NCBI GenBank assembly: GCA_927362715.1
Contig: CAKMIX010000005.1
Location: 1 to 64,000 of the forward strand
DNA length: 64,000 nucleotides
Reading direction: 5' to 3'
From: an uncultured Clostridia bacterium
GTDB taxonomy: Bacteria; Bacillota; Clostridia; Oscillospirales; Acutalibacteraceae
Shown here: in pieces, positions 1 to 64,000 of the stretch
Position numbering within the stretch: the stretch's first letter is position 1
How the letters are laid out: each line of letters begins with the position of its first letter
Translations under genes and position numbers: made by a program
The notes under the pieces: generated by a model
The model's input: the letters and a program-made list of their open reading frames with translations, nothing else
Told to the model about the DNA's origin: nothing
Databases searched by the model: none

Positions 1-586
1 CGCCGACAATGCCGTACACATAGGCTTTCTCTTCATCGGTGAAATTTTTGAAATACCGGCAAGTCTCCTCGAAATCAAAGGGAGGAATTTTCATCTGCGC
101 CGTCCGCCTGCCGTAAAGCGGCGCTTTGTAGGCAAGAACATGATCTTCCATATAGGACATGGACGAGCCGCAGAGAATCAGCATCAGCTTGGAAGTATCC
201 TTGTATTGATCAATCAAAAGCTGGATGGTGGAAGCGAGGCTTTTCGACGAACGGGCGACATAGGGGTATTCGTCAATGGCAAGAATAATCCGTTCTTTTT
301 CGGACAGCTTAAACACGTATTCCAAAGCCGCCTGAAAGGACAGGAAAGAGGTTTCAGCATCCATGCCGGTGCTAAAGCTTAGAATGCTCTTGCTGAAATT
401 TTCAAGATTCTGCTTGGCGTTACTCTCTACGCCCATAAAATAGATGGCGTTTTTATCTTCTATAAAGCGACTGATCAGCGCCGTTTTGCCGACACGGCGG
501 CGACCGTAGATTACAACAAATTCAAACTTATCCGATTCGTACAGCTTATTCAGCGCCGCAAGTTCACGCTCTCTGCCGATAAACAT
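1..586 (-). CDS. Archaeal-type AAA ATPase (DUF234-like), C-terminus beyond window
   Basis: Minus-strand gene whose first 195 codons are visible; it runs off the left edge. The start at 586 follows a good ribosome site (GGGAGG, 7 bases away). Near the N-terminus the protein has FIGRERE and then a Walker A motif, GRRRVGKTALI. Further on, IILAIDEYPYV is the Walker B segment, and LILCGSS resembles sensor 1. This layout is that of the archaeal ATPase family, ATP-binding proteins of unclear role that are common in mobile regions of Firmicutes and archaea and often followed by a DUF234 domain. The C-terminal domain cannot be seen. It is probably cargo of the integrated element that ends near 4.2 kb. 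Family assignment is fairly sure; function is not known. Confidence 0.8.
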   Translation of the reverse strand, partial: MFIGRERELAALNKLYESDKFEFVVIYGRRRVGKTALISRFIEDKNAIYFMGVESNAKQNLENFSKSILSFSTGMDAETSFLSFQAALEYVFKLSEKERIILAIDEYPYVARSSKSLASTIQLLIDQYKDTSKLMLILCGSSMSYMEDHVLAYKAPLYGRRTAQMKIPPFDFEETCRYFKNFTDEEKAYVYGIVG

Positions 587-643
587 GACGGTATCCTCCC
601 ATCTGCCGATAGATTCACTGCATATAGTATACCACAAAATCAG

Positions 644-684
644 AATTAGTCAAGTATGATTCGGTAAATCATACTTGACTAATT
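644..684. repeat. Perfect 17-bp inverted repeat upstream of the ATPase gene
   Basis: Arms at 644-660 and 668-684 are exact reverse complements (AATTAGTCAAGTATGAT) around a 7-base loop, TCGGTAA. It lies between the tnpV stop and the ATPase start, with no T-run on either side. It could be a weak terminator for tnpV or an operator for the ATPase gene. A candidate -10 (TATAGT or TATACC region on the opposite strand) is not convincing. Confidence 0.6.
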
Positions 685-705
685 TCTTTCTCGCTTTTTC
701 TGTTG

Positions 706-1080
706 TTACGCAAAAATCAAATCGGCATAAACGGTTTCCGCCGCACGGCTGCGGATGTTGTTCATTTTCTGCACCCACTCCGTTGGATTTTCCGCTTTCA
801 GCTGCTCGGTCAAGCCCTCCCGCTCGGCGTATTCTTTGACTAGCCGAAGAAAGAGGGATTGCGCTTCTTCCTCCACATCAGCGAGATGGGAGTGGAGCTT
901 GCCGGAAGTGAGCAGATTGCAGTACAGGATTTTGTGGTGCTGCTTTAAGTACCGAAGGCGGCGCTGTCCCCACACGCCTGTGGGGCGTTCTTCTTCGGTG
1001 GGTAATGTAAGATCAGGCAGGCGATAATCGCCCTGCATGGTGTATGTGCCGCCCATTTGTTCAAATATTGTTTTAGCCAT
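706..1080 (-). CDS. tnpV: TnpV family transposon-encoded protein
   Basis: A 124-residue protein with the typical TnpV opening (MAKTIFEQMGGTY, then a GDYxLPxLTLP segment and GxWGxRRLRYLKxHH) and the usual ending with MNNIRxRA. TnpV proteins are small, uncharacterised products of Clostridia transposons and integrative elements; no catalytic activity is established. The start at 1080 is preceded by a strong AAAGGAGG site. That site is one arm of an 11-bp inverted repeat (1088-1124), so transcripts entering from hipT upstream could fold and hide it. Its presence marks the 1-4.2 kb stretch as mobile DNA. Confidence 0.85.
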   Translation of the reverse strand: MAKTIFEQMGGTYTMQGDYRLPDLTLPTEEERPTGVWGQRRLRYLKQHHKILYCNLLTSGKLHSHLADVEEEAQSLFLRLVKEYAEREGLTEQLKAENPTEWVQKMNNIRSRAAETVYADLIFA

Positions 1081-1087
1081 AATAGAT

Positions 1088-1124
1088 AACCTCCTTTGCT
1101 ACGCTCATTGTACCAAAGGAGGTT
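1088..1124 (-). promoter_or_regulatory. Inverted repeat that can sequester the tnpV ribosome binding site
   Basis: Bases 1088-1098 (AACCTCCTTTG) pair perfectly with 1114-1124 (CAAAGGAGGTT) across a 15-base loop. Read on the minus strand, the second arm contains the tnpV Shine-Dalgarno. A read-through transcript from the upstream hip operon would lock the site in a hairpin. Read on the plus strand, the hairpin is followed by TTTTTCTTT, so it could also act as a plus-strand terminator. Confidence 0.55.
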
Positions 1125-1159
1125 TTTCTTTACGAATGTGCGATTTTCAAAATTGCAGT

Positions 1160-2113
1160 TTAGCCCTCCAAGATACCTGCCCGTTCTTCAATCAGGCTTG
1201 CAAGGCGTTCCTGCAAAGACTCCGGCAGCAGGGAGTTTTGGCACATGGCGAGGAACTTCTCTTTTTTCGCCATAAGCATGGCAATCATTTTTTCGGCAGA
1301 GCTCCGTGCCATGCCGCATTTCTCTGCAAATACCAGAAAATCCTTCCTGCGGATATGCGTCTTTTTGCCGTTCATGGCAAGGGCGAACTGCTCTTTGTCC
1401 TCCGGCATGATAACATTGACCGGTAGCAGGTCGTAGGCGGGAGAAAGCACGTATTTTCCGCTTCCTTCTTCGATTTCAATGAGGGAGAAGTTTTTCAGGT
1501 GCATATCCGAATTGCCCACAAGGAATGAAAACACCAAGCGCAGATAGAGCTCGGTTATATCAAGCCCTTTGCGGGAGGAATACCGCTCGATGATTTTTGC
1601 ACAGCGCTCATAAGAGCCCTTATACTTATCCTGCGTCAGACGCAGATCAAGCTGACAGAAATCCTCCATCGCCAGCATCTGCATACTATTTTTCGTAAAT
1701 ATGCGGTCTACTCTTTTTGTGATATATGCCAGACTGTCTTTTTCCATGATGAGCGCATGAGGCACGGTGGAAATCCCAGCGGTGTCTGCCATGCACATAA
1801 CGAGGTGTTCAGCCTGCGGCAGCGCCTCAAATTCCGGAACCTGTGGCTTCAGGATATAGCCCGTAGGATAATTCACCAGCGTGAGCCTTGGAGTGTTTCC
1901 TTCGGAAAACAAATGCAAGGACAATTTTTTCTGAACGCCGGGAACGGTATAGCCCTTGTTGGTGCTTTCGGCTGCAAGGGCTTCAAATGCGGCTTCATCA
2001 ATGGCGATTTCGGGAAGCTCGGCTGTGCCGAAAAACCGCTTGATACAGCTTTTGTGCCAGCCGGAATCCGTGTTTTCGGTGCGAAGCGGTTTCCCGCAGC
2101 ATAAACAATTCAT
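1160..2113 (-). CDS. HipT-like serine/threonine kinase toxin (HipA C-terminal domain)
   Basis: A 317-residue kinase of the HipA fold lacking the N-terminal HipA subdomain, which is encoded separately just upstream. Visible HipA hallmarks are the GVQKKLS segment (nucleotide-binding loop), the catalytic block GNSDMHLKN, and the metal-binding AYDLLP. The N-terminus has a CxxC pair (CLCCGKPL). The start at 2113 overlaps the stop of the preceding gene as ATGA and has an AGGGAGGAG ribosome site, so the two are translationally coupled. In Escherichia coli HipBST, HipT is the toxin that phosphorylates tryptophanyl-tRNA synthetase and HipS neutralises it. The target here is unknown. An upstream in-frame extension exists but overlaps the neighbour and was not chosen. 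Confidence 0.85.
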   Translation of the reverse strand: MNCLCCGKPLRTENTDSGWHKSCIKRFFGTAELPEIAIDEAAFEALAAESTNKGYTVPGVQKKLSLHLFSEGNTPRLTLVNYPTGYILKPQVPEFEALPQAEHLVMCMADTAGISTVPHALIMEKDSLAYITKRVDRIFTKNSMQMLAMEDFCQLDLRLTQDKYKGSYERCAKIIERYSSRKGLDITELYLRLVFSFLVGNSDMHLKNFSLIEIEEGSGKYVLSPAYDLLPVNVIMPEDKEQFALAMNGKKTHIRRKDFLVFAEKCGMARSSAEKMIAMLMAKKEKFLAMCQNSLLPESLQERLASLIEERAGILEG

Positions 2114-2439
2114 ATGCGCTCCTCCCTGATACTGACATTGCCGATTCCGTCCTTGCAAGCCACCAGCAGTAATCCGAACCTGTCTTTGACGTCTATTTTC
2201 CAGTTCCGGCTCACAACGCCGAGCAGCCATCCTTCTGGGATCAGTCCGTCAAAGAACGGGAACAGCGTTTTGGATGTATATGTTTTTTCAGAAAGCGGCA
2301 AAGTAAGGGATACGGGGCTTGCATCCTTCCGGCTTAAATACTGCTCGTCATAGGAGAAGGAATACCCTTCGTCCGTTTCGCAAAGCGTTCCGGAAAAAAC
2401 GTTTCGAATATAAACATAGGCTGTTCGGAATGCGTCCAT
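2110..2439 (-). CDS. HipS-like HipA N-terminal subdomain protein
   Basis: A 109-residue protein matching the N-terminal subdomain of HipA (Couple_hipA type). Key features are an N-terminal strand VYIRNVFSGTL, the segment SFSYDEQYL, the stretch LTLPLSEKTY, and the FFDGLIPEGWLL motif typical of the HipA N-terminus. As a free-standing gene between an HTH antitoxin and a kinase, it corresponds to HipS of the tripartite HipBST systems, where this small protein is the true antitoxin. Its start overlaps the HTH gene stop by one base (TAATG) and its stop overlaps the kinase start by four (ATGA). Confidence 0.8.
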   Translation of the reverse strand: MDAFRTAYVYIRNVFSGTLCETDEGYSFSYDEQYLSRKDASPVSLTLPLSEKTYTSKTLFPFFDGLIPEGWLLGVVSRNWKIDVKDRFGLLLVACKDGIGNVSIREERI

Positions 2440-2642
2440 TATTCGTCATCCTTTCTGCCGGGGACGGCTTCCATATCGAACATGGCAAGAGCGGCATTGA
2501 CCTTGTCCATCCGAACCGTTTCTTTTCCCTGCTCCAGTTCTCGGATAAAGCGAAGCCCCAGCCCACTGCGGGCGGCAAACTCCTCCTGCGTTAGTCCGGC
2601 GGCTCTTCGGTTTTCTTTGATAAACTCGGCAATTTTATTCAC
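2439..2642 (-). CDS. HipB-like XRE-family antitoxin/repressor
   Basis: A 67-residue Cro/C1-type helix-turn-helix protein. The HTH lies at about residues 15-40 (GLTQEEFAARSGLGLRFIRELEQGK), with VRMDKVNAALAMF following, as in HipB. I chose the GTG start at 2642 because an AAAGGAGG site sits 10 bases upstream. A longer reading frame to 2717 would run through the operator. In HipB systems this protein binds operators ahead of its own operon and represses it; the three near-identical sites at 2681-2782 fit that. First gene of the hipB-hipS-hipT operon. Confidence 0.85.
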   Translation of the reverse strand: MNKIAEFIKENRRAAGLTQEEFAARSGLGLRFIRELEQGKETVRMDKVNAALAMFDMEAVPGRKDDE

Positions 2643-2680
2643 GGTACGATAGCCTCCTTTGCACAAATCCATGTATATTT

Positions 2681-2782
2681 TACACCCTAACGGGTATAAA
2701 GTCAAGTTGTTATACACAATATTATACCCGATAAGGTGTAAACATATGCGTAAAGAGCCTTAATACACCCTATCGGGTATAA
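2681..2782. promoter_or_regulatory. Three 19-bp operators upstream of the hipBST-like operon
   Basis: Three copies of an imperfect palindrome with the core ACACCC-N4-GGGTAT or close variants: 2681-2699 (plus strand), 2722-2740 (minus strand), 2764-2782 (plus strand). The inner part (CCC, four bases, GGG) is symmetric. Spacing between starts is about 41-42 bp, four helical turns, so a repressor could bind all three on one face. Sites 1 and 2 lie immediately upstream of the HTH gene. They are probably bound by the HipB-like protein. Confidence 0.75.
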
Positions 2783-2829
2783 AATAAGTCACCAACAGCA
2801 CGCTCTGCCGGAAGGAGGCTCATTATAGA

Positions 2830-3129
2830 TTAATCTTTCAGATAGCTTTCAAACGGAGCGTCGTCGCTGCAAAAGGTATCGAAAATCATTTTTGCGCCGA
2901 GGCGGAAGCCGACGAGGAAGGAATCAAGACTGGCATCGCCCATCAGTTCTCCGTATGCGTTGCAGAAATCGAGGAACAGCGCCTTGTCCTCTCCGCTTAA
3001 ACGCTCAGTCAGCTTTTCTTCCAGCTCGTTGATGTTTTTTGAAACCTTAAGATTATGGCTACCCTTTCGGTATCCTCTTGCCTGCGGATCAACATTTCCG
3101 TAGTACAGTTCTTCCAGAAAATTTGTCAT
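2830..3129 (-). CDS. DUF6809-like hypothetical protein
   Basis: A 99-residue soluble protein without signal peptide or membrane segment. The C-terminal half carries LDSFLVGFRLGAKM, a segment also found in the small protein at 47292-47612 of this window (IDSFISGFELAWQL). Both look like the DUF6809 family, seen mainly in mobile elements of Clostridia. Function unknown. The start overlaps the upstream HTH gene stop by one base (TAATG) behind an AAGGAGG site, so the two form an operon. Confidence 0.65.
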   Translation of the reverse strand: MTNFLEELYYGNVDPQARGYRKGSHNLKVSKNINELEEKLTERLSGEDKALFLDFCNAYGELMGDASLDSFLVGFRLGAKMIFDTFCSDDAPFESYLKD

Positions 3130-3734
3130 TACTCCGCACCTCCTTCACCGTCTGCCGTGTGCAGGTCACGGATTTTCCGCCAGCTTGAAAAGCCTTGCAG
3201 GGTACGGATATGCCACGGCGATTTGCGGGTGATGGTGCGAAAGTAAGTGGAGCAGAAGAACTCCACCAAATAGACCTTTGGAATGTGGTTGACATTGTTT
3301 TTCCGGAAAGACTTGATGTGCCCCTGATTGCACCAGTTGTTGATTGAAGTTTTGCCATAGCCGGTGATTTTGGAAACCGTTTGGGTGGTTAGTACATCGG
3401 GATAGCCGGAGAGCAGCTCGGTATAATACAGTTGCAAATGCCCCCGTACAATTGGGGGAATCTGTTCCTCCATCTGGACAGTATAATCGCCTTTGTACCA
3501 GCCCGCCGGGGCAGAGTAGCTTTCGGGGAACACCTTGCGGTTTTCCAGATAGGCAATCACATCCTCCTTTTTGATTTTGTAGCAGCGTGTTTTCCTGCCC
3601 GTGTACTCGCAGGGGATTTTCCCGCTTTGGAGCAGGTACAGGGCGGTGGATTTGCTGATGTGGCAAATGCGATACAGCTGATCCTTCGTGATCACATCGG
3701 GAACGGCATCCCAGTTGATTGCGTTTTCTTTCAT
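3129..3734 (-). CDS. Helix-turn-helix (MerR/excisionase-like) protein of mobile element
   Basis: A 201-residue protein with an N-terminal MerR-type or excisionase-type helix-turn-helix at about residues 13-55 (TKDQLYRICHISKSTALYLL, then SGKIPCEYTGRKTRCYKIKKEDV). A second DNA-binding-like segment follows near residue 115 (VSKITGYGKTSINNWCNQG). Proteins of this type sit in conjugative and mobilizable elements of Clostridia and are probably regulators or recombination directionality factors. I chose the ATG at 3734 because GAGGTG lies eight bases upstream. It is followed by the DUF6809-like gene with a one-base overlap. Role inferred only. Confidence 0.65.
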   Translation of the reverse strand: MKENAINWDAVPDVITKDQLYRICHISKSTALYLLQSGKIPCEYTGRKTRCYKIKKEDVIAYLENRKVFPESYSAPAGWYKGDYTVQMEEQIPPIVRGHLQLYYTELLSGYPDVLTTQTVSKITGYGKTSINNWCNQGHIKSFRKNNVNHIPKVYLVEFFCSTYFRTITRKSPWHIRTLQGFSSWRKIRDLHTADGEGGAE

Positions 3735-4196
3735 GACAATACACCTCATATCTTGATAAGCTTTGTCGGCATTCGAACTGTCCGTGTATTGCCTCGTCGG
3801 AACAAGTTCCGCTTGCTCCGATTTTCACAATGTGAAAATCAGTCGCCCGCTCCACTGTTCCTCCTCTCCGCAAAAAGTCACGCTCGGCTCGCCTGTTCGG
3901 TTGCAAGCGCCCTCATGGCGGCTCACTGTCGCTACCAACTTTTTGCGGGTTTTCTCTTTCGGGAAATTACGGTATTCACTTCATTTCGTGTGTCTATACC
4001 ATTTTTGTTTTGTTGTTTCCGTTCTTTCCGCAGTTCTTTCCAAAAGCGGAAAAATTGCTGATTGGAACCGATGGGCGATTCCTCAGTATTTATGGGCGCT
4101 TTTTTCAAAAAGCCCAGATTTTATGCGGGTTTGCGGGCATACAAGGCTGACTGAAACTGACAGGAGAAACCATGTAAGTAACAGACGGCGATAAAA
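3735..4196. other. Gene-free end of the integrated element with two palindromes
   Basis: I see no credible gene here. Two perfect palindromes lie close together: CGGAAC-AA-GTTCCG at 3798-3811 and GATTTTCACA-A-TGTGAAAATC at 3820-3840. They may be binding sites for the element's regulator or recombinase. The stretch continues to the recombination junction in the tRNA-Ser fragment. Confidence 0.5.
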
Positions 4197-4252
4197 CTCG
4201 AAATGCGTTAGCCTTAACGGGCTCGTGGGTTCGAATCCCACCGTCTCCGCCA
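4197..4252 (+). tRNA. 3' half of tRNA-Ser (CGA), 5' half missing; attachment-site remnant
   Basis: From the anticodon loop (CTCGAAA) onward, the sequence reads as a serine tRNA: 3' anticodon strand, a long variable arm with AGCC/GGCT stem, the T-arm GTGGGTTCGAATCCCAC, acceptor strand CGTCTCC, discriminator G, and CCA. Upstream of the loop the bases (GATAAAA) cannot pair with the 3' anticodon strand (TGCGT), and no D-arm or 5' acceptor is present. The break falls at the anticodon loop, which is what integration by a tyrosine recombinase into a tRNA gene leaves at one end. An intact copy is expected at the other end, left of the window. Confidence 0.8.
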
Positions 4253-4276
4253 GCGCGGTTTTGTCCGCGATAATCG

Positions 4277-4310
4277 AGCCGCAAGGAAGTGCTCCTTGCG
4301 GCTTCTTTAA
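4277..4310 (+). terminator. Rho-independent terminator after the tRNA-Ser fragment
   Basis: Eleven-base arms AGCCGCAAGGA (4277-4287) and TCCTTGCGGCT (4293-4303) with a 5-base loop, then TCTTTAATAGTTTT. It probably terminated the original tRNA-Ser gene. From here to 4499 I see only AT-rich sequence without a recognisable feature. Confidence 0.8.
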
Positions 4311-4499
4311 TAGTTTTCCTTTTGAAAATTATTTTTAGCTGGAATTGGTGATTGAATAAGTGAGTTATCCTGATGGATAGCCCGTTTTATTTGCATACAA
4401 AAAACGGATGCATACGGCACCCGCTTTTAAATTTTTCACTTTTTTGATCCGTCAAGCGTGCAGCATCATGTGCCTGCCGGGATATGCGCCCGAAAAAGC

Positions 4500-5711
4500 T
4501 CACATCTGCCCGTTGGGATCCTGCGGCGGGACGTTATACTGCGCAGAAGAAAGCTGATAATTTTTGTACTGCTTATCCGCTCTATTGAAGATCACGACCG
4601 CCCAAATGCCGGCAATCAGCCAAAGGACGCCGCCCGGCGAGCCTACGAGGATAATCCCGATCAGCATTTCCACACATGCCAGCACCAAAATCAGGATCGC
4701 GCAGACCTTGCTTTTGCCCAAGTGCATCCCGAGCGCCAGCCCCAAGAGCAACAGAGAATCGATCAGCCCGACCGGGTTCAAGAAAATCGAAAGCAATGCG
4801 TTCAGCCCCGCGCAGACATAGCAAAGGATGGCAACGTTGCGCACCTCCTTAGCAAAGTGCGGTACGTACTGCATAAAGTAATCTCGCTTGCTGATGAACT
4901 GCCCGGCGGGCGGCTGCGCCGATGCATACGGCGATCCCTGCGGCGGGTAATACGGTGCGGCAGGCTGCTGCGGCGGCACGCTCTGCCGGGGCGGCACATA
5001 TGCAGGCTGTTGCGGCGCGGCGGCCGGCTGTTCGGCGGACGCGGGCTGTGTTTGTGCAGCGGCGAGCGACTGTCCGCAATTCGTACAATATGTCGCGTCT
5101 GCCGCATTGGTCGCCCCGCAGCTCGGGCAGGTCAAATCTTCAGATAAAAGCTGCGTTTCGGCTTCTGCAAAAGAGGTCGGCGGCGCGGCGGCCGGCTGTT
5201 CGGCAGGCGCGGGCTGCGTTTGTGCAGCGGCGAGCGACTGCCCGCAATTCGTACAAAACGACATGCTCGCATCAATGGCTGCGCCGCAGCTCGGACAGGT
5301 CATATCGTTAGGCGCAGGCATGTTTTGCGGCGCGCCTGCGGCGGCCACGGTTGGTGCTGCGTACGTGTTTCCGATCGCAGCCGCCTCTAAGACCATGCTT
5401 TCGATCTGCGCGACCCGCTGCTTTAAGGGTCCTTTTACCGCCGCACCGACAAAGCCAGTCAGTCCGATCTCCCCAACATATACGCCCGGCAAAAGCGCAT
5501 ACTTCATCCACGCCTCCACCGTTACAAAATTCGGTAGATACGAAACCTTGATGAACGTGGGGCCGGTCAGGATGCCATATCCCTTTTTAAATACTGTCTC
5601 CCCTTCGTATTGCGTAAACTCGTACCCCTCAGTGGTCAAATACTGCCCAACCGCGTTGAGCAGTGCGTCGGGAGATGACGAAAACGGAAAATCCCTTCTG
5701 TAACGCGCCAT
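4500..5711 (-). CDS. Double zinc-ribbon membrane protein
   Basis: A 403-residue protein. Residues 1-115 form a soluble domain (MARYRRDFPFSSSPDALL onward) of the kind that precedes zinc ribbons in clostridial proteins. Two zinc ribbons follow (CPSCGAA...CTNCGQS at about 138-158 and CPSCGAT...CTNCGQS at about 193-213), each trailed by an Ala/Gln/Pro-rich linker; the second block looks like an internal duplication. The C-terminal third holds three or four hydrophobic membrane segments. It is the last gene of a minus-strand cluster with a kinase, an HTH protein and another zinc-ribbon protein, but a 200-bp gap with its own promoter (5803-5831) separates it. Function unknown. Confidence 0.75.
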   Translation of the reverse strand: MARYRRDFPFSSSPDALLNAVGQYLTTEGYEFTQYEGETVFKKGYGILTGPTFIKVSYLPNFVTVEAWMKYALLPGVYVGEIGLTGFVGAAVKGPLKQRVAQIESMVLEAAAIGNTYAAPTVAAAGAPQNMPAPNDMTCPSCGAAIDASMSFCTNCGQSLAAAQTQPAPAEQPAAAPPTSFAEAETQLLSEDLTCPSCGATNAADATYCTNCGQSLAAAQTQPASAEQPAAAPQQPAYVPPRQSVPPQQPAAPYYPPQGSPYASAQPPAGQFISKRDYFMQYVPHFAKEVRNVAILCYVCAGLNALLSIFLNPVGLIDSLLLLGLALGMHLGKSKVCAILILVLACVEMLIGIILVGSPGGVLWLIAGIWAVVIFNRADKQYKNYQLSSAQYNVPPQDPNGQM

Positions 5712-5802
5712 TTAACCCCTTCTTTCCCTTTGCGGATGTACGCAAAGCTGTATTTTTCCGAATAGTGTGCTTTTGTTAACGCTGCAACGTATCGTTTGTT
5801 CC

Positions 5803-5831
5803 ATTGTACCGTGTTTGCCTGCAACGCACAA
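5803..5831 (-). promoter_or_regulatory. Sigma-A-type promoter for the zinc-ribbon gene
   Basis: On the minus strand, TTGTGC (5831-5826), 17 bases, then TACAAT (5808-5803), about 90 bases upstream of the start at 5711. This suggests transcription separate from the kinase gene upstream. Confidence 0.5.
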
Positions 5832-5913
5832 GTCAAAACGGCAGATTTTGTGTTATACAGGGGAAAACCCGGAATTTACATAGCAAACGCTCCGGCATTT
5901 TGTGGATTTCGCT

Positions 5914-6654
5914 TCACCGGCCGAAAAGCCGAATATCCCGCTTCAGCTTTTGCGCGGTCTGGTAGCGCTTGGTCATTCGCACGGAAACGGCCTTTTCTAC
6001 CACCCGCCGTAAAGCGCCGTGCGGCAGGTCGAGCGTCGGGTGGACGCCTGTGAGCATCATATTCAAGAGCACGCCCATCGCATAAATATCCGTTGCCCGG
6101 CTCGATGGGGAGATCCCGTACTGCTCCGGAGCGGCATAGCCGACCGTACCGAGTGTTTGCGTCTCTTTCCGCGGCGGCAAAAACAGGCAGCGCGCGATGC
6201 TCAGATCGATCAGCACGGCGGTATCGTCCGGCCGGATGATGATATTGGGCGGCTTTACGTCGCGGTGGATGATCCCGTTTTCATGGAGAAAGGTAAGCGC
6301 GTCGCAAAGCTGCATAGCATATCGGCACGCGGTCTTGCGATCCAGCGGGCCTTCTTCCAACAAATCGGACAGATTCTTCCCCGGGATATACTCCTCGAGC
6401 ACCAACAGATAGTCCTCGGCAGAGCAGACCTCATAAATACAAGGCAAGTGCGGCGTATGTTTTCCCCGCAGGCGGCGAAAGACGTCGTCGTTGCGGTTTG
6501 CAGAAATAATCTTGACAAGCCCCTTCCCGGTCTTTTCGTGCCGCAGCAGCCGCACGCTGCCGGAATCGGACTGTTTGAACACCGTCTGCTCGGAAAATCC
6601 GGTGGAAAGCGCATTGTCGATATAGGAGAGCAACTCGTTTTCTTCCGTACTCAT
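5914..6654 (-). CDS. Soluble Ser/Thr protein kinase with atypical DLS motif
   Basis: A 246-residue Hanks-type kinase consisting of the kinase domain only, with no membrane segment or PASTA domain. The catalytic loop is intact (IIHRDVKPPNIII), as are the ATP-site lysine (LVKII) and the activation-segment end (GTVGYAAPEQYG). Two departures stand out: the metal-binding DFG is DLS, and the glycine-rich loop is weak. The catalytic Asp, Asn and metal Asp remain, so it may still be active. The start overlaps the stop of the HTH gene upstream by four bases (ATGA). That coupling suggests the HTH protein is its substrate or partner. Substrates are not predictable from the sequence. Confidence 0.9.
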   Translation of the reverse strand: MSTEENELLSYIDNALSTGFSEQTVFKQSDSGSVRLLRHEKTGKGLVKIISANRNDDVFRRLRGKHTPHLPCIYEVCSAEDYLLVLEEYIPGKNLSDLLEEGPLDRKTACRYAMQLCDALTFLHENGIIHRDVKPPNIIIRPDDTAVLIDLSIARCLFLPPRKETQTLGTVGYAAPEQYGISPSSRATDIYAMGVLLNMMLTGVHPTLDLPHGALRRVVEKAVSVRMTKRYQTAQKLKRDIRLFGR

Positions 6655-7076
6655 TTCAATTCTTCCTCACCGTATTTTACAAGCAGTTCGGCAAGCTGAA
6701 AAACAGACAAATGCTGTTCGATCGCATGGATGATGATGCTGTCTCGTTTGACGCGCGGGTACAGGCTGGATTTTCCTGCAACGGTCAGTGCACGCTGGCA
6801 GTCCTCCACCGAAAGCCGCATGGCAAGGATCAGCCGCACGACCTTATCGCGCGAGGGCCGTTTTCGACCGCTGATTACATCGTAAAAATAGCAATAGCTG
6901 ATATCGGCTTTGTTGATGATATTCGACTTCGATTGACCGGATCTTCGGATCAAACCTTCCCAAAAAGCGTTGATATCGCTTTGGACAAAGGCACTTGCAT
7001 TGTTTTTCAGATATTCATCCAGTGAACCGGGTGTTTTCTGCAGTTCCTCAAGCAGTTCCGCCGTGGATTTCCGCAT
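6651..7076 (-). CDS. XRE-like helix-turn-helix regulator paired with kinase
   Basis: A 141-residue protein. A Cro/C1-like helix-turn-helix region lies at about residues 48-85 (SNIINKADISYCYFYDVISGRKRPSRDKVVRLILAM, here in part), and the rest is helical. There are no membrane segments. It lies 13 bases after the LRR protein gene and overlaps the kinase gene by four bases, so all three are probably one transcript. In Firmicutes such HTH-kinase pairs recur, and the HTH protein may be controlled by phosphorylation; that is inference. Confidence 0.7.
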   Translation of the reverse strand: MRKSTAELLEELQKTPGSLDEYLKNNASAFVQSDINAFWEGLIRRSGQSKSNIINKADISYCYFYDVISGRKRPSRDKVVRLILAMRLSVEDCQRALTVAGKSSLYPRVKRDSIIIHAIEQHLSVFQLAELLVKYGEEELK

Positions 7077-7089
7077 GCGCCTTGCCTCC

Positions 7090-8574
7090 TCAATACATTT
7101 CGGTTACGCCTGTGAAGGTGCTTCTGCATCTTTCTTCGTACGAATGCCCCTTTTGCAGATGGATGGTCTTCAGATTCGTAAAGCATCGCCTGAAATACAA
7201 ACGGTCTGGAAAATCGACACCGGATGACTTGGGGATCCAGATCTCCTCCAGATACGGGTTGGTAAAGTTAGCAAGATCCAAGAAAACATTCTCCGGCAGC
7301 CTGAAGCTCTTGTCTCGTTTGCCGGGCGGATAGCAGGAAGAAGAATAACGCCCGCTGCTGTTTTTTGCAAACAAAACGCCGTCCACGGAAAAGGCCCTGC
7401 TGTTGCCCTCCTCCACGTCTATATATTCCAGTGCGTCGTTGACAGCGTAATTGCTCGGGAATCTTTTCACGTTCTTATGCAGATTGATCCGCTTCAAATA
7501 GGAGTTCTCTTCTAAAGCGCAACCGATTTCCAGCCCGGCGCACCAGCTCGGGACGGTCAGCGTTTCGTTTTTGCAGGCCGGTGCATAATAGCGAATCACC
7601 CATTCGTTGGAATTCCAATAATACAGCGCACCGTTTTCAAAAAGGTATTGACTGCTGTCGACCTCGATGGTTTCGAGACTCGGGCAGTTGTCCGCAAAAC
7701 CGCTGGATACACCAAGATCCGTGTCCGGCAGGCGCACGACCTTCAGCGCGGGCAGGTCGGTCATGCAGCCTGAATCCACACACAAATAAACCTGCCGCTC
7801 GTCACTTTCGAACGTGATCTCCGTAATGCGGTCGTTGTCAGCAAAGGTGTCCCTCGTGATGCGGGCAACCGGTTTGCCGCCCAGCACTGCGGGAACAGTG
7901 ACCTTAGCGGCATTGCCCGTGTATTTGGTGATCTTAACGTATTTGGTGCTGCCGTCCTCGTTCTTGTAAACCCAGCAGTCCTCGGAATCGACCTCTTCCC
8001 CGGACGGATCGGCCGAATTCGATGTACCGGTGCCCGGCGTTTCGGTTCCCGGCGTTTCATCCGGGGTATCGACACTGCCGGAACTGTCGCCGATTGTGCT
8101 TTCCGGCGTCTGCGTGCCGGGCAGTGCAACATTCGTACTGCCCAAGGCAGTCTGCCCAACGACTGCTGCCATCACCTGCTGCGGCAGAGAAAGTGCAGGC
8201 ACCTTTTCGGCAAGGCCTTCCCCTGTGTCTTTTGAAAGAGCCGTTTCGTCTGCCTGCGATGAAGCAGTCTGCGCTGCGGGTTCCGTCGCCGCGCCGGTCG
8301 CGGTTTCAGCGTTCGGGCTCTCCGTTTGCAAGGGGATACTCTTTTCGGCAGCCGTAAAGCTCAAAACCATTCCGACGACCAAAACCAGTGCCAGCGCCGC
8401 CGAAACGATACGTTCCGCAAGGTGCTTACGTCCGGGCAAAACAACCGCCGCTTTTGTATGATCGGCTGCCGTTTTCGGTTTCGGCGAGGTATACACAGAA
8501 AAGCAGGACAAACAAAAATGACTTTCCTCCGGCATGGCAGCCCCGCAGAACGGACATTTTTTCAAAAATTCCAA
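7090..8574 (-). CDS. Zinc-ribbon, membrane-anchored leucine-rich-repeat (LRR_5/BspA-like) protein
   Basis: A 494-residue protein with an N-terminal zinc ribbon (CPFCGAA...CLSCFSV), one membrane segment near residues 58-80 (VSAALALVLVVGMVLSF), a long Thr/Pro/Glu/Gly-rich linker (TPDETPGTETPGTG), and a C-terminal domain of BspA-type leucine-rich repeats (AKVTVPAVLGGKPVARI, then ITEITFESDE, LPALKVVRLPD and CPSLETIEVDS). The zinc ribbon is predicted inside and the repeats outside, as for surface adhesion or sensing proteins. I chose the TTG at 8574, seven bases after GGGGGG. The longer frame starting at ATG 8643 lies about where the promoter at 8649-8677 should begin transcription, so it would lack a leader and a ribosome site. 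Confidence 0.75.
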   Translation of the reverse strand: MEFLKKCPFCGAAMPEESHFCLSCFSVYTSPKPKTAADHTKAAVVLPGRKHLAERIVSAALALVLVVGMVLSFTAAEKSIPLQTESPNAETATGAATEPAAQTASSQADETALSKDTGEGLAEKVPALSLPQQVMAAVVGQTALGSTNVALPGTQTPESTIGDSSGSVDTPDETPGTETPGTGTSNSADPSGEEVDSEDCWVYKNEDGSTKYVKITKYTGNAAKVTVPAVLGGKPVARITRDTFADNDRITEITFESDERQVYLCVDSGCMTDLPALKVVRLPDTDLGVSSGFADNCPSLETIEVDSSQYLFENGALYYWNSNEWVIRYYAPACKNETLTVPSWCAGLEIGCALEENSYLKRINLHKNVKRFPSNYAVNDALEYIDVEEGNSRAFSVDGVLFAKNSSGRYSSSCYPPGKRDKSFRLPENVFLDLANFTNPYLEEIWIPKSSGVDFPDRLYFRRCFTNLKTIHLQKGHSYEERCRSTFTGVTEMY

Positions 8575-8648
8575 GTCCCGACCCCCCGATGCAAACTTCT
8601 GCCCCTGCTCCGATCCATCCGCAAAAGATGCATGATTATACATATATC

Positions 8649-8677
8649 AGTATACCGACCAACGGCTTTTCTGTCAA
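8649..8677 (-). promoter_or_regulatory. Strong sigma-A promoter for the LRR-HTH-kinase operon
   Basis: Minus strand: TTGACA (8677-8672), 17 bases, TATACT (8654-8649). Transcription should begin near 8642, which places the ATG at 8643 at or before the start point and supports the TTG start at 8574. Confidence 0.75.
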
Positions 8678-8834
8678 GAAAGAGCATAAAAACGGTCACC
8701 GTGCCGCATTGTTCCGCCGCGCCATGATGTGCTTAATCGACATATTTTGTACGCTGACAGCATATAGATTATTAAATGAAAATTTAGTAATATTATAACA
8801 ATATTCCGCAAAAAAAGGAAGAGTTTGTAATGCT

Positions 8835-8905
8835 TGCATGGTAAAAGTCCGTTTTTGCGTGGTAAAAGACAATGCTTTTTTCACAGATATATATTACAAT
8901 ATAAT
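8835..8905 (+). promoter_or_regulatory. Tandem 13-bp direct repeat and -10 element upstream of the LytTR regulator
   Basis: TGCATGGTAAAAG (8835-8847) and TGCGTGGTAAAAG (8856-8868) differ at one base and are 21 bp apart, two helical turns. That is the spacing of LytTR-domain binding sites. A TATAAT box follows at 8900-8905 with no good -35, as expected for an activated promoter. The regulator gene begins at 8966, so autoactivation is likely. The remaining 8678-8834 holds nothing else I can name. Confidence 0.6.
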
Positions 8906-8965
8906 AAGATGTTTCTGACTGCCGCAGAAGAAAATATGCCGTTAGGGGAAAAGGGGATAACCGAC

Positions 8966-9682
8966 ATGATTTATATTGCGCTGTGTGAAGACGATGCAGA
9001 TTATCGCGAGATCATCGCGCATAAGATCGAGGATTGCATAAACAACCGTTTTCGTATGGAATGCCGCCTGGACTTTTTTACGGATCTGGAGACCCTGGAA
9101 GCGCATTTGGCGCAAAAACGAGCGGACATTCTGTTTCTCGACGTCATGATCGGCGATGAAAACGCCATGGACTGGTCCATTGTGCACCTGGCAGGAAATA
9201 ATACGCCGATCGTTTTTATGACCTCGTTTCCGGAAAACGCCTACAATATTTCCGAGACCAACTGCTGCTACTTCTTAGTGAAATCCAGGATCGACGAGGT
9301 CAGTCTTACCAGGGCGCTGCAGATCGCGCTGCAAAAAACTGCGAAAAAAGATCCGAACCTCACGGTGATCAAGCAAGGCAGCACCAGCCGCGTCATCAAC
9401 TATGCCGACATTCAGTATATTGAGACTTTTAATAATAATCTGACGCTGCACCTGTCGGACGAGGACAGCATCAGCGTATATTCCAGCTTAAAAGAGTTTG
9501 CCGACCGTCTGCCTCCGAATTTTCTGCGCTGTCACAAAAGCTTTATGGTCAACATGAACCATATCGTCGGGTATGCACCGCATACGTTTCACCTGAAAAC
9601 GGGGGATGCAGTTCCCATTCCGCCCAAAAAATACAAGCATATCATCTCGCTTTATCGAGGGTATTTGGACAATATGCAATAA
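8966..9682 (+). CDS. LytTR-family response regulator (AgrA-like)
   Basis: A 238-residue two-component response regulator. The receiver domain begins IYIALCEDDADYREI, with the phospho-acceptor aspartate in ILFLDVMIGD and the conserved threonine/serine in FMTSFPENA. A LytTR DNA-binding domain follows from about residue 135 (VIKQGSTSRVINYADIQYIE ... FLRCHKSFMVNMNHI). The start at 8966 has AAGGGGAT upstream; an upstream TTG frame was rejected because it crosses the promoter repeats. It is followed 22 bases later by its sensor kinase. No AgrB/AgrD peptide genes are visible, so the signal is unknown. Confidence 0.9.
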   Translation: MIYIALCEDDADYREIIAHKIEDCINNRFRMECRLDFFTDLETLEAHLAQKRADILFLDVMIGDENAMDWSIVHLAGNNTPIVFMTSFPENAYNISETNCCYFLVKSRIDEVSLTRALQIALQKTAKKDPNLTVIKQGSTSRVINYADIQYIETFNNNLTLHLSDEDSISVYSSLKEFADRLPPNFLRCHKSFMVNMNHIVGYAPHTFHLKTGDAVPIPPKKYKHIISLYRGYLDNMQ

Positions 9683-9704
9683 TTACGGTCAAGGGGGAAA
9701 CGCC

Positions 9705-11072
9705 GTGGAAATTGTCGATTTGACAGTCTTCTGGCCATGGGGGCTGCTTATTGCCTTATCGAGAGGGATCGCAGTCTATCTTTTTATGCACATATTGATA
9801 AAAGATCGCTTTCACCCGCTCGTGACGCTCGCGGCGGTACTGGTCACCACGGCGGTGTATCGGTACGGATCGCAAAACATGCCCTCCGAAATGTTGCAAT
9901 TGCTGCTCTACTATGTGCTCCTGTATCTTGTAATGCTCGTCTGCAAACAAGCCGGCGCCGTTACCGTGTTGCTGTATTTGATGCTTGCGATCCTGCTGCA
10001 ACAGGTCGGCGCCACCTTTTCCGCACTGCCGCTGTGCTTTATTTTTCCAAACGCACTGTATTATCTCATGGTATATGAGGTGCCGCGCAATTTCGCGGTA
10101 ACGACCCTCCTGTTCACGATCCTGTTTTCCATGAGCTTTTCCCTGATCCTGCGCTCCATCGTAACGCGGCGGCGCGGCAAAACAGACGGATACCACGGAA
10201 AATTCGGTTTTTTTGTGCTGTTCCCCTTATCACACATTTTGTGCGGGCTTTTATTCTTCCGTTTGGTGCAGATGATCGGCGAAGAGATGTATAATCGCTA
10301 TATCGAGCAATATCCGTTTACCAATACGCTCATCACCCTTGTGTTCGGTCTGTGTCTGGTTTTGGATTTTTCTATTTTCTTCATCATCGACCGCATGGAA
10401 AAAGCCGAACAGAAAAATGTGCAGAATGAAAAGCTGCTGGTACAAAACAAAATGGACTATGAATCCGCCCTTTTGCTGCGCGAAGAAAAGCGGGAGTTCC
10501 AGAAGATCAAGCATGATTTCGCTAATATCCTGGCCGTGGCGCAAGGATATATCGAGATCGGCAAAACGGACAAGGCGCTTTCCGTGCTGTCGAGCACGCA
10601 GCTCAATCTTTCCGGCATTTCCGGGTTTTCTCTGTGTGCAAGTGAAACGCTCAACGTGGTCTTTTATATCAAAATAACACAGGCAGCAAACGCCGGCATC
10701 ACGTTCGAGCCTGAGATCCGGGAGGAATGCGGCAGCCGAATCGACGATTATGACCTTTGCAGAGTACTGTTTAATCTGATTGACAACTGCCTGCATGCCG
10801 TCGAGCGGTTGAAAGAGGACAAAATCTTTCACGTCACAGTTTCTATCACAGAGGCTCAGATCACCATACACACCCGCAACCGTTTTCTATCCGTCTCCGC
10901 ACGCACCAAAACAGAGGACGGTCACGGCAACGGCGTCGGTATCATCCGCGAGATCTGTGCAAAATACGGCGGCAGCTATGCGGCGCATACGGTCGGTGAT
11001 ATGTACTACACAGATACCGTCATGCAAAACCGCTCGCCAACGAGCGACACTTTACATAACAAGATGAAATAG
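9705..11072 (+). CDS. AgrC-like GHKL sensor histidine kinase
   Basis: A 455-residue sensor kinase. The first 230 or so residues form six or seven membrane segments. A short coiled linker (EKAEQKNVQNEKLLVQNK) leads to an H-box with the phospho-acceptor histidine in KIKHDFANILAVAQGYIE. The N-box is VLFNLIDNCLHAVE and the G-box is GHGNGVGIIREICAKYGG. This is the AgrC/GHKL class that partners LytTR regulators. The GTG start at 9705 is seven bases after AAGGGGG. The signal is probably a peptide or small extracellular molecule, by family analogy only. Confidence 0.88.
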   Translation: MEIVDLTVFWPWGLLIALSRGIAVYLFMHILIKDRFHPLVTLAAVLVTTAVYRYGSQNMPSEMLQLLLYYVLLYLVMLVCKQAGAVTVLLYLMLAILLQQVGATFSALPLCFIFPNALYYLMVYEVPRNFAVTTLLFTILFSMSFSLILRSIVTRRRGKTDGYHGKFGFFVLFPLSHILCGLLFFRLVQMIGEEMYNRYIEQYPFTNTLITLVFGLCLVLDFSIFFIIDRMEKAEQKNVQNEKLLVQNKMDYESALLLREEKREFQKIKHDFANILAVAQGYIEIGKTDKALSVLSSTQLNLSGISGFSLCASETLNVVFYIKITQAANAGITFEPEIREECGSRIDDYDLCRVLFNLIDNCLHAVERLKEDKIFHVTVSITEAQITIHTRNRFLSVSARTKTEDGHGNGVGIIREICAKYGGSYAAHTVGDMYYTDTVMQNRSPTSDTLHNKMK

Positions 11073-11098
11073 CTTAACTTTCTCCCACCACTTTTGAA

Positions 11099-11134
11099 GC
11101 CGCCCGCGCGAGATTCTGCACGGGCGGCTTTTTA
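11099..11134 (+). terminator. Terminator after the sensor kinase gene
   Basis: Arms GCCGCCCG (11099-11106) and CGGGCGGC (11121-11128) with a 14-base loop, followed by TTTTTATCC. It separates the two-component genes from the convergent protease gene and may serve both. Confidence 0.8.
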
Positions 11135-11668
11135 TCCATCTTCCGGCCGCCTCACAAAGGGGACGGCAAAAAAGCGGCAAACGGTTTGCAGCGGGCGCAT
11201 ACGCCGTATACCGCATACAAGCAGTGCCGCGGCGGCTGCTAAGAGCGGAAAAACCGTATACCGTATCTGCGGCAGCAGTTGCAGCATTTGCGTAATGTCT
11301 TCGTTTGCGACAGGTCGCCCATACAGGAACAGAACGGCAGAGACAGCGGAAATCAAAACCGCTAACAGGCTGATACCTTTCAGAAGCAGGCGGATATACC
11401 ATGTCCAAAATCCTTTTGGACACGGCAGCGCGGCAATCACAATCGGCAAAGCGATCCCGCCCGCACCGATCCTTGCTTTTCCCGCAGCACACACGCCGCG
11501 CATATTGCAAAGCACATTCGGCAGCGGCAGCAAGTGAAATTCCTCGACCTTGGCGCCTGCCAAAATTGCAGCGGCTGCATGTCCGAACTCGTGCAGAAAC
11601 GGATACAAAAGGACTGCCGTAAAAAGCCCCACAGCCAGCAGACCGAGTAATTTCGCCGCATCCTTCAA
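11132..11668 (-). CDS. M50-like membrane zinc metalloprotease
   Basis: A 178-residue integral membrane protein with HEFGH at residues 26-30, the HExxH zinc-binding signature, placed at the end of the first hydrophobic segment as in M50 site-2-type proteases. Three or four more hydrophobic segments follow. The typical second motif (NxxPxxxLDG) is not seen; the stretch GGIALPIVIAALP is a possible remnant. This is short for the family, so it may be a reduced M50 protein. It converges on the two-component genes, and a link to their signalling is only a guess. Confidence 0.65.
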   Translation of the reverse strand: MKDAAKLLGLLAVGLFTAVLLYPFLHEFGHAAAAILAGAKVEEFHLLPLPNVLCNMRGVCAAGKARIGAGGIALPIVIAALPCPKGFWTWYIRLLLKGISLLAVLISAVSAVLFLYGRPVANEDITQMLQLLPQIRYTVFPLLAAAAALLVCGIRRMRPLQTVCRFFAVPFVRRPEDG

Positions 11669-11817
11669 ATCGCATCACCGGATACAGTATGTCCGATTTT
11701 TTTGTTCCGCATGCGCTGTGCTTGACTTTGCCCGGCTAAGCGCGTACAATCGAAGTGAAGAATTTACGCAAAAAGATCCCGGCCGTGCATACGGTCGGAC
11801 ATCTCGTGAGGTGCTTT

Positions 11818-12369
11818 ATGAAGCTGAAAAAATGGAACGCGGTTTTGGGGCTCGGCATCGTAGCTGCGCTGTTGTGCCATGCGGGCACAATGGTCTGTTC
11901 CCTGCTGACCGGCTGGTATGATCCGGCGCTGTGCAAGGGCTTTGCCCACGCCGCAGTCCTGCTGCTGGTGCTGCATGTATTGACGACCCTTTGTATCTTC
12001 TTTTTTAAACACGACGGCGCCGGGGCGCGTTATGCCCGCCAAAACGCGCGCACATGGGTGCAGCGGGCAACGGCGCTGCTGATCCTGATCTTCATCCATA
12101 TGCACACTACAGCTTACGCACATATGGCGACGGGAGAAACGCTTACGCGCGGGGCATCCATTTTTCACGGCATCACGGAAAGCATCTATCTTCTTGCCGT
12201 ATGCACCCACACGGCGGTGTCGTTCGGCAAAGCGTTTGTTACGCTCGGATGGATCTCCTCTTCAAAAGCGGCAAAACGGCTGGACGCGGTCGCTTATACG
12301 GTATGCGGCATTGTCGCTGCAGCGGCACTGTTTGCAGTGCTCCGCTTCTTTTTGGGAGGGCTTGTATGA
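11818..12369 (+). CDS. Fumarate reductase/succinate dehydrogenase membrane cytochrome b-like subunit
   Basis: A 183-residue membrane protein with about five hydrophobic helices and several helix-embedded histidines (ALLCHAGTM, GFAHAAVLL, LVLHVLTTL, FIHMHTT, SIFHGIT, VCTHTAV), suitable for heme b ligation. It precedes and overlaps (ATGA) the flavoprotein gene. Together with FrdB downstream, this makes a three-subunit membrane-bound quinol:fumarate reductase or succinate dehydrogenase. The start at 11818 follows GTGAGGTG; a longer frame from 11755 lacks a ribosome site. Sequence similarity to named cytochrome families is low, so the assignment rests on topology and position. Confidence 0.7.
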   Translation: MKLKKWNAVLGLGIVAALLCHAGTMVCSLLTGWYDPALCKGFAHAAVLLLVLHVLTTLCIFFFKHDGAGARYARQNARTWVQRATALLILIFIHMHTTAYAHMATGETLTRGASIFHGITESIYLLAVCTHTAVSFGKAFVTLGWISSSKAAKRLDAVAYTVCGIVAAAALFAVLRFFLGGLV

Positions 12370-14000
12370 AACGGGTACTGATCATCGGCAGCGGCATTTC
12401 GGGGCTGACCTGCGCCGTTGAAACGGCTATGGCGGGAAATTGTGCCGTGCTCGTTTCCCCCTACCCTTCTGAGCGCGCACAGTCCGTCATGGCGGCGGGC
12501 GGCATCAACGCCGTTGTGCCGAACGGGGATAACGGGGACAGCATCGATCTACATGTCCGTGAAACGCTCGACGGCGGCTGCCGCATTGCGGGCGAGCGAA
12601 CCGTCACAGGGCTTTGCACCGACGCGCCGCACATCCTAACGTGGCTGGAGGGCCTTGGCGTTGTGTTCACAAGAAATGCCGACGGCAGCCTTGCAAGGCG
12701 CGCCTTCGGCGGGCAGTCGCGCAAACGCACGGCATATGCGGGTGCTTCCACCGGCAAGCAGATCGTGACCGCCCTTGTGCAGGAGGCGCGAAAATGGGAG
12801 TGCGCGGGCAGGATCACCCGCCGGCTTGGGCTGCAGTTCCATTCCGCCCTGATCGAAGACGGCGTTTGCAGCGGCGCCTTGTTTTACGATGAGACGGCAA
12901 AGCGGCTCGAACCGCTGTATGCCGACGCGGTCGTGTTTGCTACGGGCGGGCAGAACCGCCTATTCGGAAAAACGACGGGTTCGGCGCTGTGTGACGGCTA
13001 TGCGGCAGGGCAGCTGTTTTTACAGGGTGCGAAGCTCAAAAACCTTGAATTCATCCAATACCACCCCACCACCATCGAAACACCGCAAAAACGCATGCTC
13101 ATCACCGAGGGCGCGCGCGGCGACGGCGGGCGGCTGTATTACATGGAAAACGGCAGACGCGTCTATTTCATGGAGGAAAAATACGGGGAAAAAGGCAACC
13201 TGATGCCGCGCGACATCGTTTCCAAATGCATCTACGACGCACCAAGCCAAGTGTATTTGGACATTGCGTTTTTAGGCGAACAGAAAATCAAGGAAAACCT
13301 GCGGGAGGTCTACGACCTGTGCCGGGAATACCTCGGGCTGGACGTTACAAAGGAAAGCATCCCGGTCGCGCCATCCGTGCATTTCTTTATGGGCGGGCTT
13401 GCGGTGGATATAAAGCACCGCACGAACATTTGCAACCTGTATGCCGTCGGAGAATGCGCGTCGATCTATCACGGCGCGAACCGTTTGGGCGGGAATTCGC
13501 TGCTTGCCGCCGTATACAGCGGGCGTGTGGCGGCGCGGGATATTGCGCAAGTTTCCCCAACGCCTTCCCATGCAAACTTTGAAAGCTACATCCGTGAACA
13601 GAATGAAAAGCTCTCCGCACGCACGGCGACGAAAAGCCGGTTTTCCGCCGTATACATACAAAACGATCTCGCCAAGATCATGAATGAAGACCTCGGCATC
13701 GTGCGCACCGAAGAAAAATTGCATGACGGCATACAGAATCTGCAATTCTATCTTTCCATTGTGGAAAAGCTCAAATATGACAGTGAGATCTCGCCGTATC
13801 AGGCTTACAGTCTGCGCCCGATGCTCTGTCTGGGGCTTGCCGTACTCACCTGTGCCGCCGAGCGCCGGGAAACGCGCGGCGCGCATATCCGCACGGACTT
13901 TCCGCAGCGTGCGGACAATATGGCGACCTGCACTCTGATCGACTATAACAATGGGGCATTCGACGTAACCTACAGAAACGAGGATGAGCTATGCTGGTAA
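12366..14000 (+). CDS. frdA: Fumarate reductase flavoprotein subunit
   Basis: A 544-residue FAD protein. The N-terminal dinucleotide fold is VLIIGSGISGLTCAVE; the substrate-site signature is FIQYHPTTIE and TEGARGDGG; the FAD segment NRLGGNSLLAAVYSGR lies near residue 375. The region that normally holds the FAD-linking histidine (SHxVAAQGG) reads AQSVMAAGG, with Gln at residue 39, so the flavin is probably not covalently bound. It catalyses fumarate reduction or succinate oxidation with FrdB and the membrane subunit. The start at 12366 overlaps the upstream gene by four bases; the longer frame upstream is a shadow of that gene. Confidence 0.88.
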   Translation: MKRVLIIGSGISGLTCAVETAMAGNCAVLVSPYPSERAQSVMAAGGINAVVPNGDNGDSIDLHVRETLDGGCRIAGERTVTGLCTDAPHILTWLEGLGVVFTRNADGSLARRAFGGQSRKRTAYAGASTGKQIVTALVQEARKWECAGRITRRLGLQFHSALIEDGVCSGALFYDETAKRLEPLYADAVVFATGGQNRLFGKTTGSALCDGYAAGQLFLQGAKLKNLEFIQYHPTTIETPQKRMLITEGARGDGGRLYYMENGRRVYFMEEKYGEKGNLMPRDIVSKCIYDAPSQVYLDIAFLGEQKIKENLREVYDLCREYLGLDVTKESIPVAPSVHFFMGGLAVDIKHRTNICNLYAVGECASIYHGANRLGGNSLLAAVYSGRVAARDIAQVSPTPSHANFESYIREQNEKLSARTATKSRFSAVYIQNDLAKIMNEDLGIVRTEEKLHDGIQNLQFYLSIVEKLKYDSEISPYQAYSLRPMLCLGLAVLTCAAERRETRGAHIRTDFPQRADNMATCTLIDYNNGAFDVTYRNEDELCW

Positions 14001-14671
14001 AAATCAAGCGGCAGAAAGACGCCGAAAGCGCGCCGTATTGGCAGACCTTTTCGGTCGACGCAGACCCCGACATGACCGTCAGCGCCCTGCTCGACCGGCT
14101 CAATTACACGGATGACCTTTATGACGCAGAGGGCGTCGCGGCGCCCCGCATCCGCTGGGAGTGCAGCTGTTCGCAAAAGATGTGCGGCGCATGCGCCATG
14201 GTGATCAACGGCATCCCGAAGCTCGCATGCGCGGCGTTCCTGCGCGACGAGAAAGGCGACGTGCTGACGCTGGAGCCGCTCTCCAAATTCCCCGTGGTGG
14301 CAGACCTGATTGTGGACAGAAGCATCATTTCGGAAAACCTGCAAAAAGCACAGGCGTATTTGGGAACATACCGTCCGCTTCGAAAAAAGGATTTTGAGCA
14401 GATGTATGCGGCGGCAAAATGCCTGAAATGCGGGCTTTGTTTGGAGGTCTGCCCGAATTACAGCAAAGGGGAGCATTTTTTCGGCGCGCTGTTTGCAAAC
14501 GAGGCGGCGCTGCTTGCCCTGCAGAGCAAAGACCGTGCCAAACCGCTTCGCGAAGCCTATGATAAGCACTTTGCCGCGGGCTGCTCCAAGGCGCTTTCCT
14601 GCGTCGGCGTCTGCCCGATGGAGATTGACACGCTCGCCTCTATGGCGCGGATGAATCGGTCTGGGAAATAA
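13991..14671 (+). CDS. frdB: Fumarate reductase iron-sulfur subunit
   Basis: A 226-residue protein. The N-terminal [2Fe-2S] ferredoxin domain has CSCSQKMCGAC and a later Cys (KLACAAF). The C-terminal domain has CLKCGLCLEVCP for a [4Fe-4S] cluster and further cysteines (AGCSKALSCVGVCP) for the [3Fe-4S] cluster. It carries electrons between the cytochrome subunit and FrdA. It starts within the last codons of frdA (10-base overlap) behind GAGGATGAG. Last gene of the operon. Confidence 0.9.
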   Translation: MLVKIKRQKDAESAPYWQTFSVDADPDMTVSALLDRLNYTDDLYDAEGVAAPRIRWECSCSQKMCGACAMVINGIPKLACAAFLRDEKGDVLTLEPLSKFPVVADLIVDRSIISENLQKAQAYLGTYRPLRKKDFEQMYAAAKCLKCGLCLEVCPNYSKGEHFFGALFANEAALLALQSKDRAKPLREAYDKHFAAGCSKALSCVGVCPMEIDTLASMARMNRSGK

Positions 14672-14707
14672 AGCGTTTCCCACATCTGTGCGTTTGCACA
14701 AACATTC

Positions 14708-14744
14708 AAACAGCGGGGGTACTTTTTGTGTGCCCTCGCTGTTT
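14708..14744. terminator. Terminator between frdB and the convergent isomerase gene
   Basis: Arms around AAACAGCGGGGG (14708-14719) and GCCCTCGCTGTTT (14732-14744) pair with one or two mismatches across a T-rich loop. The tails are AT-rich rather than pure T-runs, so its strength is uncertain. Confidence 0.5.
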
Positions 14745-14818
14745 CGATTATGACTTATCATTTTGTTATGATTCACTGCACAACCGCCGTTATAGATAGG
14801 ACTCGGAGAAATGCCCGT

Positions 14819-15610
14819 TTATATGCGAAAACCGTTGCGGTCGAGCCATGCGACCGATTGGCGCAGGGCGTCAGCGGTTTTGGTCTCCAGCACGACGCGG
14901 CAGTTGTGCGCACGGGCAAGCGTCAGGTATTTCGGAAGATCGAGTTCGCCCGTGCCGAGCGTAAGGTGGTTCTTCCTGCCGAGCGCGTCGTGGCAGTGGA
15001 CATGGTGCAGCCGCTCGACGCGCTCCAGAATGATCGGTTCATCCGCGCCGCCGATACCGTGGTTGTGCCCGATGTCAAAGGTCAGCCCGAACACAGGGCT
15101 TTGCAGCAAGAGGTCGAGCGCTTCCACTTGGAAATCCGTAAAGCCGTCGCTGTTTTCCACACAAATTTGAAGATCCGCATCGCCGATAGCTGTGTCCGCC
15201 TCATCGCGGAAATCCCGCATGCTTTTCAGATATTGATCTTTGTGCGCCGCAAAAAGGTAGACCTTTTTTGCAGGCAGTGTGAAATATACGCCGCGCGCCA
15301 GATGCATATTGAGCACGGGCGCGCGCAGCTCTTTTGCAAGGCGTATCGTCTCGCGCACCGTGCGGCGGTGAGCCTCGGCGACATAGGGGTTAAAGTCGCT
15401 GACGTTTAAGTTCTCGTCGAGATGGATGGTGTAATACACGCCGTATTTCTGTGCAATCGCCTGTAACTGCTCTGCATTCAGCGTATCCGGCTGGTACTGC
15501 GGCAGGTTCATGTTAATCTCGATGAATTGCAGCCGCAGCTCGCGGCAAAGCGCGGCGGTCTCTTCCAAAGACTGTAATTCCAAAAGCGTTGGCATGCCGA
15601 AATCAGTCAT
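14819..15610 (-). CDS. Sugar phosphate isomerase/epimerase (xylose isomerase-like TIM barrel)
   Basis: A 263-residue protein of the AP endonuclease family 2/xylose isomerase-like superfamily. Barrel-end motifs are visible: FIEINMNLP, YYTIHLDENLN, APVLNMHLARGVY, ICVENSDGFT, GLTFDIGHNHG and HHVHCHDALG. These place His, Glu and Asp metal ligands as in the family. Substrate unknown; such proteins act on sugars or sugar phosphates. It is a single gene convergent with the fumarate reductase operon. Confidence 0.75.
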   Translation of the reverse strand: MTDFGMPTLLELQSLEETAALCRELRLQFIEINMNLPQYQPDTLNAEQLQAIAQKYGVYYTIHLDENLNVSDFNPYVAEAHRRTVRETIRLAKELRAPVLNMHLARGVYFTLPAKKVYLFAAHKDQYLKSMRDFRDEADTAIGDADLQICVENSDGFTDFQVEALDLLLQSPVFGLTFDIGHNHGIGGADEPIILERVERLHHVHCHDALGRKNHLTLGTGELDLPKYLTLARAHNCRVVLETKTADALRQSVAWLDRNGFRI

Positions 15611-15677
15611 AAAATCACCCTACAAAGATCTGCGCTTTTCGGACGTACGGAAAGCGGCATATAAAATCTCCCTATGC

Positions 15678-15919
15678 AGACGACCGCCCCGTTTTTGCGG
15701 AGCGATCGGTTCAGCCTGTCAAAGAAGTCTTTTTTCCTCCCTCTGACGAGGGAGGTGGCACGCGCTTCGCGCGTGACGGAGGGAGAGAAACCTTGAAATA
15801 TCAAGGTTTTTGACTACCCCTCAGTCTCGCTTCGCTCGCCAGCTCCCCTGACAAGGGGAGCAAAAGACAATTTTTGACACACTCAGACGACCGCCCCGTT
15901 TTTGCGGAGCGGTCGATTC
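15678..15919. repeat. Composite palindromic repeat unit between two genes
   Basis: A 35-base sequence (AGACGACCGCCCCGTTTTTG onward) occurs at 15678-15712 and again at 15885-15919 with two differences, as direct repeats. Between them are several short palindromes: CCTCCCTCTGACGAGGGAGG (15737-15756), CGCGCTTCGCGCG (15761-15773), CCTTGAAATATCAAGG (15791-15806) and GCTCCCCTGACAAGGGGAGC (15842-15861). The whole looks like a non-coding mobile repeat of the REP/MITE sort common in gut Clostridia. It fills the 15611-15933 gap, and I see no gene there. Confidence 0.65.
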
Positions 15920-15933
15920 GTTTTGTGTAATTT

Positions 15934-17832
15934 TTAGCGGGAAGTCGATTTGCGGCCACGGCGATTGCGGATTCTCGCTGTAACCAGCAGCGCTGCCGCG
16001 CAAACGGGCAGGATCGCCGCAATGGTGTAAATGCCGTCCTGTGCTTGCGCACTCGTCGCGGGGATCACCGGCGTTTCGGTCACGGGTGTCTGCGTGCCGT
16101 CCGGGGTTTCGGTCTCGGGCGTTGCAGGATCGTCCGGCGTATCGGGCGTTTCCTCCTCGCCCTCGCCGGTCTGCGGCGTGCCGCTCATAAAGCGGATGCG
16201 GCCGCTGCCGGACTCGTTTGCATATTCCTCGCCGATCACGCCGCCGAGTGTTTCGGTGATATAGCGAATCAGCGCCTCGTAGTCCACCATGGTCTCGTCT
16301 TTGATAAGATTGCAGCCTTGGAACATGGAAAAGCCGTCGCCGCCGTTTTTCAGGCAGTAGTTATGTGAAGCGAGCGTGTAGGTCTTATTAAGCTCCAGCG
16401 GTTCGCCGTTTATCTGAACATTCTGCACGCGATAGGTGCCGTCCACACGCACGAACATGCCGTTCTCGTCGAGCACCACGCCCGAAGGGATGTCACCGTA
16501 CAGATCGAACGTGATCCCCGACACCTGCTGGAAGCCGCCCGTGATATCGGGATAGGCGCGCGCACCCATTTCGAGCGCATCCAAAATCTGCTGCCCGGTC
16601 GCTTCCACCACGCAAAGCAGGTTGCCGAAGGGGTGCGCTTCGAGGATGTCGCCGTAGGTGACGTCACCCGCATAGATATTGGCACGAATGCCGCCGCCGT
16701 TGACGATCGCAACGTCCGCGTCCATCATCACACGGTATGCATCGGCGCAAAGATCCCCAAGGTTCGTTTCACCGCTGCGGACAAGCCATGCCGTGCCCTC
16801 CCGATTTTGGGCAAGCAGATCGACCTCGCTTTTCGCGACGACCGTATTCAACAGCGCGCTGAAATCCCCCTGCAATTCGGAAACATACGCCTGCATATCG
16901 TCGTATGTCGCGCGTACAGTCTCACTTGCGTCTTCGGCGGGCACATAATTTTCAACCAATTCCGTTGCAATGGTGCCGTCTGTGCCGATGGTCAGTTTCC
17001 CGATAGAGAAGAGCTTCGTGCCCGAAGAGGTCAGCGGCACGATGTTGCCGTCTTTATCGGTGCAGTCCTGCTGCGGGATCACGCTGTGGGAATGGCCGTC
17101 GATCACCGCATCAAAGCCCGAAGTATTTGCAATGACTTCGGTAGACATCCACGGTGAGCAGGAAGGCTCTATGCCGAGGTGCGCGAGCCCGATGACGTAA
17201 TCCGCACCGGCGGCCTTGGCTTCGTCGATGCTCTCCTGCACCGCCGTATACAGCGCCTGCCCATCGCCACCGCGGCAGAAATCATAGATAAATTCGCCGT
17301 TTTCATCCTGAAAATACGCCGGTGTGGAGCTGGTGATGGTTCTGGGCGTGCAAATGCCCACAAGCGCGACCTGCGTATCACCGAAGGTGAGCATCACATA
17401 GGGGTCAAAGACGGTCTCCCCTGTGCGCAGATCCGTAAAATTCGCGGAAACATACGGGAACTGCGCTTCTGTCTCTGTGATCTCCAAAAAGCGGTCCATG
17501 CCGTAGTCAAACTCATGATTGCCGGGCACCGCCGCCGCATACCCGAGGCGGTTCATCAGGTCAACCATGTATTCGCCCTCGGTCAGCGCGCCGATCGCGT
17601 CGCCCTGTATCGCATCGCCCGCGTCTACGAGCGCAACATAGCTGCCGTCTTCAAGCATCTGCTGCTTATATGCCGCGAGGCTCGCAAGCGAAACACCGTC
17701 CTCGTTCTCCACGGCACAGTGCATATCGTTGGTGTAAAGAATCACAATGTCCCGATCCTGCGCTGCAGAGACGCTCACAAACGAGCAAAGCGCCAAACAC
17801 AGCGTCAAAAGCAGGGCTACGCATTTTTTCAT
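15934..17832 (-). CDS. Secreted, membrane-anchored 5'-nucleotidase/metallophosphoesterase
   Basis: A 632-residue protein with an N-terminal signal peptide (KKCVALLLTLCLALCSF, cleavage likely after VSA). A calcineurin-type metallophosphoesterase domain follows: YTNDMHC, DAGDAIQGD, PGNHEFDYG, and H/H ligands in IDGHSH. Next is a 5'-nucleotidase C-terminal domain with NGGGIRA and the substrate stacking segment. A Thr/Pro/Glu-rich spacer leads to a C-terminal membrane helix and basic tail (RIRNRRGRK), so the enzyme is tethered outside the cell. It dephosphorylates extracellular nucleotides. The start at 17832 follows AAAGGGG; a longer frame to 17928 lacks a ribosome site. Confidence 0.9.
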   Translation of the reverse strand: MKKCVALLLTLCLALCSFVSVSAAQDRDIVILYTNDMHCAVENEDGVSLASLAAYKQQMLEDGSYVALVDAGDAIQGDAIGALTEGEYMVDLMNRLGYAAAVPGNHEFDYGMDRFLEITETEAQFPYVSANFTDLRTGETVFDPYVMLTFGDTQVALVGICTPRTITSSTPAYFQDENGEFIYDFCRGGDGQALYTAVQESIDEAKAAGADYVIGLAHLGIEPSCSPWMSTEVIANTSGFDAVIDGHSHSVIPQQDCTDKDGNIVPLTSSGTKLFSIGKLTIGTDGTIATELVENYVPAEDASETVRATYDDMQAYVSELQGDFSALLNTVVAKSEVDLLAQNREGTAWLVRSGETNLGDLCADAYRVMMDADVAIVNGGGIRANIYAGDVTYGDILEAHPFGNLLCVVEATGQQILDALEMGARAYPDITGGFQQVSGITFDLYGDIPSGVVLDENGMFVRVDGTYRVQNVQINGEPLELNKTYTLASHNYCLKNGGDGFSMFQGCNLIKDETMVDYEALIRYITETLGGVIGEEYANESGSGRIRFMSGTPQTGEGEEETPDTPDDPATPETETPDGTQTPVTETPVIPATSAQAQDGIYTIAAILPVCAAALLVTARIRNRRGRKSTSR

Positions 17833-17921
17833 GCAGGGGTCCCCTTTCTCAGTTTCATTTACCGTAATATTGTAGCACGGTTTTTGCAGACTTTCAAGCG
17901 CGTTCCCCGTCCGGCGGCGAA

Positions 17922-17950
17922 TTGACAAAGCGTCGCGCGGCGGCTATACT
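17922..17950 (+). promoter_or_regulatory. Sigma-A promoter for the PflX-like radical SAM gene
   Basis: TTGACA (17922-17927), 17 bases, TATACT (17945-17950), 83 bases upstream of the start at 18033. It also confirms that the longer reading frame starting at 17922 is not translated in full. Confidence 0.8.
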
Positions 17951-18032
17951 GGAGATATACGGACAAGGCGCACAGCTTTGTCAACGGGTCGTTTGTAAAG
18001 CTATTCAACTTGTCAAAGAAGGAGGCGGCGCA

Positions 18033-18911
18033 ATGCTCTGCAACACCTGCCCGCGGCAATGCGGCGCGATCCGCACGGAAAATACGCCCTCGGCCGGCTT
18101 TTGCAAAATGCCCTATAACGCCGTGATCGCACGCGCGGCGCTGCATTTTTGGGAGGAACCCCCTTTGAGTGCACACGGCGGCGCGGGGGCGATCTTTTTT
18201 TCGGGCTGCACGCTGCGCTGTATCTACTGTCAAAATTTTGAGATCAGCCACAAAAATTTCGGGAAGTGCGTTTCGGTTGATCGCTTTGTTGAAATCATGC
18301 AGGAACTGGAAGCGGCGGGCGCGCAGAACATCGACCTCGTGAATCCCACGCATTTCGCGCCGTTTTTACGCGACGCGCTGACAAAATATAAGCCGCATGT
18401 GCCCGTGGTCTACAATTCCGGCGGATATGATTCGGTCGAGACGCTCAAAAGCCTTTCGGGGCTTGTAGATATTTATCTGCCCGATTTTAAATATATGTCC
18501 GAAGCTACAGCTCGTCTTTACTCCGCCGCGCCCGACTACCCCGCGCGCGCGAGATCGGCGATCCTCGAAATGCGCCGCCAGACAAAAGACCGTTTCGCGC
18601 CGGACGGACGGATGCTTTCGGGGCTTATTGTGCGGCATCTGGTACTGCCGCAGGGAACAAAGGATTCTGCGGAAATTCTGCGGTGGATCGCAGGCTCCCT
18701 TTCCAAAGACACCTATGTAAGCCTCATGCGGCAATACTCGCCCTGCGGCAGGACATATCCTTACAAGGCACTCAACCGCCGGCTTACCACAGCGGAATAT
18801 GACCGCGTGCTGCGCACGTTTTTTGACCTCGGCCTTCACAACGGCTTCATGCAGGAGGGCGCTTCCGCCAACGACCGCTTCATCCCGGCATTTGATCTAA
18901 CAGGGGTTTGA
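18033..18911 (+). CDS. PflX-like radical SAM protein
   Basis: A 292-residue radical SAM enzyme with the [4Fe-4S] motif CTLRCIYCQNF near residue 60. An N-terminal cysteine cluster (CNTCPRQCG ... GFCKM) is typical of PflX/COG1313, relatives of pyruvate formate-lyase activating enzyme whose substrates are unknown. Later segments GGYDSVETL and YLPDFKYM fit the partial TIM barrel. The start at 18033 has AAGGAGG seven bases upstream. It is a single gene with its own promoter, and no glycyl radical enzyme lies nearby. Confidence 0.8.
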   Translation: MLCNTCPRQCGAIRTENTPSAGFCKMPYNAVIARAALHFWEEPPLSAHGGAGAIFFSGCTLRCIYCQNFEISHKNFGKCVSVDRFVEIMQELEAAGAQNIDLVNPTHFAPFLRDALTKYKPHVPVVYNSGGYDSVETLKSLSGLVDIYLPDFKYMSEATARLYSAAPDYPARARSAILEMRRQTKDRFAPDGRMLSGLIVRHLVLPQGTKDSAEILRWIAGSLSKDTYVSLMRQYSPCGRTYPYKALNRRLTTAEYDRVLRTFFDLGLHNGFMQEGASANDRFIPAFDLTGV

Positions 18912-18935
18912 TTTTGTAAAAAATTGTGCTATACT
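18908..18935 (+). promoter_or_regulatory. Promoter upstream of mscL
   Basis: TTGATT (18908-18913), 16 bases, TATACT (18930-18935), 26 bases before the mscL start. It overlaps the end of the preceding gene. Confidence 0.55.
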
Positions 18936-18961
18936 GTGGGAAAGCATGCGGGAGGCGCGCC

Positions 18962-19486
18962 ATGGCAAGAAAAGCTGCGGACGATATGAAAAAGCTGCGC
19001 AAAAAAGGCGGGCGCTTTTTCGGGGAATTCAAGACCTTTATTGCACGTGGGAATGTCATCGACCTTGCCGTCGGTGTGATCATCGGCGGCGCATTCCAAA
19101 AGATCGTAAATTCCTTAGTCAACGACATCGTCATGCCGCTCATCAGCCTTTTGACGGGCGGTGTGGATTTCAACAACTGGTTTTTGGCGCTCGGCGAAGG
19201 CGATTTTGCCACCGTGGAGGAAGCACAGGCGGCGGGCGTTGCCACGCTGAACTTCGGCACGTTTTTGAGCACGGCGCTCGACTTTTTGATCATGGCGTTT
19301 GTGATCTTCCTGTTTATCAAGGGGATCAATGCCCTCTCCGAAAAGCTCAAGCGCGAAAAGCAGACGGAAAGCGCGCCGCCTGCCGTCAAAAAGTGCCCGT
19401 ACTGCCTTTCGGAGATCGACATCGCGGCGACGCGGTGCCCGCATTGCACTTCACATATCCCTGTGGATACACAAGTAAAGGAATGA
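18962..19486 (+). CDS. mscL: Large-conductance mechanosensitive channel with C-terminal zinc ribbon
   Basis: A 174-residue protein. The MscL core is clear: [20 protein letters not shown] with [19 protein letters not shown] (first helix) and [18 protein letters not shown] (second helix). A charged cytoplasmic helix follows. Instead of ending there, as the usual protein of about 130-150 residues does, it has an extra zinc ribbon (CPYCLSE ... CPHCTSH). The channel opens under membrane tension and releases solutes. The start at 18962 follows GGGAGG. It is four bases upstream of proC, probably one transcript. Confidence 0.9.
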
Positions 19487-19490
19487 GACT

Positions 19491-20288
19491 ATGAAAATCG
19501 GATTCATCGGCGCAGGCAATATGGCAAGCGCCATCCTGCGCGGCATGGTGCGGTCAAAGCGCTTTGACCCGGCAGTGCTTTCGGCATTTGACACACAGGC
19601 GCAAAAGACGGCAATGCTCGGGGAAGAACTCGGCATCGGCACATCACGAAGCGCCTGCGAGCTTGTCGAAATCTGCGACACGGTGGTTCTTGCCGTCAAG
19701 CCGAATGTTTTTTCCGTGCTTCTGCCGGAACTTCGCGAAGCGTTAAAAAAGCGTGACGCGCTGGTTATTTCCATTGCCGCAGGCAAGACGATCGACTACA
19801 TCGAAGGCCTTTTGGGCTATGATGCGGCGGTGATCCGCATAATGCCCAACATCAACGCCACCGTTGGCGCCGCCATGAGCGCCTATTGCTGCAGCGCGCG
19901 CGTGACGGATGAGCAGCGTGCGCTTGCCGAAGCCATGTGCGGGTCGTTCGGCGAGGTCATGCCGCTTGCGGAAAGCATGTTCCCGCTGTTCGGGGTCCTT
20001 GCGGGCTGCGCGCCGGCATACAGCTATATGTTCATCGATGCGCTCGCACGCGCAGGCGTGAAAAACGGCATGGCAAAGGCGGACGCACTGCACATTGCGG
20101 CACAGACGGTCTTGGGCAGCGCCAAACAGATCCTGGAGAGCGGCACGCATCCGTGGGAGCTCATTGACCGTGTCTGCTCGCCGGGCGGCACGACTATAGA
20201 GGGCGTTGCCTCTTTGCAGGCGGACGCATTTGACGCGGCAATCTCGCGCGCTGTGGACGCGGCGCTGGAGAAAGACAGCCGCATTTAA
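19491..20288 (+). CDS. proC: Pyrroline-5-carboxylate reductase
   Basis: A 265-residue enzyme of normal length. The NAD(P) fold is KIGFIGAGNMASAILRG; the second family block is VIRIMPNIN; the C-terminal signature is LIDRVCSPGGTTIEGVASL, the ProC motif. It catalyses the last step of proline synthesis, NAD(P)H-dependent reduction of pyrroline-5-carboxylate, in the cytoplasm as an oligomer. It follows mscL after four bases. Confidence 0.95.
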   Translation: MKIGFIGAGNMASAILRGMVRSKRFDPAVLSAFDTQAQKTAMLGEELGIGTSRSACELVEICDTVVLAVKPNVFSVLLPELREALKKRDALVISIAAGKTIDYIEGLLGYDAAVIRIMPNINATVGAAMSAYCCSARVTDEQRALAEAMCGSFGEVMPLAESMFPLFGVLAGCAPAYSYMFIDALARAGVKNGMAKADALHIAAQTVLGSAKQILESGTHPWELIDRVCSPGGTTIEGVASLQADAFDAAISRAVDAALEKDSRI

Positions 20289-20318
20289 GCAGGGTTGACC
20301 GCACCCATCGCGGAAAAA

Positions 20319-20358
20319 GCGCAGGATATTCCGTAAAGAATATCCTGCGCTCTCTTTT
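20319..20358 (+). terminator. Terminator after proC
   Basis: Twelve-base perfect arms GCGCAGGATATT (20319-20330) and AATATCCTGCGC (20339-20350), then TCTCTTTTACCTTTT. Confidence 0.9.
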
Positions 20359-20392
20359 ACCTTTTAAACAGCCTACCCGTAAAACGCGAAAC

Positions 20393-20417
20393 GCCGCGGA
20401 CCACTACGGTCTGCGGC
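20393..20417 (-). terminator. Terminator after rpsT
   Basis: On the minus strand, GCCGCAGACC and GGTCCGCGGC (one mismatch) flank a 5-base loop, followed by GTTTCGCGTTTT. Confidence 0.7.
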
Positions 20418-20441
20418 ATTTATCCTGCAATGAAAGTCTTG

Positions 20442-20699
20442 TTACGCCTTGTTGAGCTTCGTAACGAGGGCGGACTTTTTGCGGGCGGCATTGTTCTTGT
20501 GCAGAAGCCCCTTCGCGGTCGCCTGATCGATCTTTTTCACGGCGGCGGTCACGAGCGCCTCTTTGTCGGCAGCGCCGCTTTCGATCGCGACGTTCGCCTT
20601 TTTAATAGCGGTCTTGAGCGCAGAATTCATAGACTTATTGCGCTGTGCACGCTTATTGTTCACGATCACGCGCTTTTTTGCGGACTTAATGTTCGGCAT
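20442..20699 (-). CDS. rpsT: 30S ribosomal protein S20
   Basis: An 85-residue, very basic protein with the S20 pattern: [21 protein letters not shown] at the start, [10 protein letters not shown], and the [16 protein letters not shown] segment near the end. It binds 16S rRNA early in 30S assembly. It is monocistronic, divergent from gpr, and ends in its own terminator. This arrangement beside gpr, spoIIP and lepA is common in Firmicutes. Confidence 0.97.
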
Positions 20700-20777
20700 C
20701 GGTCACACCTCCCTTACAATAGCGGACTATATATTACCATTCTTTTCGGAAAAAAGCAAGTTTTTTTTCAAATTCCC

Positions 20778-20807
20778 CGATAGTTTTTCAAAGATGCGCC
20801 CATACTA
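20778..20807 (+). promoter_or_regulatory. Forespore (sigma-G/sigma-F type) promoter of gpr
   Basis: CGATA at 20778-20782 and CATACTA at 20801-20807 are 18 bases apart, matching the sigma-G pattern GMATR-N18-CATNMTA closely. It lies 32 bases before the gpr start. gpr is forespore-specific in Bacillus. Confidence 0.6.
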
Positions 20808-20839
20808 AAAGACATAATACGCTTTTAGGAGGCGGTTTT

Positions 20840-21709
20840 ATGCAGATTCGTACGGATCTGGCGCTTGAACAGCGTGAGCTTATGGCAGGAAAAGCAACGG
20901 ACAACGTGCAGGTGCGCAAACGCAGGCACGGTGCGGCGGAAATCACGGAGGTCGAAGTTTGCAACGCGGCGGGGGAAAAAGAGCTCGGCAAGCCGCAGGG
21001 GAAATATATCACGGTAGAGATCCCGGAATTCGCACATGACAGTGAGCTTTTGGACGGGCGGCTTACGGCGATGACCGAAACGCTTTGTTCGCTTTTGCCG
21101 AAAGACGGCGCGGTGCTGGTGGCAGGGCTTGGAAACCCGGACATCACACCCGACGCGCTTGGGCCGCGCACCGCGCGCGGCGTGTTCGCCACACGCCACA
21201 TTGACAAAACACTTGCGCAAAGCTTGGGCTTTTCAGAGCTTCGGGAGGTCTGCGCGGTTAGCTTCGGGGTGCTTGGACAGACCGGTATGGAAACCGCTGA
21301 GGCGCTGCGCGGAATGGTCGGCACCGTGCACCCGTGTGCCGTTATCACCGTGGATGCGCTCGCCTCACGAAGCCTGTCGCGCTTAGGGAAAACCGTACAG
21401 CTGACCGACACGGGTATCACGCCCGGCTCCGGGATCGGCAACAGCCGCGCGCGCATTGACCGAGAGACGCTGGGCGTACCCGTAATTGCCGTAGGTGTGC
21501 CGACCGTAGTGGACGCTGCCACACTCATTCATGATTTTACCGACGGGCACGCGCCGCACGAAGCATATGCAAAGGAAGCCGGCACCATGATGGTCACCCC
21601 GCGCGAGGTGGACACCCTCGTGCGGCGCGCGTCCCGGTTCTTGTCTCTCGCCATCAACTGCGCGCTGCAGCCTGCGCTTGAGCCGGAGATGCTGCTCAAT
21701 ATCGTGTAG
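20840..21709 (+). CDS. gpr: Germination protease (GPR endopeptidase)
   Basis: A 289-residue spore protease. It begins with the propeptide segment IRTDLALEQRE, in which self-cleavage occurs, and has the family blocks VAGLGNPDITPDALGP, TGMETAEAL, TDTGITPGSGIGNSR and VGVPTVVDAATL. GPR degrades small acid-soluble spore proteins during germination. The ribosome site is TAGGAGG. It is followed by spoIIP, the usual Firmicutes pairing, and shows that the organism forms endospores. Length is slightly short for the family. Confidence 0.96.
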   Translation: MQIRTDLALEQRELMAGKATDNVQVRKRRHGAAEITEVEVCNAAGEKELGKPQGKYITVEIPEFAHDSELLDGRLTAMTETLCSLLPKDGAVLVAGLGNPDITPDALGPRTARGVFATRHIDKTLAQSLGFSELREVCAVSFGVLGQTGMETAEALRGMVGTVHPCAVITVDALASRSLSRLGKTVQLTDTGITPGSGIGNSRARIDRETLGVPVIAVGVPTVVDAATLIHDFTDGHAPHEAYAKEAGTMMVTPREVDTLVRRASRFLSLAINCALQPALEPEMLLNIV

Positions 21710-21781
21710 CCCTCCCCTGCTTCTATTTTCTGTTTCGGCCGCATATACTGCACCGAAAGGATAAAGCAAGAGGGACAGCCT

Positions 21782-22945
21782 ATGCCGCAAACGAACGCAC
21801 AAAGAAGCCGCCGCAGAAAACCGAACACCGAGGGGACTGCGCACCCCGCCGCCTTATTATTGCTTCTCGTCACTTTGACTGCCGCGACCTTCTATATGGG
21901 CACGCGGTTTGCCGCGCCCGTTTCGAAGGTCGCCATGTTCAGCGCCTCACTCGCCATGCCGCAGGGCACTGCCCAGACGATCCGCGAAGAACTGACAGCC
22001 GAAGAAACGACGGAACCTGCCACGCAAGCCCCCGCCGAAACCACCGCCGCCCCCGCCGAAGAAACCGTTTCGGAATCGGCGCTGACCGACACGCCCGAGG
22101 ACATCCTTGCTATGATGGCGTCCGCCGAGGCCGCTTCCGCAAACACCACGAAAAAGGGCGCGATCGTCGAAAAGCAATACGGCGCGGGAAACGCGACGGA
22201 CACCTGGGAAAACATCACCGTGCGCAACACGACCGCTTCGCACAGCATCGATATTGCCGCAAGCGTGGCGAAGTCCGCTTCGCTTTCCATTGAAAATATT
22301 TCGGAGCCCTTAGTGCTCATCTTCCACACGCACACCACAGAGTGCTATGAGCTTTTGGATCGCAACTGGTACGCGACCGACTACATCACACGCATTGACG
22401 ACCCGGCGCGCAACATGGTGCGTGTAGGCGATGCGATCTGCGAACAGCTGGAAGCGGCGGGGATCGGCGTGATCCACGATACCGAGATCCACGACGCGAA
22501 ATACACGGGCGCATACGACCGTTCGCGCGAAAGTATTGAAGCGATCATGGCAGAGTACCCGTCCATTCAGGTCGTGATCGATGTGCACCGCGATGCCATC
22601 CAGCAGCAGGACGGCACGCGCATCAAGCCGGTGGCGACGATCGACGGCAAAAAGTCGGCACAGATCATGATCATTGCCGGCTGCGAGGACGGCAAGGTGA
22701 CGAATTTCCCAACCTGGGAACAGAACCTGACCTTTGCACTGCAATTGCAACAGACCGCCGAAACCAAATATCCTGGTCTGATGCGCCCGATCTTATTCTC
22801 CGCACGCAAATACAACATGGACATCACGCCCTGCTCGGTGCTGTTGGAAATGGGGAGCGATTCGAACACGCTGGAGGAAGCGGTGTATGCAGGCAGACTC
22901 ATCGGCACGGCGCTCGCGGAGCTGTTGCTGCGTTACGCGCCGTAA
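21782..22945 (+). CDS. spoIIP: Stage II sporulation protein P (peptidoglycan hydrolase)
   Basis: A 387-residue protein with a basic N-terminus, one membrane anchor (ALLLLLVTLTAATFYMG) and an Ala/Glu/Thr-rich spacer. The catalytic SpoIIP domain shows LVLIFHTHTTECY, the DVHRDAI metal-binding stretch, and LLEMGSDSNTLEEA near the end, all typical. SpoIIP is an amidase and endopeptidase acting with SpoIID in engulfment at the forespore membrane. It follows gpr after a 72-base gap. Confidence 0.95.
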   Translation: MPQTNAQRSRRRKPNTEGTAHPAALLLLLVTLTAATFYMGTRFAAPVSKVAMFSASLAMPQGTAQTIREELTAEETTEPATQAPAETTAAPAEETVSESALTDTPEDILAMMASAEAASANTTKKGAIVEKQYGAGNATDTWENITVRNTTASHSIDIAASVAKSASLSIENISEPLVLIFHTHTTECYELLDRNWYATDYITRIDDPARNMVRVGDAICEQLEAAGIGVIHDTEIHDAKYTGAYDRSRESIEAIMAEYPSIQVVIDVHRDAIQQQDGTRIKPVATIDGKKSAQIMIIAGCEDGKVTNFPTWEQNLTFALQLQQTAETKYPGLMRPILFSARKYNMDITPCSVLLEMGSDSNTLEEAVYAGRLIGTALAELLLRYAP

Positions 22946-22965
22946 TTCTACAAGGAAGTGTAAGC

Positions 22966-23166
22966 ATGAGACGAAAAAGCGTATTTTCACGGTATTTAAT
23001 GGTGTTGAGCGTTCAGCTTTTGGCCTTTGGGCTGGTATTTGGTCTTACACGCGCGCAGGAAAATTCCCAAAGAATGCGCACGGGCGGTGAACCGGAAGTG
23101 GTAGATGCGCAGGATGTGCGCGAATTTGCAGAGCGGGCGATCGAAGAACTGCGCGAAATGCTATGA
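22966..23166 (+). CDS. Small single-pass membrane protein downstream of spoIIP
   Basis: A 66-residue protein: a basic start (MRRKSVFSRYL), one membrane helix (MVLSVQLLAFGLVFGL), and a short acidic tail ending AERAIEELREML. It lies 20 bases after spoIIP behind AAGGAAGTG and before the terminator at 23165, so it is probably co-transcribed with the sporulation genes. I do not recognise the family. Size and topology allow a role in the engulfment membrane, but nothing proves it. Confidence 0.6.
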   Translation: MRRKSVFSRYLMVLSVQLLAFGLVFGLTRAQENSQRMRTGGEPEVVDAQDVREFAERAIEELREML

Positions 23167-23198
23167 AACCCGCCGGGGCTTTTACCTCGGTGGGTTTC
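23165..23198 (+). terminator. Terminator after the gpr-spoIIP operon
   Basis: Arms GAAACCCGCCGGGG (23165-23178) and CCTCGGTGGGTTTC (23185-23198) pair with a G-T and one mismatch around a 6-base loop; the tail is AATGTT. It overlaps the stop of the small membrane protein gene. Confidence 0.65.
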
Positions 23199-23236
23199 AA
23201 TGTTACAGATGTAAAATTTTCAGATCGTGCACATAC

Positions 23237-24343
23237 TCAAAAATCCAGCAACTCCGCGAGAACGGCGTTGGAAACGAGAAAACCTGTGCGCGTCAAACGA
23301 ATCCCGCTCTCATCCGAAACCAGCAGCCCGTGGGCGGCAAGCGGTGCGGCGCGCGAACGCATCGCCTGTGGGATGCCGTGCCCGAAGCGGGTTTGCACGT
23401 TTTTTTCGGAAAGCCCCTCGCTAAGCCGCAGCGCAAGCATGGCGTATTCCGTAAAATCCCCGCCTGTGCCGTCGGGCACGGGCGGTTTGCCTGCTAAGAA
23501 GCCCCGCAGGTCGCGCGGGTAATAAAACCGCCTGCCGTTTAAAAACGAATGGGCCGAAGGGCCCAGCCCCAAGTATTCTTCGCAATGCCAATATTTCAGA
23601 TTATGACGGCTTTCATAGCCCGGGCGCGCGAAATTGGAGATCTCGTACTGCAAAATACCGTTTTGCTCAAGCGTTTCGCAAAGCTGCAAATACAAGTCCG
23701 CCGTTTGGTCGTCGTCGGGAATGGAAAGCGTATCGCGGCGCTTTTCAAACGGCGTGCCCGCTTCGATTTTCAAAATATAGGCGCTCACATGCGGCACGCC
23801 GAGGGACAGGCAGAAATCCAGTGTTTCGGCGAGTGTTTGCGCGGTTTGGCGCGGGATACCGAGCATCACATCCAGTGAAATGTTTGCAATGCCCGCCCTT
23901 TGCGCCGAGAGCACCGCCGCGCGCACCCCGTCCGCATCCGAAAGTCTCCCCAAAGCACGGCGTTCGCTGTCCACGGCGGACTGCAAACCAATGGAAACGC
24001 GGTTCACGCCCGCTTCGGCGAGGACTGCGAAGAAATCCGGCGAAAGCCCATACGGGTTGCATTCCACGGTGATCTCCGCGCCGTCGGTCAAAAAGTCCGC
24101 TTTTGCCTGATCTACAAGGGTTTTCAGACGTTTTGCACCCAGTGCGGACGGTGTTCCGCCGCCGATGTAAAGGGTATTTGCTTTACATTGTAAGGCTTCA
24201 GCACTTTCCGAAATTTTTCGACACAGAGCGGCCACATAGGCGTCGGTTTGCGCCGCATTCCCGCGCATCGAATAAAAATCGCAGTACGGGCACTTGGAAC
24301 GGCAGAACGGAATGTGCAGATAAAGCCCGATCGGTACATTCAT
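23237..24343 (-). CDS. hemW: HemW-like radical SAM heme chaperone
   Basis: A 368-residue radical SAM protein. The cluster motif is HIPFCRSKCPYCDFYS; GGGTPS follows; and the HemW signature SRHNLKYWHCEEYLGLGPSA is present, distinguishing it from the oxidase HemN. HemW binds heme and probably inserts it into target proteins; older annotations call it oxygen-independent coproporphyrinogen oxidase. Its start overlaps the stop of the deacylase gene by four bases. The lepA-hemW neighbourhood is conserved in Firmicutes. Confidence 0.92.
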   Translation of the reverse strand: MNVPIGLYLHIPFCRSKCPYCDFYSMRGNAAQTDAYVAALCRKISESAEALQCKANTLYIGGGTPSALGAKRLKTLVDQAKADFLTDGAEITVECNPYGLSPDFFAVLAEAGVNRVSIGLQSAVDSERRALGRLSDADGVRAAVLSAQRAGIANISLDVMLGIPRQTAQTLAETLDFCLSLGVPHVSAYILKIEAGTPFEKRRDTLSIPDDDQTADLYLQLCETLEQNGILQYEISNFARPGYESRHNLKYWHCEEYLGLGPSAHSFLNGRRFYYPRDLRGFLAGKPPVPDGTGGDFTEYAMLALRLSEGLSEKNVQTRFGHGIPQAMRSRAAPLAAHGLLVSDESGIRLTRTGFLVSNAVLAELLDF

Positions 24344-24828
24344 ACCTGAATAAACCGTATCGTATGCCCAGTGCTCTCTATGTAGCGCCGGACATCCGCA
24401 AACGAGAGGAACACCGTCGCGGTGTTGTCGTTCGGATGAAAGCCCAGCCGCGGCGCATTTTGCAGGTCCTCGTCAAAATACACTTCGACCGCGCTTTGTG
24501 TGTCGTTGATCAGCCCAAGCGGCGACACCGAGCCTTTTTTCACATCCAGGTACTTTGCCAGCCGCTCGTCGGAGGCAAAGCTCAGCTTGGAGGATTCGAC
24601 CTCTGCTTGTATGAGCCGCAGGTCGGCATGCTTGCTCCCCTTTAAGACCACGAGCATATGCCGCTTACCTTTATAATCACGCAAAAACAGGTTTTTGCAG
24701 ATCTCATCATCGGGGTTAAAGCCGAGCGCGTTGTATTCCTCCATCGTAAATGCGGGCGCGTGCTCGACCAATTCATAGGAAATGCCGAGCGTCTGCAAGT
24801 TTTCAAAAATATTTTCTCTGCTATTCAT
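24340..24828 (-). CDS. Prolyl-tRNA deacylase (ProX/YbaK-type editing domain)
   Basis: A 162-residue stand-alone editing domain. Visible family blocks are [12 protein letters not shown] near the start, [18 protein letters not shown] with the catalytic-site lysine, and [12 protein letters not shown], the typical GxVxPxG loop. ProX-type proteins hydrolyse Ala-tRNA(Pro) formed in error. It is inserted between lepA and hemW, overlapping each by a few bases (8 and 4), so the three are translated in a coupled run. Confidence 0.88.
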
Positions 24829-26626
24829 CTAACTTCAGCACCGCCATGAACGCCTCCTGCGGGACTTCGACTGTCCCGAAGCGGCGCATGCGCTTTTTTC
24901 CTTCCTTCTGTTTTTCCAACAGCTTCTTCTTGCGCGTGATGTCGCCGCCGTAGCACTTGGCAAGCACGTCCTTGCGCATCGCCTTGACCGTCTCGCGTGC
25001 GATCACCTTGCCGCCGATGGCAATTTGTATGGGGATCTCAAACATCTGGCGCGGAATGTGCTCCTTGAGCTTCTCGGCGATCTTGCGGGCGCGCGCATAG
25101 GCTTTGTCGGCATGGATGATAAACGAGAGTGCGTCTACGGCATCACCGTTTAATAGCACATCCAGCTTCACGAGCTGCGAGCGGGCATAGCCCTGAATCT
25201 CATAGTCGAACGAAGCATAGCCGCGCGTGCGGGATTTGAGTGCGTCGAAGAAGTCATAAATGATTTCATTAAGCGGCAGCAGATATTTGATGTCTACGCG
25301 ATCCTCGGCAAGATAGGTCATTTCCTTATAGGTGCCGCGGCGGTCCTGACAAAGGTCCATGATCTGCCCGACGTATTCGGGCGGGGAAAAGATGTGCGCT
25401 TCGACGATGGGTTCCTCGGCATAGTCGATCGTGGCGGGGTCGGGATAGTTGCAGGGGTTGTCGATCTCGACAACAGATTTGTCGGTCAGGTGGATCTTAT
25501 ACACGACGCTCGGAATCGTCGTGACAAGATCGAGATCATATTCGCGCTCCAAGCGCTCTTGTATGATCTCAAGGTGCAAAAGCCCCAAAAAGCCGCAGCG
25601 GAAGCCGAAGCCCAGCGCGCCGGAGGTCTCCGGCTCGAAGGAGAGCGCCGCATCGTTCAAGCGCAGCTTTTCGAGCGCCTCGCGCAAGTTTTCATAGTCC
25701 GCGCCGTCCGCCGGATATACCCCGCAGAACACCATGGGGTTGACCTTGCGATAGCCGGGCAGGGGCTCTGCGGCGGGTGCAGAGGCGAGCGTCACCGTAT
25801 CGCCCACACGTGCGTCGGATACGGTTTTGATCGAAGCTGTGATATAGCCGACCTCGCCGGAGGAAAGCCCCTCGGTCGGCTCCATGCGCGTGGCGCGCAT
25901 ATAGCCCGTCTCCACCACGGTAAATTCCGCGCCCGTCGCCATCATGCGCATGGTGTCGCCGGGGTGGATGGCGCCGTCCATGACGCGGACATAGACGATC
26001 ACGCCGCGGTAGCTGTCATAGACCGAATCGAAGATCAGCGCGCGCAGCGGTGCGTCATCGTGATTTTCGGGGGCAGGCACGAGCTTGACGATTTCTTCAA
26101 GCACCTGCTCGACATTCTCGCCCGTTTTGGCGGAGACACGCGGCGCGTCCATGCAGGGGATACCGATGACATCCTCGACCTCCTTCGCCACGCGCTCCGG
26201 GTCAGCGGCGGGCAGGTCGATCTTATTGATGACAGGCACGATCTCGAGATCGTGGTCGAGCGCAAGGTAAGTGTTCGCAAGCGTCTGCGCCTCGATCCCC
26301 TGCGACGCATCCACGATAAGCACCGCGCCCTCGCAGGCAGCGAGCGACCGCGAGACCTCATAATTAAAGTCCACGTGACCGGGCGTGTCAATGAGGTTGA
26401 GCGCATATGTAGCCCCGTCTTTTGCTTTGTAATCGAGCCGCACGGCATGCGCTTTGATCGTGATGCCGCGCTCGCGCTCCAAGTCCATGTTGTCTAAAAG
26501 CTGCTCTTCCATATCGCGCTTCTGGACGGAATCGGTCAGCTCCAAAAGACGGTCTGCAAGCGTGCTTTTGCCGTGGTCGATGTGCGCCACGATGGAAAAA
26601 TTGCGGATGTACTCTTTTTTTTGCAT
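24821..26626 (-). CDS. lepA: Elongation factor 4 (LepA) GTPase
   Basis: A 601-residue translational GTPase of standard length. G1 is [15 protein letters not shown]3 is DTPGHVDF, G4 is [10 protein letters not shown]. The C-terminal LepA-specific domain includes [17 protein letters not shown] and [22 protein letters not shown]4 binds the ribosome and promotes back-translocation or helps initiation. First gene of the lepA-proX-hemW run. Confidence 0.97.
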
Positions 26627-26649
26627 GGATTACCTCGTAGAGTGGGATA

Positions 26650-27426
26650 TTAACGATCTGAATTTTCGTTTTCGTCTTTCTTGTTTCGTTCGTTCTGTTT
26701 GGCATTCTGCTTTTGCTTATGCCGAAACGGCAAACTTCTGTAAAGCAAAAGCAAGCCCGCCGCAATCATCAAAAGCGGGACGAGAAGCATAAAGTGGAAC
26801 GACGCCGCATAATAGCGCACGATACCGACCGGCGAATAAGAATTGGAGATCATGGCAAGCGCGCCGTAACTGATGCCGATCAGGAATAGCCCGATCACGA
26901 TACCGACCCAATCGACCGCCGCCCATTTGGAGGGCGCGCGCCGGGCAGCCTGTTTTCCGCCTTTTTTCTGCTTTCGCTTCGGCAGAAAGGGCAGGAAAAA
27001 CGGAAGCGAGCAAAACATGAAAAACAGCCCAATGAAAATCAGATGATTTTCGGATTGATTCGGCCCGCCGATCACGGACTCGGCGGGATTTTCCGGGTTA
27101 TAAAGAATCTCCGTTTCACTGCCGCGCGACGGTACAAAGGATGTGCTGTAAGACGTAACGAGCGTATATTCCTGCCCGTCCACATTATAGCGGTATACAA
27201 GCCTGTATGTATCCGCCGTTTCGGTTCTCCGCTGCGAATCGTAACCGCCTGCTTCCTGCAGCGTGTAATCGATCAGATAGCCGGTTACTTCGCGATAGCC
27301 GCGCGTGCTGTTTGCGACCGCGTCGCGGATGCCAAGCGAAAGCAGCACCAGTCCGATCAACAGACAAAGGATCGGCAAAATCAAGAAAGCGAGCATTCCC
27401 CTATTGTTATCCTTTGTACTGCGCAA
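26650..27426 (-). CDS. DUF3592 membrane protein
   Basis: A 258-residue membrane protein. It has an N-terminal membrane helix (FLILPILCLLIGLVLL). A soluble beta-rich region (YREVTGYLIDYTLQEAG ... YRYNVDGQEY ... ILYNPENPAES) matches the DUF3592 pattern. Three more helices and a basic, Gln/Asn/Lys-rich tail follow. Function unknown. It lies 23 bases upstream of lepA on the same strand, but no functional link is apparent. Confidence 0.75.
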   Translation of the reverse strand: MRSTKDNNRGMLAFLILPILCLLIGLVLLSLGIRDAVANSTRGYREVTGYLIDYTLQEAGGYDSQRRTETADTYRLVYRYNVDGQEYTLVTSYSTSFVPSRGSETEILYNPENPAESVIGGPNQSENHLIFIGLFFMFCSLPFFLPFLPKRKQKKGGKQAARRAPSKWAAVDWVGIVIGLFLIGISYGALAMISNSYSPVGIVRYYAASFHFMLLVPLLMIAAGLLLLYRSLPFRHKQKQNAKQNERNKKDENENSDR

Positions 27427-27466
27427 GGCTATTCCCCTTTCGAACTTACCGAATCTTGATTTTTAC

Positions 27467-28348
27467 TCACACCGCCGTGCGGCTCTTGAACCCTTCGCCG
27501 AGGATGTCGGAAATTTCGGATATGACGATAAACGCGCTTTCGTCGATCTCGCGGATCGCTTTCGTCAAGCGCACCGCGTCGCCCGCGCGCACGGCGCAGA
27601 ACAGCATTTGGCGCTTTGCCCCCGTGTAGCCGCCGCGCACATCCAGCACGCTCACACCGCGGTCCAGCGTTTCGACGATCGCGCGCGTGGCATGCTCCCC
27701 TTTATCCGTCACGATAAACAACAACTTATCGTGCGAAAGCCCCGTCTGCGTAAGGTCCACCGCCTGCGCGCTGACGTAAATGACCACAAGCGAATACAGC
27801 ACCGTTTCAAGGCTCCGATACACGGCAAAGGACAAAAGCACGACGGCGAGATCCAAAAGCAGGATCACACGCCCCATGGACATGTGCGGCCGCCGCCTTT
27901 GTAAGAGCTTCGAAAGGATGTCCGTGCCGCCGGTCGTCGCCCCGCGCAGGAACACAAGGCCGAGCCCCGCGCCGCTCAAAATGCCGCCGAACAGCGAAGA
28001 AAGCAAGCGGTCACCCGCATACACGGGCAAAAACAGCGCGGTCACATCGATGAGCACGGAGGAAAAGAAGGTGGCAATAACCGTCCGTATGATAAAAGAA
28101 AAGCCGAATTTGAAATACGCGATCACAAACAGCGGCACATTCAGCAGGAACACCACCGTGCCGATGGGCGTGCCAAGCAGGTGGTTGAGCACTGTGGCGA
28201 CACCTGTAAAACCGCCGAGCAGGATTTCGTTCGGCGCCAAAAACACATTGACCGCCGCCGCATACAAAAAGGCGCCGGCAAAATACAGCAGTAAGTCTGC
28301 CGCCGTTTTGCGTGCCGTGTGCCTATTTCGTTTCGCCTTTTTGTGCAC
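27467..28348 (-). CDS. YitT family membrane protein (DUF161/DUF2179)
   Basis: A 293-residue protein with five or six membrane helices, including the family segment VFLAPNEILLGGFTGVATVL and a GATTGGTDILSKLL motif. A C-terminal soluble DUF2179 domain follows (DKGEHATRAIVETLDRGVSVLDVRGGYTG, in part). Members are widespread in Firmicutes; transport is suspected but unproven. I chose the GTG at 28348, preceded by GGCGGAG. It overlaps the end of the mini-RNase III gene by 26 bases. Confidence 0.85.
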   Translation of the reverse strand: MHKKAKRNRHTARKTAADLLLYFAGAFLYAAAVNVFLAPNEILLGGFTGVATVLNHLLGTPIGTVVFLLNVPLFVIAYFKFGFSFIIRTVIATFFSSVLIDVTALFLPVYAGDRLLSSLFGGILSGAGLGLVFLRGATTGGTDILSKLLQRRRPHMSMGRVILLLDLAVVLLSFAVYRSLETVLYSLVVIYVSAQAVDLTQTGLSHDKLLFIVTDKGEHATRAIVETLDRGVSVLDVRGGYTGAKRQMLFCAVRAGDAVRLTKAIREIDESAFIVISEISDILGEGFKSRTAV

Positions 28349-28733
28349 CGTTCTCCGCCCCGTCCTGCCAGATCTTATCGAACAGCGCGCGAAGGCGGGT
28401 CTCATCTTTGTTCAGATAAAGCCAGCCGAACAATGCTTCTAAGCCCGTGGCGCTGTGATAGTCACCCTCCGACTGGTGTTTCGGCGTGTGCCCCGGGTGC
28501 GCGTTGCGCCCGCGTTTGTAAACGGCAAGCTCCGTTTCGGTAAGCTCGGGCAACAAATTTTTTACAGCCCTTGCCTGCGCCGCGGCGTTGACAAGCCCCG
28601 TCGAAAGGGTATGTAACTGACCGGCGGGGCGGTTCGCCTGTAAAAGCAGGCGCTCCCGGACAAGCAGCCCGTATACCGCGTCGCCTAAGAAAGCAAGCGC
28701 AAGGGGGCTGTACATATTGGTATTGTTCTCCAT
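28323..28733 (-). CDS. mrnC: Mini-ribonuclease III
   Basis: A 136-residue RNase III catalytic domain lacking the double-stranded RNA-binding domain, as in MrnC. Family segments are LAFLGDAVYGLLVRERLL and YKRGRNAHPGHTPKH, followed by SATGLEALFGWLYL, with the acidic metal ligands in GDAVY and LEALFG. It matures 23S rRNA in Firmicutes. It lies 33 bases after obgE and overlaps the YitT gene. Confidence 0.92.
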   Translation of the reverse strand: MENNTNMYSPLALAFLGDAVYGLLVRERLLLQANRPAGQLHTLSTGLVNAAAQARAVKNLLPELTETELAVYKRGRNAHPGHTPKHQSEGDYHSATGLEALFGWLYLNKDETRLRALFDKIWQDGAENGAQKGETK

Positions 28734-28766
28734 GGTTCCCCCGTTTATCCGTTTTGTACCGCTGAA

Positions 28767-30038
28767 TTACGGCACATAGTCGAATTCAAAGTCGTAAATG
28801 CTGACGGTGTCGCCCTCCTGGATGCCTTTTTCCCGCAGGGCGTCCAAAATACCGCTGGTTTGCAGAACGGTTTGAAAATATTGCAGGGATTCGTAGTCAT
28901 CCATATCGGTTTTCAGCAAAATTTTATATAGCCACTCAGCCTCGACGATATACACCCCATCGCGCACGGTGACGGTAAAGCCGTTTTTCTTATCTTTTTC
29001 GAGCAGCTCCATCGGGATCTCCTCAGGCTCGTAGCGCTTGACAGGCGGAAGTGTGGCGAGCTTTGCCGCCACGGCGTTGATGAGCTCCTGCGTGCCGTAG
29101 CGGATGGGCGCGACGATCTCGAAATACGGCAAGCCCTGCTTTTCGATATACGCCTTGAAGCGTTCGCGCTGCTCGTCCTCGGCAAGATCGATCTTGTTGC
29201 CTGCGACGATCTGCGGGCATTCGCTGAGCTCGGGATTGAATTTGCGCAGTTCTTCGTTGATCTTCTCAAAATCCTCGATCGGGTCGCGCCCCTCGCTGCC
29301 TGCGACATCCACCAAATGCACAAGCATCCGGCAGCGCTCCACATGGCGCAAAAAGGCGTGCCCGAGCCCCACGCCCTCGGCGGCGCCTTCGATAAGGCCG
29401 GGAATATCCGCCATAACAAAGCTCTGCCCCTCGCCCATGCGCACCACGCCGAGCACAGGGGTGATTGTCGTAAAGTGATAGTCGCCGATGATGGGCTTGG
29501 CTTCGCTGACGACCGAGAGCAGCGAAGATTTGCCGACATTCGGAAAGCCTAAAAGCCCCACGTCGGCGATCAGTTTCAGTTCCAGAGAGACCTCCCACGA
29601 CTCGCCCGGCGCGCCGCTTTTCGCAAAACGCGGGGTCTGGCGCGTGGGCGTGGCAAAATGGCGGTTGCCAAATCCCCCTTTGCCGCCCTTTGCGGCGATG
29701 AACGGTTCGTCCGTGGACATATCGGCAAGCACCGCGCCGCTTTGCACCTCGCGGATAACGGTGCCGCGCGGGACGCGGATGACCAGATCCTGCCCCTTTT
29801 TGCCGTTGCAGTGCGCGCCGCGCCCGTTCTGCCCGTTTTCCGCCGTATATTTGCGCTTATAGCGGAAGTCCGCAAGCGTGGAAAGGCTGTCGTCTGCGAC
29901 GAACACGATGTTGCCGCCGCGCCCGCCGTCGCCGCCGTCGGGGCCGCCGGATGCCACATATTTTTCACGGTGGAACGCAACCGCGCCGTCGCCGCCGTCG
30001 CCCGCTTTGATTTTGATTTTTGCAATATCTACAAACAT
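28767..30038 (-). CDS. obgE: Obg/CgtA GTPase
   Basis: A 423-residue essential GTPase. The glycine-rich Obg fold fills residues 1-158 (VDIAKIKIKAGDGGDGAVAF ... GGPDGGDGGRGG). The G domain has GFPNVGKSSLLS, DIPGLIEGA and NKIDLAED. A C-terminal OCT domain ends YDFEFDYVP. It acts in 50S assembly, stress response and sporulation control. I chose the ATG at 30038, nine bases after GAGG, over the one at 30053. A minus-strand -10 (TATAAT, 30088-30083) lies upstream. Confidence 0.95.
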   Translation of the reverse strand: MFVDIAKIKIKAGDGGDGAVAFHREKYVASGGPDGGDGGRGGNIVFVADDSLSTLADFRYKRKYTAENGQNGRGAHCNGKKGQDLVIRVPRGTVIREVQSGAVLADMSTDEPFIAAKGGKGGFGNRHFATPTRQTPRFAKSGAPGESWEVSLELKLIADVGLLGFPNVGKSSLLSVVSEAKPIIGDYHFTTITPVLGVVRMGEGQSFVMADIPGLIEGAAEGVGLGHAFLRHVERCRMLVHLVDVAGSEGRDPIEDFEKINEELRKFNPELSECPQIVAGNKIDLAEDEQRERFKAYIEKQGLPYFEIVAPIRYGTQELINAVAAKLATLPPVKRYEPEEIPMELLEKDKKNGFTVTVRDGVYIVEAEWLYKILLKTDMDDYESLQYFQTVLQTSGILDALREKGIQEGDTVSIYDFEFDYVP

Positions 30039-30179
30039 AGTTTCTTTCCTCATGCTGCCTTTGATGCGAATGAATCGTTGTTATTATAGCAAAATCCGCT
30101 GAAAAGATAAATAGACGAGTGGGAAAAAAGCAAAAATTTCTGTTTTTCTGTTCGGCTTGCATAAATTGTGTTTTTTATC

Positions 30180-30270
30180 TTGACTAACACTATATATTGT
30201 GGTAATATAAGCGCAGAAAGAAAAAACTTTCTATAGAATTTATTCAAAGTCCAATTTTTTGGACTTTTGT
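30180..30270 (+). ncRNA. Candidate small RNA with its own promoter and terminator
   Basis: A promoter (TTGACT 30180-30185, 17 bases, TAATAT 30203-30208) is followed by a short region with hairpin AGAAAG-AAAAA-CTTTCT and then a terminator-like hairpin AAAGTCCAA-TTTT-TTGGACTTT (30246-30267) with tail TGTGTT. The predicted transcript is about 55 bases, from about 30215 to 30270, and has no reading frame. It may be an independent small RNA or a terminated leader upstream of the LexA-controlled gene. Confidence 0.4.
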
Positions 30271-30282
30271 GTTAAAAAAATC

Positions 30283-30350
30283 GAACATTTGTCTTGACAA
30301 ACGCAAAAACCCTGCTATAATAAGGGTGTAATGAGACAGAACAAATGTTC
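30283..30350 (+). promoter_or_regulatory. Promoter bracketed by two LexA-type boxes
   Basis: TTGACA (30294-30299), 16 bases, TATAAT (30316-30321). A perfect Firmicutes SOS box, GAACAAATGTTC (30339-30350), fits GAACRNRYGTTC and sits just after the expected transcription start. A half-matching box, GAACATTTGTCT (30283-30294), overlaps the -35. LexA at these sites would block the promoter until DNA damage. Confidence 0.75.
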
Positions 30351-30370
30351 CGAACGGAGGTTTGAGACAG

Positions 30371-30616
30371 ATGACAGCCGCACTTGCTATTCGTTCCGCC
30401 CTGGAACTTGCATTTATCCTGTTGCTGATTTACGGGTTTATCAAAGAAGACAAGCTGATCGCGTTTGAGCAGAAGGTGCGCCGCATCATTTTTGTCAATT
30501 ACCGCCGCTATAAGCGTAAAAAGCGGTATGAAAGAATGCAGCAAGAGCGTGCGTTCCGCGTGTATGAGGGCGGCAAATCCAAAAAGCCCTCCGGCGGCAG
30601 CATACATGTAGCCTGA
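30371..30616 (+). CDS. Small membrane protein under LexA-type control
   Basis: An 81-residue protein: one membrane helix (AIRSALELAFILLLIYGFI, about residues 5-24), then a strongly basic region (KVRRIIFVNYRRYKRKKRYERMQ) predicted to be cytoplasmic, and a tail with KSKKPSGG. The start at 30371 has GGAGG ten bases upstream. I do not recognise the family. SOS-induced small membrane proteins such as YneA, SosA or DivS block cell division in other Gram-positives; control and size suggest a similar job, but the topology (basic tail inside) differs from YneA. The role is inference. Confidence 0.65.
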   Translation: MTAALAIRSALELAFILLLIYGFIKEDKLIAFEQKVRRIIFVNYRRYKRKKRYERMQQERAFRVYEGGKSKKPSGGSIHVA

Positions 30617-30664
30617 TTGATATTGCCTACTTCTATTCTTCCTTTTTTCACACAACACCGACGG

Positions 30665-30709
30665 CGGGGCGAACTGTTCAGCAGTCCGCCCCGTTGTCGT
30701 TTTTCTCTT
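30665..30709 (+). terminator. Terminator after the LexA-controlled gene
   Basis: Arms CGGGGCGAACTG (30665-30676) and CAGTCCGCCCCG (30682-30693), one mismatch, 5-base loop, then TTGTCGTTTTTCTCTTT. Confidence 0.85.
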
Positions 30710-30711
30710 TT

Positions 30712-30744
30712 GCGGTATGCCTCCTTGGAAGCATACCGCTTTCT
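30712..30744. terminator. Second hairpin, probably terminator for the minus-strand radical SAM gene
   Basis: Perfect arms GCGGTATGC (30712-30720) and GCATACCGC (30731-30739), T-rich on both sides (TTTCTTAT on the plus strand, AAAAGAGAAAA on the same strand upstream), so it can work in both directions. Confidence 0.7.
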
Positions 30745-30763
30745 TATATTCTATATTCCGTTA

Positions 30764-31369
30764 TTAGGATGTGTAGGTGCGCACGCGCAGCGGGATGCCC
30801 ATTTCGTCCGCGAGTTTTTGGCAGGCGGCAATGTCCTCTTTTGAAATCACATCCACCACCGTAAATTTGACATTTACACCGGTTTCTTTACATTCGCGGG
30901 CAAATTTCAAAATTGCCTCGAACGAAGCATTCCCGAACGAGGGCGCGCAAAGGTCGTCGTATTTTTCGGCGGTCGGGGCGTTGAGCGAAACAGAGACCGT
31001 ATCAAAATATTTGCAGATCTCCTTCGCGGTCGGCTTTTTATTGATAAGATCGGAAAGCCCGTTGGTATTCAAGCGCAGCTTTAAGCCCTTTTCCTTTAAG
31101 TACGCCGCTGTTTTCAGCAGGTTTTCGTAGGCGCAGGTCGGCTCGCCGTAGCCGCAGAACACGACCTCCTGCGTGTAGCTTGTAAAATCCCATGCGTCGA
31201 TTGCAGCTTTGATCTCATCGAACGACGGGCTGTGCGCTTCGAACCAAAGCGTCTGCGCCTCGCCTACGGCGTCGCCGTTTTGCCGGATGCAGAATTTGCA
31301 GCGGCACGGGCAGGCGTTGGTGAGATTCAAATAGACCTTATTTTCAAAAGTATACAAAATATCCGCCAT
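30764..31369 (-). CDS. Radical SAM protein, TatD-linked type
   Basis: A 201-residue short radical SAM protein. The cluster motif is NACPCRCKFCIRQNGD; GYGEPTCAYENLL follows, then RLNTNGLSDL and VSVSLNAPTAEKYDDLC. This matches the TatD-nuclease-associated radical SAM group (TIGR04038), sometimes fused to TatD. Here no tatD gene is adjacent. The reaction is unknown. It lies 12 bases downstream of the vitamin B6 transporter-like gene on the same strand. Confidence 0.78.
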   Translation of the reverse strand: MADILYTFENKVYLNLTNACPCRCKFCIRQNGDAVGEAQTLWFEAHSPSFDEIKAAIDAWDFTSYTQEVVFCGYGEPTCAYENLLKTAAYLKEKGLKLRLNTNGLSDLINKKPTAKEICKYFDTVSVSLNAPTAEKYDDLCAPSFGNASFEAILKFARECKETGVNVKFTVVDVISKEDIAACQKLADEMGIPLRVRTYTS

Positions 31370-31381
31370 ATTGCCATCTCC

Positions 31382-31924
31382 TTAAAAATTGCGATAGATC
31401 CTTTTCTTTATGTCTGCTTTGTCCAGCGCCGCGGCGGCGGCATAATAGACCGCCGCGCTGCCGACCGCCTGCACGATGCTGAACGGTACCGAGGTGAGCG
31501 CCGAGGGAAAGCTGTACAAAAGCCCTTCCGTGAAAAAATACCCGAACACCGTAATAAGCCCCGAAACGAGCGGCATGAACGCCGTCGTTTTATTGAGCAG
31601 CCGTGTCGGCGGATGCTTGCGGTGAAAATACACAAGCGCAAACGGCAGGGTGTTGCACGCTTTGATGATCGCGGTGAACGGCGCCCAAACCGCGCTGCCT
31701 GCAAGCACGTCCGCGACCGCACCGCCCACGGCGGCGGCGGCAGCGGCATACGGCAGCGGCAGGATGCACGAGGCAAGGTAGATCATACTGTCGCCGAAGT
31801 GCAGATAGCCGTTGTTGATGCCTGTGTTGAACCTGATGTACGCGGTCATCACGACGATGAGCGCCGCGAAAAGCGCGCTTAAGATCAAATTGTATAACGC
31901 CCCAAGCGCTTTATTTTTTTTCAT
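31382..31924 (-). CDS. ECF transporter substrate-binding (S) component, probably for vitamin B6
   Basis: A 180-residue membrane protein with about six helices. The ECF S-component pattern is clear: ALFAALIVVMTAYIRF at the start, HFGDSMIYLASCILP, and AAAVGGAVADVLAG. It overlaps the pyridoxal/pyridoxamine kinase gene by four bases and sits opposite a MocR-type regulator, which points to a vitamin B6 vitamer as substrate (PdxU-like). The shared energising module is not in the window. Confidence 0.8.
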   Translation of the reverse strand: MKKNKALGALYNLILSALFAALIVVMTAYIRFNTGINNGYLHFGDSMIYLASCILPLPYAAAAAAVGGAVADVLAGSAVWAPFTAIIKACNTLPFALVYFHRKHPPTRLLNKTTAFMPLVSGLITVFGYFFTEGLLYSFPSALTSVPFSIVQAVGSAAVYYAAAAALDKADIKKRIYRNF

Positions 31925-32751
31925 AGCAGCATCTCCAAGTGGTTTTGAAAATTCACGCCGTCGTTGCGATCTGTTCTTGCGCGATAGCTTTCTTCAATGG
32001 AAGCTTCCAAAAAGCGAACCGCTTTGCGCACGGCCGTTTCGGCATTTGTCCCGCGCACAAGCTCGCCCGTGAGCACGGCGGAAAACAGATCGCCCGTACC
32101 CGAGTAGCTGCCGCCGAAGCGTTTGCCCGTGACGACCGTCTCGCCTTCGTGCGTGACCAGCACGCAGGAGATCTCGTCACCGCAGCGAAGCCCTGTGACC
32201 ACGACGGTGTGCAGAACATCGGACAGCAAAGACTTTGCAAGCGCCGCAACCTCGGGAAAGCCCCTCCCCTGCGCGCAAGCCGCCGAAAGCGTGTCGTAAT
32301 CTGCGCCGCAGAGCAGACAGAGCTCGGAAAGGTTCGGCGTAATGACGTTAGCGCGCTTTGCGAGCCGCGCGACCGCATTGCAAAGCGCCTCGTCGTAGGT
32401 ATCATACACCCTGCCGTCATCCGCCATGACGGGGTCACAGACAAACAGCGTATCCGGCGTTTGAAAGGCATCCAAAAACGCTTCGATCCGCTTTGCCTGC
32501 GCCTCGCTTGCCAGGTAGCCCGTCAAAATGCCGTCGAAGCGCACGCCGAGCTTTTGCCACTCGGCAAGGTAGGCGTCGAGCCGGTCGGTGAAATCATCGC
32601 AGAAAAAGCTGTCGTAGCCCGTTTGATTGGAGAGAATCGCCGTGGGCAGCGGGCAGCACTCCGTGCCGAGCACAGACAGCACCGGAAGCGCCGCCGTGAG
32701 CGAACAGCGCCCCAAGCCCGAAAGGTCGTTGACGACTGCGATGCGCTTCAT
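31921..32751 (-). CDS. Pyridoxal/pyridoxamine kinase
   Basis: A 276-residue PfkB/ThiD-like kinase. It begins RIAVVNDLSGLGRCSLTAAL, the pattern of Firmicutes pyridoxamine kinases. DPVMADDGRVYDTYDEAL and ITPNLSELCLLCG follow, and the ATP/anion-hole motif is FGGSYSGTGDLFSAVLTGEL with the catalytic aspartate in GTGD. It phosphorylates B6 vitamers taken up by the adjacent ECF component. The start at 32751 follows GGCAGGTGG; an upstream extension to 32832 crosses the divergent promoter. Confidence 0.9.
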   Translation of the reverse strand: MKRIAVVNDLSGLGRCSLTAALPVLSVLGTECCPLPTAILSNQTGYDSFFCDDFTDRLDAYLAEWQKLGVRFDGILTGYLASEAQAKRIEAFLDAFQTPDTLFVCDPVMADDGRVYDTYDEALCNAVARLAKRANVITPNLSELCLLCGADYDTLSAACAQGRGFPEVAALAKSLLSDVLHTVVVTGLRCGDEISCVLVTHEGETVVTGKRFGGSYSGTGDLFSAVLTGELVRGTNAETAVRKAVRFLEASIEESYRARTDRNDGVNFQNHLEMLL

Positions 32752-32861
32752 GAAACCACCTGCCTTTTCCCCTTGCATGATTTTCAAATTTTCTATATAA
32801 TAGAACAAAGCTGTCATTATGGAAATACACAAAAACGATTATTTTTTAGGGGACAGATCAT

Positions 32862-34211
32862 ATGGAAACCAAAGCTGAGTTTTCACCGCTGCTGGATACG
32901 GACACGCCGCTGTATATGCAGGTATACAATTATTACAAGTCGCTGATCGTCAGCGGCAAGCTGCCGCCCAAGACCAAGCTACCCTCCCTGCGGCACTGCG
33001 CCGAAACGCTCGGTATCAGCCGCACGACGGCGGAGGGCGCCTATTTGCAGCTTTGCGCAGACGGCTACATCCTTTCCAAACCGAAAAGCGGCTACTTCGT
33101 GACCGACCTGTATTTTCACGCCCCGCGCCCGGCACTTGCACCACAGGCGGAAAAGCCCGCCGCGCCGCTGTATGATTTCGCATCGCTTTCCGTAGACCGT
33201 GAGAGCTTCGACTTCAACCTGTGGCGGCGCTATTTAAAAAGCGCGCTGCGGCAGGATGAGCGTCTGCTTTCCTACGGTGAGGTGCAGGGCGAACGGGATC
33301 TGCGCGAGGCGCTGGCACAGTACCTTGCCGAAAAGCGCAACGTCGTCTGCCGTGCGGATTCCATTGTCATCGGCGCGGGTGTGCAGAGTCTATTACACAT
33401 TTTGTGTGCTGTGCTGCATGACAAAAAGACCGTTGCGTTTTGCGATCCGGCGTTTTTACAGGGGCGCGCTGTGTTTCAGGATCATGGCTTTACGATTCGC
33501 GAGCGTGAGGCGGATGCACAGATCTTTTACGTCTCGCCGTCCCACATGGATCGTCGCGGCGACGTGATGCCGACCGACGCGCGCATCGCTTTGCTCAAAC
33601 GTATTGCGGCACGCGGGACGCTGCTCATTGAAGATGACTATGACAACGAATTTTGCTACTTTGACCGCCCCGCCCCTGCGCTGCAAGGGCTCGACGGCGG
33701 GCGGCATGTGGTGTATATCGGAACCTTTTCCCGCCTGCTGCTGCCCTCTATTCGCATCAGCTTTCTCGTCCTGCCGGATTCCCTTGCGGCACGCTACCGC
33801 GAGATCGCACCGCTTTATAACCAAACGGCCTCCAAAGCCGAGCAGATCGCCCTTTGCCAATTCATCCGAGACGGGCATTTGGCAGGACAGATCCGGAAAG
33901 TTCGAAAGCTTTACACCCAGAAAGCACGGCTGTTGGAAACGGCAGTGCGCGAGGCGTTCGGAAAAGCTGCCGATGTACGCCTGCGCGAGACGGGTTTTGT
34001 GGTACAGGTGCGCCTGCGCATGCCGCTTGCCGCAGACGATCTGGAACAGCGGGCGCGCAAAGCAGGTGTTTCACTGCGTGCGGAAAATGACGCAAACGGC
34101 GCTTGCACGCTGTTCCTCGCCTGCTCGGGTGTGCGCGCTTCGGATTTTCCCGACGCGGCTGCACGGATGCGCGCGGTCTGTCTGTTACAGGATACTGAAA
34201 CGCCCACTTGA
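32862..34211 (+). CDS. MocR/GntR-type regulator (PdxR-like) with altered PLP lysine
   Basis: A 449-residue protein. The N-terminal GntR winged helix covers about residues 15-85 (PLYMQVYNYYKSLIVSGKL ... LGISRTTAEGAYLQL). A C-terminal aminotransferase-fold domain covers about 130-445. MocR proteins bind pyridoxal phosphate through a lysine in the block YIGTFSK; here the block reads YIGTFSRLLLPSIR, with arginine at residue 291. It is divergent from the B6 kinase and ECF genes and probably controls them. Either it senses PLP non-covalently or it no longer binds it. The family is sure; the target is inferred from position. Confidence 0.85.
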   Translation: METKAEFSPLLDTDTPLYMQVYNYYKSLIVSGKLPPKTKLPSLRHCAETLGISRTTAEGAYLQLCADGYILSKPKSGYFVTDLYFHAPRPALAPQAEKPAAPLYDFASLSVDRESFDFNLWRRYLKSALRQDERLLSYGEVQGERDLREALAQYLAEKRNVVCRADSIVIGAGVQSLLHILCAVLHDKKTVAFCDPAFLQGRAVFQDHGFTIREREADAQIFYVSPSHMDRRGDVMPTDARIALLKRIAARGTLLIEDDYDNEFCYFDRPAPALQGLDGGRHVVYIGTFSRLLLPSIRISFLVLPDSLAARYREIAPLYNQTASKAEQIALCQFIRDGHLAGQIRKVRKLYTQKARLLETAVREAFGKAADVRLRETGFVVQVRLRMPLAADDLEQRARKAGVSLRAENDANGACTLFLACSGVRASDFPDAAARMRAVCLLQDTETPT

Positions 34212-34279
34212 ATTTGTCTTATTTGATACATTTTTGCGGCGTGTCATCGGTTCTATATTCGATATGTAAAAACATACAA

Positions 34280-34348
34280 ATCAGTAAGAAAATACTGATA
34301 AACTTTTTGTAAAAAATGATAGATTTTTAACATTCTTTCTGCTATAAT
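34280..34348 (+). promoter_or_regulatory. Promoter region of the hydrogenase operon
   Basis: An extended -10, TGCTATAAT (34340-34348), lies 83 bases upstream of the first hyd gene, with no clear -35. Upstream is an inverted repeat ATCAGTA-AGAAAA-TACTGAT (34280-34299) that could be an operator. I looked for a Rex box (TTGTTAA-N4-TTAACAA) and found no good match. Confidence 0.45.
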
Positions 34349-34430
34349 GGGTGCGTATACGCGAAAGTTGTGTGGCCGAACGCACAAACTGTGCGCGGCG
34401 CGCGGCTTTTGCAAAGGAGGAAAGTCAAGA

Positions 34431-34928
34431 ATGCTCAAAAAAATCAGTACGATCCCGTTTCGCGGCACACCTGAACAGGCACAGCGGCTGCAAGCGGTGA
34501 TCGAGACGTGCAAGGATGACAAAAGCCAGCTGATGCACGTCATGCAGGAGGCGCAGGAGATCTACGGCTATCTGCCCTATGAGGTGCAGGTGATGATCGC
34601 CGAGGGGATGGACATCCCGCTGGAGAAGGTCTACGGCGTTTCCACCTTTTACGCACAGTTCTCCCTGTCGCCCAAAGGCGAGACCAACATTTCGGTGTGT
34701 CTGGGCACGGCATGCTATGTCAAAGGTTCCCAGCAGATCCTCGACAAGCTCTCGGAGCTTTTAGGCATCGGCGCGGGCGAATGCACGCCGGACGGCGCAT
34801 TTTCGCTGGAGGCGTGCCGCTGCATCGGCGCGTGCGGGCTTGCGCCTGTTTTGACCGTCAATGACGAAGTATACGGCAAGATCACCGAGGACGACGTTGC
34901 GGGCATCCTTGCCAAATACAGAAGCTGA
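34431..34928 (+). CDS. hydC: NuoE-like [2Fe-2S] subunit of bifurcating hydrogenase (HydC)
   Basis: A 165-residue thioredoxin-like [2Fe-2S] protein. The helical N-terminus is followed by SQLMHVMQEAQEIYGYLP and the cluster ligands CLGTACYVKG and CRCIGACGLAP. It corresponds to the 24-kDa NuoE subunit and to HydC of NADH-dependent electron-bifurcating hydrogenases. The start at 34431 has AAAGGAGG upstream. It shares one base with the next gene (TGATG). Confidence 0.92.
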   Translation: MLKKISTIPFRGTPEQAQRLQAVIETCKDDKSQLMHVMQEAQEIYGYLPYEVQVMIAEGMDIPLEKVYGVSTFYAQFSLSPKGETNISVCLGTACYVKGSQQILDKLSELLGIGAGECTPDGAFSLEACRCIGACGLAPVLTVNDEVYGKITEDDVAGILAKYRS

Positions 34929-35491
34929 TGCGCGAGCTTTCGCTCAACGTGCTGGACATTGCACAAAATTCCATCGCGGCGGGCGCCGCGTGCATCCGCA
35001 TCGAAGTGCTGGAGGACACGAAAGCGCACACGCTCGTGCTCGGCATTTACGACGACGGCTGCGGCATGACCGACGAGCAGGTACAGCGCGTGCTCGACCC
35101 GTTTTATACGACGCGCACCACGCGCAAGGTCGGCATGGGCATCCCACTGTTCCGTCTTGCGGCGCAGCAGACGGGCGGCGATCTGGAGATCTCGTCGAAG
35201 GTCGGGATCGGCACGTCGGTGCGCGCGACCTTTCACACGGACAATGTGGACTGTACGCCGCTCGGGGATATGGCATCCACGATGTGTACGCTCATCACGA
35301 TGAACACGGACCGGCAGTTTTTATACCGGCACCGCGTGGACGGACGGGAATTTGTGCTCGACACGGCAGAGCTTACCGCGCTTTTAGAGGGCGTACCGCT
35401 CTCCGACCCTGCCGTAGCACAGTGGCTGCGGGATTTCATACGGGAAAATACGGAAAGCCTGTATAAAGGAGAAACATATGAAAACGATTGA
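34928..35491 (+). CDS. GHKL-type ATPase protein in hydrogenase operon
   Basis: A 187-residue protein with a histidine kinase-like ATPase fold only. The N-box is NVLDIAQNSIAAGA, the D-box is DDGCGMTDEQ, FYTTRTTRKVGMGIPLF is the G-box region, and GGDLEISS follows. There is no H-box, so it is not a sensor kinase. Such genes recur between hydC and the thioredoxin-like subunit in Clostridia hydrogenase clusters; the job is unknown, perhaps regulation of the complex or of its expression. It overlaps both neighbours (1 and 14 bases). Confidence 0.8.
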   Translation: MRELSLNVLDIAQNSIAAGAACIRIEVLEDTKAHTLVLGIYDDGCGMTDEQVQRVLDPFYTTRTTRKVGMGIPLFRLAAQQTGGDLEISSKVGIGTSVRATFHTDNVDCTPLGDMASTMCTLITMNTDRQFLYRHRVDGREFVLDTAELTALLEGVPLSDPAVAQWLRDFIRENTESLYKGETYEND

Positions 35492-35852
35492 AGAATTGAT
35501 GGCGATTCGCGACAACGCGAAGAAAAAAATGACCGTCCGTGAGGATACGGGCGACGACTGCACGCGCGTGATCGTGGGCATGGCGACCTGCGGTATCGCG
35601 GCGGGCGCGCGCCCGGTGCTCAATGCCTTTGTGGATGAGATCGCAAAGCGCGGGCTGCACCATGTTACGGTCTCACAGACCGGCTGCATCGGCATGTGCC
35701 AATACGAGCCGATCGTAGAGGTCATGGAGCCCGGCAAGGAAAAAATCACCTATGTCAAAATGACCCCCGAAAAGGCGGTCAAGGTCGTCAACGAGCATCT
35801 TGTAAACGGCAACCCGATCGTGGATTTCACCGTCGGCGCCGCCACGAAGTAA
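35478..35852 (+). CDS. Thioredoxin-like [2Fe-2S] ferredoxin subunit
   Basis: A 124-residue single-domain thioredoxin-like ferredoxin. Cysteines occur in VGMATCGIAAGA and QTGCIGMCQYEP, with one more just upstream (GDDCTRV). It resembles the N-terminal domain of NuoF-like HydB and is a usual small partner in HydABC-type operons, relaying electrons within the complex. It starts inside the end of the ATPase gene (GGAGAAACATATG context). Confidence 0.82.
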   Translation: MKTIEELMAIRDNAKKKMTVREDTGDDCTRVIVGMATCGIAAGARPVLNAFVDEIAKRGLHHVTVSQTGCIGMCQYEPIVEVMEPGKEKITYVKMTPEKAVKVVNEHLVNGNPIVDFTVGAATK

Positions 35853-35864
35853 GGAGGAGCCCCT

Positions 35865-37652
35865 ATGTATCGTTCCCACGTTCTGGTTTGCGGCGGTACC
35901 GGCTGCACCTCCTCCAACAGCCCTGCGATCATCGAGGCGCTGGAAAAGGAGATCGCCGACCGCGGTCTTCAGGAGGAGATCAAGGTCGTGCGCACGGGCT
36001 GCTTTGGCCTTTGCGCGCTCGGCCCAATTATGATCGTCTACCCGGAAGGCTGCTTTTACAGCCAGGTCAAGGTCTCGGATGTGCCCGAGATCGTCGAAGA
36101 ACACCTGCTCAAAGGCCGCATCGTCAAGCGCCTGCTTTACGATGAGACCGTCACGATGGACGACGTGAAGTCCTTGCAGGAAACGGACTTTTATAAAAAA
36201 CAGCACCGCGTCGCGCTGCGCAACTGCGGCGTGATCGACCCCGAAAATATCGAGGAATACATCGCGTTTGACGGCTATATGGCGCTGGCAAAGTGCTTAA
36301 AAGAGTACACGCCCCAGCAGGTCATCCAGATCGTCTCGGATTCCGGGCTTCGCGGGCGCGGCGGCGGCGGCTTCCCGACCGGCAAAAAATGGAGCTTTAC
36401 CGCAGCGAACGAAGCCGACCAGAAATATGTCGTCTGCAACGCGGACGAGGGCGACCCCGGTGCTTTCATGGACCGCTCCGTTTTGGAGGGCGACCCGCAC
36501 TGCATCATTGAGGCAATGGCGATCTGCGGCTATGCCACGGGCGCAAGCGAAGGCTATGTGTATGTCCGTGCGGAATACCCCATCGCCGTCAAGCGCTTGC
36601 AGATCGCGATCAAGCAGGCGCGCGAATACGGGCTTCTGGGCAAAAATATCTTTGATTCCGGCTTTGACTTTGATCTGCATGTGCGTCTGGGCGCCGGCGC
36701 TTTCGTCTGCGGCGAGGAGACCGCGCTGATGACCTCCATCGAGGGCAACCGCGGTGAACCGCGTCCGCGGCCGCCGTACCCGGCGGTCAAGGGCCTTTTC
36801 GGCAAGCCCACCACGGAAAACAACGTGGAGACCTTTGCGAACATCCCGCAGATCATTTTGAACGGTGCAGACTGGTTTGCCTCCATGGGTACGGAAAGAT
36901 CCAAGGGCACAAAGGTCTTTGCACTCGGCGGCAAGATCCGCAACACGGGTCTTGTGGAGATCCCGATGGGCACAACGCTGCGCGAGATCATTGAAGAGAT
37001 CGGCGGCGGCATCCCGAACGGTAAAAAATTCAAGGCGGCGCAGACGGGCGGCCCCTCCGGTGGCTGCATCCCCGCTTCGCTCATGGATACCCCCATCGAT
37101 TACGACAACCTCACCGCCATCGGCTGCATGATGGGTTCGGGCGGCTTGATCGTCATGGACGAGGACAACTGCATGGTGGACATCGCGAAGTTCTTTTTGA
37201 ACTTCACAGTGGATGAATCCTGCGGCAAGTGCACGCCCTGCCGCGTCGGCACCAAGCGGCTTTTAGAGATGCTTGACAAGATCACCGCAGGCAAGGCGAC
37301 CATGGAGGATCTTGATAAGTTAGAGGACCTTTGCAACTACATCAAGGCAAACTCCCTGTGCGGCCTTGGGCAGACCGCGCCCAACCCCGTGCTTGCCACG
37401 CTCAAGTTCTTCCGTGAGGAATATGTGGCGCACATCCAAGACCGGCACTGCCCGGCAGGCGTGTGCAAGGCGCTGACGGTATACTCCATTGACGCGGACA
37501 AATGCCGCGGCTGCACCGCCTGTGCGCGCAAGTGCCCCGCCGATGCGATCTCCGGCAAGGTCAAGGAAGTCCATACTATTGATACGGATAAGTGCATCAA
37601 GTGCGGCGTTTGCATGGAGACGTGCAAATTCGGCGCGGTTACGAAAAGATAA
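35865..37652 (+). CDS. hydB: NuoF-like flavoprotein subunit of bifurcating hydrogenase (HydB)
   Basis: A 595-residue subunit. Domains in order: an N-terminal thioredoxin-like [2Fe-2S] domain (LVCGGTGCTSS ... TGCFGLCALGP); the NuoF FMN/NADH domain (GRGGGGFPTGKKW, CNADEGDPGAFMDR); a [4Fe-4S] site (CGKCTPCRVGTKRLLEML); and a C-terminal 2x[4Fe-4S] ferredoxin (CRGCTACARKCP, CIKCGVCMETCK). It oxidises NADH or reduces NAD+ and, in bifurcating enzymes, splits electrons with ferredoxin. It has an AAGGAGGAG ribosome site. Confidence 0.95.
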   Translation: MYRSHVLVCGGTGCTSSNSPAIIEALEKEIADRGLQEEIKVVRTGCFGLCALGPIMIVYPEGCFYSQVKVSDVPEIVEEHLLKGRIVKRLLYDETVTMDDVKSLQETDFYKKQHRVALRNCGVIDPENIEEYIAFDGYMALAKCLKEYTPQQVIQIVSDSGLRGRGGGGFPTGKKWSFTAANEADQKYVVCNADEGDPGAFMDRSVLEGDPHCIIEAMAICGYATGASEGYVYVRAEYPIAVKRLQIAIKQAREYGLLGKNIFDSGFDFDLHVRLGAGAFVCGEETALMTSIEGNRGEPRPRPPYPAVKGLFGKPTTENNVETFANIPQIILNGADWFASMGTERSKGTKVFALGGKIRNTGLVEIPMGTTLREIIEEIGGGIPNGKKFKAAQTGGPSGGCIPASLMDTPIDYDNLTAIGCMMGSGGLIVMDEDNCMVDIAKFFLNFTVDESCGKCTPCRVGTKRLLEMLDKITAGKATMEDLDKLEDLCNYIKANSLCGLGQTAPNPVLATLKFFREEYVAHIQDRHCPAGVCKALTVYSIDADKCRGCTACARKCPADAISGKVKEVHTIDTDKCIKCGVCMETCKFGAVTKR

Positions 37653-37664
37653 GGAGTGTGCCCC

Positions 37665-39407
37665 ATGGAAACCGTAAACATTAAAATCAACGGCATGCCC
37701 TTAAGCGTGCCGAAGGGTATTTCGATTTTGGAGGCGGCGCGTTTCGCCGGCATCGAGATCCCGACGCTTTGCTATTTGAAAGACATGAACGAGATCGGCG
37801 CTTGCCGCATCTGCATGGTGGAAGTCAAGGGCGCAAGGAGCCTTGTGACCGCGTGCGTGTACCCGGTGAACGAAGGCATGGAGGTATTCACCAACACCGA
37901 ACGCGTGCGCCACTCGCGCAAGACGACGCTGGAACTGATCCTCTCCACGCACGACAAGAAGTGCCTTTCCTGCGTGCGCAGCGGCAACTGCGAATTGCAG
38001 GCGCTTTGCAAGGAATTCGGCGTAGACGATGAAAACGCCTTTGCGGGCGAAACCATCCACTACGATTTCGACGATTCCGCCGCGCACATGGTGCGCGACA
38101 ACAACAAGTGCATCCTCTGCCGCCGCTGCGTCGCCGCCTGCGACGCGCAGGGCATTTCGGTCATCGGCGCGAACGCGCGCGGGTTTGATACGCACATCAG
38201 CTCCGCGTTCGACAAGGATTTGGCAGAAGTCTCGTGCATTTCCTGCGGACAGTGCATTGTCAACTGCCCGACGGGCGCTATCGTGGAAAAGGACGACACC
38301 GACAAGGTGCTTGCCGCCATCAACGATCCCGACAAGTTCGTCATCGTCAACACCGCGCCCTCCATCCGCGCCACGCTCGGCGAGGCGTTCGGGATGCACA
38401 TCGGCACCAACGTCGAGGGCAAGATGGTCGCGGCACTGCGCAGGCTCGGCTTTGACCGCGTATTTGATACGGATTTTGCCGCCGACCTTACGATCATGGA
38501 GGAAGCGCACGAATTTCTGGACCGTGTGCAGAACGGCGGCGTGCTGCCGATGATCACCTCCTGCTCGCCCGGCTGGATCAAATACTGCGAACACTATTAC
38601 CCGGAGCTGATCCCGCACCTGTCCACCTGTAAATCCCCGCAGCAGATGTTCGGCGCGACGATGAAAACCTACTATGCGCAGAAGATGGGGATGGACCCGA
38701 AAGATATGGTCGTTGTGGGCGTGATGCCCTGCACCGCCAAGAAATTCGAGACCAAGCGTCCCGACCAGGCGGCGTCCGGCTATCCGGATGTGGACATTGC
38801 CATCACCACCCGCGAGCTTGCGCGCATGATCGAAAGTGCGGGCATCTTCTTCAAGCACCTGCCCGATGAGAGCTTTGACATCCCGTTCGGTGAATCCACC
38901 GGCGCCGCCACCATTTTCGGTACGACGGGCGGCGTTATGGAAGCGGCGCTGCGCACAGCGGTCGAGACCCTGACCGGCAAGGAGCTGCCGAGCGTCGATT
39001 TCAAAGAGGTTCGTGGCATGAAGGCGATCAAGGAAGCCGAATACGACGTGGACGGCACGAAGATCAAAGTCGCCGTTGCCAGCGGTACAAAGAACGCCAA
39101 GGTGCTGCTTGACAAGATCAAGGACGGCACGGCGGACTACCAGTTTATCGAGATCATGGGCTGCCCCGGCGGGTGCATCAACGGCGGCGGCCAGCCGATC
39201 CAGCACGCGGTCGTGCGCAACTTTGTAGATCTGAAAGCCCGGCGTGCCGCGGCGCTGTACGATGCGGATTCCAAAAACAAGAAGCGCAAATCGCACGAAA
39301 ACGAAACCATCCAAAAGCTGTATCAAGAGTTCCTCGGCGAGCCCGGCAGCCACAAGGCACACGAGATCTTGCACACCTCGTATGTGCCGCGCAAGAAATA
39401 CAATTAA
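37665..39407 (+). CDS. hydA: [FeFe]-hydrogenase catalytic subunit (HydA), NADH-linked
   Basis: A 580-residue catalytic subunit. N-terminal clusters: [2Fe-2S] (CYLKDMNEIGACRICMVE), a His/Cys-ligated [4Fe-4S] (HDKKCLSCVRSGNCELQALC), then 2x[4Fe-4S] (CILCRRCVAACD, CISCGQCIVNCP). The H-cluster domain has all three signatures: TSCSPGWIKYCE, MPCTAKKFE and MGCPGGCINGGGQP. It makes or oxidises H2 in complex with HydB and HydC. The ATG at 37665 is eight bases after GGAG. Its terminator seems to have been split by the insertion of the mobile element at about 39446. Confidence 0.96.
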   Translation: METVNIKINGMPLSVPKGISILEAARFAGIEIPTLCYLKDMNEIGACRICMVEVKGARSLVTACVYPVNEGMEVFTNTERVRHSRKTTLELILSTHDKKCLSCVRSGNCELQALCKEFGVDDENAFAGETIHYDFDDSAAHMVRDNNKCILCRRCVAACDAQGISVIGANARGFDTHISSAFDKDLAEVSCISCGQCIVNCPTGAIVEKDDTDKVLAAINDPDKFVIVNTAPSIRATLGEAFGMHIGTNVEGKMVAALRRLGFDRVFDTDFAADLTIMEEAHEFLDRVQNGGVLPMITSCSPGWIKYCEHYYPELIPHLSTCKSPQQMFGATMKTYYAQKMGMDPKDMVVVGVMPCTAKKFETKRPDQAASGYPDVDIAITTRELARMIESAGIFFKHLPDESFDIPFGESTGAATIFGTTGGVMEAALRTAVETLTGKELPSVDFKEVRGMKAIKEAEYDVDGTKIKVAVASGTKNAKVLLDKIKDGTADYQFIEIMGCPGGCINGGGQPIQHAVVRNFVDLKARRAAALYDADSKNKKRKSHENETIQKLYQEFLGEPGSHKAHEILHTSYVPRKKYN

Positions 39408-39413
39408 GGGCTG

Positions 39414-39428
39414 AAAAAAAGCGCGCCC
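39414..39428. terminator. Left arm of the hydA terminator, separated from its right arm by the mobile element
   Basis: AAAAAAAGCGCGCCC at 39414-39428 has no local partner but pairs with GGGGCGCGCTTTTT at 58097-58110. Joining the flanks at the element ends gives an inner stem as well (GGCGTTCCAT with ATGGAGCC). The original hairpin would have been bidirectional. Confidence 0.6.
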
Positions 39429-39532
39429 GTTTCTCCGGCGTTCCATAGGGACAATTTGTGAACCTACCCATATAACTTAATATTTGTTCCTGTGGAGGGA
39501 GGCTGTGTTTCGGCACAGCCTCCCTTTTCTGC

Positions 39533-41212
39533 TCATGCAACCTCGTTTGGAATTTCTTCTGCCATGGAATCTGCCATACTCTGAGGCAGTTCGTCCACCA
39601 GGCCGATGTCACGATAGTAGATGCGTACCTCCTGCGGTGCTGTTCGGGAGTATTTCTCCGTACGCTCTCCGACCTCTACTCGCTTGATGAAGATGCGCAG
39701 GATCTCAGCAGTCAGCTCCGGGATCTCGCTGTATCGCTTGGCATTCTCAATGAACCGGGCAATATTGGAGCTGGAGTCTTTCAGTTCCTGAAGCCTTACT
39801 TCCATGGCAGGGAGCTGTTCCTGGATCTCTTTCTGCTCGGCGGTGTACTCCTGAGACAGGATGCGATACTGCTCGTCCGGGATACGGTCAAGTACACTAT
39901 CTTCGTAGAGCCGTTTGAACAGCTTCGTCAGCTGGACCTGGCGCTTCTGCATGGTGTCGATCTTCTTTTGGAGCATAGTGATCTCCTGCTGTGCCTCCTT
40001 GCCCTGCTTCTTGCGGATATGCTCCGCAAACCGCAGTTCATTCTGACGAGCGAAGTGCGTGACACGTCGGATGTCGTCCAAGAGGATAGCGTTGAGTTCC
40101 TGTTCCCGGATGTAATGACCGGAGCAGATGTCTTTGCCTTTCTTCTTGTAGGTGGAGCACATAAAGTTGTTTTTCACCGCATCCATGGTATGCGCCCGCT
40201 GCAGTACCATGGTGCCGCCGCAGTCCAGGCAGTAGACCAATCCAGAGAAGATATTCTGCTCGGCCATGTTGGCTCTGCGCCGTTTATGCTTTCGGATATC
40301 CTGTACGATCTCCCAGGTCTGTTGCGTGACAAGTGCTTCATGTGTATTTTCGAAGCGGAGCTGCTCAGACTCCGGACGCTCAATGCGCTTCTTGTTCTTG
40401 AAGGACAGGGTGGTGGACTTCAAGTTGATGGTGTGGCCCAGATAAGTCTCATCCTCCAGAATGCCAGCGACAGTGTTGGTGGACCAGTTGTATGGCTGGG
40501 TGATATCCACTCCGGTCAGCTCTACTCCGTGCTTCTGGTAGTAGGAATATCCAGGCGTGGGGATTTTATCTTTCTTGAGCTGCTTTGCGATCTGGGCAGG
40601 ACCCTTCCCAGAAACGCAGAGGTCAAAGATGTACCGCACTACCGGAGCAGTCTCAGGATCAGGTACTATGTGCCGTTTGGGAGCTGCCGGGTCCTTCATA
40701 TACCCATAGCGGGGACGGGAGGAGACTCTGGCGCCAGTCTCAGCCTTGCGACGAACCACAGAGCGTCCCTTCTTGCTGCAGTCTTTGGCATAGAACTCGT
40801 TCATCAGATTCCGGAAGGGCGTGAAGTCATTGGTGGACTCGTACAGGCTGTCCACGCCATCGTTGACGGCGATAAAGCGCACACCATAGCTTGGGAAGAT
40901 GAGTTCCGTGTACTGACCCACCTGAAGGTACTCACGGCCCAGTCGGGACATATCCTTGACGATCAGTGTTTCCACCTGACCGTTTTCCATCAGCTCCATG
41001 ACATGCTGCCAGCCTGGGCGGTTGAAGTTCGTTCCAGAGTAACCGTCGTCATACAGGAAGAGGGTGTTGATGAATCCTTTCTCAGCTGCATACTTCTCCA
41101 GCAGAAGTTTTTGATTCTGGATACTGTTCGAGTCATCCGTCTTATTTGTTTTCTGCGTGTCCTCCTGACTCAGTCGGCCATAGAGGACGGTATATTTTTC
41201 GTTGCTTGCCAT
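39533..41212 (-). CDS. Large serine recombinase (TnpX/TndX-like integrase)
   Basis: A 559-residue large serine recombinase. The catalytic resolvase domain begins YTVLYGRLSQEDT, with the nucleophilic serine in GRLSQED, and has IVKDMSRLGREYLQVG. A Recombinase domain (GYMKDPAAPKRHIVPD ... VAGILEDETYLGHT) and a zinc ribbon (YCLDCGGTMVL ... CSTYKKKGKDIC) follow, then a coiled coil (about 410-490). It integrates and excises the element. The start at 41212 has AAAGGAG five bases upstream. It is the last gene of the mobilization operon, next to the left end. Confidence 0.95.
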   Translation of the reverse strand: MASNEKYTVLYGRLSQEDTQKTNKTDDSNSIQNQKLLLEKYAAEKGFINTLFLYDDGYSGTNFNRPGWQHVMELMENGQVETLIVKDMSRLGREYLQVGQYTELIFPSYGVRFIAVNDGVDSLYESTNDFTPFRNLMNEFYAKDCSKKGRSVVRRKAETGARVSSRPRYGYMKDPAAPKRHIVPDPETAPVVRYIFDLCVSGKGPAQIAKQLKKDKIPTPGYSYYQKHGVELTGVDITQPYNWSTNTVAGILEDETYLGHTINLKSTTLSFKNKKRIERPESEQLRFENTHEALVTQQTWEIVQDIRKHKRRRANMAEQNIFSGLVYCLDCGGTMVLQRAHTMDAVKNNFMCSTYKKKGKDICSGHYIREQELNAILLDDIRRVTHFARQNELRFAEHIRKKQGKEAQQEITMLQKKIDTMQKRQVQLTKLFKRLYEDSVLDRIPDEQYRILSQEYTAEQKEIQEQLPAMEVRLQELKDSSSNIARFIENAKRYSEIPELTAEILRIFIKRVEVGERTEKYSRTAPQEVRIYYRDIGLVDELPQSMADSMAEEIPNEVA

Positions 41213-41282
41213 CGCTACTCCTTTCCGAGCAAGCCGATACGGTAACAACAAACATACCGTATCTCCTGCCCAATGTCTATCC

Positions 41283-41561
41283 TCAAATCGAACCTTTTTC
41301 TAAATCACTGTCGATGATTTGGAGCATCTGCTCCGTAGGCGTTTTTGCTTTCTCTGCGGTAGAGAAGATGGAACGGACGAAGAATGTTCGTCCGCCCACA
41401 ATCATCTCACGGCGCAGTTCCATACCATGCTCTGTTTCGTGATAAGATGTATCCCGGTAGATTGGCGTGATCGTATTCTCGTCCCGGTAGCCAATCGCTC
41501 GCTCTGGCATATAACCGCCCAGGATACCCGTCTCCATATACACTTCAAACTCACTTTTCAT
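41283..41561 (-). CDS. Small transposon-encoded protein, possibly TnpW-like
   Basis: A 92-residue protein, acidic in the C-terminal part. The segment MIVGGRTFFVRSIFSTAEK followed by TPTEQMLQIIDSDLEK resembles TnpW-type proteins (an IGGxTYxV strand and then an amphipathic helix), which travel with TnpV/TnpX elements. The start at 41561 follows AAAGGAAC; a longer frame to 41594 overlaps the relaxase end less plausibly. It sits between relaxase and recombinase on one transcript. Function unknown. Confidence 0.6.
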   Translation of the reverse strand: MKSEFEVYMETGILGGYMPERAIGYRDENTITPIYRDTSYHETEHGMELRREMIVGGRTFFVRSIFSTAEKAKTPTEQMLQIIDSDLEKGSI

Positions 41562-41610
41562 AGCGTTCCTTTCCCCCGAAACAAATTCGGGCAATAAAAA
41601 TAGCAGACCG

Positions 41611-42963
41611 TCACATGGTCTGCTGCCAAGTCTGTTCTTCTTCGTGATCGTCCTCGGCGTGGCCTTGGGCGATTTTCTTTTGCTGCTTCTTACGGAGTGT
41701 TTTCCTGTCTGTATGCGGGAGCATGGTGGTGCTGTCCATCACGGGAGCAGCAGGCTGAGACTGCTCCAGACGGTATCCAAGCCCCACCACAGCAGAAGCA
41801 ATGCTGCTGTCCCCATCAGCAGGACCGCCCATGTGGGACCATCCAGGTGCGGCAGCCGCAGTTTGGGCAGTCTGATGCCGTGCAGAGAAAAATGCTTCTC
41901 TTTCCGTTTCCCAGCCTGTTCGTTCATCTGCTCCAGATGCTTCACCGCTTTCAGAAGCTCCTCCATCTGCGTCCGAGTCGGGAGCTGCGCCAGCAGTTCG
42001 CTGGTCTTCTTGAGATGTGCGGTCTGTCTCTCCGCATGATACCCCAGCGCGCAGAGGTCGCTCAGCAGATCCTCCCACTCCGCTTTCGTGGGATGCACTT
42101 CGGGAGGCGGTATCAGCTCCTGCGCCGGAGGCTGCGTAGTCTGTACCATCTGTGTAGGTCGGTTCTTCTCCAACAGCTCGTCCATAGATAATTTCTTCTC
42201 TGATCCTGAATTCATATTCCATATTCTCCTTCAGATATTTGTCCCCGAACAGCAGGCGGTCACGGCACTGCCAGCCGCTGGGTGTGGTGTAGGTGATATT
42301 CCGCCGGGAGGTTTCCCAGCGTACCTTGTAGCCCTCGCTCTCCATCAGCGCAATAAACTCCTCACGGTTAGAGGCGTGGCGCATACAGTCGTTGATGATA
42401 TTCATGAGCTGCAGTTTTTTGCTCTGGCCACGGGCGGCCGTATGATACTCGCCAACCGTCATAGTCTTCGTTTTCTGCTTCCTATCCTTGGGCTGGAACA
42501 CAGGGAGAGAAAACTCCATACAGACCTGATCGTTGCGCTGCCGCAGTTCCTGGAGCTGCTCCTTTGCGATGTGCAGCTTCTTTCCTGTATCGAAGTTAAC
42601 GGAGTTGATGAGGAAGTGGGAATGAATGTGTTCCCGGTCTGTGTGGGTGCAGACCAGAACTTCATAGCCCTCATAGTACTCAGCCAGCTTCAATGCCGCT
42701 GCATGGGCGGTGACAGGGTCGACCACTTCGCCTTTGGGGAAGCTCTGCACCATGTGGTAGAACAGCACGCCGTCAGTTTTGTGATGCAGCCGCTTGGTAG
42801 TCATGAAGTCCGCGTAGACAGATTCCGGCTGGCAGTTGATGCCTGTAACCAACTGCTGCCCCTCAAACTCAGTTTTCTTGTCCTGCATGGTGTACCGCAT
42901 CACGGCTCCCATACATCCGTTGGTCTGGCCCCGCTTGTAATTGGTGAAGCTGATAATCGCCAT
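41611..42963 (-). CDS. Relaxase/mobilization nuclease (MOBP-like)
   Basis: A 450-residue relaxase. The N-terminal catalytic domain begins AIISFTNYKRGQTNGCMGAVM; the metal-binding histidines are in HIHSHFLINSVNFDTGKK; a Tyr near residue 24 (MRYTM) is the likely nicking residue. From about residue 275 the sequence becomes Ala/Gly/Ser/Glu-rich and of low complexity, because a second gene (41739-42215) uses the same DNA in another frame. The final segment (HAEDDHEEEQTWQQTM) again looks like the conserved end of this relaxase family, so the frame is open to the end for a reason. Confidence 0.88.
   Translation of the reverse strand: MAIISFTNYKRGQTNGCMGAVMRYTMQDKKTEFEGQQLVTGINCQPESVYADFMTTKRLHHKTDGVLFYHMVQSFPKGEVVDPVTAHAAALKLAEYYEGYEVLVCTHTDREHIHSHFLINSVNFDTGKKLHIAKEQLQELRQRNDQVCMEFSLPVFQPKDRKQKTKTMTVGEYHTAARGQSKKLQLMNIINDCMRHASNREEFIALMESEGYKVRWETSRRNITYTTPSGWQCRDRLLFGDKYLKENMEYEFRIREEIIYGRAVGEEPTYTDGTDYAASGAGADTASRSASHESGVGGSAERPLRAGVSCGETDRTSQEDQRTAGAAPDSDADGGASESGEASGADERTGWETEREAFFSARHQTAQTAAAAPGWSHMGGPADGDSSIASAVVGLGYRLEQSQPAAPVMDSTTMLPHTDRKTLRKKQQKKIAQGHAEDDHEEEQTWQQTM
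41739..42215 (-). CDS. Membrane-anchored protein nested within the relaxase gene
   Basis: A 158-residue protein read in a different frame wholly inside the relaxase gene. It has its own ribosome site (AAGGAG ten bases before ATG 42215). It begins MNSGSEKKLSMDELLEKN, has a Pro/Gln-rich stretch (QTTQPPAQELIPPPEV), a helical region (LLKAVKHLEQMNEQAGKRKEK), and ends in one long or two short membrane segments (WAVLLMGTAALLLLWWGL). Composition is protein-like while the relaxase frame here is low-complexity, so both frames appear to be used. It may anchor the relaxosome at the membrane; that is inference. Confidence 0.75.
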   Translation of the reverse strand: MNSGSEKKLSMDELLEKNRPTQMVQTTQPPAQELIPPPEVHPTKAEWEDLLSDLCALGYHAERQTAHLKKTSELLAQLPTRTQMEELLKAVKHLEQMNEQAGKRKEKHFSLHGIRLPKLRLPHLDGPTWAVLLMGTAALLLLWWGLDTVWSSLSLLLP

Positions 42964-43023
42964 TCCTCACCACCGCTTTCGTTCAAGGATCAACCGAACA
43001 GCAGCGCAGAGTTCAGAGAACGC

Positions 43024-43278
43024 CTAGCGTACACCGTCCAGATTGACCACCGTGACGCGTCCCATGTGCGCCAGAGTAACGAGCTGATTCAGATTTCTGC
43101 CGATGGACTTCAGCTCCTTGAGCACTTCTTTTAGTCCATCGACGACCACTACCTGCTTTCCCAGACAGCAGGCTGTCACATAATCGCTCATGGACATTCC
43201 GGAGTGTTTCGCCAGTTCTTTGATGGTCTCCCGGTCTGCGGATGCCATCCGGGTGCTGAATTTGATATCTTTTTTCAT
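43024..43278 (-). CDS. mobC: MobC-like relaxosome accessory protein
   Basis: An 84-residue protein. It begins KKDIKFSTRMASADRETI, a ribbon-helix-helix-like segment (IKELAKHSGMSMSDYVTACCLG), then the MobC block LKSIGRNLNQLVTLAHMG. MobC assists the relaxase in opening DNA at oriT. The start at 43278 has GGAGG seven bases upstream; the long frame upstream is not translated. It is followed by the relaxase 60 bases later. Confidence 0.85.
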   Translation of the reverse strand: MKKDIKFSTRMASADRETIKELAKHSGMSMSDYVTACCLGKQVVVVDGLKEVLKELKSIGRNLNQLVTLAHMGRVTVVNLDGVR

Positions 43279-43480
43279 GTCGTTTCCTCCAGTCTTTCGT
43301 AAAAATGGGGTGTGGGGCAGCGCCCCGCAAACAAGCGGAAGGCGGGCGGCGGCTTTGCCGACGACCAGACAAACGCGATGCTGGCCACCTCCAAGGAGGT
43401 GATTTCCCCGCACCGGACACCCACGCTCCTCCTTCGGCCACAAACGGCCCAACACAGCGTTTTTCTTGCTTTGCGGGGGT
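43279..43480. other. Candidate oriT region upstream of mobC
   Basis: A 200-base gene-free gap upstream of mobC, where oriT usually lies in MOBP elements. It holds a perfect 16-bp palindrome (CACCTCC-AA-GGAGGTG, 43386-43401), GGGGC-A-GCGCCCC near 43316, and a distant inverted pair (GGTGTGGGG near 43309, CCCCGCACC near 43407). I cannot place the nic site. Confidence 0.4.
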
Positions 43481-44551
43481 TTACTCGCCATACTCGGAAA
43501 TCGCCCGCAAATCGCTGCACAGCGCCCCGGCAGGGTCAACAGGGTCGACCGCCGGGACACCCTGGGTATCGTCACTTTCGGCACGCTGCAGCTCAATGAG
43601 CCGCCTTCCGTTGCTACGGCGCACCACAGCCGAAATGCCGATTTTCCTTAGTGCGTCAAGGTTTTGCAGGATTTGTCGGGATACTTTCTTGGGTGACATG
43701 CGCTCCACCCCCACAGGGTCGATTCGTTCAGACAGCTCTGTGGGAGTGCCGATAAATGTTGTTCTGCTGCTCATAAATGCAGAGAGGAGAACAACGATTT
43801 GTCCCTCCAATAGCTCCGGTTGTGTCCGGCTGTCCGACACCAGCTCCCACACATTTTCACCGTTGCGCTCCAGTGTCAGCTCTCGGTATTTAATGTCACG
43901 ACCAATACAGGAGAGCTTTGCCCTGCCGCTTCCCCGCCGTTCCTCCACCAGCGTGAAGCTGGAATCCACCGCACCGCTGATGGCGGTGGTACCGGAGATG
44001 CGATTGAACACATCGTCAGCGCTCTCCTTGCGCAGATGATGGATCAGCAGGATGGCGATGCCGTGGGTATCTGCGATCCGTTTCAACACAGACAGATCGC
44101 GGTAGTCGTTTGCGTAGGTTGCGTCGCGAGCCGGACGAACCATCTGCAGCGTGTCGATGATAACCAGTACCGTATCCGGGTGGGCGGTGAGGAATGTTTC
44201 CACCTGCTCCTCCAGCCCCTGTCCAATGAGGGCGCACTCCGTGCAGAAGTGGACGCTACTTGGCGCATCCTCGGTGATCTCAAAGAGCCGGTTCTGGATA
44301 CGGAGAACGGAATCCTCCAGGCAGAGATAGAGAGTGGTGCCTTGCTTCACAGACATCCCCCAGACGGGTTCGCCCTTGGCCACCATGACGGACAGCCACA
44401 GGGCCAGCCAGGACTTACCCACCTTGGGGGAGCCCGCAAGGATGTGCAGCCCCTGGGACAGTAGCGTGTCCACCACGAAGTTGAGCGGCGTCAGCGGCAG
44501 GCTCATCAGGCTCTCGCCGTCGATGGTTTGCAGTCGTTTTGTTTTACTCAT
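43481..44551 (-). CDS. RepA-like AAA ATPase/helicase (RecA fold)
   Basis: A 356-residue RecA-fold ATPase of the AAA_25/RepA type. Walker A is LAGSPKVGKSWLAL, Walker B is TVLVIIDTLQMV, and LIHHLRKESADD with ISGTTAISGAVDSS follow, as in hexameric RepA helicases. A C-terminal winged-helix-like segment lies near residues 245-330. It probably serves replication or strand unwinding of the excised element. I chose ATG 44551 because AAGGGG is nine bases away; the ATG at 44560 is too close. It is first in the mobilization operon and divergent from the DUF6076 gene. Confidence 0.85.
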   Translation of the reverse strand: MSKTKRLQTIDGESLMSLPLTPLNFVVDTLLSQGLHILAGSPKVGKSWLALWLSVMVAKGEPVWGMSVKQGTTLYLCLEDSVLRIQNRLFEITEDAPSSVHFCTECALIGQGLEEQVETFLTAHPDTVLVIIDTLQMVRPARDATYANDYRDLSVLKRIADTHGIAILLIHHLRKESADDVFNRISGTTAISGAVDSSFTLVEERRGSGRAKLSCIGRDIKYRELTLERNGENVWELVSDSRTQPELLEGQIVVLLSAFMSSRTTFIGTPTELSERIDPVGVERMSPKKVSRQILQNLDALRKIGISAVVRRSNGRRLIELQRAESDDTQGVPAVDPVDPAGALCSDLRAISEYGE

Positions 44552-44701
44552 TAGGATCATCCCCTTTTAAAAAAAGATAAGGACAGAACCACACGGCCAT
44601 CGTGGCTCATGTCCTTTCACTTGATTATTGGGGGAATTTTGATAAAATGAGAATATCGCAAGACAGGCAGAAAACAGATATAGGACAGAGGGGGCGGCCC
44701 T

Positions 44702-45826
44702 ATGCCACTGGGTATCCAACAGAACAACAACCTCCTGCATCTGACAATGGATGTCTGGCAAGATCAGATCTTTTTCAACGAGACCGTCTACCCGGCCGGC
44801 CACTTTGCCGCTGAACTGTTGAATGTTCCCGAGGAGACTATGCGGGAACTGGTCACCCACGGGGGCGCCATCAGCCATCAAGTGGAGGCCCTGGCCCTGG
44901 CCGGGCGAGGTGTATTTATCAAACTGCTGGACGGGACCCGCGCCTCTTTGGAGAATCTGCTGGACGCCCTGTGGCACTGTCCGCCGTACAGCCTGATGGA
45001 CAAAGGGCAGGAGCAGCACACATTGGAGGTGCTGTTTTCCCCGGCATCCCACAATGATCTGCTGAAGCCAGCTTCGCCCGTCCGGGAATTTTTCTTCCGC
45101 TATCTGGTCGCCGCCTTCAGCATCCCCCTGGGCATCCAGCACTTCGCCGTGGCGGCACGATATTTTGAGGAGGGCTATCTGCGGCGGCTGAAAAAGCGGA
45201 CGGAGACCTTCTTCGCCATGGCTGCTCACGACTGCTTCAACAGCGAATGGTTCTGGAGTATGATGCGCGATTTGCCGGTACCGGATGTCGAGCCATTCAC
45301 CATCACACCGGATCTGAGATCCTCCTATGTCTTTGCCCGACACCCGAAACAGGAAAAGGAAACCGTATTTGTGAACCGGTATTTCTTTGACCATGCCATC
45401 AGCTTCTACATTTTTGACCTGATGAACGGACTGCAGCACGGCCATGCGCCCAGCCGGTGCTGCGGCTGCGGAACATACTTTCTCACCACCAACGGCCATA
45501 TGCCTAAATACTGCGATGGCATTGCTCCCCAGGACCCCCGCATGACCTGCCGGCAGTACGGCGCCATGATGCGGCAGAAGGAGCAAAACAAACAGCACCC
45601 GGTCTACCGCCTGTTCACCACCCGCACCAACACCATCCGCAAGCACCACCAGAGAGGAAAAATCTCCGACGAGCTGCGCAATGAAGCGCTGTATATAGCG
45701 GAGAGCCTGCGGGATAAGGCGCTCATGGACAACGACTATGCCGCCAGCGGCTATGCAAAGGACATGGAGCAGGAAGCGATCTATGCTCAGGCGAGAGCGC
45801 GCATTGCCCGGGAGAACCGGCCATGA
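44702..45826 (+). CDS. DUF6076-like protein with cysteine-rich motif
   Basis: A 374-residue protein. The N-terminal 250 residues are alpha/beta and featureless. Near residue 257 there is a zinc-finger-like block, CCGCGTYFLTTNGHMPKYC, with a further Cys (MTCRQYG), followed by a helical, basic C-terminus. It recalls the CGNR/ABATE-type RNA- or DNA-binding fingers and the DUF6076 family of Clostridia mobile elements. It overlaps the sigma-like gene by four bases (ATGA), so the pair is coupled. Function unknown. Confidence 0.65.
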   Translation: MPLGIQQNNNLLHLTMDVWQDQIFFNETVYPAGHFAAELLNVPEETMRELVTHGGAISHQVEALALAGRGVFIKLLDGTRASLENLLDALWHCPPYSLMDKGQEQHTLEVLFSPASHNDLLKPASPVREFFFRYLVAAFSIPLGIQHFAVAARYFEEGYLRRLKKRTETFFAMAAHDCFNSEWFWSMMRDLPVPDVEPFTITPDLRSSYVFARHPKQEKETVFVNRYFFDHAISFYIFDLMNGLQHGHAPSRCCGCGTYFLTTNGHMPKYCDGIAPQDPRMTCRQYGAMMRQKEQNKQHPVYRLFTTRTNTIRKHHQRGKISDELRNEALYIAESLRDKALMDNDYAASGYAKDMEQEAIYAQARARIARENRP

Positions 45827-46788
45827 GCATGTACCACTGTGACACTCCCTGCCCCAGCAACGAGCAACTGGCCCAGCGCATACAGGACGGCGATCCGCAG
45901 GCCGCACCGCTCCTGCTTTCCCAGAATGAGGGATACCTGACCATGCTGGCCACAAGCTACTGCGAGCAGTTTTCTCAGGACTTTCTGGTGGACGACCTCA
46001 AGCAGGAGGGGGCGCTGGCACTGCTGGATGCGGCGACGCGGTTTGATTTCTCCTATGGAACAAAGCTGCTGACCTATGCGACCCCCGCCATTGAGACGGC
46101 CATGCGGGACTGCGCCGCCCAGGGTTCTTTCTCTCTGTCGCTCCCGATGGACCGTTACCGCCAGCTGCGCCAGGTAGCTTTCCTCTATGCCACCCATGAG
46201 GGGGACATAGAAACAGATCTTCTGCCGGCCATTCAAGAGAAGCTGACGGTCTCCGCCAAAGTCGCCAGGCGTCTGCTGGAAGAATACCGTACCGTGTTTC
46301 AGGTCGAGTGTTTGGGCGAGGGCGTCTTTGACCTGGGGTATGGCGGCGACCCAGCCAGGGCCTATGACCGCTTCGTGCGGCGGACGCTGCTCCTCCAGCG
46401 TATGGAGGAAGTGCTGAGCCCCAGAGAGCTGAATTTGGTGCGCTGTTATCTGGGGATCGGCCAACCTGATGAACAAGGGATGACCTTTCAAGAATTGGCT
46501 ATCCGGCTGAACTACAACGGCCCCAGTGGTGCGGAGAAGGCGTATAAGAGTGCCATTCGGAAACTGAGGAAGCAGTTGAACGGCGGCACTTACGGCCAGT
46601 GGCTCTTCATCCAGAAAGCCATTCACAGGGCCAGAGCGGAGGCAGAGGCTGATTCTGGTTACTATGTGCCGCCGCAGACCACCTGGCTGGACGAAAAGGA
46701 ACTGGCGGAGCGATTTCTCTGTGAAGTCGTTTCGCTGATCCATGTCCATGAGATATTCAGCGACGCATTAGAGCCAAAAACAGAATAA
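45823..46788 (+). CDS. Sigma-70-like RNA polymerase sigma factor of the mobile element
   Basis: A 321-residue protein. Region 2 is visible at about residues 55-95 (DDLKQEGALALLDAATRFD, then LLTYATPAIETAMRD), the core-binding and -10 segment. Region 4 lies at about 195-250 (LSPRELNLVRCYLGIG ... MTFQELAIRLNYNGPSGAEK). Region 3 is poorly conserved. This is the sigma-70 layout, so it may direct polymerase to element genes. It is coupled to the DUF6076 gene and followed by a strong terminator. Promoters it uses are unknown. Confidence 0.75.
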   Translation: MSMYHCDTPCPSNEQLAQRIQDGDPQAAPLLLSQNEGYLTMLATSYCEQFSQDFLVDDLKQEGALALLDAATRFDFSYGTKLLTYATPAIETAMRDCAAQGSFSLSLPMDRYRQLRQVAFLYATHEGDIETDLLPAIQEKLTVSAKVARRLLEEYRTVFQVECLGEGVFDLGYGGDPARAYDRFVRRTLLLQRMEEVLSPRELNLVRCYLGIGQPDEQGMTFQELAIRLNYNGPSGAEKAYKSAIRKLRKQLNGGTYGQWLFIQKAIHRARAEAEADSGYYVPPQTTWLDEKELAERFLCEVVSLIHVHEIFSDALEPKTE

Positions 46789-46830
46789 GCAGTGCGGCAC
46801 CAGGCTTTGTCCTGATACCGCACTGCTTTT
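46789..46830. terminator. Bidirectional terminator between the sigma-like and DUF6550-like genes
   Basis: Arms GCAGTGCGGCACCAGG (46789-46804) and CCTGATACCGCACTGC (46811-46826), near-perfect, 6-base loop, then TTTTCATTT. It serves converging genes. Confidence 0.88.
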
Positions 46831-46833
46831 CAT

Positions 46834-47295
46834 TTATCCCATGATCCCGATTTTATTGCCGTTCTCGTACATATCCTCGGCGTATTCCGCATGGTTGGGT
46901 CCCTGGCTTTCTATCCAGCCGAAGCCTGGCACATAGACCATGTTGTCCGGTTCGCTGTCAGGTACCGGGGCAGGCTCCGGTTCTTGCTGCGGTGTGGCAT
47001 CCTGTTCAGAGGGAGCCTGTACTTCGCTCTCTGGGGGCGTTTGAGCAGGCGATGGCTCCGAGACAATGTCAGCTTCCTCGACCAGTTCCGGCAGTGTTGC
47101 TTCCGTCTTTTCTTCCTCTGGCGATATGACTTCTTCCATCTCTGCTATCTCCGGAATTTCGGGCTGTGTGGCGATTACAACGGCTGGCGTGGGCAGTGCG
47201 GGTGTTTCCCCGGCTGGTTGCTGCTGTGGCCACACAGCGGCAACCAGGGCCAGACAGGCGGCGAACACTGCGGCAGTGACGATTCGTTTCTTCAT
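46834..47295 (-). CDS. Exported Pro/Glu-rich protein, DUF6550-like
   Basis: A 153-residue protein with a signal peptide or membrane anchor (KKRIVTAAVFAACLALVAAV), a long Pro/Glu/Ala/Thr-rich stretch (PSPAQTPPESEVQAPSEQD and similar), and a short conserved-looking end (MVYVPGFGWIESQG ... NGNKIGIMG). The VPGFGWI-type ending is seen in DUF6550 proteins of Clostridia mobile elements. Function unknown. It overlaps the next gene upstream by four bases. Confidence 0.65.
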   Translation of the reverse strand: MKKRIVTAAVFAACLALVAAVWPQQQPAGETPALPTPAVVIATQPEIPEIAEMEEVISPEEEKTEATLPELVEEADIVSEPSPAQTPPESEVQAPSEQDATPQQEPEPAPVPDSEPDNMVYVPGFGWIESQGPNHAEYAEDMYENGNKIGIMG

Positions 47296-47612
47296 GGTTC
47301 TTCCTCCTTTCCAGACATGGAAAGAGCGCCCGATCTCTTCGCCGTACAGCGAGAGACTGAGCGCTCTTTTTCATATTGATTCATTTCCATGGAGAGCTGC
47401 CACGCCAGCTCAAATCCAGAGATAAAGCTGTCGATGGAGCGTTCCTCTGCCATCAAACTCTGGGCATCCATGATTCGTAGTACCAGCCGCCGTTCCGGCT
47501 TCTCCAGCACTTGAATGAGTGCCTGGTGGCATTCTTTCACTTCCTGCTTCTGCTCCGAAAACTCAGGCGGGGTATAGAAGCAGTCATACAGGGTCTTAAG
47601 TCGTGTTTTCAT
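47292..47612 (-). CDS. DUF6809-like hypothetical protein
   Basis: A 106-residue soluble protein, rich in Glu and Gln. It shares the segment IDSFISGFELAWQL with the protein at 2830-3129 (LDSFLVGFRLGAKM), and both fit DUF6809. I chose the ATG at 47612, eight bases after AGGAGG. It is co-transcribed with the DUF6550-like gene. Function unknown; occurrence in two unrelated elements of one window suggests a common accessory role. Confidence 0.6.
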   Translation of the reverse strand: MKTRLKTLYDCFYTPPEFSEQKQEVKECHQALIQVLEKPERRLVLRIMDAQSLMAEERSIDSFISGFELAWQLSMEMNQYEKERSVSRCTAKRSGALSMSGKEEEP

Positions 47613-47828
47613 GCGTTGCACCTCCTGGTAGCAACACACAATATCACAGGACGAGGGGAATAGCCAACAAAATATTTTAAAAATCACTTGTAAAGCAAAA
47701 AGCGTTTAGATTCGCGATAACTTTAATTTATACAATCGAAACAACTCGTGAAAAAGCGAAATGTGTTGAAAACAGATGTGGTTTGTAGTAGTATAATTTT
47801 ATAAATCCTTCTTATTCGGGGTGAAACC

Positions 47829-48062
47829 ATGAAAGTAACTTACAAAAAATTATGGGTCCTTTGCGCTGAACGAGAGATGAGCAAAGCTGAGCTTCGCAAG
47901 CGTGCAGGACTTTCTTCTGCTACTTTCACTAAACTTCGCAAAAATCAAGAAGTAAATCTATCGGTTCTCCTTAAAATTGCAGATGTTATGAATTGTAATG
48001 CAGGAGAAATGATGGATTTTATCAGAGATGACACATCGGCTTACAATTCCGAGTCGTTGTAA
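47829..48062 (+). CDS. Small XRE-family regulator of the helicase operon
   Basis: A 77-residue Cro/C1-type helix-turn-helix protein (LCAEREMSKAELRKRAGLSS ... VLLKIADVMNCNAGEMMDFI), of the YozG-like short type. It lies 21 bases upstream of the CoiA-like gene on the same strand and is first in the operon, so it is the likely repressor of the system. The AT-rich region 47613-47828 in front of it should hold the promoter (a TATAAT-like stretch near 47792), but no clear operator is visible. Confidence 0.8.
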   Translation: MKVTYKKLWVLCAEREMSKAELRKRAGLSSATFTKLRKNQEVNLSVLLKIADVMNCNAGEMMDFIRDDTSAYNSESL

Positions 48063-48083
48063 CAAGAACGAGGGTGACGAGGG

Positions 48084-49643
48084 ATGCCATTAACTCATGT
48101 ATGCGTGTGGGATTCTAAAATTGGATATCGTCGTATCACGGTAAAAGAGGCTTGCAAGATGTATCCCTATGGTGCATCAGCACGAAGCGGCCATTTTGTG
48201 TGTGAATTATGCGCACAAAATGTTTTACTTACCGCCCCTGGTATGAATGTTCAACACTTCCGTCATGATCCGGCCTCTCCCAATAAAGAATGCGACGAAC
48301 GCCAAGCCTCTTTTGATCCAAACTACGGTCGATCGCTACGAGCACTTAACAGCCATATAATGCCTTTGCGTCTTGTTGTAACAGGATCGATGTTTTCTCT
48401 ACAATTAGGGTTCTTCTACCCTCCAGACAACAAGGCACACTGCGACAAAATTAAGATAGCCGGAGATTCACACCAAGTTTATGAGTACTCGTTTGAGCGA
48501 ATTGAGCGGATTGGAACCACCTACTTGAGTGTTGGCTCTATTCCAAGCCAGATTTACTGTGTTGAATATATAAATGCTAATCCCGAATTAAGAAGATTTT
48601 GGTCCAACAATATACCGGGAATCAACCAGGCTGGCTCCTTCTTTGACGGACAAACTGGCCAGATTCTACAATCTGGCGGAAAGGCGTATGCCGGAAATTT
48701 CTATTATTTATTGCAACGGCATCCAATATATACTTTCCCTGCAGATATCGAAGCAATAGAAATAGCCAAAACGCGCGCAAACTCTTTCAATAGTTGGTAT
48801 TTATATAAAATTTGCATTAAAAGGTTTTCAGAACGCTCCGCAAAGTTTTTCCTTAAATATGCTATTTTCTTAACTGAAAAACCAACCAAATTCTATCCTA
48901 TATGGCCAGCATACATCCAGAATCCGTATTTTATATACCACAACTCAGCGGAATTTTACTTCTATTTATGCGGTGATGATGCCGAACTGAAATCATACCC
49001 CGCAACTGCGAATGTGCTGGGTACTCAAGACGGGAAATTATACAAGCTCTATACCAGGGAAAGAGAACAGTTAATCTCACTTGGAAAATCTGGAGCATTG
49101 GGATTCTCCTATTTGGTAAAGCAACCCCTGCGCAAAAAGGCACCGTTACCAGCAATAATCATATCTGATCATTCTGGCAACACGCTAAATGAAGAGAGCT
49201 ATGTAAAACTTCCTAAATTAAAGTGCATATCAGTTTCTTGCCCGTATGATGGGAAGGCTGTGGTTCAAAGAAATGGTAAGACTGAATATATCTACAAGCT
49301 TTCTGGCGAGGAGCAATTAACAATCGATGGACTATCATTTGGCACAGAGATACATTTTTATCAAGGCTGCGACTACATCCGCTCCATTCGTTTTGAGAAG
49401 GAAACCGTCAACATGGATGTTATGGTGCTGGATGCTGTACTTGTCAAAAAATTGAGCTCTTGCTCTGGCCCGATGATTCCTGTAACGCATGCGGTTGGAA
49501 GTTTTGTCAGTAAATTCTCAAAATATCCCCAAACACAAAAGTGGCTCTGCATGGCTTTGCGGCGAGGCGAAATTTCCCGCACAGCTTTACATTTGCTCAG
49601 GAAAACCATTCAAAATAATTTTGGGAGGGATAATAATGGTTGA
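48084..49643 (+). CDS. CoiA-like zinc-binding protein of putative defence system
   Basis: A 519-residue protein. The N-terminus resembles the zinc-binding start of competence protein CoiA: C40, C43, then H58 and H61 in VQHFRHD and C70 (CELCAQNVLLT ... KECDERQ). CoiA proteins have a restriction-endonuclease-like domain next to it; here the following region (SLRALNSHIMPLRLVV) is a possible equivalent, but I cannot point to catalytic residues. The rest is beta-rich and unrecognised. Codon use is AT-rich, unlike the element backbone. It overlaps the next gene by eight bases. Plausible role: DNA binding or cleavage with the helicase. Confidence 0.6.
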   Translation: MPLTHVCVWDSKIGYRRITVKEACKMYPYGASARSGHFVCELCAQNVLLTAPGMNVQHFRHDPASPNKECDERQASFDPNYGRSLRALNSHIMPLRLVVTGSMFSLQLGFFYPPDNKAHCDKIKIAGDSHQVYEYSFERIERIGTTYLSVGSIPSQIYCVEYINANPELRRFWSNNIPGINQAGSFFDGQTGQILQSGGKAYAGNFYYLLQRHPIYTFPADIEAIEIAKTRANSFNSWYLYKICIKRFSERSAKFFLKYAIFLTEKPTKFYPIWPAYIQNPYFIYHNSAEFYFYLCGDDAELKSYPATANVLGTQDGKLYKLYTREREQLISLGKSGALGFSYLVKQPLRKKAPLPAIIISDHSGNTLNEESYVKLPKLKCISVSCPYDGKAVVQRNGKTEYIYKLSGEEQLTIDGLSFGTEIHFYQGCDYIRSIRFEKETVNMDVMVLDAVLVKKLSSCSGPMIPVTHAVGSFVSKFSKYPQTQKWLCMALRRGEISRTALHLLRKTIQNNFGRDNNG

Positions 49644-51699
49644 TACCGAAGTTTCATTCACTTCGTTATGTTATATTGAAGACCACCATGATGATCGCGT
49701 ATGGTTGCATCGTTTGGCAGACATTGAAAACGGCAAGTTACATATACCGTTTAAATCAGATCGTGAGGATAATCGTTTTGAAAATCGTGATTGTTGGTAT
49801 CAGTATCAGTTTCAATACCGAGATGGTGGACCATCTGCCATCGGAACAATAGGCGTATGGGAATGGAGCGCCATTCCCAAGCCCGATAACCCTGCAATCG
49901 ATCAGATACTGTCTTATTATGTTCAAGATGTTTGCCCCGTTCGCATTGTGCCCCTCAAAGCAAAATCGATAGAGGATATCGTTGCACAACTCAAAACTGG
50001 AACTGTATATACCAAAACATATTTATGCAACACACTTTTTTGCTACGAATCGAAGGTTGGACAACTTTCGGGAGTGCTATGCCGTGCAAATGAATTCGAT
50101 ATTGTGGATCGATGCGCAAAACTTTCGGAAACTATCTACTACCTGCCCGTCTACACAGTTTCCTACGGGGATATCTATAATTGGGATGATCGTAACCTAA
50201 GATTTCTAAAAACACTTCAGGTGGGAGAGCCTTCTGGATATGTTTCAATAGGAAATACACACGAGGTTATTCGTACACTCATTCTTGAACGCACCACATG
50301 GCCTTTGTTTAAGGAGTGTATTGGTGCCACCAAGGCAGAATGGAAACATTGCAAACTTCTTCTTGAGAAGATTTGCGGTGAATCTTTGTACGACGCGATT
50401 GTTCAAAAACTAAATTGTACTCTGGACCAAGCAAAACAGGCAGTTGATGATTTTGTTAATCGAGCAGATGCACTGATTAAGGTCGGCGATATCGATGTTA
50501 ATGTGTTGGCTGAAATTGCAAAGAATCACGATGAATTAAGAGAATTATGCGAAAAAGCCGTATCCGTGGAATGGCATAATTCTCATGCTGCTGAAATTGC
50601 CAAAGCTGAGGCAGAAGTTTCAGAAATGGAAGAAACAATATCCATTGCAAAAAAGCAGCATAGTGAACTACTTGCAGAAATTGCCACAAAACAAGGTGAA
50701 CTTGATCGGTTACTTGCAGAGATAGCGCAATATGAATCGATTGGAAAAGAAACGCTGGTCGCAGTGCGCCAGAAAATTGCTGACGCGCAAAAAGATATGG
50801 CAGGATTCATTGCTGATATTTCTGTTTTTCTGCCTCAGTCAAATGCAACTTTGCCGTATGGGAATCCCCCTGCCTCATGGCAATACAGCAGTACCAGTGG
50901 CCAATATTCTGATGAGGATATTGAACTCGCAGAAAGCTGGCGCAATGAATATGATGCAATCTATCAGAATTTGTCATGTGCGTTGGGCATTGAACCAGAC
51001 TTCTGCTCAATGCTCACTGCTTTTCTGTATGCAACCCATATCAACAATGTGCCAACTTTGATTGCAGGCCCTGGGGGACAGGATATTGCTGAGGTACTGT
51101 CTGTTTCGATGTACGCAAACGGAGCAGGACAATTGACTTTAGGAGATGAATGTGACCTTTCTATAGTGGAAAGAATCAGCGAGGCTGACGATTCTATTGT
51201 GTCGGTTCAAAATATGTTCGGAAAAGGGTGGACGGATGCATTACCGCAGAAGTTTACAAGACTCAAAAAGCAGATAATCTGGACCCATCCATATGTCGAG
51301 GATATGCTTATTGAGCCGAAAGGCCTTTATAATTACATGCTCCCCGTCCTGAGTGAATGTTTTATAGGAAGTTTACCTGCTCTCGAGACATGGCCAAGTA
51401 AACGCGCTGAGAAGTTCCAACCATATGTTTCTGAGGAAAAACAGTCTCTCCGGATATCTGCATTTAAGCGTTTGGGCCTTAGCAAACTCCTATTGGGCCA
51501 GTTAACTCGTGTCCTGTCCGATGCAAAATGCATTTTGGAGAATCCCGCAAAAGATAAGGACTTGGAACTGCTCTTTGGTGTGCTTCCTCTCTGCGTACTT
51601 ACCGGGAGATTGGATGTCTTAAAGGATGTTATTGAAGGCGAGAGCGGAATCTCCAGTTCGGTAAAAGCTGAAGTTGCAAGATATATTGAGGAAGAGTGA
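49636..51699 (+). CDS. Coiled-coil protein with P-loop-like segment, putative defence system
   Basis: A 687-residue protein I do not recognise. Residues 1-310 are mixed alpha/beta. About 318-398 is a strong coiled coil (AEAEVSEMEETISIAKKQ ... ELLAEIATKQGELDRLLAEI). After it, IAGPGGQDIAEVLS at about 475-488 looks like a degenerate Walker A (no Lys-Ser/Thr), and IIWTHPYVEDMLIEPKGLY follows. The start at 49636 has GGGAGG seven bases upstream. It overlaps both neighbours by 8 and 4 bases. It may be an inactive or divergent AAA-type partner of the helicase. Confidence 0.6.
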   Translation: MVDTEVSFTSLCYIEDHHDDRVWLHRLADIENGKLHIPFKSDREDNRFENRDCWYQYQFQYRDGGPSAIGTIGVWEWSAIPKPDNPAIDQILSYYVQDVCPVRIVPLKAKSIEDIVAQLKTGTVYTKTYLCNTLFCYESKVGQLSGVLCRANEFDIVDRCAKLSETIYYLPVYTVSYGDIYNWDDRNLRFLKTLQVGEPSGYVSIGNTHEVIRTLILERTTWPLFKECIGATKAEWKHCKLLLEKICGESLYDAIVQKLNCTLDQAKQAVDDFVNRADALIKVGDIDVNVLAEIAKNHDELRELCEKAVSVEWHNSHAAEIAKAEAEVSEMEETISIAKKQHSELLAEIATKQGELDRLLAEIAQYESIGKETLVAVRQKIADAQKDMAGFIADISVFLPQSNATLPYGNPPASWQYSSTSGQYSDEDIELAESWRNEYDAIYQNLSCALGIEPDFCSMLTAFLYATHINNVPTLIAGPGGQDIAEVLSVSMYANGAGQLTLGDECDLSIVERISEADDSIVSVQNMFGKGWTDALPQKFTRLKKQIIWTHPYVEDMLIEPKGLYNYMLPVLSECFIGSLPALETWPSKRAEKFQPYVSEEKQSLRISAFKRLGLSKLLLGQLTRVLSDAKCILENPAKDKDLELLFGVLPLCVLTGRLDVLKDVIEGESGISSSVKAEVARYIEEE

Positions 51700-52724
51700 A
51701 CGATATGATAAACGACCTAATTGTTTCAATTGGAAGGCAATTAAATATTCCGCAGTCAGATGACAACGAATGGGTTTGTCGGGTCGTTTATAGTGTTGCT
51801 GGGCAAATGGCTCTCGCTTCGCTTTGGGATCACACCGAGGATGGAGGTTCAGTTTCTATTCAGCACTTCAAAAGCAGAATTGGCCAGATTTTTGATGCTT
51901 ATGAAGGCATTTATCCGAAGATTGGATTTCTCCTCCCGCATGACAAGACGGATTTGATTGAGGAAATGTACTCTATCTATCTGCGAAATGGGTTCTTTTA
52001 TCATTCCGCTTATCAAATATCCCCAACCGCTCTTGCAACTGGAGGAAATGGGGATCTTGTTCTTCACAGAGGTATTTCACCTGACTCGAAGTTATTTATG
52101 AGCGGATTGGGTTTCTATTCCGTTCAAACTTCAACTTCCGACAGGACAATATCATCAATGTTTGGTTTGCAGAAGCAGTCGTTTGAAAGCTATCTCGAAG
52201 AACTGCTGGCGCATTGCGAATGGGAACAAATAGAATGGCCAGATAACTCAGAATTTCTGCGGCTTGATCCTCCATTTAAATGGGGGTATTGGCAACAGAT
52301 TCCCGAAAAAAATGACCATATATCCCTTGCAAGATATGGTGAACCAAATAAAATTTTTGTATTTTATCGATACAGTAATGGGGTATTTCTGAATACACCG
52401 ATTCCAGAATGGAGAATGCGGGACTATTTTTCGAATGTTCCAGGCAACCACGGCGAATATAGAAGGATTGCAATATCACTTCTAAAAAAACATGGAACAC
52501 TTCCAGAAATCAAAACGAAGGCAAAGGGAAGTCTGATAGAAATCAAACTTGGCTATCGTCTGCCACCGTCGGAAGAAAACTTCTTCAAACTCTATAGTTG
52601 GCCTGTGCGATATGATTTTACATCAAAAACGCCCCAAGTCTTTACAAGAATGATGGCAAGGCAAATCTATCCTATGTTCAAACATGAGTTGGAATCAATG
52701 GGTTACTGCTTTGTGGAGGAATGA
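51696..52724 (+). CDS. Unknown protein of putative defence system
   Basis: A 342-residue soluble protein with no signal peptide, membrane segment or motif I can name. It is aromatic-rich (many Tyr, Phe, Trp), for instance FKWGYWQQIPEKND. The GTG at 51696 overlaps the upstream stop (GTGA); an ATG at 51705 is an alternative. It is followed directly by the helicase gene. Position between coupled genes of the operon says it belongs to the system; its role is unknown. Confidence 0.6.
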   Translation: MNDMINDLIVSIGRQLNIPQSDDNEWVCRVVYSVAGQMALASLWDHTEDGGSVSIQHFKSRIGQIFDAYEGIYPKIGFLLPHDKTDLIEEMYSIYLRNGFFYHSAYQISPTALATGGNGDLVLHRGISPDSKLFMSGLGFYSVQTSTSDRTISSMFGLQKQSFESYLEELLAHCEWEQIEWPDNSEFLRLDPPFKWGYWQQIPEKNDHISLARYGEPNKIFVFYRYSNGVFLNTPIPEWRMRDYFSNVPGNHGEYRRIAISLLKKHGTLPEIKTKAKGSLIEIKLGYRLPPSEENFFKLYSWPVRYDFTSKTPQVFTRMMARQIYPMFKHELESMGYCFVEE

Positions 52725-52726
52725 TT

Positions 52727-55700
52727 ATGTCCAATGGTGCAAACGGAGTTCACTTGCAACTGCGTGAAGCTCTGGAAAACTATATAAAGTCGCAATATTT
52801 TGGGAAGTCGCCTATCTTGCTGTCCGCTGCACAAAATAAGCTGAATCAAGAAGGTGTTCTTTATCAAAAACCGTATGTTGAATCATCACCTGCTTACAAA
52901 AGTACGACAAACGGAATCCAGTCATCTCCCAAGTTACCTGATTGGCTGAAAGACTATTTTAAGGCGCTATCAGACGCCAATCTTGGCGTATACCCATCAC
53001 CTTTTTGTCACCAAATTTCCGCTTTGGAAGCGGCATTTGAGGGTCAGGATCTGTTTGTGTCAACAGGTACAGGCTCTGGTAAGACGGAATGTTTTATGTG
53101 GCCCTTGATGGCAAAACTTGCTTCAGAAGCAAGAAATAACCCTGATAGTTGGGCTATGCGTGGTGTCCGAACGATTATCATGTATCCTATGAACGCCCTG
53201 GTTTCTGACCAGATTAGTCGTTTGCGTCGTTTGATTGGCGATCCAGACCACCGATTTATAAATATATTCCGCACCGCATGTGGAAATAATTCCCGCCGGC
53301 CTCAATTCGGCATGTATACCGGCAGAACTCCTTATGCAGGTAAGGAGCCCCGACGTAGTGAGGACCGTTCACTTGCGGCAACATATTCTCGTATGGTTAA
53401 TCCTGAAAACGACGAAGAAAAAGCTTTTTTAGAGAAACTCATTAAGGACGGAAAACTACCGGTCAAAGAAAATTTTGATGAATTTCTTGAAAAACTCTAT
53501 AACGGAAAACATATTCCGAACGATGAGGATGCAGAACTGGTAACTCGTTTTGAAATGCAGCAATTCTGCCCCGATATTTTGATTACAAACTACTCCATGC
53601 TTGAATATATGCTTCTTCGGCCAAGAGAACATAAAATATGGTCAGATACTCAGGCATGGCTAAATGCAGATCCGAATAATAAGCTTCTATTTGTCATTGA
53701 TGAAGCGCATATGTATCGTGGTTCTGCAGGCGGCGAGGTATCATTGCTCATACGGCGTTTATTCCACCGTTTGGGCATTAATCGCAGTAGAGTTCAATTT
53801 ATATTGACTACCGCAAGTATGCCCAACAATAACGAGAATGACCGGAAGGCCGTCAGGACATTTGCAAATGAATTGACTGCATCTGACGACATGCATCCGT
53901 TCTGTTATCTCACTGGCGAACGAGAGGAAATAGGTAGCGGAAGTGCAGTTCATATTCCCTTCAGTAAATTTAAAGAATCTATACCGGATGCGTTTGAGGG
54001 CGATGATCCCGAGCGCCTTATGGCACTCAATGGATTTTGGACAGGTGTTGCCAATAGTCCTGCTCCATTCGTTTCCTCTGAAGATGCATACCAATGGCTA
54101 TACGACCACTTGGTAGACTATGTACCATTCTGCCAAATGTTCAAACTTTGCCGCGGAACAGCAGTCTCTTTACAAGAATTAGCGGAGTCTATCTTTCCTG
54201 ATAACAGTTTAGAAGATGCCCTGCACGCTGTCAGTGTTATGCTTTCAATCGCACCTTTGGCGCGAAGCGAAAGTGGAAGTGTTCTGTTTCCAGCAAGAAT
54301 GCATATGCTTTTTCGTGGAATCAAGGGCGTTTACGCTTGTACTAATCCAGACTGTCCTCATTCGCACACGGAAAATGGATTAACATTGGGTGAGGTCTAT
54401 TTTTCGGATGGTAATCTTACTTGCAAAGAATGCGGAAGCACGATTTATGAGTTATACAATGATCGCCGGTGCGGTAGTATTTTCTTCAGAGGTTTTGTGC
54501 TGAAGCAAGATTTTGAAGCCAGAAGACGTACATACCTCTGGCATCAACCTGGTATGATAAATGAAGATGAGGTTAAAGAAATACATCTTTTCATTCCGTC
54601 TGCAGGTTATCGATTGCCGGAACGTCAAGGACAGAATAAAATTTCGCCTTGCTACTTAGATGTTCAAAGCGGCTTCATCGACTTTTCTGATGATTCCTTG
54701 GATGGAAAGCAGGGCATCAGAAAGCTGTATTATAGCGGCTTCACAGCAAAGGCCCGACCGGACATTCTGACATTTTCCACCTGTCCGCATTGTCGGCATG
54801 AACTATCTAAGATGCAACTGACCTCTTTTAATACAAGAGGCAACCAGTCCTTCTTCAATCTGATTAAAGCGCAATTCCAAGCTCAACCTGCGGTTCTAGG
54901 GAAAACAGGCGATCCCGATCGACTTCCAAACGAGGGGCGGAAAGTTCTGCTTTTCTCAGATAGCCGCCAACGTGCAGCTAAGCTGGCAAGAGATATGTCT
55001 GACGCATCTGATATGACTGCGGCCCGACAGCTTGCGGTGCTTGCCATTGATCGAATGGAACACGAAGTTGCAGAGCAGTCCATGAACTATTTCTATGACT
55101 ACTTTGCAATGGTAGCTGTGGAGCATCATGTTCAAATTTTCCATGATAGCGAGACAGAAAAGCAACGAGAACGATTAATTGAGCATGGAACACAGGCACT
55201 GAAGAATTACACACGTGCAAGGAAACGTGGGCAACAGTACACTCCTCGCTTCACCATTGATAATGCGCCCACCCAAATGAAGGAACAGCTCATTCGTTTT
55301 TATTGTGGGGGATATAATACGCTGGTTGATTCAGCCCTCAGTTGGATAGAACCTACGGATGCTGCGAAATGGGATGCACTTGATGCGTTAGAGGAAGCAG
55401 GGATCGACGTAAGTGAGGAAGAATTCATGGAATTCTTTAACGCATGGATTCTTTCAACTTGTGACACTTCGGTGATCCTTGGACATACCATCCCGGATGT
55501 GATTCGTGAAAAAGTGCGTCCAAACTATGTGGGATATGGCATTGATAAGAACAAAAAGTTTTCTACCGATATCCGCGAAATAATGGGATGGAGCGATAAT
55601 GATTCTGTTGCTGCAAAGTGGAGCCAAATTTTGCGGGAAACATTTATGGATGAAGGTTCGTCTTCCAACGGAAAGTATTATATTGACCTTTCTCGTATAA

Positions 55701-57988
55701 AACCGCGCTTTGATTTAGAACACACGTGGTTCCGTTGTGAACGCTGCTCAGAGCTCACGCCGTATTTACTGAAAGGGAAATGCCCAAGTTGTCAGTGTGA
55801 AAAGACTCATCCCATGACAACGGAAGAAATTGATGCATTGGATTTTTGGCGTAAGCCCATTGAGGATGCGCTTCAAGGTGACACCATTCGTGTAATTGAT
55901 ACCGAAGAACATACTGCACAACTTTCCCATAAAGATCAGCGGGATGAACTCTGGTCCAGAACAGAGCAGTATGAGCTACGGTTTCAGGATTTTTTGCAGA
56001 ACGGCGAAGCGCCTGTCGATATTCTAAGCAGCACGACTACAATGGAAGTAGGTATCGATATCGGATCGTTGGTTGCTGTCGGTTTGCGGAATATTCCTCC
56101 TATGCGTGAGAATTATCAGCAGCGTGCTGGTCGTGCAGGCCGTCGCGGCTCAAGTCTGTCTACCATTGTTACTTTTTGCGAAGATGGACCACATGATTCA
56201 CTGTACTTTTCCAACCCAGTACCTATGTTCAGAGGCGATCCCAGAAAACCGTGGATTGATATCAGCAGCGAGAAAATCACCCAGCGACATCTTGGTATGG
56301 TTGCACTTCAAACCTATCTGAGAGAGAAATCTAACAGTTTGGATGCTATTCCCGCCATTGAATTTCTGGATGAACACCTACAGCCTTTCAGCAGCTTTTT
56401 GGCAATCTTTGAAATTAGCAAAGATGATATTCTTGTGCCCGTTGGATCCAAAGGTGCATTAGGTAGCTACAAAGATGAACTTGAAAAATCTCTGTCGGCG
56501 CTGAAGCAAAAACGAGATGATCATCCTGAATTGTTTGAAACAGATGATAGCAGTGATTCTGGGAAAAAATCGCTTTTGGATGCGCTTTATGAAGAGGGTG
56601 TTATACCTACCTATTCTTTCCCCAAAAATGTTGTTAGCACATATATTTCCGATGTCAGTGGGAAGGTAAAATATCAGGTTGAACGAGGGTTGGATGTTGC
56701 AATTGGTGAATATGCGCCTGGCAGAGCGATTGTTGTTGATAAGACGACCTACCAGATTGGTGGTTTGTATTATCCCGGAGGAGAGCGGAGCGAAAGAACT
56801 GCTGCATCTCCAGCCAAAGCATTTATTCAGGATGCAAGCTACCGAAAAAGCATTCGTACCTGCAGTCAGTGTGGTTGGTTTGGCTTAGAAGAGGATAACC
56901 CTGATACTTGTCCTTTCTGCGGCAATAAAGCATTGACAAATATGTTGCCAATGCTACGCCCATGGGGATTCGCACCACGAAATGCCACATCCATTGAAAC
57001 GGCACAATTGAATGAAGAATACTCAGCAACTCAGCAACCTCTATATTCCACACTACCCGATGCAGATGATGTTACGGCGGTTAATGGATGTGCCAACATC
57101 CGAATGGCTGTTCGTCCCAATCAGCGAATCATCATGCTTAACAATGGTGTTAGTGGTAAGGGATTCACAATCTGCTGCGACTGCGGTGCTGCAATGCCCG
57201 GAGATGACCCCGCGGTTCTTAGGGATGTTTTGCGTCCGTATAGATCCAAATTCATCAAAACACGTTGCAAGCATAGCGATACAATCAATGTGAATCTTGG
57301 ATATGACTTTGTTACAGATATGCTTGTTCTGGAATTTGCTTTGGATCGACAGCAGATCGATATTAATCCCACCAGGAATTCTTGGCTTAACCGTGCTGGA
57401 CAGTCTCTTGCGGAAGGCCTGCGCTTGGCAGCATGTCAGGAATTGGACATTGAATTTACAGAGCTTGTGACTGGTTTTCGTGTTCGACAAAATCGCAATG
57501 GAGATTTCGTTGATATCTACTTGTATGATAGCCTTTCAAGTGGTGCAGGTTATGCTGTTAGCATTGAATCCTCTATTCGACAGCTACTTACCAAAACTCG
57601 AGAACTTCTCGAAAGCTGTACCTGTGACAGTGCTTGCCACAGGTGTCTAAAGCACTATCGAAATCAATACATCCACAGCGTTCTCGATCGTAAGGCTGCA
57701 CTTGATTTATTGAACTGGGGAGAAACAGGGGCAAGAGTATCTGCAATCCCATACGAAAAACAGCAGTATCTTTTGAAATCCTTGGAACAAATTCTCCAGA
57801 TTTCCGGCATACATATCGATGTTAATCACGAATCAGTTTGGGCAGAGGGGCGCTATAGCAAAAAGAAAGTAGTAGTATATCCGGCTATGTGGACAAAGCC
57901 ATTAGAAGAAAACACCATTTTTGTGAGTGATGCGCATTTGAAATATGCTAAACCCTATGCATTAAAAACGATTTTAGACAGCCTATAA
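52727..57988 (+). CDS. Large DEAH helicase with C-terminal DUF1998/MZB-type region (DruE-like)
   Basis: A 1,753-residue superfamily 2 helicase. Walker A is STGTGSGKTECF (about 113-120); motif Ia IIMYPMNALVSDQ; DEAH in FVIDEAHMYRGSAGGE (about 325); motif III TTASMP; motif V STTTMEVGIDIGS; motif VI YQQRAGRAGRRG (about 1,130). A zinc ribbon interrupts the core (CTNPDCPH ... CKECGS), another lies at about 1,379 (CSQCGWFG ... CPFCGN). The end carries LSSGAGYAVS and CTCDSACHRCLKHYRN, the four-Cys DUF1998/MZB region. Size and layout match DruE of Druantia; MrfA-type helicases are shorter. ATG 52727 is seven bases from GGAGG; 52721 is an alternative. Confidence 0.85.
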   Translation: MSNGANGVHLQLREALENYIKSQYFGKSPILLSAAQNKLNQEGVLYQKPYVESSPAYKSTTNGIQSSPKLPDWLKDYFKALSDANLGVYPSPFCHQISALEAAFEGQDLFVSTGTGSGKTECFMWPLMAKLASEARNNPDSWAMRGVRTIIMYPMNALVSDQISRLRRLIGDPDHRFINIFRTACGNNSRRPQFGMYTGRTPYAGKEPRRSEDRSLAATYSRMVNPENDEEKAFLEKLIKDGKLPVKENFDEFLEKLYNGKHIPNDEDAELVTRFEMQQFCPDILITNYSMLEYMLLRPREHKIWSDTQAWLNADPNNKLLFVIDEAHMYRGSAGGEVSLLIRRLFHRLGINRSRVQFILTTASMPNNNENDRKAVRTFANELTASDDMHPFCYLTGEREEIGSGSAVHIPFSKFKESIPDAFEGDDPERLMALNGFWTGVANSPAPFVSSEDAYQWLYDHLVDYVPFCQMFKLCRGTAVSLQELAESIFPDNSLEDALHAVSVMLSIAPLARSESGSVLFPARMHMLFRGIKGVYACTNPDCPHSHTENGLTLGEVYFSDGNLTCKECGSTIYELYNDRRCGSIFFRGFVLKQDFEARRRTYLWHQPGMINEDEVKEIHLFIPSAGYRLPERQGQNKISPCYLDVQSGFIDFSDDSLDGKQGIRKLYYSGFTAKARPDILTFSTCPHCRHELSKMQLTSFNTRGNQSFFNLIKAQFQAQPAVLGKTGDPDRLPNEGRKVLLFSDSRQRAAKLARDMSDASDMTAARQLAVLAIDRMEHEVAEQSMNYFYDYFAMVAVEHHVQIFHDSETEKQRERLIEHGTQALKNYTRARKRGQQYTPRFTIDNAPTQMKEQLIRFYCGGYNTLVDSALSWIEPTDAAKWDALDALEEAGIDVSEEEFMEFFNAWILSTCDTSVILGHTIPDVIREKVRPNYVGYGIDKNKKFSTDIREIMGWSDNDSVAAKWSQILRETFMDEGSSSNGKYYIDLSRIKPRFDLEHTWFRCERCSELTPYLLKGKCPSCQCEKTHPMTTEEIDALDFWRKPIEDALQGDTIRVIDTEEHTAQLSHKDQRDELWSRTEQYELRFQDFLQNGEAPVDILSSTTTMEVGIDIGSLVAVGLRNIPPMRENYQQRAGRAGRRGSSLSTIVTFCEDGPHDSLYFSNPVPMFRGDPRKPWIDISSEKITQRHLGMVALQTYLREKSNSLDAIPAIEFLDEHLQPFSSFLAIFEISKDDILVPVGSKGALGSYKDELEKSLSALKQKRDDHPELFETDDSSDSGKKSLLDALYEEGVIPTYSFPKNVVSTYISDVSGKVKYQVERGLDVAIGEYAPGRAIVVDKTTYQIGGLYYPGGERSERTAASPAKAFIQDASYRKSIRTCSQCGWFGLEEDNPDTCPFCGNKALTNMLPMLRPWGFAPRNATSIETAQLNEEYSATQQPLYSTLPDADDVTAVNGCANIRMAVRPNQRIIMLNNGVSGKGFTICCDCGAAMPGDDPAVLRDVLRPYRSKFIKTRCKHSDTINVNLGYDFVTDMLVLEFALDRQQIDINPTRNSWLNRAGQSLAEGLRLAACQELDIEFTELVTGFRVRQNRNGDFVDIYLYDSLSSGAGYAVSIESSIRQLLTKTRELLESCTCDSACHRCLKHYRNQYIHSVLDRKAALDLLNWGETGARVSAIPYEKQQYLLKSLEQILQISGIHIDVNHESVWAEGRYSKKKVVVYPAMWTKPLEENTIFVSDAHLKYAKPYALKTILDSL

Positions 57989-57992
57989 TATG

Positions 57993-58034
57993 AATAGCCG
58001 CAAGCCATCACACGATAGCTTGCGGCTATTCCGT
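57993..58034 (+). terminator. Terminator of the helicase operon
   Basis: Perfect 13-base arms AATAGCCGCAAGC (57993-58005) and GCTTGCGGCTATT (58018-58030) with a 12-base loop, then CCGTTTGTT. Confidence 0.8.
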
Positions 58035-58096
58035 TTGTTCCGTACCGGTAGTGCCCCTGGGGATTCAGTTTGTTTCCCTATGAGATGGAGCCCTTT

Positions 58097-58110
58097 GGGG
58101 CGCGCTTTTT
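58097..58110. terminator. Right arm of the split hydA terminator
   Basis: GGGGCGCGCTTTTT at 58097-58110 is complementary to AAAAAGCGCGCCC at the left flank of the mobile element (39416-39428). It has no local partner on this side. Confidence 0.6.
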
Positions 58111-58155
58111 GGTTTCTGTGCAAAGTGCATTTCATACGTACATAGGAGGATACAT

Positions 58156-58767
58156 ATGAACGGCAAACCGGAAGTCCCGCTTTACTGCCTGTTTCAGGGG
58201 TGCTACAACCCCGCTTACGAAGCGGAGATCCGCAAAGCAAAGGACAAATGCCACAAATATAATCAGCTCAATCCCAACGACTACGAAGCGCAGGCAGAGA
58301 TTTTACGCACCCTGCTCGGCAAAATGGGGAAAGAAGTCGTGTTCACCCCGCCGTTTTGGTGCGATTACGGCTACAACATTTCGGTCGGGGACTGGTTTTA
58401 TGCGAACCACAACCTTGTCATCACCGACGGCGCGAAAGTCACCTTCGGCGACCACGTATTTATCGCGCCGAACTGCTGCTTTACCACCGCCGAGCACCCC
58501 ACCGCCCCCGAGCAGCGCAAGGCGGGCTTAGAGATCGCAAAGCCCATCACCGTCGGAAATAATGTCTGGATCGGCGCGGGCTCGACCGTGCTTGCGGGCG
58601 TGACGATCGGGGACAACACGGTCATCGGGGCAGGCAGCGTAGTGACAAAGGACATCCCCGCAAACGTCGTCGCCGTGGGCGTGCCCTGCCGCGTGGTGCG
58701 CGGAATCACCGAAGCGGAGAAGGATCGCTACCCGAGGTTTGACGAGGCCGCTGCTGCGCGGAACTGA
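58156..58767 (+). CDS. Maltose/galactoside O-acetyltransferase-like enzyme (left-handed beta-helix)
   Basis: A 203-residue enzyme of the NodL/LacA/Maa acetyltransferase family. The N-terminal Mac domain (CYNPAYEAEIRKAKDKCHKYN, in part) precedes the hexapeptide repeats. The catalytic histidine is in CCFTTAEHPTAPEQR, and ITVGNNVWIGAGSTVLAGVT and IGAGSVVTKDIPANVVAVGVP follow. It transfers acetyl from acetyl-CoA to a sugar hydroxyl in the cytoplasm. The ribosome site is AGGAGG. It begins 75 bases right of the mobile element. Confidence 0.9.
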   Translation: MNGKPEVPLYCLFQGCYNPAYEAEIRKAKDKCHKYNQLNPNDYEAQAEILRTLLGKMGKEVVFTPPFWCDYGYNISVGDWFYANHNLVITDGAKVTFGDHVFIAPNCCFTTAEHPTAPEQRKAGLEIAKPITVGNNVWIGAGSTVLAGVTIGDNTVIGAGSVVTKDIPANVVAVGVPCRVVRGITEAEKDRYPRFDEAAAARN

Positions 58768-58800
58768 GCCACACTGTTTTCACCCTGTTCTCGCTTTTGC

Positions 58801-58830
58801 TTGACGCGGCGGCATATGTTTTAGTATACT
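58801..58830 (+). promoter_or_regulatory. Promoter of the sulfatase-maturase operon
   Basis: TTGACG (58801-58806), 18 bases, TATACT (58825-58830), 33 bases upstream of the sulfatase start. Confidence 0.65.
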
Positions 58831-58862
58831 AAAGGCAGATCAATCACCTTAGGAGGAAAGCC

Positions 58863-60878
58863 ATGGATCAGAGAATCACCTTAAGCTGGGAACGGAAGGT
58901 CTTTCCGTGGCTGACGGCGGCAATCGGCACGGCGCTGATGCTCGCGCAGTGGATCGTACGGCTCAATCTTTTGAGCGTGGTCGCTGTGGCGTACTGCTGC
59001 ATTCTGTCCGCCGTGATTTTAATCGCCCGGCTTGCCAAGAAAAAGGTTTATGCCCCGATGGTGCTCGGCTATGCCGCTTCGATGGTCGGCATTATCGTGT
59101 ATTACGTGATTTGGGGCGCAGATGCGGGCTTTGGCGCATTCACCTCGGGGCTGGCGGGCTTTTCCACCGCCGAGCATCCGTATTTTACAGGCGCGGGCAA
59201 TTTCGGAACGCGCATCTTGGGCAACCTGCTTTTGGCGCTGCCCGGCGCAGTGGTGCTTTGGGCGCTGTTTTTCACGGCAAGGCACAATGGGAAGCGCAAC
59301 TGTGCACAGCGGGTCGTCTCGTTTTTCCTCTGTATTTTGCTGATGGGCACGAGCGTGGTATATGTTTTGACCATGAATCTGCGTTCAAAGCCGAATACTC
59401 AGCGCATGTGGGAAGGGCAGGATGACTATCTCAGCAAGGTGGACCGCAACGCTTCCTCCGGCAGCCCGAATGTCCTGGTCATTCTCATGGATGACTTGGG
59501 CTGGGGCGACATTTCCCTCAACGGCGCGATTTATGACACGCCGAACATCGACAGCATCGGGGAACACGGCTTGAATCTGGAAAATTTTTATTCCTCCTAC
59601 TCCGTGTGCTCCCCCGCGCGCTTCGCCGCCATGACGGGACGCTACCCCTACCGCGGCTATGCCGACAATGTTGTATACCCGACGGTCGCCACGCTCTCGC
59701 CGTTCGCTTCTACACGCATATTCAATTCCGTTGAAATGGGCGCCAACGCCGACGGCATGCTTGGGGATGAGGTCACCGTGGCGGAGACCTTCCAGGCGGC
59801 GGGCTATGCGACGGGGCTGTTCGGCAAATGGCATCTCGGCGATTACGGCGAATACCTGCCGACCAATCAAGGGTTCGACTATTTTTACGGCAGCCACCAT
59901 GTCAATGACATGACGCCGTTTTACCATGTGCGTGAAGAAGGCGGCGAATACACCATTGTGCACGGTACGGACGAGCTTCGCGACCAATCCAGGGCGACCG
60001 AATGGATCCATGAGGAGCTGACGGATTGGATCACCGCGCAAGCCGAAGCCGATCAGCCGTTCATGGCGTATTACACCTCACCGTGGCCGCACGCCCCTGT
60101 CTATGCCGGTGACGAATTTGACGGGATCAGCGGCATGGGCACCTATGTGGACTGCATCACGGAATTTGACACCTATCTCGGCGAACTATTTGCAACGCTG
60201 GAAGAGCTCGGCGAGCTGGAGGATACCATCATCGTATTCACAAGCGACAACGGCCCCGCATTAGAGGGCTCGGTCAGCGACCTGCGCGGCGGAAAATACC
60301 TTGCCTATGAAGGCGGGCAGAAGGTGCCGTTTCTGATTCGCTGGGACAACGACAACGGCGCGCTTGGCGGCAAAGGCGAAACGCGTGCGCAATCCGCCAC
60401 ACTGGTCGACCTGTATCCGACGCTCGTGGAGCTGTGCGGCATCACAGGGGAAAACGGTACAAAAGAAAACTTCCTGCCGGAGGATCGCGTGATCGACGGC
60501 GTTTCCATGGCTTCGCTTTTGCGCGAAGATGCGGTGATCCACACGAAGGAGCACCCCATTCTGCACATGAAGCGCGAGGACATCAAGGCAATTCAATATA
60601 CCGTCCCCACCGCCGAAGTGCGTGCGCAGTACCCCGACTACACCTACGAAGTGCTGACCGAAAACGAATACGTCACATTCAAGTATTTTGACCGCATCCA
60701 GAATGACAATTCCGCATTTTTCGACAAATATCGGAACAACTGGCTGCACATTTTGACGGACGACGCCGGGGAGAATTACAACCGCACCCCCGTATACCCG
60801 CAGGTCGCCGACGAATTCCACGCGAAATTGGACGAGGTGCAGAAGGAATTTGCGGAAAACCGCCGCGGCATTTTATAA
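58863..60878 (+). CDS. Membrane-anchored Cys-type sulfatase
   Basis: A 671-residue protein. The first 190 or so residues hold about five membrane helices. A sulfatase/alkaline phosphatase-fold domain follows: NVLVILMDDLGWGD, the formylglycine motif CSPAR at 249-253, KWHLGDYG, and FTSDNGPALEG. The Cys (not Ser) at 249 means anaerobic maturation, and the matching maturase lies 11 bases downstream. The family normally has a signal peptide and no multi-pass anchor, so this layout is unusual. The substrate could be sulfated host glycans; family members can also be phosphoethanolamine or glycerol transferases, but the CxPxR motif favours sulfatase. Confidence 0.88.
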   Translation: MDQRITLSWERKVFPWLTAAIGTALMLAQWIVRLNLLSVVAVAYCCILSAVILIARLAKKKVYAPMVLGYAASMVGIIVYYVIWGADAGFGAFTSGLAGFSTAEHPYFTGAGNFGTRILGNLLLALPGAVVLWALFFTARHNGKRNCAQRVVSFFLCILLMGTSVVYVLTMNLRSKPNTQRMWEGQDDYLSKVDRNASSGSPNVLVILMDDLGWGDISLNGAIYDTPNIDSIGEHGLNLENFYSSYSVCSPARFAAMTGRYPYRGYADNVVYPTVATLSPFASTRIFNSVEMGANADGMLGDEVTVAETFQAAGYATGLFGKWHLGDYGEYLPTNQGFDYFYGSHHVNDMTPFYHVREEGGEYTIVHGTDELRDQSRATEWIHEELTDWITAQAEADQPFMAYYTSPWPHAPVYAGDEFDGISGMGTYVDCITEFDTYLGELFATLEELGELEDTIIVFTSDNGPALEGSVSDLRGGKYLAYEGGQKVPFLIRWDNDNGALGGKGETRAQSATLVDLYPTLVELCGITGENGTKENFLPEDRVIDGVSMASLLREDAVIHTKEHPILHMKREDIKAIQYTVPTAEVRAQYPDYTYEVLTENEYVTFKYFDRIQNDNSAFFDKYRNNWLHILTDDAGENYNRTPVYPQVADEFHAKLDEVQKEFAENRRGIL

Positions 60879-60889
60879 AAGGAGTCGCC

Positions 60890-62002
60890 ATGCCCCCGCT
60901 TTCTTTGATGATCAAGCCCGCCTCGTCGCTTTGCAATTTAAGCTGCGAATACTGCTTTTACCGCGATGTTGCCGAACACCGCGAACACCTCGGCTTCGGC
61001 ATTATGACGCCTGAAACGGCGGAACGTCTGATCGAAAAGGCGCTGACCTTTGCGGACGGCAAAAGCGTGGCGTTCGCCTTTCAGGGCGGTGAACCGACAC
61101 TGGCCGGTCTTTCGTATTTTGAGCATTTTGTGCGCACGGTGCGGGAGAAAAACGAAAAAAACAGCCCCGTATTTTACAGCATCCAGACCAACGGCACGCA
61201 AATCAATGATGCGTGGGCGCGTTTTCTCGCAAAGCACAATTTCCTTACGGGGCTGAGCTTGGACGGCGATTTTGACGGCAACAAATTCCGCAAAAAGCCC
61301 TCGGGGCAGAACACGTTTTATCAAATCATGAACGCTGCCGCCGTTCTCCGAAAACACGGCGCGGAATTTAACATTCTTACGGTGCTCACCGGCTACTGCG
61401 CCGAAAACGGCGAGCGTATCTACCGGTTTTTCCGCAAGAAAGGCTTCCGGTATTTGCAGTTCATCCCCTGCCTGCGGCCGTTCGGCTCCGATGAGGAAAG
61501 CGAGCTTTATATGACAAGCGCGCAGTACGCCGATTTTTTGATCCGCGTGTTCAACCTGTATGTCAAGGACTATGTGCGCGGACAATATATCAGTGTGCGG
61601 GAATTTGACAACCTCGTGCGTATATACCTCGGGCAGCAGCCAGAGCAATGCGGCATGGCAGGGCATTGCGCGCACCAATTCGTTTCGGAAAGCAACGGCA
61701 ACATCTACCCCTGCGACTTTTACTGCACGGACGAATACCTGCTCGGCAACATCGCCGATACGGATTTTGCCGCTATGGCGCAAAGCGAGACCGCCGTGCG
61801 CTTTATCAAAGAGAGTCTGCCCGTGCCCGAACGCTGCCGCAGCTGTAAATTCTTTCCGCTGTGCCGCGCGGGCGGCTGCAAGCGCACCAGAGAGAGCGCC
61901 GATTACTGCGCGGCGTACAAGGCGTTTTTCTCCGCCTGCCTGCCGCTGTTCCGCGTGTTCGCCGGGGAAGCCAAGCGTCCGCCGGTCTCGCCGGACAACT
62001 GA
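60890..62002 (+). CDS. Anaerobic sulfatase-maturating enzyme (radical SAM, SPASM)
   Basis: A 370-residue radical SAM enzyme. The cluster motif is CNLSCEYCFYRD, FQGGEPTLAG follows, and QTNGTQIND. The C-terminal SPASM region has the auxiliary-cluster cysteines (CGMAGHCAHQFV, YPCDFYC, CRSCKFFPLCRAGGCKR). anSME converts the active-site Cys of its sulfatase to formylglycine before folding or export. It sits 11 bases after the sulfatase gene with GGAG ahead, so the pair is one operon and a working unit. Confidence 0.94.
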   Translation: MPPLSLMIKPASSLCNLSCEYCFYRDVAEHREHLGFGIMTPETAERLIEKALTFADGKSVAFAFQGGEPTLAGLSYFEHFVRTVREKNEKNSPVFYSIQTNGTQINDAWARFLAKHNFLTGLSLDGDFDGNKFRKKPSGQNTFYQIMNAAAVLRKHGAEFNILTVLTGYCAENGERIYRFFRKKGFRYLQFIPCLRPFGSDEESELYMTSAQYADFLIRVFNLYVKDYVRGQYISVREFDNLVRIYLGQQPEQCGMAGHCAHQFVSESNGNIYPCDFYCTDEYLLGNIADTDFAAMAQSETAVRFIKESLPVPERCRSCKFFPLCRAGGCKRTRESADYCAAYKAFFSACLPLFRVFAGEAKRPPVSPDN

Positions 62003-62052
62003 TGCGGCTTACATGGAATTGTTGCGATTGTGTTGCATTTTTCGTCAGGAAG

Positions 62053-62081
62053 TTGCAAAGAACGGGAGAATCTGATAAAAT
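62053..62081 (+). promoter_or_regulatory. Promoter of the mltG-like gene
   Basis: TTGCAA (62053-62058), 17 bases, TAAAAT (62076-62081), 46 bases upstream of the start. Confidence 0.55.
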
Positions 62082-62127
62082 AACGAGCAGACGATATCAT
62101 CTCTAATCTTTCAAACCGGAGCATACC

Positions 62128-63015
62128 ATGAAGTATAAATATAAATCCTTATTATGCCTGTTTTTGGCGTGCATGCTGCTCGTGCTCACGGCGTGCGGTT
62201 CGGAGGACGGCGACGCGGCCTCGGACGAAAGCCCCTACGGCACGACGAAATACAGCGGCGGCGTCTATGCCGACGGCACCGACGCACCCGAAACGTATGC
62301 ACAGCAATCCAACCTCATTTCCGTCACCGTGCCCGAGGGGTATACCCTTGTGCGCATTTCCTGGCTTTTGGAGGAAAAGGGCATTTGCACAAGCGACGCT
62401 TTTATCGAGGCAGCGCAGAATTACGACCTTTCTTCAAACCCGCTGCTTTCCGATGTACGCGCGGCAGAAAACGTCTGCTTCCCCTTGGAAGGGTATCTGT
62501 TCCCCGCGACCTATGAATTTGAAAAGAATACAGAGCCCAAAGCTGTCATTGATGAAATGGTTGCCGCTTCCGCCGCGCGCATCACGGACAGCATGAAAGC
62601 AAAGGCACAGTCCATGGGGTATTCCATCCATGAGATTTTGACGATGGCTTCTATCATTGAGAAAGAGGCATACACCGCCGAGCAGCGCACGCTGATCGCT
62701 TCAACGCTTTATAACCGTTTGGATGACGGCATGAAGCTGCAATGCGATGTGACCGTAAAATACTGCACGGGCGTCATCGAGCTGCAATATCCCGATCAGA
62801 TCGACCACTACAAATACTATTACAACACCTACCGCTGCGGCGGCCTGCCGGCAGGCCCCATCTGCAATCCGGGGCTTTCCTCCATCAACGCGGCGCTGAA
62901 CCCCGATGATACGGATTATCTGTATTTCGTCATCGATACGGAACCGCCTTATGAATCGCGCTTTGCTGCGACATATGAGGAACACCAGAAAAACTGCGAG
63001 GAAATGGGCTATTAA
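62128..63015 (+). CDS. MltG/YceG-like endolytic transglycosylase lipoprotein
   Basis: A 295-residue protein. It has a lipoprotein signal (LLVLTACGS, lipid-bearing Cys at 23). A short acidic linker leads to a LysM-like segment (TVPEGYTLVRISWLLEEKG). The YceG/MltG catalytic region follows: LTMASIIEKEAY with the catalytic Glu, STLYNRLDDGMKLQCD, and GGLPAGPICNPGLSSINAALNP. MltG cuts nascent glycan strands and ends their elongation at the membrane. Usually it has a transmembrane helix; here a lipid anchor does that job. Confidence 0.88.
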   Translation: MKYKYKSLLCLFLACMLLVLTACGSEDGDAASDESPYGTTKYSGGVYADGTDAPETYAQQSNLISVTVPEGYTLVRISWLLEEKGICTSDAFIEAAQNYDLSSNPLLSDVRAAENVCFPLEGYLFPATYEFEKNTEPKAVIDEMVAASAARITDSMKAKAQSMGYSIHEILTMASIIEKEAYTAEQRTLIASTLYNRLDDGMKLQCDVTVKYCTGVIELQYPDQIDHYKYYYNTYRCGGLPAGPICNPGLSSINAALNPDDTDYLYFVIDTEPPYESRFAATYEEHQKNCEEMGY

Positions 63016-63078
63016 AGCCGCAACCGCGCACAGCAACCGACGGTTGCAGAGAAATTTTCCGCTGCAAACCGAAATCGG

Positions 63079-63107
63079 TGGCAAACCTAAGTGGATTATA
63101 TTATAAT
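63079..63107 (+). promoter_or_regulatory. Likely promoter of the HTH-membrane protein gene
   Basis: TATAAT at 63102-63107; the -35 (TGGCAA, 63079-63084) is weak at 17-base spacing. 32 bases upstream of the start. Confidence 0.4.
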
Positions 63108-63139
63108 TCTGCCAAACAACCGCTCGAAGGGAGAACACT

Positions 63140-63775
63140 ATGAATATTGAAATTGCGAACCGCTTAGTCGCGCTGCGCAAGGCGAACGGTCTTTCGCAGG
63201 AGGCGCTTGCCGAAAAGCTCGGCATCAGCCGTCAGGCGATCTCCAAATGGGAACGTGCGGAGGCCTCGCCCGATACCGACAACCTTATGGCGTTAGCGCA
63301 GCTGTACGGCATGACGCTTGACGCATTGCTGAACACCGAAAACGATGCGTATGTGCTTGACGGCGCCGACACAGCACAGCCCGAGGAGGAAGCCCCCAAA
63401 AAGCTTCCCAAAACGCCCTTACAGAAAAAAGCGGACAGCATGCTGAAATTCCCTTTCCCGCTGGTGGTTGTCATCGTTTATCTGATCTTCGGCTTCGCAG
63501 GTGATATTTGGCATCCGTCGTGGCTTGTTTTTCTGCTTATCCCGATCTATTACCATTTGGCAGGCGCACTGGAGATCCGCAGCAAAAAAGCGCGGCTGCT
63601 GGCTATGCCTGTACCCGAGGTCATTTTGCTTGTGTATTTGCTGCTCGGCTTCCTCGGCGGGCTCTGGAACCCAAGCTGGGTCATTTTTCTGCTTATTCCG
63701 CTGTATTATTGGATCGCCGCTTGCTTCTATAAGCCCGATCAGGGAAAAAATGACGCGCCCGACGTGCAAAAATAA
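63140..63775 (+). CDS. XRE-family regulator with C-terminal membrane domain
   Basis: A 211-residue protein. A Cro/C1-type HTH lies at residues 5-60 (LVALRKANGLSQEALAEKLG, then SRQAISKWERAEASPDT). An acidic/Pro linker follows, then four hydrophobic segments arranged as a repeat (YLIFGFAGDIWHPSWLVFLL and YLLLGFLGGLWNPSWVIFLL). Such membrane-tethered XRE regulators are common in Clostridia and may sense membrane or cell-wall stress. The target genes are unknown. The ribosome site is GAAGGGAG. Confidence 0.85.
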   Translation: MNIEIANRLVALRKANGLSQEALAEKLGISRQAISKWERAEASPDTDNLMALAQLYGMTLDALLNTENDAYVLDGADTAQPEEEAPKKLPKTPLQKKADSMLKFPFPLVVVIVYLIFGFAGDIWHPSWLVFLLIPIYYHLAGALEIRSKKARLLAMPVPEVILLVYLLLGFLGGLWNPSWVIFLLIPLYYWIAACFYKPDQGKNDAPDVQK

Positions 63776-63791
63776 CGACTTTTTTATAAAA

Positions 63792-63826
63792 AAAAACGGC
63801 AAAGCACAGCGCTTTGCCGTTTTTCC
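63792..63826. terminator. Terminator after the HTH-membrane protein gene
   Basis: Perfect arms AAAAACGGCAAAGC (63792-63805) and GCTTTGCCGTTTTT (63811-63824) around ACAGC, T-tailed on the plus strand and A-led, so it can work in both directions. Confidence 0.92.
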
Positions 63827-63922
63827 GCGCCTATGGAATTTTCCATAGCTTTTCCTATCAAAATATGATACAATATTGTTCGATTGGGGACTTCCCAAAA
63901 CGCAAACGGAGGAATCGCAGTT

Positions 63923-64000
63923 ATGTATTGCACACGCAAAATCACAGAGGATATTTCCTATATCGGCAGCAGCGACCGCAGGCTTTCGCTGTTTGAAAAC
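63923..64000 (+). CDS. FprA-type A flavoprotein, N-terminus only
   Basis: Only the first 26 codons are visible. The start at 63923 is preceded by GGAGG with 10-base spacing. The N-terminus (MYCTRKITEDISYIGSSDRR, then LSLFEN) matches the opening of FprA-type A flavoproteins (rubredoxin:oxygen or nitric oxide reductases), which detoxify O2 or NO in anaerobes. The metallo-beta-lactamase and flavodoxin domains would lie outside the window, so the call rests on this short conserved opening. Confidence 0.65.
   Translation, partial: MYCTRKITEDISYIGSSDRRLSLFEN

Follow-up and report, generated by a model that had tools for sequence, protein, structure and literature searches.

Druantia type I includes DruA in the definition given in the available parts of PMC7251935 and PMC13316683, and the C-terminal nuclease domain of its DruE is predicted to be inactive (Bell et al., in part). 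For type III, a helicase-nuclease effector role has been ascribed to DruE and a likely sensor role to DruH (PMC13192584, in part), and this DruE has a predicted active nuclease (PMC12458937, in part). For Druantia type II/type IV CoCoNuT, the same part of PMC12458937 describes, next to a DruE helicase, a protein that has a coiled coil and an inactivated NTPase. No assigned function for DruB, DruC or DruD was found in the literature searched. A DruA-less type I Druantia was also not described there, the search covering titles and the start of abstracts, with Doron et al. 2018 and DefenseFinder outside its scope.

In the window, the whole stretch of 64,000 nucleotides that was analysed, an operon ends with a DruE-type helicase. 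The first-pass annotation had read it as a new Druantia subtype or a new system with partners outside the known Druantia set. Our analysis points to a type I Druantia that has diverged and is without DruA rather than to a new system, with a predicted role in defence. The best explanation, which we consider probable, is a type I relative that lacks DruA, stands behind an XRE regulator and is carried as mobile defence cargo, with DruE as the engine and DruB and DruC as the recognition parts.

Organisation of the operon and its mobile element

The coordinates of the operon (47829-57988) were verified in the window by ORF calls, as were the five plus-strand genes of the first annotation, which are spaced in gene order by a 21 bp gap, an 8-base overlap, a 4-base overlap and a 2-base gap (Table 1). 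An alternative start of druC at 49489 gives a longer ORF, and a start of druE at 52721 gives 1755 residues. The operon is AT-rich, as had been noted, with a GC content of 42-45% versus about 53-59% in the element backbone and the flanking host DNA. In a blastp of all ORFs, the XRE protein was akin to the N-terminal HTH of C5-methyltransferases that adjoin some related cassettes.

Table 1. Features of the operon and of the element that carries it, in window coordinates
Feature	Coordinates	Strand	Remarks
XRE/Cro-C1 regulator (HTH_26)	47829..48062	+	77 aa; PF13443 68.7 bits
druB homologue	48084..49643	+	519 aa; PADLOC and lineage profile
druB zinc-finger segment diverged in block versus L057	48130..48374 (approximate bounds)	+	DNA identity, 150-bp windows
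druC homologue	49636..51699	+	687 aa; lineage profile
druC N-terminal beta-domain segment diverged in block versus L012 and L057	49640..50165 (approximate bounds)	+	DNA identity
druD homologue	51696..52724	+	342 aa, GTG start; PADLOC and lineage profile
druE	52727..57988	+	1753 aa; PADLOC DruE1, Pfam DEAD, Helicase_C, MZB
Inverted repeat 3' of druE	57992..58031	+	18-nt arms, 94% complementary
Mobilizable element, 18.7 kb, operon at its right end	39433..58093	.	Empty site in L132, L133
Large serine recombinase of the element	39536..41251	-	Recombinase, Resolvase, DUF4368, Zn_ribbon_recom
Relaxase of the element, MobA/VirD2-type	41614..42963	-	PF03432 117.8 bits

The single terminator proposed for the end of the operon was supported in part. 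The inverted repeat after druE is present, but it lacks a good T-run and the terminator scan made no call there. Since L057, a copy 99% identical in DruE, has a different hairpin-like sequence at the matching place, the repeat is likely a terminator.

In two congeners the counterparts of bases 39432 and 58094 are contiguous, so that these genomes show the empty site of the element. Together with the recombinase and the relaxase, this upholds the earlier view that a mobilizable element carries the operon as cargo, judged by gene content and site, in a gut bacterium.

The Pfam scan comprised the five operon proteins and ten neighbouring proteins, and its MZB match in the last gene is the MrfA Zn-binding domain. 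The PADLOC model DruE1 (PDLC00013) matched residues 3-1751 with 1726.6 bits, compared with 643.7 bits for DruE2 and 535.3 bits for the best DruE3 model. Walker A (K119) and DEAH (residues 325-328) were both found. By these matches the protein is a full-length type I DruE; the first annotation had rightly read it as a DruE-like helicase.

Homology to type I and the DruA-less clade

The relationship of the other three proteins was assessed with profiles built from the window lineage alone and then searched for E. coli DruB, DruC and DruD. These proteins ranked first, with 34.6 bits for DruB (E=6.3e-7; hhalign 95.5 over 251 columns), 30.6 bits for DruC (hmmsearch, E=5.5e-6; hhalign probability only 47.6) and 47.5 bits for DruD (E=7.2e-11). 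The next matches had at most 10 bits, save the protein of L085 at its own druC position with 26.5 bits. PADLOC matched the 342-residue protein to DruD1 (PDLC00008) over residues 5-319 (E=1.6e-10) and the 519-residue protein weakly to DruB1 (E=0.0086); its DruC models did not match the 687-residue protein. Profile homology identifies the three as DruB, DruC and DruD homologues that have diverged. The claim of new partners was therefore wrong, because the CoiA-like protein corresponds to DruB, the coiled-coil protein to DruC and the 342-residue protein to DruD, all of the described type I. Such homology to a known subtype was an outcome that the first annotation had itself named as refuting its reading.

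Homology to the E. coli proteins is weak and incomplete for DruB and DruC alike. For DruB it lies mainly in residues 21-101 of 548, and the N-terminal zinc finger of the window protein (invariant C40, C43, H61 and C70) falls within this common stretch. Beta-rich domains and then C-terminal helices follow in the predicted structure (pLDDT 87.8). A CoiA-like nuclease was rejected, as CoiA_N alone matched, under the cut-off, and the fold search led to low-TM beta-sandwich proteins; no nuclease was recognised in DruB by Pfam or fold search.

DruC consists of an N-terminal beta domain (residues about 1-175), helices, a coiled coil (about 318-385) and a degenerate P-loop-NTPase-like part (predicted model with pLDDT 82.8 and pTM 0.49). 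Its matches to AAA+ folds were weak, with Foldseek E-values of 3e-3 or worse, and the matches listed for its profile among solved structures were all weak and mostly within the coiled-coil stretch. The first description as P-loop-like held only in part, as Walker A was absent from all 87 DruC ORFs (85 distinct sequences), and an active NTPase was rejected on this ground. No nuclease was recognised in the window DruC. A plasmid search with it gave no match, and among 299 genomes sampled from the phylum its own copy was the sole match; thus one diverged DruC sequence is a poor probe.

DruA was searched for with PF14236 (DUF4338), which detected 4 of 4 positive controls. It was absent from the genome of the window and from 78 of 80 named genomes with related DruE, so an undetected DruA elsewhere was rejected for these. 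The other two gave short matches on other contigs, of 279 residues (L118), cut by the contig end, and 293 residues (L119), adjoining an ORF that by eye looks like an IS66-type transposase; contig ends also truncate the two cassettes concerned (L029, L055). Over the order, the family exceeded the cut-off in 3 of 394 genomes. The DruA-less DruE proteins form one clade of 73 members (support 1.0), in all of which Walker A and DEAH are intact; the motif exceptions (6 of 93 helicases) are all distant viral-contig helicases. Complete, ordered druB-C-D-E on one strand was found in 62 of the 73, confirming that other genomes, too, have the four large genes side by side, and all three intergenic gaps were at most 100 bp in each of these 62.

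The annotated Druantia type I locus of E. coli strain E62 (L120) has homologues of the same four genes in the same order and with tight coupling, and DruE1 is the best PADLOC model for both helicases (E. coli, 2464.5 bits). The window operon differs by the absence of DruA and the XRE gene before druB; its DruB, DruC and DruD are highly diverged and its DruE lies in a separate clade. The Dam-linked subclade of L064 is likewise DruA-less B-C-D-E. Its DruB and DruD match PDLC00003 (536.8 bits) and PDLC00008 (530.2 bits) over their full length, whereas the window DruB and DruC fall outside the models that fit L064. It also has an adenine methyltransferase directly 3' of druE, which the window cassette lacks, and its DruC is without most of the N-domain. 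The proposal of a new subtype therefore held only for the absence of DruA from the whole clade, but not for the partners, which are known, and existing type I models already fit full-length proteins of the L064 subclade.

The likeness to type II/type IV CoCoNuT is by description; the PADLOC matches listed for the operon proteins include no DruM, DruF, DruG or DruL, and DruE2 scored far lower than DruE1. Type III, the closest analogue that has been tested, likewise has a DruE-family helicase as engine and beside it a presumed sensor; its DruE nuclease, however, is predicted active, and no DruH was among the PADLOC matches listed for the operon.

Block-wise divergence in DruB and DruC

The window, L012 and L057 form a trio of copies with 99% identical DruE. 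The zinc-finger segment of druB was 56-78% identical to L057 and the DNA after it 93-98% (150-bp windows). The N-terminal segment of druC was 57-78% identical to L012 and L057, which are 99-100% alike there, and the DNA directly downstream 97-100%; the edges of the blocks are sharp, and the low points within them lie at about 56-63%. At the protein level, residues 1-175 of DruC are 64% identical to L012 and the remainder 99%. Residues 1-100 of DruB are 60% identical to L057 (remainder 94%) but 83% to L037 (remainder 59%). This sharp drop suggests that the N-domain of DruC and the zinc-finger region of DruB are exchanged recognition modules.

Partial replication was seen in L037/L013, where the matching DruC domain diverges, and at the start of DruB in L046/L052. 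Close pairs numbered 27, of which one was incomplete. In the scan of the other 26, two had no dip whatever and many dips lay elsewhere, DruD and DruE included. The exchange reading rests chiefly on one trio, with limited replication. In the long DruC forms (884-942 residues), dips near residues 61-213 occurred in the L068/L028, L040/L020, L093/L052 and L031 pairs; they belong to a different N-terminal extension, since the window N-domain corresponds to residues about 216-403. The Dam-linked DruC proteins that were checked lack most of the window N-domain (in seven, the alignment spans only 15 to 46 residues), so not every DruA-less system requires this domain. Over the clade, its mean pairwise identity was 0.251 versus 0.169-0.208 elsewhere, and it is not the least conserved part.

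Predicted mode of action and methyltransferase neighbours

DruE would be an ATP-driven engine that loads onto invading DNA and translocates along it or unwinds it, by which replication would be blocked. The trigger would be recognised by DruB, through its zinc finger and beta domains, and by the DruC N-domain, which would explain why their N-terminal parts appear to be exchanged in nature, whereas DruD and almost the whole of DruE remain constant. The coiled coil and dead NTPase-like part of DruC may be a scaffold that links recognition to DruE, and DruD may be an adaptor. Since no nuclease was found in DruB or DruC and that of type I DruE is predicted inactive, the operon would not be expected to cut DNA itself, unless by DruD, which could be catalytic.

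The recognition may alternatively be gated by methylation. DISARM is thought to attack DNA unless its partner methylation is present; DruB-E would similarly attack DNA without it, and the window copy would use a methyltransferase elsewhere in the genome, where C5-methyltransferase matches lie on contigs C19 and C10. In one subclade, 10 of 22 members have a C5-methyltransferase paired with a type II endonuclease immediately upstream of druB (one pair partly visible); in another, a D12-type adenine methyltransferase follows druE at a distance of 1-132 bp in 9 of 16. However, the upstream pairs resemble complete type II systems able to act alone; among the systems near the cassettes are unrelated Eco47II- and EcoO109I-type ones, both with GGNCC-like specificity. 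In the subclade of the window, the motif scan found a co-directional methyltransferase within 150 bp in 1 of 35 (L026, Eco57I-type), though several contigs are cut close to the cassette, and none adjoins the window cassette. We regard this gating as unlikely for the operon. Only slightly more likely is a reading in which the DruA-less DruBCDE would be a distinct, mostly gut-Firmicute Druantia class with DruE as engine and swappable or dispensable DruB/DruC sensor parts, wired in two sister lineages to methyltransferases that differ in chemistry, as a methylation-aware, DISARM-like defence.

That the operon is a decayed type I which lost druA and with it the defence would agree with the place of DruA in the type I definition and its absence from the genome, yet is very improbable given the 73-member clade with its 62 complete cassettes. 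Purifying selection between close copies was shown by dN/dS values of 0.11-0.31 against L057 and 0.13-0.25 against L012, and copies near-identical in DruE (99%) occur in Pseudoflavonifractor An85 and Galloscillospira. A new defence system with only a DruE-type helicase in common and unrelated partners, to which the weak DruB and missing DruC matches in PADLOC might point, can hardly be upheld against the first rank of all three E. coli proteins (30-48 bits) and the shared B-C-D-E order.

If the DruA-less clade works, the Druantia core would be smaller and consist of B-C-D-E. The recurrent methyltransferase neighbours suggest a tie between Druantia and restriction-modification, and what Druantia senses could be tested by comparing those natural alleles whose differences lie mainly in the N-domain of DruC and the zinc-finger region of DruB.

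Layout of the operon and the element that carries it

The first-pass annotation had described five plus-strand genes with overlaps or near-overlaps, and the ORF listing returned the same coordinates and spacing: from 5' to 3', a gap of 21 bp, an overlap of 8 bases, an overlap of 4 bases and a gap of 2 bases. The operon is AT-rich, as had been noted, with a GC content of 42-45% compared with about 53-59% on either side. Of the single terminator placed at its end, the inverted repeat 3' of druE was found, but this repeat was absent from the output of the terminator scan.

Coordinates of the operon genes and of the mobile element in the window
Feature	Position	Strand	Basis
XRE gene	47829-48062	+	ORF listing
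519-aa protein gene (druB homologue)	48084-49643	+	ORF listing
687-aa protein gene (druC homologue)	49636-51699	+	ORF listing
342-aa protein gene (druD homologue)	51696-52724	+	ORF listing
druE	52727-57988	+	ORF listing
Mobile element	39433-58093	not applicable	Adjacency of flanks in L132/L133

The bases matching window positions 39432 and 58094 adjoin each other in the congeners L132 and L133, and the element was therefore bounded between them. A third congener, L134, is also without the element, with less exact edges. Since the element encodes a large serine recombinase and a relaxase and its site is empty in two congeners, the proposal that the operon is cargo of a mobilizable element was confirmed. 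The window and locus L012 share the operon and its left neighbour (45837-58056, as far as the L012 contig end), and the window and Pseudoflavonifractor An85 (L057) share 48084-58003 only; the four genes therefore occur also without the window XRE. Proteins with DUF6550 and DUF6809 are encoded on the minus strand at 46837-47295 and 47295-47687, between a sigma-like gene and the operon.

Relation to Druantia type I

Druantia type I is a five-gene system (DruA-E) in which the functions of DruB-D are not known, according to the excerpted text of PMC12458937, PMC8565338, PMC13192584, PMC7251935 and PMC13316683; in an excerpt of the first, Bell et al. predict that the type I DruE nuclease domain is inactive. 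The reading of the last gene as DruE-like held, as the PADLOC DruE1 model matched over the whole length with 1726.6 bits. With the same models the 342-aa protein matched DruD1 (E=1.6e-10), the 519-aa protein matched DruB1 weakly (E=0.0086) and the 687-aa protein gave no DruC match.

Loci were collected by a DruE search of genome contigs (best 80 of 568 relatives), and to these were added 16 viral-contig loci, four plasmid records and, from E. coli, the annotated type I locus L120. The window proteins served as seeds for iterative profiles, which were run over all these loci. Of the best 80 genome loci, 70 had a match to B, 73 to C and 77 to D; most genome loci without a B, C or D match are cut by contig ends. 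The druC-position protein of L085 scored under the threshold, and these profiles matched no component across 2.3 kb 5' of druE in L087.

Homology was tested with profiles rebuilt from the DruA-less clade alone; the targets were E. coli DruA-E together with 250 shuffled decoys and the unassigned ORFs. E. coli DruB, DruC and DruD ranked first with 34.6, 30.6 and 47.5 bits, respectively, and the runners-up reached at most 10 bits, except the L085 druC-position protein with 26.5 bits. This overturns the earlier view that the partners lie outside the known Druantia sets and that the system is new: the window operon is a diverged DruA-less variant of Druantia type I on a mobilizable element.

Absence of DruA and the DruE clade

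The window system differs from type I in lacking one defining feature, DruA. The DruA family PF14236 was not found in the window genome, in a family search in which no control gave a match. Four of four DruA-bearing plasmid records matched as positive controls for PF14236, and in this search two further genomes (G490, G329) gave no match. Among the named genomes of related-DruE loci (best 80 of 568 relatives), PF14236 was found in 0/46 and 2/34. The two positive genomes encode short proteins on contigs other than the cassette's, and their loci, L029 and L055, belong to the DruA-less clade. The family is detectable yet rare in the order, because 3/394 sampled genomes were over the cut-off. A custom DruA profile matched 8 loci and none of the best 80 of 568 genome loci; for L092 and L093, the two viral contigs in the DruA-less clade, the DruA check covered contig DNA alone.

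In a FastTree LG tree of 93 DruE sequences, the window DruE fell within a clade of 73 (support 1.0), which stayed the same after the E. coli DruE was added. Its neighbours include DruA-bearing E. coli, Pseudomonas and Haloplanus as well as the DruA-less L082, L085, L086 and L091, a grouping with a support of only 0.366 when E. coli is included. The proposed co-occurrence check showed the four genes adjacent elsewhere, ordered B-C-D-E on a single strand with every gap at most 100 bp, in 62/73 clade members. Among the remaining 11, L030 is rearranged, druD is split in L048 and the others are short of genes or broken, on short or cut contigs.

Other arrangements were also seen. In L030 (10001-20619) the arrangement is inverted, with druD-C-B on the strand opposite to druE, and in Anaerobiospirillum succiniciproducens (L027, 4071-22236) druB-C-D-E is a tandem pair with the second druE cut by the contig end. 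L005 (4771-15520), L094-L096 and L098 combine DruA, a 952-996-aa protein and DruE, with DruA downstream of DruE in L095. The large protein of L005 had no PADLOC match and no alignment to the DruB profile, and its 360-aa protein is of the DruD1 type. Related helicase genes lie 0-339 bp 3' of druE in L006, L080, L082 and L100; that of L082 has NERD and UvrD-type domains and that of L080 matches UvrD_C_2 and an SLFN-g3-type helicase.

Variable parts and neighbours of the cassette

The DruB model (pLDDT 87.8) has a zinc-finger start, a beta-rich part and C-terminal helices, and Foldseek returned low-TM beta-sandwich proteins only. The DruC model (pLDDT 82.8, pTM 0.49) has an N-terminal beta domain, a coiled coil and an alpha/beta part with weak AAA+ fold matches, the best to BrxL (E=3.4e-3). 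By motif scan, Walker A was present in 0/87 DruC ORFs and absent from E. coli DruC too. In DruE, Walker A was found by motif in 87/93 and DEAH in 88/93; the sequences that lack one or the other are all distant helicases from viral contigs and fall outside the clade.

The window, L012 and L057 are 99% identical in DruE. At 49.6-50.17 kb (DruC residues ~1-175), DNA identity is 57-78% for the window to L012 and to L057, and 99-100% between the latter two. At 48.1-48.37 kb (DruB), L057 is 56-78% identical to the window and to L012. DruB residues 1-100 of the window are closer to L037 (83%) than to L057 (60%), and the rest is reversed (59% and 94%). Among 26 close pairs scanned, L037/L013 dipped in the matching DruC domain and L046/L052 at the DruB start; many dips were at other places and two pairs had none. 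In L013 (4627-6179), a MAG copy, druB is split into two ORFs.

DruC falls into size classes. The shortest, ~520-640 aa, is linked to the adenine methyltransferase downstream of druE and lacks most of the N-domain; the window type has ~650-740 aa; the longest, ~880-1030 aa, has an additional N-terminal part scoring as coiled coil. Size variation was noted in L015, L016, L020, L028, L046 and others. Most of the N-domain is missing from seven methyltransferase-linked DruC proteins checked. The additional part of the long forms comprises ~215-250 residues, and dips near their residues 61-213 fall inside it. Because of these size and N-terminal differences and the block dips, DruC is modular. We infer from few events that the divergent blocks may reflect natural exchange of recognition parts.

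A type II pair with a C5-methyltransferase as partner lies directly 5' of druB in 10/22 loci of one subclade, with an Eco47II-type endonuclease in seven (in L050 it alone is visible, at the contig start) and an EcoO109I-type in three; L062, a member of this subclade, carries an HsdM-type gene 128 bp downstream of druE. In another subclade, a D12-type adenine methyltransferase follows druE by 1-132 bp in 9/16 loci. Pfam covered two members each of the C5-methyltransferases, the endonucleases and the D12 enzymes, and the other neighbours were assigned by blastp. In the window subclade (n=35), L026 was the sole locus with a methyltransferase neighbour by motif scan. The window XRE is related by blastp to the HTH fused onto several of the C5-methyltransferases.

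Taken together, the operon is filed as a variant and not as a canonical type I member, because one defining type I feature, DruA, is missing. The window system would work like Druantia.
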